Shown one piece after another: positions 1 through 39,532 of a DNA stretch of 39,532 nucleotides. Within the stretch, counting starts at the first letter, position 1; each line of letters opens with the position of its first letter. This DNA is from a virus. The notes beneath the pieces are model-generated. The model was not told where the DNA came from, ran no database searches, and saw only the letters and a list, made by a program, of their open reading frames with translations. The stretch lies in the IMG/VR virus record IMGVR_UViG_3300006751_000033, positions 1 to 39,532 of that record; one strand, 5' to 3'. Both the position numbers and the translations under genes were made by a program.

Positions 1-1
1 C

Positions 2-1009
2 AAGCCCCCCGCCGCCACAGATATCGCTACTGCTGGGGCTTACACTCCAGCGGAGATTGAAGAAGCCAAGGCTCTATGGGTAGAGAAGGGCATAGAGTCG
101 CCGCACTTCAAGCGGTGGAGTGGCGGCATAGAACCAACACAAATCCCTTCCGAAAGTCTTACACCGAAGCTGAGTACAGGAGACAATGCAGGTTGGGAGA
201 ACTATTCAAGGGAGGCGCTAAACGACAAGTACGCGGACGCATATAAGCGACTTCTTGCCCAAGTTCCGAATCCCGATAACTTAAAGTATATCGATCAAGT
301 AGCGTACACTCCAGATGTGCTTGTTGTTCACCATAGTACCCCTGGTATGCGCGGCACTACAATAGACTACGATGCGGGGCGTTCGTTCGGATTTCACGCA
401 GGGACGACAGAAGCTGCTCAACACCGTGAGTATCGGCTTGCACGGTCCTCTCGGGCCGATGAGTTAGCAAACCCATTTGAGCCAAAACCACCACCCCACC
501 CTATCGGTCAGGGTAGGATTCAGCCTTCGTATGACGCGGAGCGTGTGTTCTACTTTAAGTACAATAAACTACTACCTTTACCTGACGGATATGGGTGGGG
601 CGCAAAGTCTGTCCTACTTGACTCGATTAAGTCTGCTGAGAGACTGAATGAGAAAAAGTTTGCGGCAGACCTAAAAAAGTATCTCGATGATGCCGAGTTA
701 AGGGTACGCAACGCGGGATTAGATTGGGACGGGTCAGCCAATCTCAGGTTAAATGAGGCGGTAGAAGCACAGTCGGTACGCGATATTTACAAAAAGCACG
801 GGTTTGATGGCGTTATCTATACGAACATAGCTGAGGACCCAGGCTCGTTGTCGATTATTGCGATCGATGATTCGTCATTAAAGTTGGCGGCTGATGCGCC
901 GGACTTAGGTAAGGTAACCGGTGAGTTTAAGCCTACCGGATTGTATGGCGCAGGTGCCGCCGTTCCTGCTGCTGCCGCTGTACGGTCACAAAGAGAGGAT
1001 GAACTATGA
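2..1009 (+). CDS. ADP-ribosyltransferase-like polyvalent protein, C-terminal part (5' truncated)
   Basis: The reading frame is open from the window edge with no stop, so this is the last 335 residues of a longer protein; a GTG at 317 is internal. The pattern matches ART-type domains found at the ends of phage polyvalent proteins: an SPHFKRWSGG block like the usual F-x-x-W-F-G-x-S, then VLVVHHSTPG (usual V-x-Y-H-G-T), then FGFHAGTTEAA (usual G-x-x-F), then a strand VFYFKYNKLLPL, and near the end KKHGFDGVIYTN followed by GSLSIIAIDDSSLK. Such domains transfer ADP-ribose from NAD to protein targets and may act on host proteins early in infection. The match is by motif only; activity is not shown, and residues differ from the commonest form (His-Ser-Thr for His-Gly-Thr). 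The tail of the protein is Ala-rich. It overlaps the next gene by four bases (ATGA), so the two are probably co-translated. Confidence 0.7.
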   Translation, partial: KPPAATDIATAGAYTPAEIEEAKALWVEKGIESPHFKRWSGGIEPTQIPSESLTPKLSTGDNAGWENYSREALNDKYADAYKRLLAQVPNPDNLKYIDQVAYTPDVLVVHHSTPGMRGTTIDYDAGRSFGFHAGTTEAAQHREYRLARSSRADELANPFEPKPPPHPIGQGRIQPSYDAERVFYFKYNKLLPLPDGYGWGAKSVLLDSIKSAERLNEKKFAADLKKYLDDAELRVRNAGLDWDGSANLRLNEAVEAQSVRDIYKKHGFDGVIYTNIAEDPGSLSIIAIDDSSLKLAADAPDLGKVTGEFKPTGLYGAGAAVPAAAAVRSQREDEL

Positions 1010-1287
1010 GAGGTCTTTTGCTACTGATGATGTTACTTAGTCAACCAGCCGCCGCAACTCAGCAAGTTGAGGGGCAGGTTACCGCGCAAACAGACGATGG
1101 GTCTTGGATATTGCAGTATGACAACAAGCGGTACGTCTGTAAGATTACTCAACTGTGCGAGGACTTCCGAGCCGATATGCACTTCATACCTACGTTTAAG
1201 TTTGCGCGTAATAAAGAGTTGATTGACTACATGACCAAGGACTGGAAGTGGCATGACTGCATTATCCACAGTTGTCGAGAGTATTAA
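1006..1287 (+). CDS. Small secreted protein with four cysteines
   Basis: A 93-residue protein. It opens with a clear signal peptide: Arg2, then a hydrophobic run of Leu and Met to about residue 12, then SQPAAA, with likely cleavage near residue 17. The mature part is about 75 residues with cysteines at 45, 51, 85 and 90, spaced as two close pairs (C-x5-C and C-x4-C). This fits two disulfides in the periplasm or outside the cell. The start overlaps the end of the ART-like gene, so expression is coupled to it. I do not recognise the family. A role in the envelope, such as blocking superinfection or modifying the surface, would fit a secreted phage protein but is a guess. It is the last plus-strand gene before the terminator. 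Confidence 0.7.
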   Translation: MRGLLLLMMLLSQPAAATQQVEGQVTAQTDDGSWILQYDNKRYVCKITQLCEDFRADMHFIPTFKFARNKELIDYMTKDWKWHDCIIHSCREY

Positions 1288-1312
1288 CGACATGGCGGAT
1301 AAGAAATAACGT

Positions 1313-1402
1313 CCAGGTTCTCCCCCCACCCACATCGTCTGTTCCCATCTCGGAGCGTGAGCATGGGCGATTCCTACCGGGTGGGGGGAGGACTTTACCT
1401 GG
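1313..1402. other. Long imperfect hairpin in non-coding region
   Basis: CTCCCCCCACCC (1320-1331) is perfectly complementary to GGGTGGGGGGAG (1379-1390), a 12-bp G:C-rich stem. Outside it, CCAGG (1313-1317) can pair with CCTGG (1398-1402). The 47-base interior holds a second small hairpin (CCCAT and CTC pairing with GAG and ATGGG around loop GGAGCGT). There is no U-run after it, so it is not a simple intrinsic terminator. It lies between convergent genes and is not coding in any convincing frame. It could be part of a structured small RNA, a 3' end stabiliser, or a DNA cruciform or protein-binding site. Confidence 0.5.
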
Positions 1403-1433
1403 GCATTTGCCCCGCCCCCTGATACAATCGGTT

Positions 1434-1486
1434 TAGCCGGTATCTTGAACGTTGTCTTGCATGTTTGTTGTCTTGCCCACCGGCTA
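1434..1486. repeat. Inverted repeat enclosing a 10-bp direct repeat
   Basis: TAGCCGGT (1434-1441) and ACCGGCTA (1479-1486) form a perfect 8-bp inverted repeat. The 37-base interior contains GTTGTCTTGC twice (1451-1460 and 1467-1476). It lies directly upstream of, and touches, the terminator stem. Together with the hairpin at 1313-1402 it makes this intergenic stretch far more structured than the other gaps in the window. Confidence 0.45.
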
Positions 1487-1532
1487 CCGTCCAACGGCAG
1501 GTTTGTTTTTCCGCTGCTGTTGGGCGGTTTTT
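1486..1532 (+). terminator. Rho-independent terminator for the rightward transcript
   Basis: A 15-bp stem pairs 1486-1500 with 1514-1528, with only G-U wobbles as imperfections, around a 13-base T-rich loop, followed by TTTT (1529-1532). It ends transcription of the ART-like and secreted-protein genes (or of a small RNA in the gap) immediately before the stop codon of the convergent scaffold-like gene. There is no A-run on the other side, so it should work mainly in the rightward direction. Confidence 0.75.
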
Positions 1533-1533
1533 A

Positions 1534-2490
1534 CTATCCGCCTTGTTGGGTAGCGGCTTCTGCCATGTACTGACGACGCAATAGATCCATACGTTCGTCG
1601 AACGAAAGGTTGGTTTGCTCCGTTGTGTTAGCCGCAGGGCTCGCACCCATGTTCATCATTTCGACGGCATCAGGCACTGGTGCTGGTTCGACTGGCGCGG
1701 GTTCAGGTGCCTGTTCTGGTTCAGGCGCCGGGTATCCAGCAAGAACCATACGCAGTGCAGATTCCTTCGGAATGTTACTGGCAACCTGAACACACAAGGC
1801 GTACAGCGCGTCTTTGTCATTGTAGACGTGAGGCGCAGCTTCCTGAATCCAACTCTCGAAGTTGTCTACTTCGGCATCCAGTGCTGCTTGCTCCCGCTGC
1901 GCCTCTGCGTGCTCAAAGTTACGCGCACGTTCTTCAGCAGCCTCACGCGCCGCAATCAACTCATCAATCGTGGTCGTGTGGCTTGTTTGTTGCTTCAGAA
2001 CAGCTTGCTCATGCTCTTTGCGAAGCGTGTCGAGCGCAGATGAATGGTTAGCGCGTAGCAACTCCATCTCACGTTGCTTCTCAGCCATTGGGTCGACATC
2101 ACCATGCAGCCACTTCTGTACACGAAGTTCGGTGTCACGAATCTCTTTCTCTCTGGTGTCTAAGGCACGACGCTTGACGGCCGCTTCTTGGAACGCTTTG
2201 GTGTAACCGCGTTCATAGTTGCGATACTTCGCAGTCATGCCCCGCTGCACAACGTCTCGAATGTTCTCGTCGAGTCCGGTGTACCAAGCCTCTTTTTGGA
2301 TTGACTCAAGTTCACCGTTCCAATCAAGGACGTCAGGTGCTGCTTCCAATGCGTCTGCCGCAGTTTCGGTAGACTCAACAGAGTCAGAGGCTACCTCGAC
2401 TGATTCTTGTACTGACTCTACAGGCTCCGACGATTCAACTGATTCGGTGGATACTGCTTCGTCTACGGCTTCGTTGTCTTCTTCAAACAT
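1534..2490 (-). CDS. Putative scaffolding protein (acidic, coiled coil)
   Basis: A 318-residue, highly acidic protein and the last gene of the leftward operon. The first 55 residues are Glu/Ser/Val-rich low-complexity sequence. Residues of about 75-210 are charged helix with heptad character (runs such as RREKE, EAAEERARNFEHAEAQREQ). Then comes a Pro/Ala/Glu-rich linker and a short C-terminal helix, SFDERMDLLRRQYMAEAA. Acidic disordered N-terminus, long coiled coil and a basic-amphipathic C-terminal helix are usual for phage scaffolding proteins, which bind capsid protein through the C-terminus. Its place in the portal operon fits. The start has a good ribosome-binding site (AAGGGGA, 4 bases before ATG). 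I infer scaffold from architecture and context, not from sequence identity. Confidence 0.5.
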   Translation of the reverse strand: MFEEDNEAVDEAVSTESVESSEPVESVQESVEVASDSVESTETAADALEAAPDVLDWNGELESIQKEAWYTGLDENIRDVVQRGMTAKYRNYERGYTKAFQEAAVKRRALDTREKEIRDTELRVQKWLHGDVDPMAEKQREMELLRANHSSALDTLRKEHEQAVLKQQTSHTTTIDELIAAREAAEERARNFEHAEAQREQAALDAEVDNFESWIQEAAPHVYNDKDALYALCVQVASNIPKESALRMVLAGYPAPEPEQAPEPAPVEPAPVPDAVEMMNMGASPAANTTEQTNLSFDERMDLLRRQYMAEAATQQGG

Positions 2491-2514
2491 TATTTCCCCT
2501 TGTTGCTTGAGTGG

Positions 2515-3198
2515 TTATTTTGATTTCTTTACTGCCGATTTCATCGCGGCCTTGGTAGCCCCAAACATACCGGAGACACCACCTACGGCATCAGTCAGTT
2601 TCGCGCCTATGGGTGACGCAGACCCAAAACCAGCGGCACCGGTCAACGCTTTAGCCATTGATGGGCCACCTTCAGCCTCTTCAGGCATAGGTTCTTCGGC
2701 TGGTGGTTCTTCGGCTGGAGCCATATCAGCTTCCAAAGCCGCGTCTTCCGTCGCTGTGTCCGCTGTACGCGCAGCAATCTTCTCTACCTGCATGCGAAGT
2801 TGCATGTCACCAGCCAGCATTTCTGCGATCTCTGTAGGTGACTTACCTTCCATCTGAGGCATCATTTGCGCCGCTGCTAAGATTTGTGACGCGCGCTCAG
2901 GAGAAACACCCAACATATCTTCGAGGGGCTTCGTGTCCATGGTTGCGTCGTCGCCCGCCATGTCTTCTTCGGTCATGTCAGCAGGACTTGTTTCTTGCGG
3001 GCCCAACGCGCCTTCGACATTGTTCAGCATGTCACCCAGCATCAAAGAGTCGGCCTCATTTGCCAGTGGCACCAAGTCACGATCAGGGATGACCTCTTGC
3101 GCGGCACCTTCGCCTTCGGGCATGGGTGGCGCATCTTCGGGTGCTCCAGGTTCTCCAGCGTATGGAAGTTTCTTACCTGTTTTGGGATCGGTGGGCAT
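2515..3198 (-). CDS. Acidic Ala/Gly/Met-rich protein of unknown function
   Basis: A 227-residue protein from the ATG that follows AAGGAG by six or seven bases. An upstream ATG would add twelve residues but has no such site. It begins MPTDPKTGKKLPYAG and is Pro/Glu/Ala-rich for about 60 residues. The middle (VSPERASQILAAAQMM, SPTEIAEMLAGDMQLRMQVEKIAA) looks helical. A second acidic Pro-rich stretch (EEPPAEEPMPEEAE) is followed by a Gly/Ala-rich, mildly hydrophobic C-terminus ending in KSAVKKSK. I do not recognise the family. The place between portal and scaffold-like genes suggests a minor head or assembly protein. The basic Gly/Ala tail could interact with membrane or DNA, but this is inference. 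Confidence 0.65.
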   Translation of the reverse strand: MPTDPKTGKKLPYAGEPGAPEDAPPMPEGEGAAQEVIPDRDLVPLANEADSLMLGDMLNNVEGALGPQETSPADMTEEDMAGDDATMDTKPLEDMLGVSPERASQILAAAQMMPQMEGKSPTEIAEMLAGDMQLRMQVEKIAARTADTATEDAALEADMAPAEEPPAEEPMPEEAEGGPSMAKALTGAAGFGSASPIGAKLTDAVGGVSGMFGATKAAMKSAVKKSK

Positions 3199-3217
3199 GG
3201 GAGTCTCCTTAATATAT

Positions 3218-3234
3218 GTGGTGTAACATACCAC
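3218..3234. repeat. Small dyad upstream of an operon-internal start
   Basis: GTGGT (3218-3222) and ACCAC (3230-3234) flank seven bases, directly upstream of the ribosome-binding site of the acidic protein gene on the minus strand. It could be a weak RNA hairpin in the short gap after the preceding gene. It resembles in form the dyad at 8798-8813 (GTGAT, ATCAC). Five-base arms occur easily by chance. Confidence 0.2.
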
Positions 3235-3240
3235 GTAGGA

Positions 3241-3432
3241 TTAGTCAGTTGTTGGTTCCTGCTTCGCAGGCTTCTTTTTCTTGGCGAGTTTCCAGGCTTG
3301 AGTCAGCCCATGACTTGCGATGCTTTTACCTGTGAGTATTCTACGCTCTCCGCTTCTCATGTGCTCATAGACGTACGCATCTTGATACGGCATGTCGAGC
3401 ACGTAGCGTAGCTTGCTCTCATTCAGTATCAC
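3241..3432 (-). CDS. Small basic protein, unknown
   Basis: A 63-residue protein whose ATG overlaps the end of the zinc-ribbon gene by four bases, showing translational coupling. The N-terminal two thirds look folded (RYVLDMPYQDAYVYEHMRSG), and the C-terminus is Lys-rich (KLAKKKKPAKQEP), a likely nucleic-acid or acidic-partner contact. The phrase MRSGERRILTGKSIASHGLTQAWKLAKK has the look of a short winged or beta-hairpin unit, but I cannot assign it. The coupling and packing make it a real gene despite its size. Confidence 0.6.
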   Translation of the reverse strand: MILNESKLRYVLDMPYQDAYVYEHMRSGERRILTGKSIASHGLTQAWKLAKKKKPAKQEPTTD

Positions 3433-3911
3433 TCTTTGCCTTTTACTAAGTCAGCAGCAGAAGCGATCCTTGTCTTTGTGTTTCCAACAGCCAAGTGTTC
3501 TTGTGCTCGGCGCTTCTGGTGCTCACGGATACCCTTACGCATGTTCTCGTCAATACCGTGGCTCTTGCGTTGCTTGAAGGAACGGTGCCGAAGTTCGTCT
3601 AATCGTGTGCTTTTTTGCGTATCGCTTTCGTGGGATACCTCGACGCGCTTGCCGGGGAACTTCTTTTGAATGGCAGCTACGCACCGATCATAGTCTTCTT
3701 TTGTCTCAGCCTTACCCATGACACCAAAGTCGACTGGTGCAAATGAACCGTAGCCCTGGCCGTGGATCGCAAAGCTGAACCCTTTGAAACTCATCTTACG
3801 TTCGCTACCGCACTCAGGACAGTCGGGTGGGCCCTCTGATGTGCGGTAGAACACTTCGTATTCAAAGAAGTCGCAGCCAGTACATTCGATATTGTTTGTT
3901 CTAAAACTCAT
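3429..3911 (-). CDS. Zinc-ribbon protein in the head operon
   Basis: A 160-residue protein with a four-cysteine zinc ribbon at the N-terminus: C10-x2-C13 and C31-x2-C34, with aromatic residues between (FFEYEVFYR), like the FmdB-type ribbon layout. After it comes a short Gly-rich stretch (HGQGYGSF), then a basic helical region (ELRHRSFKQRKSH, REHQKRRAQEH). The two parts suggest zinc-stabilised folding with nucleic-acid or protein binding. It starts by overlapping the last base of the upstream gene stop (TAATG) and ends overlapping the next gene by four bases. Its role in head assembly or in gene control is not known; both are possible. Confidence 0.65.
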   Translation of the reverse strand: MSFRTNNIECTGCDFFEYEVFYRTSEGPPDCPECGSERKMSFKGFSFAIHGQGYGSFAPVDFGVMGKAETKEDYDRCVAAIQKKFPGKRVEVSHESDTQKSTRLDELRHRSFKQRKSHGIDENMRKGIREHQKRRAQEHLAVGNTKTRIASAADLVKGKE

Positions 3912-4795
3912 TACAACCCAAATGCCTCCATCTTAGCTTTATTCGCCTTAAACTTTTCTCTTTGTGCTTTGTCGTCGTGAGCACGCATGAGGTCTCCCTC
4001 TTCGCCTGTAGGCACTAAAAACACTTCCCCTGATTCATACGTTTCTTTCGAGTACGGGATGCCGTCAATCTCTACACCCTCTTCGGTATACGGCTGTCTG
4101 TCTTCGTATGATTGTCCGTAGTTCTTTGCTGCTGCGTCGAAAGCCTTTTGGATGAGTTGTTCAGGAGTCATGTCCTCACTACCCTCCAGGTGAGGCGCAT
4201 AGAGTTCAGCGTTCACGTCAGCGGCACCCGAAGTTTTCACCGGATCACCACCGCCATTGGTGCCCTCATCTTCTTCGTCACCACCCGTCTGTCCTTGACG
4301 CTTAGGTTGTTTTTTGCCGCGTTCGACTGCCTGCCCCGCAGCTTTTTTCCACTTCTCTGCTCGGTCTTCTTTTTCGATCGCTACATTCGCTGCCTTGTCT
4401 TCCTCGGATAGAGGCTCGTCGTGCACAGGTGTTTGTTCGTCGGCTTCTTCAAAAAACTTGCGGAAAGCTTCTTTATCTTTGTCTTCTTCTTTAGATTGGT
4501 ATACCAATCCAGCCCCAGGCTTACTGCTATCGAAGCTAAAACTTTTCTGCACCTCTCTTTTTTGTGCGTCTAGTTTTTCGGCAAGGTCAGGGTATTTGCG
4601 AAGGTGTACAGCTTTCGCGTATTTGCGTTGCTGAGTTGGGGTGCCCTCGGGCACGGTTACAGTGCCTGTACCTGCCTCGCCCTTGCCCCCAAGTGAGATT
4701 GTTTGTTCTTCGTCCTCATCTTCTCGCATGCGCTGTAAAACGTTTCCAGCGGTTTGATCGGTTGAGATCGCACCCGGTTTCTTTTCTACACCCAT
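3911..4795 (-). CDS. Charged, largely disordered protein downstream of portal
   Basis: A 294-residue protein with AGGAGA five bases before ATG. It is rich in Glu, Lys, Asp and Gly, with low-complexity stretches (REDEDEEQ, GGDEEDEGTNGGGD). More folded-looking parts are near residues 55-80 (RKYAKAVHLRKYPDLAEKLDAQ), 205-240 (EDMTPEQLIQKAFDAAAKNY) and 245-275 (EEGVEIDGIPYSKETYESGEVFLVP). The last 20 residues form a basic helix (KFKANKAKMEAFGL). I recognise no family. The position after portal suggests a head-associated or assembly protein. It is not a protease by any motif I can see. Confidence 0.65.
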   Translation of the reverse strand: MGVEKKPGAISTDQTAGNVLQRMREDEDEEQTISLGGKGEAGTGTVTVPEGTPTQQRKYAKAVHLRKYPDLAEKLDAQKREVQKSFSFDSSKPGAGLVYQSKEEDKDKEAFRKFFEEADEQTPVHDEPLSEEDKAANVAIEKEDRAEKWKKAAGQAVERGKKQPKRQGQTGGDEEDEGTNGGGDPVKTSGAADVNAELYAPHLEGSEDMTPEQLIQKAFDAAAKNYGQSYEDRQPYTEEGVEIDGIPYSKETYESGEVFLVPTGEEGDLMRAHDDKAQREKFKANKAKMEAFGL

Positions 4796-4804
4796 TTTAG
4801 TCTC

Positions 4805-6541
4805 CTATTGCTGGCGTATCGGTGCGCCACCACCAGCAGCTAACACCTCTTCTGGCGCGGCCTCTGCGGGTGCTGCCCCTGGGGCTATTTCGACAACGTT
4901 CTCGTCGAGAGCCTGTTGCGTGTCTGTGAGAGCCTGACTTGCACCGTCTGGCGACTGAGCACCTGCGATCATCAACTCTTGTTGTTGTGCAGCAGCAGCG
5001 CTCATTGCAGCATCCTTTGGCGGCATCAGTACGTTCTTCGATAGTCCGATACCTTCGATGAGTTCTTCCGTCAGTTGACGTACATCAATGTGCGGGCTCT
5101 GGACCAGCATCGGAAGCATCTGAATCATGGACTCCAACACAACTGCGGGGTTGCGTTGCATTGGGTGATGTGTGGTCATCTCAAAGTCGACCAGCACGTC
5201 TGCGATTGAGTCTATTGTAACTGTATCCCACCGACGTTCGCCTGAGACTCGAACCGTCTTGGCCTCACTCATGTAGAGTTTCGAGAGGTAAAAAGCCTTC
5301 GCAGCCACGTCTTGAAGGGAATCGTTGAGGTGTCCTTCGCGGGTGGCAAGACGGTTCCGCATTTGGGAATCGATGATTGCCATTTCGGTCGCGGTCCTGG
5401 CCCCAGTAACCTGTCCCCGTGCGGCCTCAGCAAGTGCAGATATAAAAGCTGCATCGTCTTCCTGTCGAGCGATGAACTCCTTAACTCCCTGCGGTGAATC
5501 AGGCATCGGCATTGGGTAAAACAATGTGGCTAAGTTTCGCAGTGCTTCGCTGTTCTCTGGCGCAACACCGATGAACGCACCGGTTGACGACTCAACTGCC
5601 TTGTTCAGATCCTCTTCTGTGATTCGTCCTGCATCGTACAGAATCCTCGGAATCATTAGGTAGGTGATCTGCTTCATGTGACTGAGCAAATCATTGACCG
5701 TTTGTTGTTGGTCGAGAATCAACTGGACTTCGCTGAGACCCAAACAGTCAACGCCTGAGTGGTTCAAGCTGAACATGCTGTATGGAATGTAGTCGATCTT
5801 GTCTTCAAACACGACGGCGTCAGCTTGCTTTACGTAGTGCTGTACGATGTTTCGTTGGCGATCGTAGTATTCCCATACTGTGACCCATTGAAACGAATCA
5901 CGTACTGTGTTCGTCTGACCTTTTTGTGACCGGTCGAGCATCCAACTTGGGTAGCGATCGGGTCGAATGTCTCCAAGCTTTTCGGATTTATACCGCCCAG
6001 ATTGTACGCGTGCCTTGAACTCAGACCATGGCATGACTGTAGCTTCCAACCAGTAACGCACATCGTCTACGTCGCGCACAGTCATGTCGAAGAACAGCGC
6101 GCTCGGGTCGACTACCTTGACGACAGGGCGGTCTTCTACGGTACTCCAACCAGTCTTGAAGATACCGCGCTTACAGAGAACGGCATCAATCAGTGCCGTG
6201 GCTGCGCGTCTACGCATCTTGTTGGAGTGAAACACGTACTCCATAAAACCGTTGACTGCCGGCGCTGCGTCCTCACTGTCCGGGTTTCTCGGGTTTGCTG
6301 CAACAACCGGGTTGGGCCCAAGTAGCGCCGATACCGCAGTATCTGCGATGGCGTACACAAGGTTCTTGGAACTTAGCAGTGAGTTACCCGAGTCGCCAAG
6401 ATCCGAGGCTCCTTTGTTTGAAAAGAAGTCTCCGCGATAGAACCTACGCGCCCGATCAAACGACTTCTTTTCGTTCTTCTGGTAGAACGATAGGTGCTTG
6501 TCGATAAGTTGATTAAGTTTATCCATTGTTTCCGCCACCAT
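4805..6541 (-). CDS. Portal protein
   Basis: A 578-residue protein with the typical size and order of phage portals. The N-terminus is helical (FYQKNEKKSFDRARRFYRGDF). It then has SALLGPNPVVAANPRN, a mid-region RPVVKVVDPSALFFDM, and the helix-rich part LGLSEVQLILDQQQTVNDLL followed by TYLMIPRILYDAG. Next comes RGQVTGARTATEMAIIDSQM, a pattern often seen in the crown-proximal part, and finally an Ala/Pro/Gln-rich tail. Portals form the dodecameric ring through which DNA enters and leaves the head. The gene sits just downstream of terminase, as expected. The ATG at 6541 overlaps the upstream gene by 23 bases; a second ATG at 6526 overlaps it by 8 bases and may be the true start (573 residues). 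Confidence 0.85.
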   Translation of the reverse strand: MVAETMDKLNQLIDKHLSFYQKNEKKSFDRARRFYRGDFFSNKGASDLGDSGNSLLSSKNLVYAIADTAVSALLGPNPVVAANPRNPDSEDAAPAVNGFMEYVFHSNKMRRRAATALIDAVLCKRGIFKTGWSTVEDRPVVKVVDPSALFFDMTVRDVDDVRYWLEATVMPWSEFKARVQSGRYKSEKLGDIRPDRYPSWMLDRSQKGQTNTVRDSFQWVTVWEYYDRQRNIVQHYVKQADAVVFEDKIDYIPYSMFSLNHSGVDCLGLSEVQLILDQQQTVNDLLSHMKQITYLMIPRILYDAGRITEEDLNKAVESSTGAFIGVAPENSEALRNLATLFYPMPMPDSPQGVKEFIARQEDDAAFISALAEAARGQVTGARTATEMAIIDSQMRNRLATREGHLNDSLQDVAAKAFYLSKLYMSEAKTVRVSGERRWDTVTIDSIADVLVDFEMTTHHPMQRNPAVVLESMIQMLPMLVQSPHIDVRQLTEELIEGIGLSKNVLMPPKDAAMSAAAAQQQELMIAGAQSPDGASQALTDTQQALDENVVEIAPGAAPAEAAPEEVLAAGGGAPIRQQ

Positions 6542-6857
6542 CCTGCATCTTCTGTGCGCGTGTCAGCGCAGTCTCTATAACTTCTCTTGGCGTTCCTTTT
6601 AAGCCGTAAGTCGCGCCCATTACTTGGGATGACGAAAGCCCCATTTTTCTGAGCGCCTTACTGAGAAGTTCATTCTGTTTAGTCGATAACTCTCTTTGTG
6701 ACGAGTAGCCCCCGAAACTGCCGGTCATCATAAAAGCGCTGCGTTGCTCCGCTGTTTTTCCCTTCTTAAACAACGCCTTGGGTGATCGCATCATCCACTT
6801 ACCAGGGCCACCTGAGTCTTTGAAGCCCTCGGCCATTATCCCTCTACCCTTACCCAT
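6519..6857 (-). CDS. Small basic protein between terminase and portal
   Basis: A 112-residue Gly/Lys/Ser-rich protein. It starts on the overlapping TAATG of the previous gene and overlaps the portal start. The first 30 residues are Gly-rich and basic (MGKGRGIMAEGFKDSGGPGK). The C-terminal half is helical with a repeated Ser/Leu pattern (LSKALRKMGLSSSQVMGA, REVIETALTRAQKMQDG). No family is recognised. The slot next to terminase and portal is often used by small terminase-associated or head-completion proteins; no small terminase signature (helix-turn-helix) is visible, so I do not call it TerS. Confidence 0.6.
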   Translation of the reverse strand: MGKGRGIMAEGFKDSGGPGKWMMRSPKALFKKGKTAEQRSAFMMTGSFGGYSSQRELSTKQNELLSKALRKMGLSSSQVMGATYGLKGTPREVIETALTRAQKMQDGGGNNG

Positions 6858-7117
6858 TAGTCACTTCCTTCGATCAAAGACACCTGATCGGGTATTTGGG
6901 GTAGGTAGTTCGTTGTTACCTGACCGCCAGGTTGTAGTCGTCGACTAACAATCTTATTGGCTCTTAGGGTTATTTCTACAGGTTTAAGAGTTAGTCGGTC
7001 ACCTGCGGTTGTCACAACGACCATTGACTTGTCTGTGACGACTCTACCGCCGCGCTTAACTACTTCAGTTGCTGCCCGGTTCGACGGGTTGCTCGTTATT
7101 TCGTTGTAGTTGGCCAT
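6857..7117 (-). CDS. Small beta-rich protein after terminase
   Basis: An 86-residue protein with GGAGG six bases... before ATG, adjacent to the terminase stop. It looks like an all-beta unit: alternating strands GGRVVTDKSMVVVTTAG, RLTLKPVEITLRANKIV and QVTTNYLPQIPDQV. No cysteines and no membrane segment. The close packing shows that it belongs to the packaging operon. Function is unknown; a small head or decoration component is one option. Confidence 0.6.
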   Translation of the reverse strand: MANYNEITSNPSNRAATEVVKRGGRVVTDKSMVVVTTAGDRLTLKPVEITLRANKIVSRRLQPGGQVTTNYLPQIPDQVSLIEGSD

Positions 7118-8785
7118 TTAACCTCCAAACCTTGACGCAGGTTTGTACGGGTTTCTGTAACGCATTTTCTCTGAGTGCTTAATCTTGTCAAGGTCCTTAA
7201 TGGTGACCTGACCGGGTACATACGTCGACGATGGTACCTCATCCTGTACTTTGGTGAACTTTCTTTTTGACAAAATGTCAGCGGCCATGACGGCTGTTCG
7301 GGCACGGTCGAAGTGGTGTGTGGTGCCATCGAGTCCCTTCGCACGTTTCTTGCGACTACCATCGTAGTTCACAAGTTGGTGCAAAAGGCCGCGACTACGC
7401 ACTTCGATGTCTCCCTGCCGGATCATGCGTACCAGACGTGCCTCTGCTTCTTGGATGCGCTTGTCTGTGGCGTACCAGCCTGGGTGACTGCGATCGGTCC
7501 ACAGGAGGTTCTTTGCCCCGGAGTCTCGGAGAATGGCAATACAGGCTGTTGCGTTCGACTCAACGATTAACATTCCACCATTGTAATGTTTTTGCACCGT
7601 GAGTAGTCGACGAGCAAACTTTGCCGGGTCTTCCCGCTCTTCCCAAAAGGCTATCTCACGTCTCTCATGCGCGTCCCACACGGTCAGGGCAGACTTATCG
7701 CCCCGTGCGCCGAAGCCAGCAGGGTCAGCCGTGATGATGTACTTGGTACCTGCTTTGGGTGGGTCGAGTTCATTACACCCGTGCAGACCGATACTCGGGT
7801 CGTTGACTGCCTTGGCCAATGCAGGCTTGAGTACGTCTACCGGCATGACGGGGTTCAGTGAACCGATCCAACCATCATAAGGGTCGGATGGATACTTAGA
7901 TGTAAATAACCTATGGTCACCGACAAACTCAGTCTCAAGACCTAACCGCCTGAACGCAAGGTTCTCGTCAGACATACCTGGATGACGTGCTCGGTACGCA
8001 ATCTCAGAGTCTGTCGGTACGAACCCTTCGGCTGGTACACGACAACTATCGTCATCCCACCAGTTTAGGAACAGAGGCTTAAAGCGGCCACGTCCTTCCA
8101 TTGTAGAGTGCCACATCTGTTCGTGGTGTGACCCGGCTCGCCCAGGAGTGGACTCCAAGATGACCCGTGCGTTTGGGCGCTTGTTGATTGTGGGGAAGAT
8201 GTTGACCGCCGCTTTGCGCTGCCACTGCGCTTCACCAAACTCTGTGATGATGAGACGGTCAATGGATCGACCGACCGCAGGGGAGCGCCCACCTGCTGTG
8301 AGTACCTTAATGCCTCCACCGTGCAGGAAATGTATTTGGGTCGCCCCGGCCTTGCGGCCAGGGGCCAATGGCATCCTTACATCACTTGGTAATCTATGAT
8401 AGGCAAACAAGATTCGCTCGAACACATCCTCGGCAGTGTCTTGACGCTCAGCGATCAGTGTACCCTTTACACCGCTTAGATACATGCAGTCACGCAACAA
8501 GAGCATGACACTAACTGTAGTAATCTTTGCCTGACGAAACTTATTTACCATGACCCAGCGGTTTTGTGCCGCAGCATGCAGCAACCGTTTTTGAGTAGGT
8601 GTGGGGTTCATGTATCCTGTAGACTCGTCTTCACGCACAATCTGACACATAGACACAAATGCGTCTGGTGTGGCGAACATGGCCTGTATCTTGACCATGT
8701 TGAGTCCGTCTACATGAGCAAGCTTTGCCCCACTTGGCAGTCCGATTGGTCTCGAACCTTCCACACTTGCTTTCGTTTGCGCCAT
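7118..8785 (-). CDS. terL: Terminase large subunit (ATPase and nuclease)
   Basis: A 555-residue packaging motor protein and the first gene of the leftward operon; AGGTGG lies five bases before ATG. The ATPase half has the Q-motif-like PTPTQKRLL, then a P-loop region R84-Q-A-K-I-T-T90 and a Walker B-like strand RLIITEFGEA (177-186). The usual G in R-Q-x-G-x-(S/T)-T is a lysine here, an oddity. GRSIDRL and LESTPGRAG are also typical of the Terminase_6 type. The nuclease half has its acidic residues in ITADPAGFG (Asp354), IVESNA (Glu409) and HFDRARTAVMAADIL (Asp493, Asp503). It cuts concatemeric DNA and drives it into the head through the portal. Confidence 0.93.
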   Translation of the reverse strand: MAQTKASVEGSRPIGLPSGAKLAHVDGLNMVKIQAMFATPDAFVSMCQIVREDESTGYMNPTPTQKRLLHAAAQNRWVMVNKFRQAKITTVSVMLLLRDCMYLSGVKGTLIAERQDTAEDVFERILFAYHRLPSDVRMPLAPGRKAGATQIHFLHGGGIKVLTAGGRSPAVGRSIDRLIITEFGEAQWQRKAAVNIFPTINKRPNARVILESTPGRAGSHHEQMWHSTMEGRGRFKPLFLNWWDDDSCRVPAEGFVPTDSEIAYRARHPGMSDENLAFRRLGLETEFVGDHRLFTSKYPSDPYDGWIGSLNPVMPVDVLKPALAKAVNDPSIGLHGCNELDPPKAGTKYIITADPAGFGARGDKSALTVWDAHERREIAFWEEREDPAKFARRLLTVQKHYNGGMLIVESNATACIAILRDSGAKNLLWTDRSHPGWYATDKRIQEAEARLVRMIRQGDIEVRSRGLLHQLVNYDGSRKKRAKGLDGTTHHFDRARTAVMAADILSKRKFTKVQDEVPSSTYVPGQVTIKDLDKIKHSEKMRYRNPYKPASRFGG

Positions 8786-8797
8786 TGCACCACCTAT

Positions 8798-8813
8798 GTG
8801 ATCATGGTATCAC
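8798..8813. promoter_or_regulatory. Dyad in the divergent start region
   Basis: GTGAT (8798-8802) and ATCAC (8809-8813) form a palindrome-like pair around six bases, between the divergent terminase gene and the small basic gene. It lies just upstream of the terminase ribosome-binding site. The position would suit an operator or an RNA hairpin controlling the leftward operon. No convincing -35/-10 pair was found beside it, so this is only a candidate site. Confidence 0.3.
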
Positions 8814-8845
8814 GGAAGTACGATAAAGCACATCAGGAAGTAGTT

Positions 8846-8998
8846 ATGCCTATTGGAAGCGACGTTCGCTACACAACACGTAACAGCAAGAAAAACGAAC
8901 AGTCTGAACCCCGTGGTAAGCGTAAACTACTCATGATTACGATGAAGCAGCTAAAGAAGAAACAACAAGGCGGCAAGCAAGCGAAAGACAAGCGCTAA
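8846..8998 (+). CDS. Small Lys/Arg-rich protein upstream of capsid
   Basis: A 50-residue gene that begins at the ATG five bases after AGGAAG. Longer in-frame starts (for example 8804) exist but lack such a site, and a still longer version would run antisense through the terminase start. The protein is very basic: KKNEQSEPRGKRKLL and KQLKKKQQGGKQAKDKR carry most of the charge. It has a short hydrophobic stretch (LLMITM). It could bind DNA, RNA or the acidic head proteins. It sits alone between the two divergent arms. The ribosome-binding site, the clean stop and the location support a real gene, but the composition gives no family. Confidence 0.5.
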   Translation: MPIGSDVRYTTRNSKKNEQSEPRGKRKLLMITMKQLKKKQQGGKQAKDKR

Positions 8999-9024
8999 CC
9001 CTAATGTTGTTGATTAAGTCGACC

Positions 9025-9056
9025 CTACACTTGTCAAGATCACATACGTAGTGTAG
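9025..9056. repeat. Inverted repeat in the capsid leader
   Basis: CTACACT (9025-9031) is exactly complementary to AGTGTAG (9050-9056) with an 18-base loop. A smaller hairpin, TTCGG-GTAG-CCGAA, lies at 9084-9097. Both fall in the 170-base non-coding leader between the small basic gene and the major capsid gene. They may shape the 5' end of the capsid message or be a binding site. A weak sigma70-like promoter, TTGTCA (9031-9036) and TAGAAG (9054-9059) with a 17-base spacer, overlaps the first repeat. Confidence 0.35.
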
Positions 9057-9059
9057 AAG
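9031..9059 (+). promoter_or_regulatory. Possible promoter for the capsid operon
   Basis: TTGTCA and TAGAAG are spaced 17 bases apart, matching five and four positions of the sigma70 consensus. It lies about 110 bases upstream of the capsid start. The overlap with an inverted repeat could allow control. The match is modest, and a phage-specific promoter elsewhere in the gap cannot be excluded. Confidence 0.3.
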
Positions 9060-9168
9060 TAATATACGCACCCCCCAAGTTTGTTCGGGTAGCCGAAAGG
9101 TCCGTGTGGGTTGGTCAGGGCAGGCGACGGTTGAATCAAACTACTTTCATACTTAGCTAAGGTACAAA

Positions 9169-10242
9169 ATGTCCATCTCTACTGAACTTTTGAACACCAC
9201 CTTTGAGGACCTTCGTGGTCCCCTGGTGAACTCATTTGTTCGTAGCAGTGAACTTTTTGAGGCGCTTGACAAGAAAGCACGGATTCCAATGGAGAGCGGT
9301 ACACTCATCGAGCGTACTTTCTCTGGTGGTGCTCCTGCTCGTGGTGTCGGTATCTACGTTGGTGACGAACTTCTTAACATGACTCGTCGTCAAGAGATCC
9401 GTAAGTTCCAGGTCGAACCTCATAGGCTCGCTGTTGCGATCAACATTCCCAAGAAAGAACTTCAGATGAACAGCGGAAAACTCGCTGTGATCCGTCTCAT
9501 TGAAGAGTATCCCAAGACTGTTCTTGAGGGTGCGAAGGCAGACATCAACTCTTACCTACTTACAGGTACGAGTCGCGGTATTGTCTTCAACACCTCTGAA
9601 CTGGCTGGTCTGCTCACTCTGAACGGTGACGTCTCTACCGGTATCGGTACTGGCGTCGCTCACGGTCTTCTCGACTGGCAACCCCCTGCCAGCCAAGGTG
9701 ACAAGGTTCAGAATGTGACCAAGTCTTCTTCTTACTTCCACTTCAACCAGTACGCTGAAATGGGTGCTTATGGTACAACAGGTACGAAGATTCTTCGTTC
9801 TTTGTATCGTAAGTGCGCTCACTACGCTGGTGGAATGGGTAAGGGTCCAGACTTGTGCATCTTTGATGATGACACATTCGCCAACTTCGAGAACGATAAG
9901 TTGAGCAACGTTCGCGTTTCAGTCGTCGAAGACAAGACTGAAAAGAGCACAATGCTTGGCCTCGAACTCGGTATCGCTCAGGTCTATTCTTCTCTTGACC
10001 TGGACGCATCAATCATGACAACTACTCCTGCATCGGGCGCTACTTACGCACCTGACGAGGGAGCAGCTTACTTCTTGAACACTGACTTTATGGAGTTTGC
10101 AATGGCGGAAGCACCGACCATTAGCGAGTTCAAGGAACGTGTTGGTGACCAAGATGTTGTGACTGCTGTGTTCACTATGCAAGGAAACTTGATCTGCACC
10201 AAGACTCCCGCTCAAGGGTGTGTTGCTGGAGGTGCTGCATGA
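9169..10242 (+). CDS. Major capsid protein (HK97-fold type)
   Basis: A 357-residue protein, the usual length for HK97-fold capsid proteins without a protease domain. It starts with AAGG six bases before ATG. The N-terminal helix (STELLNTTFEDLRGPLVNSF) is followed by an E-loop-like stretch (GTLIERTFSGGAPARGVGIY), then a spine-like helix (GKLAVIRLIEEYPKTVLEGAKADINSYLLTG). A P-domain or A-domain part contains DLCIFDDDTFANFEN and, near the end, YFLNTDFMEFAMAEAPTISEF with a terminal beta strand (QDVVTAVFTMQGNLICTKTP). The stretch naming the position of the upstream tail (FLNTDFMEF) is common in such proteins. It is the first gene of the rightward operon and is expected to be the most abundant virion protein. 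Confidence 0.85.
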   Translation: MSISTELLNTTFEDLRGPLVNSFVRSSELFEALDKKARIPMESGTLIERTFSGGAPARGVGIYVGDELLNMTRRQEIRKFQVEPHRLAVAINIPKKELQMNSGKLAVIRLIEEYPKTVLEGAKADINSYLLTGTSRGIVFNTSELAGLLTLNGDVSTGIGTGVAHGLLDWQPPASQGDKVQNVTKSSSYFHFNQYAEMGAYGTTGTKILRSLYRKCAHYAGGMGKGPDLCIFDDDTFANFENDKLSNVRVSVVEDKTEKSTMLGLELGIAQVYSSLDLDASIMTTTPASGATYAPDEGAAYFLNTDFMEFAMAEAPTISEFKERVGDQDVVTAVFTMQGNLICTKTPAQGCVAGGAA

Positions 10243-10796
10243 GTGGTACTTTTAGTTCAGGCGCTTCTGTCGTCGATGGAGCAGTTGGCAAAGATTGGCC
10301 GGCTGCTACATATTCCTTTGAGGCATACCCTGTAGGTACTCGCCGTACGCAAAAAGCGGACGAAGTAACCGCTGCTAACTCGACTCATTATGGTGATCGG
10401 GAGTGGATCTTCGTTTACAACGATGATTCATCGGCGTTTGCGGAAGGTAACGTAATCATGCTGGATAACAGCGATTACGCATCCTTTCACGGACTGCTCT
10501 CCACCGCGACACTTCATGTGTATCGGATTCTTGGAGTAGCTGGTGGTGCGATTGCCGCAGGTGAGTACGGTTGGATCATTGCAAAGGGTGCTGGTGAAGT
10601 TCAGTGTGACGGTGGTGTTGCTCAAGGTGATCGTTTGGTCGCTCACGCAAGCACTGCGGGTATCGCTGACACAATCACGCTCAACGCTGATGCAACTACC
10701 GACAATCTTGAATGTGTCTTTGCAATGGCTCTTGAAGCCGATGCTGGTTCTTCTTCGGGAGACAAGGCAACATGCTGGATTAACGGTGTGTGGTAG
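10239..10796 (+). CDS. Putative capsid decoration or cement protein
   Basis: A 185-residue protein starting at the ATG that overlaps the capsid stop (ATGA); an earlier in-frame ATG lies within the capsid gene and is less likely. The sequence is Gly/Ala/Asp-rich and beta-like, with GGAIAAGEYGWIIAKGAGEVQCDGGVAQGDRLV, followed by ADATTDNLECVFAMALEADAG. That pattern, with GEYGWI, GGVAQGD and a late F-A-M-A-L-E, resembles the beta-barrel of DUF2190-type and related decoration proteins that bind capsid trimers. Tight coupling to the capsid gene and the terminator straight after it fit an abundant head protein. The assignment is by pattern and context. Confidence 0.55.
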   Translation: MSGTFSSGASVVDGAVGKDWPAATYSFEAYPVGTRRTQKADEVTAANSTHYGDREWIFVYNDDSSAFAEGNVIMLDNSDYASFHGLLSTATLHVYRILGVAGGAIAAGEYGWIIAKGAGEVQCDGGVAQGDRLVAHASTAGIADTITLNADATTDNLECVFAMALEADAGSSSGDKATCWINGVW

Positions 10797-10819
10797 TTAA
10801 CTACTTCGTGATATACTTA

Positions 10820-10857
10820 GGGGGCGTGGCTTTCGGGCTCCGCCCCCTTCGTCTTTT
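10820..10857 (+). terminator. Intrinsic terminator after the capsid genes
   Basis: GGGGGCG (10820-10826) pairs with CGCCCCC (10841-10847), and the stem can extend past one mismatch. It is followed by the T-rich TTCGTCTTTT. It separates the highly expressed capsid pair from the adaptor and tail genes; the next gene's ribosome-binding site starts directly after it, so partial read-through probably sets tail-gene dose. Confidence 0.75.
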
Positions 10858-10866
10858 GGAGGCACC

Positions 10867-13365
10867 GTGAATGTTTCTCTTGGTTCGTTGCGTCAAAGAC
10901 TTCTTGCTATGCGTGCGTGGGATAGCAGCGGAAAATCACTCGACGAAAAGCTAAATAGCGCAATCAACCAGGCACTTGATCGTCTTGCAGGTGATGTACC
11001 CGAAGCACTCATTCCTGACGAAGAACATGTCGTGCTCCAGCCGCCGCAGAAAAGTGGCGACGACTACGTAAAAGCTTACTTAGTCTGTCATCCCACAGAT
11101 AAACGTTTGCTGCTATTTGTCGATAAGAACGGGGTGCCGATTGATTCAACTAGGTCACTCACAACTTGGCGGCCAAGATGTACTGGTGAGTGGGATGGCA
11201 TTATGCACATCGAAGTCAAGGACCCATCGGGTCGGTGGCATCGTCGCCAATGCCGCGAGTTCTTTTTTGACGATCAAAGCTACGCTATGACACGGTTGAA
11301 CATTCGACCTTTTGGTACGGCTAGCAATATAGCAGTTGGCCAGAAAGCTGTTAGTTTTGTACGAACTTCTAAGGCTACAGAAGAAGCCAATAAGATTACT
11401 AAAGCGGCAATGGCGCAGTTTCGAGAAGAGTATGACTATACTCAAAATAAAGCGTCAGCGAATAACGTGGCCAAGGTATTTGTTAATGAGTATCTTGCGG
11501 GTGCAGGTACCAAGAGTGCTGTTGCTGCGTTCAAGGCGAGCAGCAGGCAAGACGCAGCAGACAAACTAAGCATTGCCCAGGCTAACGGACTTCCAGTTGA
11601 GGAAGTTAACCAGGCATTTCTGTCTCAGTTTCGTGCGAAGTTACGCAGTCGCGGCATAAAGTTCAGTACGTTTGATAGTTATGGTGGTGCCCTCCAAGCG
11701 AAGAAGTTGCCCTTTGCGGCAGATCCCAGCTACGACGTAACTGTTCGTTCTTTGTCTACTAAGACGAAAGACTTTGAAGTCTTTGACCATGACCCGACTC
11801 AACTGTTTAAGAAGAACCGAGAACCGGCGGTTTCCTTGCATAGTAATGAGAATAATGGTCAAAAAGCACAGACCAATCAGCGACCAAATCCCGACAGAGA
11901 GTTTCATCAAAGAAGACAGTACATGGTGACTTTGGACAGGCCGTGGAGAAACAACTTAGACGGGTGGTCGTGGTATACGAAGCTAGTGGTAGGTTCTGTA
12001 TACGACCCACAAACCCAATCGTGGAAGAGAGTGTCCCGCGAGATTAAGCAACAGACGGTCGGTGAACCTATGGAGTTTCGTATCTACCAACCTGAGTTCT
12101 TTCTTCGGGATGATGTGACTGAACTTCATGAGCCCGCTGTTGTCTACGATGAGACCCAACAGCAAATATGGTCCATTGACACAGCCGGTGCTGACCGTGC
12201 TGGTATGCGAGACTATCAGGGTGACACGGAAGGTAGACCTGTTCGCATGTTCAGAGGTAGACACTTCCAACTACCCGCACCTACTGAACCACCGAAGCTG
12301 AACTACGTCACTCAAAATATCGCACCTTGGGTGCATGAGTTGCTATCTAAGCCGTTACCAGGTGGTGATAGTGGGGCTCTAGGCGGCTTAGCTGACCTAC
12401 TGGTTCCTTCGGGTGACCACGAGTCTCTGAGGCAGGGTACGTGGTCAGTGTGCTACACGTACGTCTGGGGTCGGAGAGACAAAGAATGGCAGCAAGCACC
12501 TAACATTGCACCTAAAGGTCATCGAGGTTTGTCGTCCGAGATTGAGATTAACTGGGCACATACACAAGGGATTCATGCGTCTACTTTACGACCTACTTCG
12601 TCTACAAGTATCGCAGGTATAACTGACCCTACTTGGGAGAGTGCGCCGTCTCCAGCGGAAACGGTATTCTTAGACCCCACGAATCTGATGACTAAGGGCG
12701 CAATCTTAGTAAAAGCGACTAATATTGACGCTATGTTGGGTTTCTCGGACCCGTATACGCAACGATTTGGCCGAAGTGGTTTGCGCCTTCGTTTTTATGT
12801 TTCGCATAATGCTTATGAAGGTAGGGGTATAGCCGGCGGGATAGGTAGCCAAGGCGCAATGGCGAATACAGAAACGGGTAATAAGTTTTACCTGCTGTGT
12901 GAAGTAGAGCCTACGTACGATGAGTTCGCCGCTAACCCTCAAGCCGCCTGTCAGTTCTTTTGGCGTGGTAGTTGTTTGTATGACATTGAACGACCTTTGC
13001 GCCATAGTACGGGGTACTATGCGTACAAAACTTATCCGGTACAAGATAGTCGATACGAACTTGATTTGCGCGTTTCGCGGCTACCCAAGAAACTGATTGA
13101 TGACCAGGATACTCCGCCAATCCAACGTGACGCTATATCCGCTTTGATTGAGTTGTCTGCGTACTACGTAGCCTTGCTCGATGGAGCCGATCAGGCAGGT
13201 GCACAAGTTCACTTAGATCGGTATACTGAGTTGGCTCGGAGATACCGATCACGCTACGCGAACCCAGCTAAGATTGTCGAACCTACTTCGATCATCGGGG
13301 GTACGTCTTATCGGTCTCGAAACGGCCTATTTGGCAACTACGCATCACTGAAACAGGATAGTTAG
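10867..13365 (+). CDS. Head-tail adaptor-like protein with a large internal insertion
   Basis: An 832-residue protein beginning at GTG, four bases after GGAGG; the nearby ATG at 10871 is out of frame. Residues of about 1-45 are helical and adaptor-like (LGSLRQRLLAMRAW, DEKLNSAINQALDRLAGDVP). Residues of about 738-800 form a second helical part (QRDAISALIELSAYYVALLD, QVHLDRYTELARRYRSRY), like the closing helices of connector or tail-tubular A proteins. Between them are almost 700 residues of mixed beta-rich sequence. I infer that the helical ends form the adaptor core, bound under the portal, and that the middle is an inserted outer domain or collar. Position next to the capsid genes and before the nozzle-like gene agrees. 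Normal adaptors are about 200 residues, so this one is unusually large. Confidence 0.5.
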   Translation: MNVSLGSLRQRLLAMRAWDSSGKSLDEKLNSAINQALDRLAGDVPEALIPDEEHVVLQPPQKSGDDYVKAYLVCHPTDKRLLLFVDKNGVPIDSTRSLTTWRPRCTGEWDGIMHIEVKDPSGRWHRRQCREFFFDDQSYAMTRLNIRPFGTASNIAVGQKAVSFVRTSKATEEANKITKAAMAQFREEYDYTQNKASANNVAKVFVNEYLAGAGTKSAVAAFKASSRQDAADKLSIAQANGLPVEEVNQAFLSQFRAKLRSRGIKFSTFDSYGGALQAKKLPFAADPSYDVTVRSLSTKTKDFEVFDHDPTQLFKKNREPAVSLHSNENNGQKAQTNQRPNPDREFHQRRQYMVTLDRPWRNNLDGWSWYTKLVVGSVYDPQTQSWKRVSREIKQQTVGEPMEFRIYQPEFFLRDDVTELHEPAVVYDETQQQIWSIDTAGADRAGMRDYQGDTEGRPVRMFRGRHFQLPAPTEPPKLNYVTQNIAPWVHELLSKPLPGGDSGALGGLADLLVPSGDHESLRQGTWSVCYTYVWGRRDKEWQQAPNIAPKGHRGLSSEIEINWAHTQGIHASTLRPTSSTSIAGITDPTWESAPSPAETVFLDPTNLMTKGAILVKATNIDAMLGFSDPYTQRFGRSGLRLRFYVSHNAYEGRGIAGGIGSQGAMANTETGNKFYLLCEVEPTYDEFAANPQAACQFFWRGSCLYDIERPLRHSTGYYAYKTYPVQDSRYELDLRVSRLPKKLIDDQDTPPIQRDAISALIELSAYYVALLDGADQAGAQVHLDRYTELARRYRSRYANPAKIVEPTSIIGGTSYRSRNGLFGNYASLKQDS

Positions 13366-13423
13366 TTTTAGTATTCTGTCCACCCTGTTATAGTTGGGAC
13401 GCAACACAACGTAAGGAGGTTGC

Positions 13424-13891
13424 ATGTCATTCAAACTACCCCGACCCGCGATTGGCGACACACTTGAGCGCCAAAACCTCGACGGTCAAATCGAAGAGGC
13501 GATGGTCACCAGCCTCAAATACAACAAAGAAGATCCGACTTTTTGGCACTCTGTTTTAATCACGCGCAATGGATTCGAGTTTGTCTCATCTCACGCGAAC
13601 CCGATTACGCACACAGATTGGCGCCCGAAAGGTTGGGTATATCATCGCACAACCAACTCATTCTTACCTGTTGGCGCAAGCCCCGTTGCTGGTAGCAGCG
13701 AGATTGTTTTCGACGAAGGTACTGAGCCAGACAAGCTGGAAGAGTTGCCTTTGCCGCCTCCTGTGGCTGGTGAGCGCTACATGTCTTGGCGCGCACGCGC
13801 GTATAAGGCTGTGCCTGACCTACGAGGGAACCCGTCTGCCCCTGAACTTCTTTCGATGACTTGGAAGAAACGCGAACAAGTATCGTTTTAA
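13424..13891 (+). CDS. Small tail-region protein, unknown
   Basis: A 155-residue protein with a very strong ribosome-binding site (AAGGAGG, five bases before ATG). Features include a likely beta part with many Trp and Phe (TFWHSVLITRNGFEFVSSH, DWRPKGWVYHRTTNSF) and a Pro-rich stretch (LPLPPPVAGERYMSWRARAY), then a basic end. No family is recognised. It sits alone between adaptor and nozzle-like genes with a 58-base gap before it, holding a TATAGT that could be a -10 but lacks a good -35. A tail or collar accessory protein is the most likely role, from context. Confidence 0.6.
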   Translation: MSFKLPRPAIGDTLERQNLDGQIEEAMVTSLKYNKEDPTFWHSVLITRNGFEFVSSHANPITHTDWRPKGWVYHRTTNSFLPVGASPVAGSSEIVFDEGTEPDKLEELPLPPPVAGERYMSWRARAYKAVPDLRGNPSAPELLSMTWKKREQVSF

Positions 13892-13902
13892 GAGATTGAA
13901 CC

Positions 13903-16317
13903 TTGGCCTCTCCAGCACAACAGCAGGTACTTCAATGGGTCATTCCCCCTGGGCAGGCCGAGGTTCAGTATTCTCCGCAGGCTTTAGGTCAGCATGTTCA
14001 AAACTTTGGCGTCACGAGAGACGGTACACTTCGTACAATACCGCTCATCACACCGTATGAAATAGCATCTGATCGTAAAGCAAGCATAAGCGAGGGGTAC
14101 TGGCCCCAAGAAACGGGGTGCCCCGAGGTTTTAACCGAAGGTTATGATGGGTGGACGTACTCATGTAGTACACCCTTGGGTACCGTCTTTCATGCCCGAC
14201 TGTTCGACAAGTGTGCTGATATGCTTTTCGTGTCTGCGGGCTCAAAACTGTATCTGCATAAACCGTGGAATACAGGTGGAACAGGTGGCAGCAGCTATGC
14301 TGAAGAGGGTGTTTATCACCAACCGAACTTCTTACCGGTACTCACGGATTTAACAGCGCTTACAAGTGACCAGCAAAAACTCACAGGCCCTGTAACTTTT
14401 CCTCACCAGTTTGTGGTGTTCAACGACTTCGTCATTTTTAACAACGGGTTGGACCAGGCTCATATCATTACACCCGAAGGTACGGCATTTAAGCTTGGAT
14501 TCAGAGACATTCCAAGCGCTCCGATTGCGGAGGGTCCAACGGGCGTGGACATCGTAGGGCGTGATTCATTCTACCCCAACTCACATGGGTACTCTTGGGA
14601 AGGCAACATCGGGACGGCCGGTGACATGCTATCCGGTGACGGTGGTGGTGTGCTCGCAGGCCACTTTATTTATCACGTACAATACGAAGATCAGTTTGGT
14701 AACCGCTCTGCTACATCTTCAAGGTCAAATGCAGTCCATATACAGCCACACAGCGCTAATCCGATTCGTGGTGGTAGTGATGGTGTTGAGGGGATCATTG
14801 CTAAGCTTGAAGAAACGTTAGGTCTTGAGATCAAAGACGTTCAACGTCAGTTTCTTTTGCGCTGTTCTTTGCCTGACCACACACCTATCGGGTCTCAAGC
14901 TGATAACTCTTGGGTAACTTCCGGCGTCAGCATAAAAGAAACCGCACGCGCAAGCGACGTAGTTGCCGTAAACATTTACCGCACACCTGACATTGATAAC
15001 GTAGGTCCAACTCCAAGACTTGTGACACGTCTATCGGCTGCTGGCGACTTTGACTTCCCTGATAATGTTCCTGACGCAGAGTTAGGCGATGACATGGTAC
15101 CTACCGTAGCCATCCCGATATTCAAAGTTATGTGCGTACACCAGGGCAGGCTCATCATTGGCAACATCTCGGGCTCCCCTGGCATGGTAATGCGCTCTGA
15201 ACAGGGGTACCCAGGAACATTTAGCGCCATTGACTTCACGTTTCCCGATAGTGGTGGTGAAGAGATTACCGCTCTGTTCTCTCACAACAATCAGCTACTC
15301 GCTTTTACCGAGACAACCGTATACGCACTGGATGACTTTGCAGCACCAACACCGATTACGCACGGTGTCGGCTGTGTCGCACCGCAGAGTATCCAAGTCA
15401 TGCGTGACGGCTCGCTAATCTGGTTAGGTCGTGACGGCTTCTACGCTCTCCAAGGCGGGGCCATCAACCTGATCAGCACCGCGATTGACAGAACCATGAA
15501 GGTTTACGTTAACCGGAACAGGCTTAGGCTTGCTGCCGCTGTGATTGACCCCGATAGTGGAGAGTACCGCTGCGCTGTTTGTGAGGCTGGCTCAACAGCC
15601 CAAAGTTTGATTTTGTGCTTCGACGGTGACTACTGGCGCGAGATCAACTACAACATGCACATCTCAAGCTTCGCAGTAACTCGGGATTCCCGAAACATGT
15701 GCTTAGCAGCGGCAACCGACGTTTTTTACATCTCTTCTGTATCAATATCGAAGGAAGACACGGCAGGTATACTCTATTTACAGAGGTTTGGTGGGCAGCA
15801 GAGTGACCCCTTACATCGTCGCGGGCCCAGCGTCTACGTACTAAACCGAGAAACGGCTGCAAGTTCTGTGACCTGCGACTTTTCGCACAAAGCTGTTTAC
15901 CGGTCAGGCTGGCTTAGAGCAGACCAAAACTCACTTACTCCCGTGAACGTGCGTACCATGTATCTCGGTCTGGTTGACACGGAGAACGCTTCGTTTCGCT
16001 TGAAGTTTTACAAAAACGGCTCTACACAAGTAGTGGATGAACTCGTAGTTAAGTCGGTTGGAACAGACGAAGGCACTGAAATAGTGGCCGATGTTGGCGA
16101 CTTGGCCGTTATTGGTAGTAGTCGAAACCAACGACCGAGACTATTTTGGCGTAAAATACCAGTTAACATGAGCACTGTGAATACTTGGTGCTTTGAGATA
16201 GAAACCGCCATAGATGGGAGCGGTGGGTCAGTTGAGATTGCTTCTTTTGCCTTTGACGTTTCAGTGGCAACGTCGGGTAATCCGAGAGCAAGAATACCTG
16301 GTAGAGAGGATATTTAA
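13903..16317 (+). CDS. Tail nozzle-like beta-propeller protein (P22 gp10 / T7 tubular B type)
   Basis: An 804-residue protein that appears to start at a TTG twelve bases after the upstream stop; no ATG or GTG lies close in frame. The N-terminus has QYSPQALGQHVQNFGVTRDG, as in stabiliser proteins. A fibronectin-like part follows, with VVAVNIYRTPD and FDFPDNVPDAELGDD (residues of about 345-395). From about residue 405 comes a propeller: MCVHQGRLIIGN, EEITALFSHNNQLLAFTETT, VGCVAPQSIQVMRDGSLIWL. Those phrases are typical of phage tail stabilisation or nozzle proteins, which form the distal tail tube of short-tailed phages. The C-terminus is beta-rich. This gene is the best sign that the particle is podovirus-like. 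Confidence 0.65.
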   Translation: MASPAQQQVLQWVIPPGQAEVQYSPQALGQHVQNFGVTRDGTLRTIPLITPYEIASDRKASISEGYWPQETGCPEVLTEGYDGWTYSCSTPLGTVFHARLFDKCADMLFVSAGSKLYLHKPWNTGGTGGSSYAEEGVYHQPNFLPVLTDLTALTSDQQKLTGPVTFPHQFVVFNDFVIFNNGLDQAHIITPEGTAFKLGFRDIPSAPIAEGPTGVDIVGRDSFYPNSHGYSWEGNIGTAGDMLSGDGGGVLAGHFIYHVQYEDQFGNRSATSSRSNAVHIQPHSANPIRGGSDGVEGIIAKLEETLGLEIKDVQRQFLLRCSLPDHTPIGSQADNSWVTSGVSIKETARASDVVAVNIYRTPDIDNVGPTPRLVTRLSAAGDFDFPDNVPDAELGDDMVPTVAIPIFKVMCVHQGRLIIGNISGSPGMVMRSEQGYPGTFSAIDFTFPDSGGEEITALFSHNNQLLAFTETTVYALDDFAAPTPITHGVGCVAPQSIQVMRDGSLIWLGRDGFYALQGGAINLISTAIDRTMKVYVNRNRLRLAAAVIDPDSGEYRCAVCEAGSTAQSLILCFDGDYWREINYNMHISSFAVTRDSRNMCLAAATDVFYISSVSISKEDTAGILYLQRFGGQQSDPLHRRGPSVYVLNRETAASSVTCDFSHKAVYRSGWLRADQNSLTPVNVRTMYLGLVDTENASFRLKFYKNGSTQVVDELVVKSVGTDEGTEIVADVGDLAVIGSSRNQRPRLFWRKIPVNMSTVNTWCFEIETAIDGSGGSVEIASFAFDVSVATSGNPRARIPGREDI

Positions 16318-18587
16318 TGCCTTACGAGTTCCCGAAACATGTGCTCAAAAACAGCGAGGTTCTTGACCCAGACAACCTGACTCTTGAGGTTGCACCTGCG
16401 GCAGAGCAACTATCAGGGAACTTGGGCGCTACTAACTTTAGTGGTTTAAACACGAACATCAACCCGCTACTCGCAGACAGCGGCGCCTTTGGTTCTTGTA
16501 AGTTCACGTCTCGGGTAGGTAGTAACGACTTTCGTATTTATGGTATTGGAAACGGAGGCACTACCGAACCTACCCAACCACAGGGTCCCGTTCTTTTCGC
16601 GGAAAAGTCTGGTTGGCAAACAGTTTGCGTGGTCGACCAAGGGTATGTAACCGAGACATCAAGGCTTTGGCTTTCGGGAATCGGTCAACATCTCTGGTAT
16701 GCCTTCACCCTACCTTTAGAAGACCGTGATGGAATCATCGGCCGAACTCCCTTCCCAGGCCATCATTATCAATACGGTGATTTTAATATAGATGAAGCTT
16801 GGCCTTCACCAAGAACTACAGGTTTAACGTCGTACCCACGAAAATCCTACGGCGCGATGGTTCAGTGGGCCTTGCGTGTAAACGGCCGCGTTATCGATGA
16901 TTCAGTGACGGGGTGTCATGATGATCAACAGCAAGGCATCGTACCGATACAACTCAAAACGGAACGGCTTGCCGATGACGAGAGAGTTCAGTTTCCGGGG
17001 CCGTCAGGGGAAAAGACCCCGCAAAGATCCGCTTTAGGTACCGCTGCTTGGCCTTGTAGGCTCGGCACCATTGTTGACATCTCACCTGGTAACTGTGTAG
17101 TCGAACTCGTCGTACGAAGACTTGATGATGATAGATTTTCCAAACAATATGGGAACAGGGTGGAGCACAATAAAGTCGGCGTGATGAACGCGTCACTTAA
17201 CGTCATCACACTACCTACCCGAGTAGGTTCACCTGTTTCGTCAGAGTCAGTAAACTCTCCGCCTTTCATAGACCAAGAACTGTTTAACCCAGGAGACAGC
17301 ATAAGTAGTGCCGCATCTGCGCTATCCGCATTGCGCAAAGGTAACATCGCTCCTGGCGCGTTTCGACCCGAACACATGATGGGCGGCCCCATAGTCAGTT
17401 TCGACCAAATAGGTCTTCACGCAAAGACTGAGTATGGCTACAGCGGATTTACTTACCACAATCGAAGACCTGACTCGGAGTTTATTGCGCGGGCGTGGTT
17501 AGGTGAGAGCGACTATAATCCACACACACCTAAGATTACTTGGGATCACAAAGAGGGGTACCCTGCCACAGGCGCTACGAAAGATACATCTGGTTGGTGT
17601 ATGTGGGCAGTTCGTTCGCACAATGAAGAACGACTCAACTATTCTGACTCACTGCTTACAGACCACGATGAGTCAAGTGTAAGTCCGATAGTAACAAGCA
17701 CAAACCACTCGATAGCAACTCAGGTTGTTCCTAACCTTTCATCGCTTTGGCGTGAAAAAGATCAAGGCTTTTGCGCTCTTCGCTCTGAGTTCGCGTATAA
17801 AGCCAACCGTAACAGAGCGTTGTTAATCACCGCAGACGTACAAGTGCTTTTACTACACGGCCACAGGCATGCGTTTGCAAGTAAAGATGGGAGTGTTGAC
17901 TTTGTAAGTCTTACCAAGAGTGCTCCAGATAAGACGGGCGGCTCTGGGGGGTCTAGTTTTATTCCCGATACTGGGGGGACTAGTTTTATTCCCAATAGCG
18001 GCGTATCTTCCTTTATAAACTTCGACGGGGCTTCAGCCGCCGGGAGTTCCCCGGGCGGGTTTTATCACAAACTCGTGGTGGAAAGCCAGCAAACAAAAAG
18101 GGCATACTCTAACGCAGGTGTGTTTGGGTTCTTCCGTCTTGGATTTCATATTAAAGGTCAAAGTGACAGCGATTGGGTTATTCCCCCCCGTTCTGAGGTG
18201 TTTGTGAATCAGTTTAATAACTGGAGAGAGCACCCAACACTTGAAACTGACAGCGAGTTTAGAGATGCGAGGCCCCTAGCCAACCAAGTAAACTTGAGTC
18301 TTCAAATGATGGTTAGTAGACCGTGGCTCGACTGGACATATTGGGACTATGCCCCTGGTGGTGCCAAAGAAAACACTACCTCGCTCGGTCACATGCAAGA
18401 GAGTTCACAAAACATGGTAATCGATGGTGTTGCTTTGTTCGTCGCAGGAGCAGAAACCAACACATTTTATGGTCCGACAGTAGGGTTAAGTGGTGCAAAC
18501 CTTTCAGCTATGCTTATTGATTTTGGGCATACTGACAGCGTGGTACCTACGTTTACAACGCTTGTTGCCGCTGTGTCATCCGAATGA
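16317..18587 (+). CDS. Large surface or fibre-type virion protein
   Basis: A 756-residue protein starting on the TAATG overlap with the nozzle-like gene. The N-terminal region (LDPDNLTLEVAPAAEQLSGN, LGATNFSGLNTNI) resembles the trimer-forming N-term of phage fibre or receptor-binding components. Around residue 245-300 is AWPCRLGTIVDISPGNCVVE and then VGVMNASLNVITL, which has a counterpart in the following gene. Near residues 544-572 is a short tandem repeat (GGSSFIPDTGGTSFIPNSGVS). The C-terminus is Trp-, Tyr- and Asn-rich. I cannot name the exact family. A tail-spike, collar or whisker component is the most likely role. Confidence 0.55.
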   Translation: MPYEFPKHVLKNSEVLDPDNLTLEVAPAAEQLSGNLGATNFSGLNTNINPLLADSGAFGSCKFTSRVGSNDFRIYGIGNGGTTEPTQPQGPVLFAEKSGWQTVCVVDQGYVTETSRLWLSGIGQHLWYAFTLPLEDRDGIIGRTPFPGHHYQYGDFNIDEAWPSPRTTGLTSYPRKSYGAMVQWALRVNGRVIDDSVTGCHDDQQQGIVPIQLKTERLADDERVQFPGPSGEKTPQRSALGTAAWPCRLGTIVDISPGNCVVELVVRRLDDDRFSKQYGNRVEHNKVGVMNASLNVITLPTRVGSPVSSESVNSPPFIDQELFNPGDSISSAASALSALRKGNIAPGAFRPEHMMGGPIVSFDQIGLHAKTEYGYSGFTYHNRRPDSEFIARAWLGESDYNPHTPKITWDHKEGYPATGATKDTSGWCMWAVRSHNEERLNYSDSLLTDHDESSVSPIVTSTNHSIATQVVPNLSSLWREKDQGFCALRSEFAYKANRNRALLITADVQVLLLHGHRHAFASKDGSVDFVSLTKSAPDKTGGSGGSSFIPDTGGTSFIPNSGVSSFINFDGASAAGSSPGGFYHKLVVESQQTKRAYSNAGVFGFFRLGFHIKGQSDSDWVIPPRSEVFVNQFNNWREHPTLETDSEFRDARPLANQVNLSLQMMVSRPWLDWTYWDYAPGGAKENTTSLGHMQESSQNMVIDGVALFVAGAETNTFYGPTVGLSGANLSAMLIDFGHTDSVVPTFTTLVAAVSSE
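17946..18026 (+). repeat. 27-bp tandem repeat within the fibre-type gene
   Basis: Two 27-base units (17946-17972 and 17973-17999), each beginning GGGGGG and containing CTAGTTTTATTCCC, differ at only a few bases. A third, diverged unit follows at 18000-18026. The protein repeats G-G-x-S-F-I-P. The unit length is a multiple of three, so copy number can change without a frameshift. Confidence 0.7.
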
Positions 18588-19687
18588 GTTTTACTCTGCA
18601 CGATACCGCGATCTATAGCGAAGGCAGTGTTTTCGACACGGAAAAACACGCCGTCAATCTGTATTCGCCTAATCAACCTGAAAATAGTATCTATGGTTCG
18701 TTGAATGGGCGCTTAGGTGATGGCTCGTTTGCCCTTACAGGTCCTGGTGAAAGGAACTGGCCGGTACATAAATCGCATGTGTGGCCGACGTTAATGTCAA
18801 AGTCTTTCGGTACCGCTTCTCTGCTGACTGTCGAATACTTTAGCCAAAGCACTCCCGCTGGCGGTACTCCGTATAGCCATGCGCACCACCCCGAAAGATA
18901 TGGAACGATTGCAGGTACATCAATCAAGTTTTTCTTGCCCTACCCAAGTGTCAGCCACATCGACATATCAACTTACCTATCTATCTGGCGCCCTTTCTAC
19001 GTGTGGGACCATGATGGGGGTACTATGGACGCGGCTGATAGGAGGATTGTGACCTCCACGCCCGCAAGGTTACGGTTGGTAGTTGATAGCACACCTGTAA
19101 TGGAACGCGGACTACCATTTAGCGCTCAAATGAGCCCAGCACATACTGTACCTAAGCTAGAACTTGCAGACAGAGAAGATATTAAGGGTGACGTACGCAC
19201 GCACGAAGTTACCCAAGGGTTCTATAAATCAATGCACCACGTAGCATATCTGTCTGCTGGATGGCACGAAGCCCATATCGAGTACCGACTAGGTGACGCC
19301 ACCTTTGGTATGGAGTCAACGATCAAGCGCGGTAACCAGCTTGTTGACACAGATGTAGAAGTTGGGACGCGGCTTTTATGCGGAATACGTAATGCGCGAG
19401 TTCTGTCTTTTCGGGGACCACAGATATTCTCTATTCAGGGTCACGTAGGTGTACAAACTACTTCGAGACCTGTGACTTCGCGTGTCACCGTAGACTCTTG
19501 GGGCCGCGAAGAGAGCAGTAATACAGATAGGCTGACTTTGTACTTCAAACTTCGACTACTCCAACGAACGACCGTAGTATATATGTCAACTGAAAAAGGT
19601 GAAAAACTTATCCTGAAAGCAAAGAAAGAGACGGGTGAGTCTGATAACCTTACGGTAGTTGCATACAAACAACCGGAACAGACGTAG
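18584..19687 (+). CDS. Surface or fibre-type protein related to the preceding one
   Basis: A 367-residue protein that overlaps the previous stop by four bases (ATGA). It begins with a beta-like stretch (VNLYSPNQPENSIYGSLNGR) and then a linker with SFALTGPGERNWPVHKSH. Residues of about 215-275 (YLSAGWHEAHIEYRLGD, then VGTRLLCGIRNARVLSF) match the pattern of the preceding larger protein (ISPGNCVVELVVRR, then VGVMNASLNVITL), so the two probably come from a duplication. The C-terminus ends in charged KLILKAKKETGESDNLTV. It is likely to assemble with its neighbour at the tail. Family not recognised. Confidence 0.55.
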   Translation: MSFTLHDTAIYSEGSVFDTEKHAVNLYSPNQPENSIYGSLNGRLGDGSFALTGPGERNWPVHKSHVWPTLMSKSFGTASLLTVEYFSQSTPAGGTPYSHAHHPERYGTIAGTSIKFFLPYPSVSHIDISTYLSIWRPFYVWDHDGGTMDAADRRIVTSTPARLRLVVDSTPVMERGLPFSAQMSPAHTVPKLELADREDIKGDVRTHEVTQGFYKSMHHVAYLSAGWHEAHIEYRLGDATFGMESTIKRGNQLVDTDVEVGTRLLCGIRNARVLSFRGPQIFSIQGHVGVQTTSRPVTSRVTVDSWGREESSNTDRLTLYFKLRLLQRTTVVYMSTEKGEKLILKAKKETGESDNLTVVAYKQPEQT

Positions 19688-19703
19688 CCGTCAAAGGAGC
19701 AAA

Positions 19704-20444
19704 ATGGACTTGTTTTTTCCGCGACTAAAGCCCTGGCAATATGCGTTGCTTGCTTGCCTCTTTGTGATTTGTTGGGTTTTTGGTGCCCCGTTTGAAGTCG
19801 GCGCTGATGGAGTGGTGTACGCTGAGCCGCTAACTATTATTGCTGCGGGTATTGCGATGGGCGCCCTGTCGGGTGGCGCACAACTACTTGGTCAGCACGT
19901 CGCCCGAAAGAAGTACGAAGAGAGCGACATAGGTAAAGCAGAAGCTGCCATCCTCAAAGAGCAGGCGAAGATTGCCAAGACTCCGCTTGAAGAACTCGGA
20001 CTCACTGAGGGTCAGAAGCGTAAAGCTGTAACCATGGCACTTGAGCAAGCACGGTCGCAGAAACGTCAGCTTGAAGACCAACAGATGAGAGCGCGAGACG
20101 TGCGTGGTCCAGTACGCTCTGGTATCGAAGCTATCCAAGATACCAAACTGCGTGAAGCAATGTTGCAGGCAGGTGCGGCAGCAAGATCAGACATCGAATC
20201 ACAGTCGGCTCAGTTGGCTCTTGCTCGCAAGCAAGGGGCTCAAGGTGTCGTACTACCCGCAGCCCAATCCAGGCTTGCTCAGATGCAGCAAACAGCCGCA
20301 TTGGCGGGCTCCACATTCGCAGGCGGCGCCGCTGGTGGCGTAGCCGCTGCGGGTGGTTACTACCAAGGCGCAGGTGCTGGTACCGGTACCGGCACAACGA
20401 AGTACGTACAGACGCAGCAAAATGTAAACCCTACAGCTAAGTAG
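19704..20444 (+). CDS. Membrane-anchored virion or ejection protein
   Basis: A 246-residue protein; AAGGAG precedes the ATG by four or five bases, so I prefer this start to one 15 codons upstream inside the previous gene. The N-terminus holds one strong membrane segment (WQYALLACLFVICWVFGA) and then a second moderately hydrophobic one (LTIIAAGIAMGALSGGAQLLG). A long charged helix follows (HVARKKYEESDIGKAEAA to LEDQQMRARDV), and then an Ala/Gln-rich part ending in Gly/Ala/Thr low complexity. Small membrane-active proteins with this layout commonly lead the ejection-protein block of short-tailed phages, where they enter the cell envelope during DNA delivery. That role is inference from layout and neighbours. 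Confidence 0.55.
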   Translation: MDLFFPRLKPWQYALLACLFVICWVFGAPFEVGADGVVYAEPLTIIAAGIAMGALSGGAQLLGQHVARKKYEESDIGKAEAAILKEQAKIAKTPLEELGLTEGQKRKAVTMALEQARSQKRQLEDQQMRARDVRGPVRSGIEAIQDTKLREAMLQAGAAARSDIESQSAQLALARKQGAQGVVLPAAQSRLAQMQQTAALAGSTFAGGAAGGVAAAGGYYQGAGAGTGTGTTKYVQTQQNVNPTAK

Positions 20445-20455
20445 CAGGAAGTAAG

Positions 20456-23400
20456 ATGTCACAGTCTCAAATCACATCAACACTGATCTTGAACTACTTT
20501 AAGTCTCGGGGCATGGATACGTCTAAGGACCAGTCCCAAAACCCGGAGTTTATGCGAACGTACCGGGAAATAGCTGAGTCGATTCGTAAGTGGCACGATG
20601 GCGAAGATCGTGATGAGGCTCGCAGGGAACTGGAAGAAATGCGTCTTGCGTTCAAAGAGCGAGACTCTTTGCGTAAGCACAGCGCAGACCTCGCTCGAAT
20701 ATCAGTGACAGAAAAGGGGCAGATTCGTAGTGCAGGTGCCCGAGTAAAGTCAGCAACAATCGCTGCCCGCGCTAGAGTTGAGACAAGTCGCGCACGCGGT
20801 TTTGACGCCGCCGTCTCTAAGCTGGAAGCAGAACTCTCAACTACGATAGCAACTAAGGGAGCAGCCGACAGATTAGCGACTGCCATAGCTGGATCTCTTA
20901 CGGCTGAAGGTGAGTACGGTGGAATACCGTCAAGCGCATACACAAAAGTATTGGATTGGGCAGCGGAACAAAATATCGATTTTCGCAACCCGAAAGTATT
21001 GGAAAGCTTGAAAGACAATCAAGCAACTTACCAATCAATGAAGCTGTTTGTGCAGCGTGCGAAGACTGCTGATGATGCTCAAAGAAACTTAGTAGCACAA
21101 CTCGACGCAGAAGATGCGACCCAGGCAAAGTTACTTGCAGCACTTGATAAGGCAAAACAAAGTGACGTAGACACAGTTGCCGACCTTCAAAGACAACTAC
21201 AGCTAAGTACAGCCAAGTCAGCGGAACTCGTTGAAGGCATGGACATGGGTACCGACAAAGCCACTGTCAGTGCTCGAATCGCAAAGATCGATAAAGAAAA
21301 TGAGACGCTTAAAATCCTTGAGGCGCGTTTAGCCAAAATGGATGCACAGCTTAGCGCCGGCACTGGACCAGCAAGCGAAGACGCAATCATTCGTGGTCGA
21401 ATCGCAGATGTGATTGGTCGAGACAACTTCCGGCAGTGGGCCAAAGACAATGGCTATACCGAAGATGATATTGGCTACGTAAGATACGATGAAAACAATC
21501 GAGCCATTATATCGACCTTTGCCCCTGGAGCGAAAACTATCCGGGCAATGAACCAGTTTGAGCACCAATCAACGAACCCCAACAGGCACAGTCGTCTCTT
21601 GGGTCCAAGTTCACGCACGAATGAAATCCACGTCTTTGATATGGTGGTTGACCCCGCAACGGTAGAGCGGTTCAAGCACTCTGACGGTAAGTGGGTAATC
21701 TCAACCGATGAAGACGGCATTGAGCGGTACGTCACGGAAGGTGAGTCACGCGACTATCTCTCACGCTATGTAAGGCCAACAGTAAAAGTTGGTGTGGGGG
21801 ATGACGGGAAAGCCTATCTAAAGGCAGGTAGTGAAGCCAACCCGGTATACTACGAAGTCGATGGTGAAACCGGTAAACCGATTAACGGCGCTTACTATGA
21901 AAGAGCCGAGGGACCTAAAACATGGGTACCCAAAGCAGGTGACCTCGGACTGGTTCTCCGCGATGCCGAAGGAAACGCTACTCGCTATCTGCAAGCAGAA
22001 GACTTGGCAGATGTGGGTGCTGTTGACTTCTCTACGGCTACTGACGAAGATCGGCAGGCACTCAACTCAGAGTACGGTGACCTAAAAATCAGTGTCGTAG
22101 ACTCACCTCCTGCGGCTGCTACACGCACTGTAACAGCACGTCGACTCAAGACCGATGCGATGGACGTGTACCACGGACAAGGCGGTCAGAACCATCGAAG
22201 CTACATCGACGTGTCGACCAACTTAGAGTTTCGTATTGACCCCACCGAAATAAAGAACTTGAAGTCCTACCAGACAAAGTCGGACACCAACTTCAAGGAC
22301 TTCGCCAACTTCTTAGGTAGTCGTCGGCAGACCCGTATCGCGGAAAAAGCACAAGATACTTCCGAGATCGAATACGAAGAGAAGATGGTCAATGGTGTGA
22401 TGACAAGAGAGTACGGCAGCACCAAACTCAATGTGTTCGATAAGCTGCAAGGCAAGATCACTGGTCCTGACTTGAAGCCTGATAGGGCCGAAGCGAGTGC
22501 AATCACACAAGAACGCGCCGCCGAAGCAGCGCAAGAAGACCGTCAGCTTGCTCAGGATGCGTTGGACATTGCGCGTCAAGACAGAGAGGCTGCGACAAAA
22601 CGGTTTAACGAAGCTGCGGAAGATAGCCAAGAACGCAAAGACGCATACGCAGAAATGGTCGCAGCCCAAAAAGTAGTCCGTAAGTCCGGGGAAGCGCTAT
22701 CAAAGATCGAGCGCAAGCTTGCAAGAAAGGCTGACCCCGCTGCGCGCGTAACCGGCGCTGAGTTGACTGATGACGGTGATGTTACTGATGCTGCTGAACT
22801 TGTTGATGCGCCCACAACTACCACGACGAAACCCGCACCCGGTGAAGAAGAAGTTGATACAGATGAGCCTCGGTCACGTACTGACATAGTGACGGGTGAA
22901 GATGTTGATGTCACAAGCATTGCCGAAAGGGGTGCTGTACTTGCTGAAGCGAGTGATCTGGCCGAAGACTTGTCACTGAGCAGAATCAGTGCTGACCCTA
23001 CGGCATATCTGAGAAGACTCAATAGAGCCTACGAACTATCAGATAACGACCCCAAGTATCTTCCGCTTATTGCCCTGGCGCAAACGGAAGCAGGCTACCT
23101 GGATCGCGCGCAAAAAACGCTCGACAAGTACACACAGACTGAGGGTGTCGACATTGGCCCCGACTCGATGGCCATTTGGGTCACTGAGTATCTTGGCTCA
23201 ACAAAGCAAGAGCGGGCCCTAGCACGCGAAGACTTCGATGCACGTATGGCCGATCGCGAGTTCAAAGTAACTCCAATGGCTGATGAGTATTCATCGGTAC
23301 TTGCCGACATACCTGACATTGTCGCTTCTGGTGATCCTACGCAGGCTTTCGCTGACGCTCAGCTAAGGCGAGAGGGTGAGCACCCTGACCAAATAGTCGC

Positions 23401-24517
23401 ACGTCAACAAGCGGAAGCAGCGGCAGCTTTAGCCGAAGCAAACCGTATAGAAGCAGAGCGTGCGGCAGCAGAGCGTGTAGAGGCAGAACAACAAGAGGCT
23501 ATCGCAGGTTTAGAGGGTGTTGAAGAACCACCGTTAGATCCCAAAACTCAAGCCCAAGGAGTGCAGGCGCGTGCTGCGGCGACACTACGAAGACTGCTCG
23601 GGAAGCGACAAAGAGCATCTGCGGAAACGGCACCGACGCAAGAAGAAGCTGACGCTGTACTAAGTGACGCTGAACGAGATCGGGCGACGGCTGAACGTAT
23701 TAGACAACAGCGAGAAACAGATACGGCTATTGCGCAAGAGTCTGAGGAAGACACCGGTATTGCGGCAACCAACGAACAGGCCCGTCTTGCCGCAGAAGCC
23801 CGCGAAAGGTTGGATCAAGCAGATGCACTGGAAAGTACGCTCGAAGGTCAAGCAGCTATCGCTGAAGCTGAAAGAACGCCGACAAATCTGGAAGGCAGAG
23901 CCGACGAAACTGTGCGTTTGGCCCAAGAGCAAGCCACGGGCGACCAAACAGTCGCAGGCTTACTCGCTACGCCAGCCACACCAACCGAACTGGAGATAGA
24001 GCAAAAGCGTGCGGTAGCGGCAGAGAAGCGCAAAGAAGAAGAAGAAGACAAGCGGAAAAAAGATACTCAAATCGCCCAACAAGCTGCCGCAGGCGAAGGT
24101 ATTGACGCAACAGGCGTTACTCCGCCTACAGAGACTCAGACGGTAGAGGGTACCAATGATGAAGATGATGCCTTTAACATACAGTTTCAGTCGACGGGGC
24201 CTGAAGTCATAGACCCCCAAGGCGGTCCAAGCCTCAAGCCCGAAGCTGCGAAGGGGCCGACTGGTGCTCAAGACAAACAGCGTGCTCAGATACTTGCTGC
24301 CCTTCAAGGCAGAGAGAGTGCTGAGAGTAAGAAGCGCCAAGAGAGCGACAAGGGGCAACCAAGTCCCGCGTCACCGACAGAAACCGCAAAGGCCGGACCT
24401 GATACTATGGTTCCAAGTCTCAGTGACAAAGATAAAGCTGAAGCGAAATCACTCGTAGAGAAGATGCGCCAGATTCAGGACGTCATTTATGAAATGGACC
24501 AATCGGGAGTTGCGTAA
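20456..24517 (+). CDS. Very long coiled-coil virion protein, probably ejected
   Basis: A 1353-residue protein with GGAAG before ATG. Residues of about 30-310 are charged helix (KRQLE-type heptads). A region of about 320-700 is mixed and more folded (DDIGYVRYDENNRAIIS, NPVYYEVDGETGKPINGAYY). Residues of about 855-900 look like a TPR-like helical pair (ALAQTEAGYLDRAQKTLDKY). The last 400 residues are strongly charged, Ala/Glu/Gln/Arg-rich helix, with runs such as KRKEEEEDKRKKDT. The protein has no clear enzyme motif. Size, helical content and place between the membrane protein and the giant polyvalent protein fit an internal head or ejection protein that lines a trans-envelope channel. Confidence 0.55.
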   Translation: MSQSQITSTLILNYFKSRGMDTSKDQSQNPEFMRTYREIAESIRKWHDGEDRDEARRELEEMRLAFKERDSLRKHSADLARISVTEKGQIRSAGARVKSATIAARARVETSRARGFDAAVSKLEAELSTTIATKGAADRLATAIAGSLTAEGEYGGIPSSAYTKVLDWAAEQNIDFRNPKVLESLKDNQATYQSMKLFVQRAKTADDAQRNLVAQLDAEDATQAKLLAALDKAKQSDVDTVADLQRQLQLSTAKSAELVEGMDMGTDKATVSARIAKIDKENETLKILEARLAKMDAQLSAGTGPASEDAIIRGRIADVIGRDNFRQWAKDNGYTEDDIGYVRYDENNRAIISTFAPGAKTIRAMNQFEHQSTNPNRHSRLLGPSSRTNEIHVFDMVVDPATVERFKHSDGKWVISTDEDGIERYVTEGESRDYLSRYVRPTVKVGVGDDGKAYLKAGSEANPVYYEVDGETGKPINGAYYERAEGPKTWVPKAGDLGLVLRDAEGNATRYLQAEDLADVGAVDFSTATDEDRQALNSEYGDLKISVVDSPPAAATRTVTARRLKTDAMDVYHGQGGQNHRSYIDVSTNLEFRIDPTEIKNLKSYQTKSDTNFKDFANFLGSRRQTRIAEKAQDTSEIEYEEKMVNGVMTREYGSTKLNVFDKLQGKITGPDLKPDRAEASAITQERAAEAAQEDRQLAQDALDIARQDREAATKRFNEAAEDSQERKDAYAEMVAAQKVVRKSGEALSKIERKLARKADPAARVTGAELTDDGDVTDAAELVDAPTTTTTKPAPGEEEVDTDEPRSRTDIVTGEDVDVTSIAERGAVLAEASDLAEDLSLSRISADPTAYLRRLNRAYELSDNDPKYLPLIALAQTEAGYLDRAQKTLDKYTQTEGVDIGPDSMAIWVTEYLGSTKQERALAREDFDARMADREFKVTPMADEYSSVLADIPDIVASGDPTQAFADAQLRREGEHPDQIVARQQAEAAAALAEANRIEAERAAAERVEAEQQEAIAGLEGVEEPPLDPKTQAQGVQARAAATLRRLLGKRQRASAETAPTQEEADAVLSDAERDRATAERIRQQRETDTAIAQESEEDTGIAATNEQARLAAEARERLDQADALESTLEGQAAIAEAERTPTNLEGRADETVRLAQEQATGDQTVAGLLATPATPTELEIEQKRAVAAEKRKEEEEDKRKKDTQIAQQAAAGEGIDATGVTPPTETQTVEGTNDEDDAFNIQFQSTGPEVIDPQGGPSLKPEAAKGPTGAQDKQRAQILAALQGRESAESKKRQESDKGQPSPASPTETAKAGPDTMVPSLSDKDKAEAKSLVEKMRQIQDVIYEMDQSGVA

Positions 24518-24855
24518 TGGCTGATCAACGTAGCGTTATTGAAGGTGCCATACGTGGGATGCTGGGTTTGAGTGAGGCATCGACAGCGTCGTACACCAAA
24601 GCAACTGAGCGTGCGAAAGCAAGGACTGAAAAGATACAGGAAGAGTCTATGCCAGGTTTCGGTGACGAAGGTTTCAGTGAGGGTGCTGCCGCTGTTGGTC
24701 AACGCATAAGCCAAGGCGGGGGCAAGAAAGAAAAGGACGACAAGGACGATAAGCGTAAGTGGTGGAAGAAGAATCCTAATAAGAACGTGTCTGATCCTTC
24801 CGAGATAACATTTGGTAAGGGTACGGGTCAGATCGAAGTCGAACAGAGTGGGTAA
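24517..24855 (+). CDS. Small charged protein in the ejection block
   Basis: A 112-residue protein starting on TAATG overlap with the long gene. The N-terminal half is helical and small-residue rich (QRSVIEGAIRGMLGLSEAS). The C-terminal half is Lys/Asp-rich (GGGKKEKDDKDDKRKWWKK). No family recognised. The overlap and conserved direction show it belongs to this operon; it may be an accessory to the large proteins beside it. Confidence 0.55.
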   Translation: MADQRSVIEGAIRGMLGLSEASTASYTKATERAKARTEKIQEESMPGFGDEGFSEGAAAVGQRISQGGGKKEKDDKDDKRKWWKKNPNKNVSDPSEITFGKGTGQIEVEQSG

Positions 24856-24860
24856 GTAGT

Positions 24861-25709
24861 ATGTCGTCATTATTTGAACCTGGAGAAATGGAGGCACTTG
24901 CCGAGCAAGCGCGTGCGCAGGTACAGGAAGCACCGCCTACGGAAGTTACGCCGGCTGTGGAAGCTGCACCGACAGGTGACCCACCACCGGTAGATGACCC
25001 ACCACCAGTAGGTACTCCACCACCAGTTACGAAGACTTCGGCGCCTTCAAACGTAGTAGAAGAAGCGACCGAACGTGCCATGGGCTACGAAACTCTTGTA
25101 AGTGACGCACGAAAGAAAGCTGAACTGGACGCTGCTTTTGCCGAAGCCGCAGCAGAATCAGCCGGTCCAGGCGACACCGCCGTCATGAGAGGTCGCTTGG
25201 AAGGCGCAAAGGCGAAAGGCGCTGAAGCTATACGTGCGGCAGAAGAACAAGTAACAACGCCACTTGCGGGTGGTGCGGGTAAGAGCACTGTACCGATATT
25301 GACCGGGTTTGGTAAGGACGACGATCCTGTAAATGTGTTCGTCGCCGCAGCGCGTGTTGCAGCAAAACAGAAGCAAGTAGAGGACGACTCGGGCAAGGCA
25401 GACGCAAAACGAAAAAGCAAGATCCGCGAACTGGCTGAGATTAGGCGCCAACCAAAGGGTCGAAGGGGTTACGCCCATCGAGGTTATACTGCGGGGCAGA
25501 CCACAAGAATCACTGGTTTGAGCGAAGAGATTGACGAGTTGGGTCAGCAAATAGAAAACTTGGGTAACCTAAGTAAGGCGTTGGAGTCTATTCGAGTCAA
25601 AACACTTGGCGATCTACCGGTCAAGAAGAAAATGCTACAGGAAGAAAAGAAGAAACTTGAAGGTGAGCCCACAGAGTTTGACCCTGAACGTTCTCGACGC
25701 GCCCAATAG
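24861..25709 (+). CDS. Pro-rich and charged protein in the ejection block
   Basis: A 282-residue protein. The N-terminus has a helix (EMEALAEQARAQVQEAPP) and a Pro-rich linker with three six-residue repeats (DPPPVD, DPPPVG, TPPPVT) near residues 40-57. After this come Ala-rich and charged helices (VVEEATERAMGYETLVSDAR, RLEGAKAKGAEAIRAAEEQV) and a basic stretch (RRQPKGRRGYAHRGY), with a final coiled part. No enzyme motif seen. I infer a structural or chaperone role for the adjacent giant protein. Confidence 0.5.
   Translation: MSSLFEPGEMEALAEQARAQVQEAPPTEVTPAVEAAPTGDPPPVDDPPPVGTPPPVTKTSAPSNVVEEATERAMGYETLVSDARKKAELDAAFAEAAAESAGPGDTAVMRGRLEGAKAKGAEAIRAAEEQVTTPLAGGAGKSTVPILTGFGKDDDPVNVFVAAARVAAKQKQVEDDSGKADAKRKSKIRELAEIRRQPKGRRGYAHRGYTAGQTTRITGLSEEIDELGQQIENLGNLSKALESIRVKTLGDLPVKKKMLQEEKKKLEGEPTEFDPERSRRAQ
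24978..25031 (+). repeat. 18-bp tandem repeat coding for a Pro-rich linker
   Basis: Three 18-base units (24978-24995, 24996-25013, 25014-25031) encode DPPPVD, DPPPVG and TPPPVT. Each keeps the CCACCACC core. The period is six codons, so expansion or loss keeps the frame. Confidence 0.7.
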
Positions 25710-25721
25710 TTGGAAGGTTAA

Positions 25722-28700
25722 ATGGCAAACGGCATCTACATCGACCCCGATATTCGTCAAGAGCAGATTAACAAGCTTTCCAGTAGTCTGAATGTGTCAT
25801 CCGAAGAGGCTGCGACTCTATTCGATGAGCGTGTGGCTCAAGGATACGATGAACCAGAACCAGTTGAGGTGCCTGAGATTAAAGTGCCTGAGATTGAGCC
25901 GCCGAAACCGATAGAGCGGCCTCCGATAGAACGTCCCGAGGCACCTCGAATCACCAGCGACTACGGCGAAATGTCTGAGAAGCGTACACGGCCGCACCAG
26001 GGCATTGATATTGCGATGCCTATAGGTCAGCCGGTTCCATCCCTTTCATCAGGGACTGTCACTAAGATAGTTAAAGAAGAAGATGGCGACGGAGGCGGAC
26101 TGCGTGTTTATGTACGTGACGACACAGGTATGGAAACTCGGTACATGCACGCCAGTAGGTTTCCTGAAGACATTGAGGTTGGTACTCAAGTAGAAAAGGG
26201 TCAGCCTATTATGTTTGCCGGTGACACCGGACGCGCGACTGGACCTCACCTACACCTTGAGACGGGCAAGATTGAAAGCGGCGGTAAGTTTGTTCGTATA
26301 AATCCAAGCAAAGCTTACCCACAATACTTCAGTGTCGGACCTGGGCCGAGAGAGACACCCGAACACCTCCAACCAGACTTTAAGCTTGAGATACCTACAC
26401 TGCTGACCAGTCTTGAGTTTGCTCGCAGAGAAGTTACTGCTGGGAGAGATAAAGAGTCCAGTATTCCAAAAAAGATTGAACGGCATGCCCAAGAGATAGG
26501 CATTGACGTAAAACGTCTCCGAGAAGCAGCAGGGGTGCAAGGTATCTCACTTGGGTACATGGTAGACGAAGTCAGCAGGAAAGGTCGGCCCGCAGAAGAG
26601 GTCATCCAAGAAGCCAAAGACCGTGGGGTATACGCGTTCTTGGACCCCGAGCAACGTGCTGCGCGAAAGAAACGAGGGGCACTTGGTATAGAGAAAGCGG
26701 TAGCAGAGTTTCGAGAGACTGGCGATCACACAGTCTTATTGGACGAGTTTGGCGACGATGTCTACAATCCAGGCGAGGCGATGCCGTTCCTGGGAGGTCA
26801 GGCTGTTGACTTTGCTGATGTAGCGAAGCCAGATGAGCAGATGTATCAAGCGGCTTCATTGATTGCTGACGCGATAATGAATGACGATGAGGCGTCTAAG
26901 GTTGTCGATGCGTTTAGTGAGCACTACAACGGGGCTAAGAAGTACGCGGACAGCCGTACTCAACAGTATCTCAAGAAGAACAATCTCACACCTGCCAGTG
27001 AAGGTTACGCTGAAATGGAGCGTAAGTTCAGGGATAGATCCGTTAGAGAGATAGTTGCGCTCAAGACAGTCGGTATGTGGACTGGCCCGATTATCATGCC
27101 GGAAGAAGAACTACTGGAGTCCGCAGCCGACAAAGATCTATCTGATCGGTTCTTCGACGCGCTCAAGCCAACTGTTGAAGTTGTCGGTATTCGGAAGGTC
27201 GGCAATAAAACAGAACTTGTGGTCAGAGAAGAAAACCCACTACTCTACTTTCTCAACCTAATCGACATGGCAGCATCGGCTGGTGTGGGTGCTCTATCTG
27301 CCGAAGGTGACAGGCTTGAAGGTGCCGTTGAGGGCATGGAGGCTCGACGTAATCCGTTTGAGGCAGCGATTGATAGTGAGTTTGCTGAGAAGAACGCGGC
27401 AACCAAGACCATCGCGTTTATCGGTGGTGGCTTAATAACCATTCTGACTCCTGACCTATTGGTCGGCGCGGGTGGAGTGGCTAAACTATCATCGAAGCTG
27501 CTCGACGTAGTAACGACAAACCGTGCTGCCAAGAGAGGTAGTCAGCTTCTGGCGGATCTCTCAGTCGCACGGGGCGCAGAAGACTACGAAAAGGCGTCAG
27601 AACTCGAAGCAACATTGCGTAGTGAGTTCAAAGAAGCAGGCGGCTTAGCCGATCTTCTTGATGTTCTTGACATGGAAGCAGCCCACCTTTTAGCGAAAAA
27701 TAACCCCGAAATGATCGATGGCGAGTTTGTTCAAAAACTTGCGATCATTGATGCGTCTATAGTTAGCGACTCAAGCATTGGCCCAAGGGCGCTTGCTCTA
27801 CATCCATCTTTCCGTAAGCCTCGGTTGACTGCGACCGAAGGCAATAAAGGAGCAATGGGTGTCGGCTACGGTGGTGAGGGTGGTGGTCTGTATGAGACCC
27901 AAGATATTCTTGACGAGTTGAACGCAGCAAAGAACGAGATCCTGGCTTCTGGTACAGGCGGCAAGCTGACACAGCTACAGACAGCAAGCGGAAAAAACGT
28001 ACAAAAACTGGAAAGACTCGTTGAAGCTGTGGATGACCCCGAAGGTGCGCAGTTTATCGCGCGACTAAAAGATTCACTTGCAGATGCTATCGACGACCCG
28101 AAGGCATGGAGACATAGGTTTCACGGTGACGGAAACCTCGAAAGTGAGTTGGCTCAAATCACAGCACTTCGAGGCCCGACACAGGAACAGATTACGGAAG
28201 CAACAAACTACGCTCGACGGTTTCCTGCGCCCGAAGCGGAAGAAGTACTTAGAAAACTTCAAACCGAAGCGAAACTTGCTAAAGGTCGAAGGAAGAAGAT
28301 ACACAAACTCTTGGTTAAGATTGAGACAAAGGCCAAGAATGTTGAAGACCCGCTGGTCATCGTGGATCGCGCCATCGAGACAGTGCGGGCCAACAATGAA
28401 GCCCGTGGTATCGCAGCCAAGCTACTTAGTGAAACTCTATCAGGCTCAAGAAAACTCAAGCCAGTCACGGGCGACCCACGAATCGCGTTGCCCAAGGGTG
28501 CAGTAGAACTGAGTGGTGAGGCTAATGTCCTCGCAAACAAACTCGGGGACGCCTACGACGTCACTGATGAGCAGGCACGCGCTCTGGCAAGTATCATGGA
28601 TGCTCGGGCAAGAGCCTGGGGCACAGCCAACGGCAAACCCGCAAGAGACTACTTCAATCAGAATATCTCGAAGATCGTCAAAGGCGAAGACGTCAAGAAG

Positions 28701-31700
28701 CCCCTGTTTGAAATGAACGAAGTCGAAGGTGGGCTGGTCGAGATCACAACCAAAGAGATCAAAGACGCAGATGGCTTTGGCCTCATGTTCCGCGTACAAG
28801 ATGATGTCTTGTCAGTAAAGACGGTAGAGTTACCTCCCAACTTACGCGGTCAAGGTATTGGTGCGGCACTGTACGGACGCGCACTGCAACACGCCAAGTC
28901 TCTTGGTAAGGGCTTCGCCAGCGATGTAAGCCCAAGCCCTGACGCAATAAACGTATACGAAAAACTGATCAAGCGAGGCGCACCAATACGTAGGCGCCAA
29001 GTAGACCTGCCGGATGGCACATCGACACGACAATATATTGTGTCAGCCGATGACCTCGCCAAAGCTAACTTGAAGGGTCTTGAGACAATCACCCCAAAAG
29101 CTTCAGAAGTTGTGGCGGAGCAAGTTACTAAGACAGAACAAGTCTTGGGCATACGTAACTTAGACAGAGCAGGGTTCGAGTCAAAGATAAAAGAGTTGAA
29201 GACGGGTAAAGCTGTCGCACGTTTTCTTGCGAGTGATGCCGAAAATGCTTCTGACCGGATGATCGCGTTCCGTATCATTCCGTACCTTGACGACGTAACC
29301 GTAACCGTGGTGAACGATGGTGTAAGAGCGCCAAGTCGGATTGCTCAGACTTTCAAGTATTCTACCGCATCAGGTTTGTCCCAAATAGACTCGAAGACAA
29401 AAGGTGCGCGAGTATTCCTTCGCGGCATAGATATTGGCAATAACGGTATTAGCGCAGAAACTGTACTCCATGAACTGCTACACGCTGTCACCCAAAGACG
29501 TATCAAAGACGGATTGCTTATAGCTAATCAAGGGACTGAACTTAGCAAAGCCGTAATAGCACTCAATGACCTAACAAGGGTAGTTATTAAAGAGTGGGAG
29601 GCTGCTAAGTACCCCGTTGTACCGGGCAACCTAAACATGGATGAGTTGCTTGCCTGGGGTTTAAGCAACAAAGAGTTTCAAGATTGGCTACAAACAATCA
29701 AAGTTGGTGAGCAGACTGCGTTCAACAAGTTCGTACAGGTTATTGCTGACCTACTCGGTATACCTCGCGGAGAAACAAACGCATTAAGTGAGGTTCTTCG
29801 GCTTACTGACGATATTCTTCGTGCGCCGATTGAAGACCTACCTAAGACAAAGTTTCTCGGTAAGGGTGATGACGTTACAGTCGAAGTAGCAGCGGCTGAA
29901 ATGGCCACGACAAGGATGATGCCACCAGCAGTTGAGATTGCGTCAGACGGTCGAGCAGTGCTCAATGCGTTTGTGCAACCAACGCTCACGGGCGCTATTC
30001 GCGGCATGGCGCATGTGTTCAGACGTGACATCGATCCTAATGACTTAAAAGTCATTGAAGAATGGTGCGGGGTCAAGAACGGTCGGTGGACTGAGATTGC
30101 TGAAGAGAAGTGGGCGCGAGGCTTCGAGAGTTACTTGGCCGAGGGTATCGTACCCAATGATGCAGTACAGACCGTGTTCAATAAGTTCAAGGTCTGGATC
30201 ACCGAAGCGTATCGTGGCGTGATTGGCTCCCCTGTTGACGAGCAAGTACCAGACAACATTCGTCGCGTAATGGATCGGCTGCTCACAGAACAGCCGCCTG
30301 CTGAACCACCATTCAAGCGAACCTTAGAAGCGATGAGCCTGGGCAGCACCAGTCAGATTGTTGAGACTGATGTAGACCCGTTGATGGAGTTGGCAAAAGC
30401 TGCACGTAGTCAAGGCTTACGTAACTCAGAGCCCAAGCTGATCTTGTCTTCACTTGAACAGAACGGGGCAGTTGTCTTTACAAAACCTGTCGAGATCAAT
30501 GGCGTACGAAAGAAAGTGTGGACGGAAGAAGACATTGCTGAGTTGCAGTTAAATATGGAGTCTAAGTCTCGTATTGCGAAGCAAATGGAAGACGCACCAG
30601 AAATCTCTCTGCGCGATGTACCGAAAGCCGAAGCAGCCGAGGCAATCGACGAAAAAATACTTGCGGCAGTTGGTGGTGACGATGCGCTGCGTCGAACAGC
30701 GCGGTTGGCTGTTTACACCGTACTTGGTGGTGACAACGTTGGTGTCGTAATGCGTCGACTGCGTCCCGAGCACAGACACTCAGCGGAAGCTGCGAGTCGG
30801 TCAGCAGAACAAGCTATCGGTGACGCGATTACGCATGTGTCTGAAACAGGCTCTAAAGGTGGTATGGAGCGCCTGTTTCAGTTTCTTGGTGGAGTGAAGA
30901 CCAAGTTCAGGGCAGGTCGTGACGCTCTTTCATCGGGCGAGGACTTTATAGGCTTGTCGATGCTAACCATGCAGAACACTATTCAGTCTCTTGCAAAGGT
31001 TAAAACAACGGTAAAAGGGCCTGACGGTAAGAAGAAAACACTACTCGACTTCCTCGGTGACATGGCCGAGGCGACTGATGGGCCCGAAGGATTCAAGAAA
31101 GGCTACGAAGCTTTCATGAGTGTGGGATCGAACAAACAGGCAATGTCGAAGGTTTTTGACGCATTAGGCGACAAAGGCAATCAGATGTTTGCTGACCTTA
31201 TGGAGAGTTTCTACCAGGGGCAGAAGAAGCGCCCCGAAGAGGCTCAGTATTTGAAACTGATGATGGAAGCTACCGGATTACACATCGGTCAAGTTACGGA
31301 CCTCAAAGGCGTCGAAAGAGCCCAAGCGATGTTTGAAGGCATCGAAGATATATATGGTAGAGAGGGTGCCTTACGCGCGTCTGTTCTACTTGCTGCCCAC
31401 GGACAAGCCGCCCGTTCGCGCACTATTTGGTCAGGGTTGGGGCTCGCTATTGACCAAGATACGATGAAGGCTTGGAGAAGCTGGTTGAATGGTGAGACGA
31501 TTGACTCTGACATGATCCCGAAGATGCACGAAATGTTGCGTAACTACGGGATGCGTCCCGAGTTTGTTGATGATGCTGTAATGGAAGCAGGCTTTTACAT
31601 ACCAAGAGCAGCGAGAGAAAAACTCACAGAAGTATTGGCGAAAGCAAAAGTCATAGAAGACCCTGAAAAGATGACGAGTCTCCAAGAAGTAGGTTCGTTT

Positions 31701-33779
31701 GTAAAGTTTATCTACACCTACATGAAGACCCGTATGACCCGTGGTGGATTCTTTGTGCGTCAGCGTTACTTCCTGATGAATACAGTCGACCACTTCAGCC
31801 AGATGGCGATGGTTTCGGGATACAGGCCCGCACTTGCATCAACTGTTCGAGTAGCCACGCAAAACGTGATGGTGCTTCCTGGCGTAGCGCACACACTCGG
31901 GTTGATCGACAAGGTAGGTGGTGCTCAAACAGCAGAGAATCTACGTAGAGTCCTTCAATCCGGTGGAGACGCAGCGGCCAACGCTGTTGGAAGGATGCTT
32001 AATGTCTCGAAGTACCGCATTGAAGTGAACCCGATCTTGGAGGGTGTTGCTAGGGATGGCAGCAGAACATTCCGATTGGTCGACCCCAAAACAGGGCAGG
32101 CCAGGTTCTATAACTACGATGACATTCGACGAATCGCCGTTGAAGAAGGTATCTTCGCCAGCTTCGACACCCGAGAACTGCAACGCTCAATCAAAACGGG
32201 TATGCGTGTTGAGGCTGATGCGTTTTTCAAAAATACTGACGGTATTGGATCGGCGGCAGGTCGACGAGTAAAGGAAACACTCGGCTTCTTTACCGACAAT
32301 GTAGCCAAGACAGCAGAAGCTTGGTCCGAGCGTGAACGTATCGGCGCCTTAGTGACTCTCATGGAAACGGGCATGGAGCCGAGACAGGCTGCGCGACTCG
32401 TTATCGACGGATTGTTCGACTACGCAGGCTCGATGAGCAAGTTTGACCGACACATGATTGTCTCATCCCTGTTCCCATTCTGGGCTTTCCAAAAGAACGC
32501 AAACCGCCTTATCCTACGTCAACTGGCTACACCCGCAGGTGCGTATCGAATGGGTGTGTTGCGCCGGTCTTACACAACCAGTGCTGAAGCAATCACAGAG
32601 TTGCTGTATGAACGTGTAGCTGACCCTTACGGCCTTGACGCCGAGAGGATGCCGCCTGAACTGCAAGACAAGTATTACTTCCTACGGAACATGATCGAGA
32701 ACGGATACGGGCCGCTGGAAGACTTGAAAAATCACCCCGAAGGCTCAGTCATCATCGAGACTATTGAAGAAGACTACGGCCCAATCGAATCAATCGACCC
32801 CGAAAAACGGAAGATACTTGAGCAGGGTTACGGCGGTTACGCCAATACACCAAGAGACATGCGTGATGCGCTCCGACTTTACTTCGCGGGGAACGCTGAT
32901 GGGTTCGTTGAGGAACTTGAGTCAAAGGGTGAAGCAGGTCAAATGGTTAGTTTGGCGGGCAAGTTGCGTGAACGTATGCACCAGATTCAGCCGATGACGG
33001 AAGCGGGTGAGACATTCTCTGACTTCTACAACGCTAAGCCAGGTGAGTCTGCGAGACGTAACTTTCACAGAGACAGGGTCGGTGTTAGTCTCAAACCTGC
33101 GATGACAGAAGACACGCGCAAGTTTCTACGCATGGTTCGCAACGATCCCGTCACCGGGTTCAATGATGTGTACCTGGACATTCTGTACCCTGACAGCACA
33201 ATCTACGCGGGTTTACGTCATGCTGCGGCAGTGATCGCCTTACCCATTATCGGTCTTCGCGCAATGTTCGTAGATGAAGACACGAATATAAAAAATGCCA
33301 TGATACGTTCTGCGCTGGACATGATGGGCGACCCACTGGACTCCCCACTACCCAACTTGATTGCGTCTGCGTTTACTGAGAGAGACTCAAGACCTCGACG
33401 CCTCAATGTAGACCTTGCTAAGGACCTGCGCGGACTCAAGAACATGGGTGTCCCATTACCTACGATTACTATCATACCTGGTGTGAGAGATGAGTTTGCG
33501 CCAGAGGGTGAACAAGTCATCGAGAAAGAAAGAGCCTATATGTCAGGCGGTACAGGCTCTATGCTCTTCGCTCTCACACCTCTTGGCGAACTCAATGATA
33601 TTATGGCTCGGTTGGAAAAAGCGCCGATTCAAGAGCGTATGGGCATACAGGGCGAACTCCTGCAATGGGCCGAAGTTCTCCTGGGTCTTCAAGTTGTGGA
33701 GACTTCACGTCAAGTGTCTGCAAAGGCAGATGCACCTAAGTTTGATATGATTACGTCAACACCACCTATACCCAAGTAG
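25722..33779 (+). CDS. Giant polyvalent virion protein: M23 peptidase, GNAT-like and zincin domains
   Basis: A 2685-residue protein, the largest here, with GGAAGG before ATG. After a Pro-rich linker comes an M23 (LytM-type) peptidase with all expected metal and active-site residues: H92 and D96 (HQGID), H143 (RYMHA) and H176/H178 (HLHLE). A hydrophobic segment lies near residues 563-590. A GNAT-like region has LPPNLRGQGIGAALYGRAL (R1042-G-Q-G-I-G). An HExxH zincin follows (H1250-E-L-L-H1254, with likely third ligand E1308). Around 1440-1530 is a helical block common in phage polyvalent proteins (KWARGFESYLAEG). The C-terminal part has SKFDRHMIVSSLFPFWAFQKN, typical of large polyvalent proteins. 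I infer that it is packaged and ejected: M23 would open peptidoglycan, and the other domains act inside the cell. Confidence 0.8.
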   Translation: MANGIYIDPDIRQEQINKLSSSLNVSSEEAATLFDERVAQGYDEPEPVEVPEIKVPEIEPPKPIERPPIERPEAPRITSDYGEMSEKRTRPHQGIDIAMPIGQPVPSLSSGTVTKIVKEEDGDGGGLRVYVRDDTGMETRYMHASRFPEDIEVGTQVEKGQPIMFAGDTGRATGPHLHLETGKIESGGKFVRINPSKAYPQYFSVGPGPRETPEHLQPDFKLEIPTLLTSLEFARREVTAGRDKESSIPKKIERHAQEIGIDVKRLREAAGVQGISLGYMVDEVSRKGRPAEEVIQEAKDRGVYAFLDPEQRAARKKRGALGIEKAVAEFRETGDHTVLLDEFGDDVYNPGEAMPFLGGQAVDFADVAKPDEQMYQAASLIADAIMNDDEASKVVDAFSEHYNGAKKYADSRTQQYLKKNNLTPASEGYAEMERKFRDRSVREIVALKTVGMWTGPIIMPEEELLESAADKDLSDRFFDALKPTVEVVGIRKVGNKTELVVREENPLLYFLNLIDMAASAGVGALSAEGDRLEGAVEGMEARRNPFEAAIDSEFAEKNAATKTIAFIGGGLITILTPDLLVGAGGVAKLSSKLLDVVTTNRAAKRGSQLLADLSVARGAEDYEKASELEATLRSEFKEAGGLADLLDVLDMEAAHLLAKNNPEMIDGEFVQKLAIIDASIVSDSSIGPRALALHPSFRKPRLTATEGNKGAMGVGYGGEGGGLYETQDILDELNAAKNEILASGTGGKLTQLQTASGKNVQKLERLVEAVDDPEGAQFIARLKDSLADAIDDPKAWRHRFHGDGNLESELAQITALRGPTQEQITEATNYARRFPAPEAEEVLRKLQTEAKLAKGRRKKIHKLLVKIETKAKNVEDPLVIVDRAIETVRANNEARGIAAKLLSETLSGSRKLKPVTGDPRIALPKGAVELSGEANVLANKLGDAYDVTDEQARALASIMDARARAWGTANGKPARDYFNQNISKIVKGEDVKKPLFEMNEVEGGLVEITTKEIKDADGFGLMFRVQDDVLSVKTVELPPNLRGQGIGAALYGRALQHAKSLGKGFASDVSPSPDAINVYEKLIKRGAPIRRRQVDLPDGTSTRQYIVSADDLAKANLKGLETITPKASEVVAEQVTKTEQVLGIRNLDRAGFESKIKELKTGKAVARFLASDAENASDRMIAFRIIPYLDDVTVTVVNDGVRAPSRIAQTFKYSTASGLSQIDSKTKGARVFLRGIDIGNNGISAETVLHELLHAVTQRRIKDGLLIANQGTELSKAVIALNDLTRVVIKEWEAAKYPVVPGNLNMDELLAWGLSNKEFQDWLQTIKVGEQTAFNKFVQVIADLLGIPRGETNALSEVLRLTDDILRAPIEDLPKTKFLGKGDDVTVEVAAAEMATTRMMPPAVEIASDGRAVLNAFVQPTLTGAIRGMAHVFRRDIDPNDLKVIEEWCGVKNGRWTEIAEEKWARGFESYLAEGIVPNDAVQTVFNKFKVWITEAYRGVIGSPVDEQVPDNIRRVMDRLLTEQPPAEPPFKRTLEAMSLGSTSQIVETDVDPLMELAKAARSQGLRNSEPKLILSSLEQNGAVVFTKPVEINGVRKKVWTEEDIAELQLNMESKSRIAKQMEDAPEISLRDVPKAEAAEAIDEKILAAVGGDDALRRTARLAVYTVLGGDNVGVVMRRLRPEHRHSAEAASRSAEQAIGDAITHVSETGSKGGMERLFQFLGGVKTKFRAGRDALSSGEDFIGLSMLTMQNTIQSLAKVKTTVKGPDGKKKTLLDFLGDMAEATDGPEGFKKGYEAFMSVGSNKQAMSKVFDALGDKGNQMFADLMESFYQGQKKRPEEAQYLKLMMEATGLHIGQVTDLKGVERAQAMFEGIEDIYGREGALRASVLLAAHGQAARSRTIWSGLGLAIDQDTMKAWRSWLNGETIDSDMIPKMHEMLRNYGMRPEFVDDAVMEAGFYIPRAAREKLTEVLAKAKVIEDPEKMTSLQEVGSFVKFIYTYMKTRMTRGGFFVRQRYFLMNTVDHFSQMAMVSGYRPALASTVRVATQNVMVLPGVAHTLGLIDKVGGAQTAENLRRVLQSGGDAAANAVGRMLNVSKYRIEVNPILEGVARDGSRTFRLVDPKTGQARFYNYDDIRRIAVEEGIFASFDTRELQRSIKTGMRVEADAFFKNTDGIGSAAGRRVKETLGFFTDNVAKTAEAWSERERIGALVTLMETGMEPRQAARLVIDGLFDYAGSMSKFDRHMIVSSLFPFWAFQKNANRLILRQLATPAGAYRMGVLRRSYTTSAEAITELLYERVADPYGLDAERMPPELQDKYYFLRNMIENGYGPLEDLKNHPEGSVIIETIEEDYGPIESIDPEKRKILEQGYGGYANTPRDMRDALRLYFAGNADGFVEELESKGEAGQMVSLAGKLRERMHQIQPMTEAGETFSDFYNAKPGESARRNFHRDRVGVSLKPAMTEDTRKFLRMVRNDPVTGFNDVYLDILYPDSTIYAGLRHAAAVIALPIIGLRAMFVDEDTNIKNAMIRSALDMMGDPLDSPLPNLIASAFTERDSRPRRLNVDLAKDLRGLKNMGVPLPTITIIPGVRDEFAPEGEQVIEKERAYMSGGTGSMLFALTPLGELNDIMARLEKAPIQERMGIQGELLQWAEVLLGLQVVETSRQVSAKADAPKFDMITSTPPIPK

Positions 33780-33818
33780 TTAAAAGTGTTACTCTAACCG
33801 CAGCGCTCGGAGACAGAC

Positions 33819-34250
33819 ATGGCGAATCTTTGGAACGTGATGGGTTACTCCTATCACAATAACGCATCGCTTAGCGGTAACGCGGGTCCTTTCGCAGTTA
33901 CAAAAGACGCAACAAACTCAAAGTTATCTTCGGAGTTTCCGCGAAACTGCGAGATCAATGCAGTTGAGATATTTTTAACCTCAATATCGACTGCCACTGA
34001 AGTAACAATGTACTTGGCAAGAGACTCTATAGGAGACTCGGCGTTCACTGCTGGGGGCAACACAGGGTCCACTCAACCCATTAGAACCGGATTTACGTCG
34101 GGTACAGGTTCAGTCGTCTTCTACATAGACACCGACTTCAACTTCGACTCAGATGTAGCCAACACAACAGCCGGTACAATCTACGCTGTAGTAAATGTTA
34201 ACGCGGGTTCTGCGGTGGCTGATATTCGCGTACACTGGAGAAGCATCTAA
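33819..34250 (+). CDS. Small beta-rich structural protein
   Basis: A 143-residue protein with GGAG about eight bases before ATG. It is Thr/Ser/Gly/Asn-rich and looks like an all-beta sandwich: EINAVEIFLTSISTATEVTMYLARD, GTGSVVFYIDTDFNF, AGTIYAVVNVNAGSAVADIRVHW. It overlaps the next fibre gene start by one base. Related small beta proteins precede or follow fibres in several phages. A base-plate or fibre-attachment role is inferred from the neighbour. Confidence 0.55.
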   Translation: MANLWNVMGYSYHNNASLSGNAGPFAVTKDATNSKLSSEFPRNCEINAVEIFLTSISTATEVTMYLARDSIGDSAFTAGGNTGSTQPIRTGFTSGTGSVVFYIDTDFNFDSDVANTTAGTIYAVVNVNAGSAVADIRVHWRSI

Positions 34251-35797
34251 TGAATAGCGGCTCAGTTTACGAAAATAACATCAAGGTAGATGCGTCAGGA
34301 AACGCCACTATTTCTGGGAACTTGACTGTTCAAGGCACGACTACCACGATCTCAACTACGAATAGTGTCATAGCCGATAAACTCATTGAGTTGGGTAACG
34401 GGTCTTCTGGTAGCGCCAGTGGTGACGCGGGCATTATCGTTGAGCGTGGAAGCGACACTAATGCCGGCCTTGTTTGGGACGAGAGCGCAGACACTTGGGT
34501 TGCGTGTACTACATCGGCTACGGGTGCAAGTACCGGCGATCTCACGCTTACCAATGCGGCATTGAAAGCTTCGGTTATTACTGCGTCCACCAGCTTGACG
34601 CTTGCAAGCGGTGCCACAGTTACTGCGATCAATGATGAAGACGCAATGGGATCAAACAGTGCAACTGCACTGGCGACTCAACAAAGCATCAAAGCTTATG
34701 TTGATTCTCAAACGTCCGGTGCCGGTAACATGGACAACTGGATCTTGGAAGATGATGACGGCACCGAAGTCACAGTATCCGACGGCAAAGAAGTAAAGTT
34801 TATTGGTTCTGGCCTTACAACCAACTTTACAGATACTTCTGATGGTAGTGATGCTGACCCATTTGATCTCACGTTTACTGTAGATGCCGCACAGACCGGC
34901 ATCACGTCAGTTGTGAACAGCAGCCTTGAGATTGGTCGGGATGCAGACAACCGCATTAAGTTTGGTACGGACAACCAGATCATCTTTGAAGTCGATGGTG
35001 GCGACAATGTCATCTTCAAGACTGGTGGCGAGATCGAAGCTGCCTCATTGGACATCAGTGGTAATGCCGACATCGACGGCACGATGGAAGCAGATGCTTA
35101 CACCGTAGACGGCACCGCACTTAATGAGTACATAGCCGATACCGTTGGTGCAATGGTTGGCTCTAATACAGAGACTGGAATCACAGTCACTTATGAAGAT
35201 GGTGATAACACCCTTGATTTTGTTCTTGATCTACCTGTTGCAACGGGAGCATTGAATAGTGGTAGCATTACCTCTGGTTTTGGAAACATTGACACTGGAT
35301 CAAGTACGATTGCAACAACGGGTCAGGTTTCTTCCGGTGATCTTGTTATTGGTGGCACTGCTACACTTGCAGAGGGCAAGTCACTAAGTATAGGGACACC
35401 ACTTCTCCCGTCAACAGACCACACATCTAGCGGACTCACGGCTCAAATGCTGGCCGGTGGCACAATCGCAGCGTTCCAGACTGTGTGTATCCATACGGTT
35501 ACAGGTGAAGTGGTTATCTCTGATGCGGACGCTATCGCAACTATGCCTGTTATTGGTATCGCCCCTGCTGCAATCTCAGATACTGCGACTGGAACGATTC
35601 TGCTTCAAGGGTTCATCCGTGAGGATGATTGGAACTGGACGATCGGCGGCATCCTGTATGCTGACAACACGACTGCGGGAGGCATGACGCAGACAGCACC
35701 AACAGGAAGCGGAGACTTTGTACAGGCTCTTGGGGTAGCACTTAGCGCAGACGTTGTTTACTTCAACCCAGCATTAACGCTGGTAGAGGTTGACTAA
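34250..35797 (+). CDS. Fibre protein
   Basis: A 515-residue protein starting on the TAATG overlap. The first part matches a repeated fibre pattern common in marine phages: SGNLTVQGTTTTISTTNSVI, ADKLIELGNG, then VWDESADTWVACTTSATGAS and a series of threonine-rich strands. The middle is Asp/Gly/Thr-rich with GNADIDGTMEADAYTVDG. The C-terminal 130 residues have VVISDADAIATMPVIGIAPA and GFIREDDWNWTIGGILYADN, then PTGSGDFVQALGVALSADVV, a compact beta domain often found at fibre ends. It probably forms a trimeric fibre for host binding or assembly. Confidence 0.7.
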   Translation: MNSGSVYENNIKVDASGNATISGNLTVQGTTTTISTTNSVIADKLIELGNGSSGSASGDAGIIVERGSDTNAGLVWDESADTWVACTTSATGASTGDLTLTNAALKASVITASTSLTLASGATVTAINDEDAMGSNSATALATQQSIKAYVDSQTSGAGNMDNWILEDDDGTEVTVSDGKEVKFIGSGLTTNFTDTSDGSDADPFDLTFTVDAAQTGITSVVNSSLEIGRDADNRIKFGTDNQIIFEVDGGDNVIFKTGGEIEAASLDISGNADIDGTMEADAYTVDGTALNEYIADTVGAMVGSNTETGITVTYEDGDNTLDFVLDLPVATGALNSGSITSGFGNIDTGSSTIATTGQVSSGDLVIGGTATLAEGKSLSIGTPLLPSTDHTSSGLTAQMLAGGTIAAFQTVCIHTVTGEVVISDADAIATMPVIGIAPAAISDTATGTILLQGFIREDDWNWTIGGILYADNTTAGGMTQTAPTGSGDFVQALGVALSADVVYFNPALTLVEVD

Positions 35798-36982
35798 ATG
35801 GGGATTGCTAAGGTCAATAATGTAGCGGGGGCGGCTGTTGGCAAGGTTAACAATGTGCCGGTGGGAAACATCGCCAAGGTTAATGATGTAGAGGCAGCAG
35901 CCGCCGGTCAAACAGCAACACGTTGGGTAGCGGCACACGACGGAAACGGTAGCCACATTTTCATCTCCTATGCTCCGCACAGTGACCGGACAGACTGGAC
36001 GGGTACTACAGTAATCCAAAACACACATCCCGACAGTTACTGGATTGCTTATGGAAAAGACGGCAGTGGTAACGGACTTTGGGCCACAGTTACCGGTAGT
36101 AGTAGTATTGAGATTGCTCACGACGGAAATAACGATGTGACCGATGGCAGCACATGGACAAGTGTTTCATCCGACAGCAGCAACGAAGACCTTATGAAAT
36201 GTCGAACAATCGCATGGGGTAATGACGTCTGGATCGCTATGGGGCACATGACCAACAGTGCGAAAGAGTTATATCGCTCAACGGATGGTGCAAGCTGGGC
36301 TGAGATTGACTTATCTGGCGTCACGGGTATGAATATACAAACTGTGTACGGCCTCGCAACAGACGGTGCTGGTAGTTGGGTCTTCGGGCAGCAGTCTAAC
36401 TTATTTGCAAGCACAGATAACGGGAGTAGTTGGGCGCCAGTAGATTCATACCCAGGCGGTGTGGTTGTCGATGTCGGCTTCACAAACAACACTTGGGTTG
36501 TTCTCGATGTTGGCGATCCCGGTCAGATAAACACTGTTGGTGCGTCAGCATTTGCAACAGAAATGGGTGGCGGCAGTAACGCAACTTGGGGCACTCAAGA
36601 GTTGACGCATAGTAGTGGCGACGTAAACACAGCACAAACCGGCAACAAGAGAACAACGATTGCGTGCGGCGGCGGTGTGGTTATCGCTTCGGGTCTAGCT
36701 GCGACAATGGCACTCGATGTAAATGGTACAACGGTATCTGTTCGTTCATCCGGCAAGGTAATGGTTGGCAGCGGTAACGTGATCGGCGGAAACATTAACA
36801 CCATCGCGACCGATGGGAATGGCGTGTGGCTCGTCGGTTCGGATGGTGCGAGTGGAGACGGTGGCGACGTAGGCCAAAGCACGGATAATGGCGCCAACTG
36901 GACACAGGTTAAAGATGACTTCAACTATGAAGGCGACCGTAAGTTTGAAGCTTTACGCGCAAATGTATACTTACCAGTTTAG
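35798..36982 (+). CDS. Asp-box beta-propeller protein with KVN repeat anchor
   Basis: A 394-residue protein whose ATG follows the fibre stop directly. The N-terminus is three 11-residue repeats (IAKVNNVAGAA, VGKVNNVPVGN, IAKVNDVEAAA), a motif type used to anchor phage appendage proteins. The rest looks like a propeller with Asp-boxes S-x-D-x-G-x-x-W: STDGASW (161, one residue short), STDNGSSW (205) and STDNGANW (361). Between them are blade strands such as GNDVWIAMGH, NNTWVVLD and GNGVWLVGSD. Asp-box propellers occur in sialidases and sugar-binding proteins. No sialidase Arg triad was seen, so binding without hydrolysis is more likely. It may be the sugar-binding tip of the fibre complex. Confidence 0.6.
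   Translation: MGIAKVNNVAGAAVGKVNNVPVGNIAKVNDVEAAAAGQTATRWVAAHDGNGSHIFISYAPHSDRTDWTGTTVIQNTHPDSYWIAYGKDGSGNGLWATVTGSSSIEIAHDGNNDVTDGSTWTSVSSDSSNEDLMKCRTIAWGNDVWIAMGHMTNSAKELYRSTDGASWAEIDLSGVTGMNIQTVYGLATDGAGSWVFGQQSNLFASTDNGSSWAPVDSYPGGVVVDVGFTNNTWVVLDVGDPGQINTVGASAFATEMGGGSNATWGTQELTHSSGDVNTAQTGNKRTTIACGGGVVIASGLAATMALDVNGTTVSVRSSGKVMVGSGNVIGGNINTIATDGNGVWLVGSDGASGDGGDVGQSTDNGANWTQVKDDFNYEGDRKFEALRANVYLPV
35804..35902 (+). repeat. Three 33-bp tandem repeats (KVN motif)
   Basis: Three in-frame 33-base units each encode (I/V)(A/G)KVN(N/D)V plus a four-residue spacer. The period is exact at the protein level, and the DNA has diverged at third positions, which shows an old duplication under selection for the motif. 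Confidence 0.65.
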
Positions 36983-37001
36983 GGGTTTGAGTATTTACTG
37001 C

Positions 37002-37030
37002 TTGAAACCAAATCAGTTAACACACATAAT
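37002..37030 (+). promoter_or_regulatory. Sigma70-type promoter before the paralog cassette
   Basis: TTGAAA (37002-37007) and CATAAT (37025-37030) each match the sigma70 consensus at five of six positions, with the ideal spacing of 17 bases. Transcription would start near 37037, just ahead of the AAGGAG site of the next gene. It is the best promoter I can see in the window and gives the last cassette a transcript of its own, recognised by host RNA polymerase. Confidence 0.65.
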
Positions 37031-37053
37031 AGAGACACCTCAAGGAGCCGACG

Positions 37054-37440
37054 ATGGCATTTAAGACTGCGGACTTTGATAGTTCCATTCTCCCATACAA
37101 GATTATCCACGATACCGCATTGAGCGGATCGAACAGCGGAACAGCTACTGCCCGCGTTGATATGACAAACGGCGAGGCTGGCTTTCTCTACTCGATGAAC
37201 ATTGACAACAAGGTAGGAAACCCTGTCTTTTTGAAGATGACGTTTACCGAGTCAAGCATCACTGTGGGAACTACAAACGCGGACCTAATGATCAAGGTTC
37301 CTGCGTCAACTGAAGTTACGTACACAATGCCCGAGGGTATTGACTTCACGAAACTTAGTATGTGGTGCGTAACTTCCGGCGCTGTAGCGGGCACAACGGC
37401 TCCTGCGAACACTGTACTCATTACTCTCGTTACTTCTTAG
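37054..37440 (+). CDS. Small beta protein, paralog cassette member A
   Basis: A 128-residue protein with AAGGAG six bases before ATG. It shares with the next three beta genes the pattern: a strand with T-A-(T/E)-A and D/N-I/M-(T)-(N/G), then (I/V)DN, then VFLK, then a P-rich strand, then (Y/F)-x-(M/F)-x-(E/D)-G-(I/V)-x-F. Here this reads NIDNKVGNPVFLKMTF, IKVPASTEVTYTMPEGIDF, KLSMWCVTSG. All-beta fold predicted. Family not known to me; a virion decoration or receptor-related role is inferred from position among fibre genes. Confidence 0.65.
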   Translation: MAFKTADFDSSILPYKIIHDTALSGSNSGTATARVDMTNGEAGFLYSMNIDNKVGNPVFLKMTFTESSITVGTTNADLMIKVPASTEVTYTMPEGIDFTKLSMWCVTSGAVAGTTAPANTVLITLVTS

Positions 37441-37449
37441 GAGACTATC

Positions 37450-37821
37450 ATGGCTGTTACAAAGGCTGATGTCGCAGACAATCTCGCTACCTACCTAATC
37501 ACAGACACGGATGCCGACACTACGGCTGAAGCTAACATAACGGGTAACTCATCAGGAAATATCTACTGTGTGTACGGTGACAACACAACGAACCAAGTTG
37601 CAAGTTACGTAAAGATTGCTGACAACAGCAGTGCAACATCGTCCAGCACTGTACCTGACTTTGTATTTTACTTCCCGCTTGGTAGGGCTGTTTCTTACAT
37701 TGTAGGTGACGGCCACGCATATTCTGCGGGTGTATCCTTTTGGGGTACATCAACCGTAGCCAGCGGTTCTTCGCAAACGGAACCTGCTTCTCTCTTCACC
37801 GTTCGCGTTCTCGCAACTTGA
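37450..37821 (+). CDS. Small beta protein, paralog cassette member B
   Basis: A 123-residue protein with AGGAGA before ATG, ten bases after member A. It keeps the family layout: TTAEANITGNSSGNIYCVYGDN, then ASYVKIADNSSAT, FVFYFPLGRAVSYIVGDG, GVSFWGTSTV. It is the most divergent in the third strand (IVGDGHAYSAG for the usual F-x-E-G-x-x-F). It has no signal or membrane segment. Divergence in loops with a kept core suggests different binding surfaces on a shared scaffold. Confidence 0.65.
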   Translation: MAVTKADVADNLATYLITDTDADTTAEANITGNSSGNIYCVYGDNTTNQVASYVKIADNSSATSSSTVPDFVFYFPLGRAVSYIVGDGHAYSAGVSFWGTSTVASGSSQTEPASLFTVRVLAT

Positions 37822-37828
37822 GGATTAC

Positions 37829-38020
37829 ATGAAAGACTTTATCAACTCGCTCTTCTGCTCCCAAAAACGCGTCTCTTGGCGCCGTCTTGCTGTATTGGTT
37901 CTTGGTACCGGACTACTCTCCGCTGGCATGCTTGCGTCAGATCAGTGGCTGTATTTGGCGTTAGCGTACATTGCGGGTGACTCAGCCGAGAAAGCCATGG
38001 CTGCAATCTCCAAGAAGTAA
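37829..38020 (+). CDS. Small membrane protein, holin-like candidate
   Basis: A 63-residue protein with GAGGA before ATG. A basic start (SQKRVSWRR) precedes two hydrophobic segments (LAVLVLGTGLLSAGMLA and QWLYLALAYIAG), then DSAEKAMAAISKK. The size and two-segment layout match small phage holins and related membrane proteins. It sits inside the beta-protein cassette between members B and C. A holin is plausible, because two further membrane or coiled-coil proteins follow, but no endolysin is seen in the window. Confidence 0.55.
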   Translation: MKDFINSLFCSQKRVSWRRLAVLVLGTGLLSAGMLASDQWLYLALAYIAGDSAEKAMAAISKK

Positions 38021-38023
38021 TGA

Positions 38024-38404
38024 ATGACACTATTCGCTTCGGAGTTTGATCGTTCGTTTAGGCATCGAGTTGTTCACTCTGATGACTGCAAAGCTACGAT
38101 CAATAAGAACGTATCAGGCGGTCCATGCGTCTTAAAGTCAATCATCGTCGACAATATCGAAGGTGATGACATTAACTGGATTCGTTGTTCTAACGGTACA
38201 TCGGGCACAATAGGCTCGGATGAGATTCGAGTTAGCGTACCCTGCCCTAAAATCAGTAAGAGAACATTCACTTTTCCTGACGGCATACCCTTTGATCAGA
38301 GTTTGTCTTTTTGGTGCTCGGGGTCCAGCACACTCAACTCGACCAGTGTGCCAAACATCACAACTGCTACGGGTAAGATTAAAGTCACACTGGTTTTGGG
38401 GTGA
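38024..38404 (+). CDS. Small beta protein, paralog cassette member C
   Basis: A 126-residue protein whose ATG is three bases after the preceding stop. It shares the family layout (KATINKNVSGGPCVLKSIIVDN, INWIRCSNG, RVSVPCPKISKRTFTFPDGIPF, SLSFWCSGSS). Unlike the others it has several cysteines (in GGPCVLK, WIRCSN, VPCPK, FWCSG), so it may form disulfides or bind metal. An overlapping ATG at 38020 is in another frame and closes after a few codons. Confidence 0.65.
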   Translation: MTLFASEFDRSFRHRVVHSDDCKATINKNVSGGPCVLKSIIVDNIEGDDINWIRCSNGTSGTIGSDEIRVSVPCPKISKRTFTFPDGIPFDQSLSFWCSGSSTLNSTSVPNITTATGKIKVTLVLG

Positions 38405-38407
38405 GCA

Positions 38408-38776
38408 ATGGCGTTTGTTTCCAGTTCAACATTCACGCGATTAGTCGATAGCATCTATGTCGATAGAAATAGTAACGCTACAGCGCAGACCAACATCACA
38501 GGAGCCGCCGCTACGTTCTACGGCGCCGAAGTAGACAACCGAATGAACCAAGATAATCCGGTGTTCCTAAAACTGTATGACACCGGATCAGCGACGAATA
38601 ACACAGCACCTACGATCGTACTTTACGTACCGCCCGCGTCTATAGGCCGTTTCGTTTTCTCCGAAGGGGTTAGCTTCGCAACAGCCTTAACGGCTCTTGT
38701 CACTGCGACCGCGACAACATCGAGCACCGCGAAGAACCCTGCTAACCGTGTCATAACCAAGCTACTTGCGGCATAA
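38408..38776 (+). CDS. Small beta protein, paralog cassette member D
   Basis: A 122-residue protein three bases after member C. It is closest to member A: NATAQTNITGAAATFYGAEVDN, DNPVFLKLYDTGSAT, IVLYVPPASIGRFVFSEGVSF, ATALTALVTATAT. The repeated VDN and PVFLK phrases in A and D make common descent clear. The ribosome-binding site is weak (GGGGTGAG), so translation may depend on coupling to member C. Confidence 0.65.
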   Translation: MAFVSSSTFTRLVDSIYVDRNSNATAQTNITGAAATFYGAEVDNRMNQDNPVFLKLYDTGSATNNTAPTIVLYVPPASIGRFVFSEGVSFATALTALVTATATTSSTAKNPANRVITKLLAA

Positions 38777-38787
38777 GGATGAAAGAA

Positions 38788-39174
38788 ATGGAACCTGTTA
38801 CATTGACCACAATCGCCGTTCTTGCGTCCTTGGGTGTCGGTTTCGGTGCAGGGTGGGGCTTGAAGCCAGATGCAGGTACAAAAGCGATTGAGGCGCAGAC
38901 AGAGGCCATTAAAGAACTAAACAGCGGTAACGAAGCGCTCGTCACCAAAGTTCAAGAAGTCGCAGTCGAAGAAGCTAAACGTGAGACGGCTATTGCCGAT
39001 AAACTCACTGATATGCCACCTCCCTGTATCAAAGAAGTCGGGGGAGATCCTATGTCATTGCAATGTATGTGGGCTCTGTGTATCAGAACAGGTGAAACAG
39101 ATAAGCAACGATGTGAGCCATCCAAGTTGACGGACAAGCTACTCGGGTCTTATAGTTGTACTGAACCGCAGTAG
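38788..39174 (+). CDS. Membrane-anchored protein with cysteine-rich C-terminus (spanin-like candidate)
   Basis: A 128-residue protein. I prefer this ATG, eight bases after AAGGA, to the one at 38779, which touches the AAGG. The N-terminus has one membrane segment (TIAVLASLGVGFGAGWGL) and then a helix with heptads (AIEAQTEAIKELNSGNEALV, VEEAKRETAIADKL). The C-terminus has five cysteines (in PPCIKE, LQCMW, ALCIRT, QRCEPS, YSCTEP). Single membrane anchor, periplasmic coil and short cysteine tail are in line with an inner-membrane spanin, but I see no certain match. Confidence 0.5.
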   Translation: MEPVTLTTIAVLASLGVGFGAGWGLKPDAGTKAIEAQTEAIKELNSGNEALVTKVQEVAVEEAKRETAIADKLTDMPPPCIKEVGGDPMSLQCMWALCIRTGETDKQRCEPSKLTDKLLGSYSCTEPQ

Positions 39175-39187
39175 TTTTGAGGGCACG

Positions 39188-39478
39188 ATGGAACTACAAG
39201 ATTTAGCTGTACCTGGACTCACTGTAGTATTTGCTGCGGGTATTTCGTTTGCTTCTTTTGATTCTGCTGCTCAAGAGGTTCAAGAAGTTGACCGCAGAGT
39301 TGAGGTTCTTGAGTCTAAAGCAGGCAAGCAAGAGGTTGTTGATGTCAAGATTGAAGGCATTGAGCAACGCCTGGAAAAGATGGAAGACATTGTTCAAAAG
39401 ATGCTGGATAACCAGCAACAGCAAGCCATCAATATCGCTCAAATCTGCCAAGCCACAAACGCTAACTGCGGCTCGTAG
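39188..39478 (+). CDS. Small coiled-coil protein with hydrophobic N-terminus
   Basis: A 96-residue protein with GAGGG before ATG. Residues of about 6-25 are hydrophobic (LAVPGLTVVFAAGISFASF). Residues 27-80 are a strong coiled coil (EVQEVDRRVEVLESKAGKQE, VKIEGIEQRLEKMEDIVQKM). Two cysteines lie in the last ten residues (QICQATNANCGS). It pairs naturally with the preceding gene and may form part of a lysis or envelope complex. Family not recognised. Confidence 0.5.
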   Translation: MELQDLAVPGLTVVFAAGISFASFDSAAQEVQEVDRRVEVLESKAGKQEVVDVKIEGIEQRLEKMEDIVQKMLDNQQQQAINIAQICQATNANCGS

Positions 39479-39479
39479 C

Positions 39480-39532
39480 ATGCGCCCGATTCTTCTCGAC
39501 TATGTCGAATCGATAGGCCACACTGTATTTGA
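39480..39532 (+). CDS. Start of another gene, truncated by the window edge
   Basis: An ATG one base after the preceding stop opens a frame that runs to the window edge: MRPILLDYVESIGHTVF. This short N-terminus has the look of a phage family that begins with a helix and a Y/V-E-S-x-G-x-x-V-F turn. There is too little sequence to name it, and no clear ribosome-binding site, so translation may be coupled. Confidence 0.45.
   Translation, partial: MRPILLDYVESIGHTVF

Follow-up and report, generated by a model that had tools for sequence, protein, structure and literature searches.

A putative ejection protein of a podovirus-type phage joins an M23 peptidase, a GNAT-like domain and a zincin cassette absent from a sister phage

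Which role could be served by a 2685-residue viral protein in which a cell-wall peptidase, a GNAT-like domain and an HExxH zincin share a single chain? The question is raised by the window, the whole stretch of 39,532 bases that was analysed, which is record IMGVR_UViG_3300006751_000033 of IMG/VR. The record is classed linear and the window is therefore probably a fragment of a virus genome. An earlier note on this DNA had proposed that one particle protein opens the wall and then acetylates and cleaves host proteins. The genes that frame the question are the following.

4805-6541 (-): portal (phrog_332/156; 91% identical in the sister record L089)
7118-8785 (-): large terminase (phrog_2, E 1e-19; 94% identical in L089)
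9169-10242 (+): major capsid protein (phrog_9953, E 6e-15; 88.5% identical in L089)
19659-20444 (+): 261-aa membrane-type protein that opens the presumed ejection cassette (role assigned by position)
20456-24517 (+): 1353-aa protein at a gp15-like position (syntenic in L089, 31% identical over 691 aa)
24861-25709 (+): 282-aa protein directly upstream of the large gene (syntenic in L089)
25722-33779 (+): putative polyvalent ejection protein, 2685 aa (reading frame open throughout; assigned by gene position)

The order terminase, portal, capsid, tail-type genes, 261-aa protein, 1353-aa protein, two short proteins and 2685-aa gene is preserved in the 71.5-kb sister record L089. The 261-aa protein displays two hydrophobic segments and is 80% identical and syntenic in L089, while a family search with the 1353-aa protein gave no clear match. 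Following the tail-type genes, the 2685-aa gene is the last and largest of the ejection cassette in both records, which is where podophages encode their large ejection protein (PMC8954989). Late structural genes lie downstream, followed by a spanin-like gene.

Several observations were made elsewhere in the two records. Between 37054 and 38776 (+), proteins of 122-128 aa (starts at 37054, 37450, 38024 and 38408) each match the L089 and L096 counterparts of the others; they constitute a repeated gene family, probably of structural proteins. The spanin-like 131-aa protein (38779-39174, +; a weak match) shows 92% identity to its counterpart in L089 and 83% to that in L094, values far above those of the neighbouring structural genes. 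Past the spanin-like gene of L089, the ORF at 19293-19868 is similar to phrog_3000 (E 1.5e-37) and, at E 6e-14, to the end of endolysin family phrog_33083; it is likely to be a separate lysis enzyme, whose equivalent position would lie beyond the end of the window. At the left end of the window, the ORF at 2-1009 (+), open at that end and with an Ala/Gly-rich tail, shares 25% identity over ~300 aa with the ART-PolyVal region of L013 (E 7e-11 when three sequences were compared). A Pfam search with this ORF alone returned no match, and it probably represents the C-terminal end of a further ART-type protein.

Along the 2685-aa protein the following parts are recognized, all on the + strand.

25929-26336 (+): M23 endopeptidase domain, residues 70-205 (PF01551; PDB M23 matches)
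27411-27467 (+): hydrophobic stretch, residues 564-582, separating wall hydrolase from cargo (Kyte-Doolittle only)
28698-29063 (+): GNAT-like domain, residues 993-1114, with acetyl-CoA loop R1042-GQGIG (PF00583, alignments, model, Foldseek)
29097-29918 (+): active-zincin cassette, residues about 1126-1399 (the block missing from the L089 protein)
29469-29483 (+): HELLH zinc motif, residues 1250-1254 (position and invariance)
29643-29645 (+): E1308, putative third zinc ligand (invariance; modelled on a helix further along)
29919-30326 (+): zincin-like domain 2, residues 1400-1535, without its HExxH motif (homology to zincin 2 of relatives)
30000-30014 (+): R1427-GMA-H1431 at the HExxH site of relatives (alignment)
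30327-33776 (+): C-terminal backbone specific to the lineage, residues 1536-2685 (in L010 and L013, ~40% identity across the last 785 residues)

The N-terminal domain is identified from its sequence with certainty as an M23 peptidase. PF01551 covers residues 91-182 (Pfam, E 8.9e-20) and the family signature is complete, with the HxxxD and HxH metal site and the catalytic histidine (H92/D96, H143, H176/H178). The intact set listed in the earlier note is found residue for residue. M23 peptidases of the PDB are matched with E values down to 6e-14, two of them deposited as 'Gp16' and 'Internal protein', and the metal and catalytic residues are retained in the L089 sister protein. A plasmid search yielded, among the matches listed, M23 matches only. 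Since M23 domains occur in phage endolysins as well as in tape measures, the protein might be taken for a late lysis enzyme or a tail-associated M23 lysin in which GNAT and zincin are mere passengers. This is very improbable given its length of 2685 aa, its location within the structural cluster, the separate, weakly matched spanin-like gene at 38779-39174, the endolysin-like ORF beside the counterpart gene in L089 and the membership of the zincin in a family of virion proteins. The separate endolysin-like ORF of L089 led to the rejection of the lysis enzyme.

Between the M23 domain and the cargo, residues 564-582 are weakly hydrophobic (Kyte-Doolittle 1.5-1.8). Similar segments are present in L089, L010 and L092, and the proteins of phiKMV-like phages and of a Limnohabitans phage likewise carry a hydrophobic segment ahead of the zincin. 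The succession of an N-terminal wall hydrolase and a zincin is also seen in the Limnohabitans phage and in Parlo.

About 0.03 HExxH motifs are expected by chance from the composition of the protein; the motif alone is thus suggestive, and homology decides. The zincin region is covered by no Pfam model. By tblastn, residues 1130-1376 match internal virion proteins of phiKMV-like phages and of a Limnohabitans phage, and also Xanthomonas phages CP2 and SAC and the DarB-like protein of Serratia phage Parlo; phiKMV-like gp37 and a 'DNA ejectosome component' are among the homologues. Residues H1250, E1251, H1254 and E1308 are invariant in all six named-phage sequences and in 42 of 42 sequences of a set (41 distinct environmental relatives) that was selected by HExxH, where E1308 alone provides an independent test. 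Compared with solved structures, the family profile matches 9sfn_G, an 'internal virion protein' (E 3.6e-46), 8vb2, a 'tetrameric ejection protein (gp48)' (E 1.8e-6), and the N4-type virion RNA polymerase (E 5e-5); a paper on N4 polymerase mentions the HExxH motif. The structural model (pLDDT 80) displays strands 76-81, 102-106 and 113-118, a helix at 129-148 bearing HExxH and a helix at 190-199 bearing the glutamate. This agrees with the description of polyvalent zincins in PMC5512222 as a three-strand sheet with an HExxH helix and a glutamate on the following helix. Foldseek found nothing significant for this model in the PDB; among viral models it returned internal core proteins (E 6e-8), a transglycosylase protein and polyvalent proteins, the best E value being 3e-15. 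At the level of sequence, homology of the zincin to phage internal virion and ejection proteins is certain, and the H1250-E-L-L-H1254 motif with its likely third ligand E1308, as previously read, is in place and invariant in a virion-protein family.

A second zincin, absent from the earlier note and one of the new points here, follows directly. The match to the second zincin of CP2 and SAC spans residues 1439-1528, and the domain is homologous to zincin 2 of CP2/SAC, L010, L092 and L094. All of these relatives keep HExxH, which is lost in the window (RGMAH) and in L089 alike. The second zincin is presumably dead.

The GNAT-like turn means nothing alone, since ~1.3 RxxGxG motifs are expected by chance from the composition of the protein, and here too homology decides. 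PF00583 scores 22.4 bits on the segment (E 1.5e-4), where the curated cut-off is 20.7, and the L089 protein has the same Pfam match. In a scan of the collection, for which the GNAT profile proved too variable, a single GNAT sequence matched the sister contig only. In an alignment of seven sequences (window, L089, L092, L094, L096 and two Drulisvirus internal core proteins), R1042, G1043 and G1047 are invariant. An AlphaFold model of residues 976-1126, built on a five-sequence alignment, has a mean pLDDT of 82 and retrieves acetyltransferases at the top of the Foldseek list, RimI first (prob 1.00, E 6e-5, TM ~0.4-0.5), with the usual N-terminal helices abbreviated. The R1042-G-Q-G-I-G turn pointed out by the earlier note is in place, and the modelled fold of segment 993-1114 is that of a GNAT, weak by sequence. 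The abbreviated N-terminal part, the borderline Pfam score and the moderate TM-scores would suit a degenerate, non-catalytic remnant of the acetyl-CoA fold that serves as a spacer or binding module, and the second zincin illustrates that this protein retains dead domains. Such a remnant is nevertheless doubtful, given the invariance of the three loop residues and the fact that residues 1051-1100, with 45 of 50 identical, are the 50-residue block of the whole protein most identical to L089. Chance as the source of the motifs is refuted by homology.

Across 2391 aligned residues the L089 protein shares 68% identity with that of the window, and it keeps the M23 domain, the GNAT and the dead zincin. 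In contrast, residues about 1126-1399, comprising the whole active zincin, are missing from it as one clean block, of which no copy was found elsewhere across the 71.5-kb L089 record. The cassette has a GC of 0.466 and a GC3 of 0.431, against 0.507 and 0.498 for the whole gene, and its GC3 falls in the lowest 0.2% of equal windows, a descriptive figure as these windows overlap. Because the GC3 of the cassette is the lowest in the gene, its gain in the line of the window appears more likely than its loss in L089. Similar differences are observed between cultured phages. The large proteins of CP2 and SAC (L006, L005), with 98% identity, are set apart by a single 137-aa block, which sits between the two zincins of CP2 and holds its GNAT-like unit. 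The internal core proteins of Drulisvirus phages SFN6B (L003, 4532-8794) and VLC3 (L102, 3811-7509) are 80-85% identical and are distinguished by two closely spaced gaps, SFN6B residues 225-242 and 251-420, the larger containing the GNAT; most of the GNAT-zincin stretch of SFN6B is covered by only 7 of 325 matching phage records. These comparisons indicate that neither the GNAT nor the active zincin is a fixed part: both are optional and are gained or lost as whole cassettes on a backbone that persists. Presence and absence of a cassette among sister phages is a new point and worth following.

The same block bears on the target of the zincin, which might be a maturation protease that cuts its own protein to free M23, GNAT or C-terminal parts and has no host target. 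Self-processing has been proposed for polyvalent zincins, and according to PMC5512222 DdrB of phage P1 is trimmed to ~76 kDa ahead of packaging; a zincin beside disparate enzymes would also suit self-release. Set against this, L089 retains M23, GNAT and backbone although its record lacks an active zincin of the family and its second zincin is dead, and the N4 virion polymerase, which carries a homologous zincin, is described in the same source as packaged uncut. Self-processing by these zincins is ruled out as an obligatory step by the L089 protein and, as the explanation of the active domain, is unlikely. A host target is favoured because the L089 protein has no intact motif of either zincin.

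C-terminal to the zincins, conservation of the protein is confined to this lineage. The earlier note had taken this block as typical of large polyvalent proteins, a description that was not confirmed: a Pfam scan of the 2685-aa protein detected no LPD domain, and a C-terminal profile compared with the LKD16, Limnohabitans phage and Parlo proteins gave no match. To our knowledge, an LPD-type domain is not present in every polyvalent protein. Nothing significant was found for the block among solved structures, the C-terminal half had no match among named phages or in species genomes, and the whole-protein seed search detected no close relatives. Homology to named podophage ejection proteins was detected for the zincin (and GNAT) only, and neither over the full length nor over the C-terminal part. 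Proteins sharing the backbone carry other domains. The 4690-aa protein of L013 has an ART-PolyVal followed by a PBECR5 RNase at residues 2492-2813, L092 and L094 have an ART-PolyVal immediately after the GNAT, and L093 combines the GNAT with a transglycosylase. One of the two GNAT families in Iyer et al. is described there as usually adjoining an ART (PMC5512222), as in L092 and L094. In the 4227-aa protein of L010, long cargo regions without a Pfam match (residues about 784-1838 and 2092-2898) lie between shared backbone parts and are candidates for new effector domains.

The architecture can be placed among known systems, and its description as unusual in the earlier note was overstated: GNAT and zincin, with or without another wall hydrolase, occur together in named phages (CP2, SFN6B/KpV48, Parlo), and M23 is the uncommon part. 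Polyvalent proteins, a class defined by Iyer et al. in 2017 in which zincin is described as the commonest domain, were already reported there with zincin, GNAT and wall hydrolases (PMC5512222). A polyvalent protein holds at least two unrelated domains in one phage polypeptide, and here M23, GNAT and zincin lie in one; the zincin is common to the N4-type polymerase and the DarB-like protein of Parlo. The likeness extends to the very large size, the unrelated enzymes including a peptidoglycan hydrolase, and the ART-PolyVal and PBECR5 of same-backbone relatives. In contrast, the main text of PMC5512222 names lysozyme, SpoIID-type and DD-peptidase domains and not M23, and the window protein has a dead second zincin and no LPD domain that was found. 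The gp37 of phiKMV-like phages (LKD16; solved homologue 9sfn_G) is similarly the third and largest gene of its ejection cassette and has the homologous zincin with HExxH and third-ligand glutamate; M23 and GNAT were not found in it, its C-terminal part is not detectably related and it is half as long. The internal core protein of Drulisvirus (SFN6B gp40, KpV48 gp48) places a GNAT directly before the homologous zincin, but it has 1420 aa and no M23, and the GNAT block is missing from VLC3. The large protein of Xanthomonas phages CP2 and SAC (CP2 ORF24) presents zincin 1, a GNAT-like unit (CP2 only, a weak match) and zincin 2 in that order, with an N-terminal LPD22 in place of M23 and a zincin 2 that retains the HExxH lost from its homologue in the window. 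The 3764-aa DarB-like protein of Parlo combines wall hydrolase, zincins that include the homologous one, and GNAT; unlike the window protein, its hydrolase is a transglycosylase, its GNAT lies far from the homologous zincin, and helicase, methyltransferase and LPD39 are added. T7 gp16 is likewise a large ejection protein with an N-terminal wall hydrolase (PMC8954989), in this case a transglycosylase with no GNAT or zincin described, and the likeness drawn here is one of position and size. The ejection-protein papers PMC8954989 and PMC11440229 name neither acetyltransferase nor zincin domains.

With all three domains of the earlier note real and joined in one protein at the position of a large ejection protein, the protein is best read as a component of the particle whose first task is to open the wall. 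It is rather probable that it serves a podovirus-type phage as its large ejection protein, the counterpart of T7 gp16 or phiKMV gp37 in position and size, and has turned polyvalent, wall-opening and carrying exchangeable cytoplasmic cargo. Gene position and homology to virion proteins suggest that it may be packaged in the virion. It would be ejected ahead of or with the DNA, the M23 endopeptidase would cut peptidoglycan cross-links at entry, and the hydrophobic segment of the long linker would lodge in or at the inner membrane. The order of domains around this segment would leave M23 periplasmic and the other enzymes cytoplasmic, where GNAT and zincin may act on host proteins, the former probably acetylating protein amino groups and the latter probably cleaving a host protein, perhaps one of defence. 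The dead zincin may be retained as a structural or binding module, and the conserved C-terminal backbone may be needed for packaging or ejection.

A bolder and only tentative proposal is a 'cargo slot' in podophage ejection proteins, located after the membrane segment and ahead of the C-terminal backbone, that receives whole effector domains (GNAT, zincin, ART, RNase). Such domains would be gained and lost among close relatives, probably tracking host defences; the zincin of the window may then have been inserted recently and may inactivate one specific defence protein of the host as the DNA enters. Phage pairs that differ by one cassette, the zincin in the window and L089 and the GNAT in CP2/SAC and SFN6B/VLC3, are natural experiments in which the effect of one injected domain could be measured with the ejection machine otherwise undisturbed. 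Since phages of the Drulisvirus and Xanthomonas pairs are in culture, the question is accessible to bench work. Injected polyvalent proteins are a predicted and hardly tested phage weapon, on which such pairs may bear.
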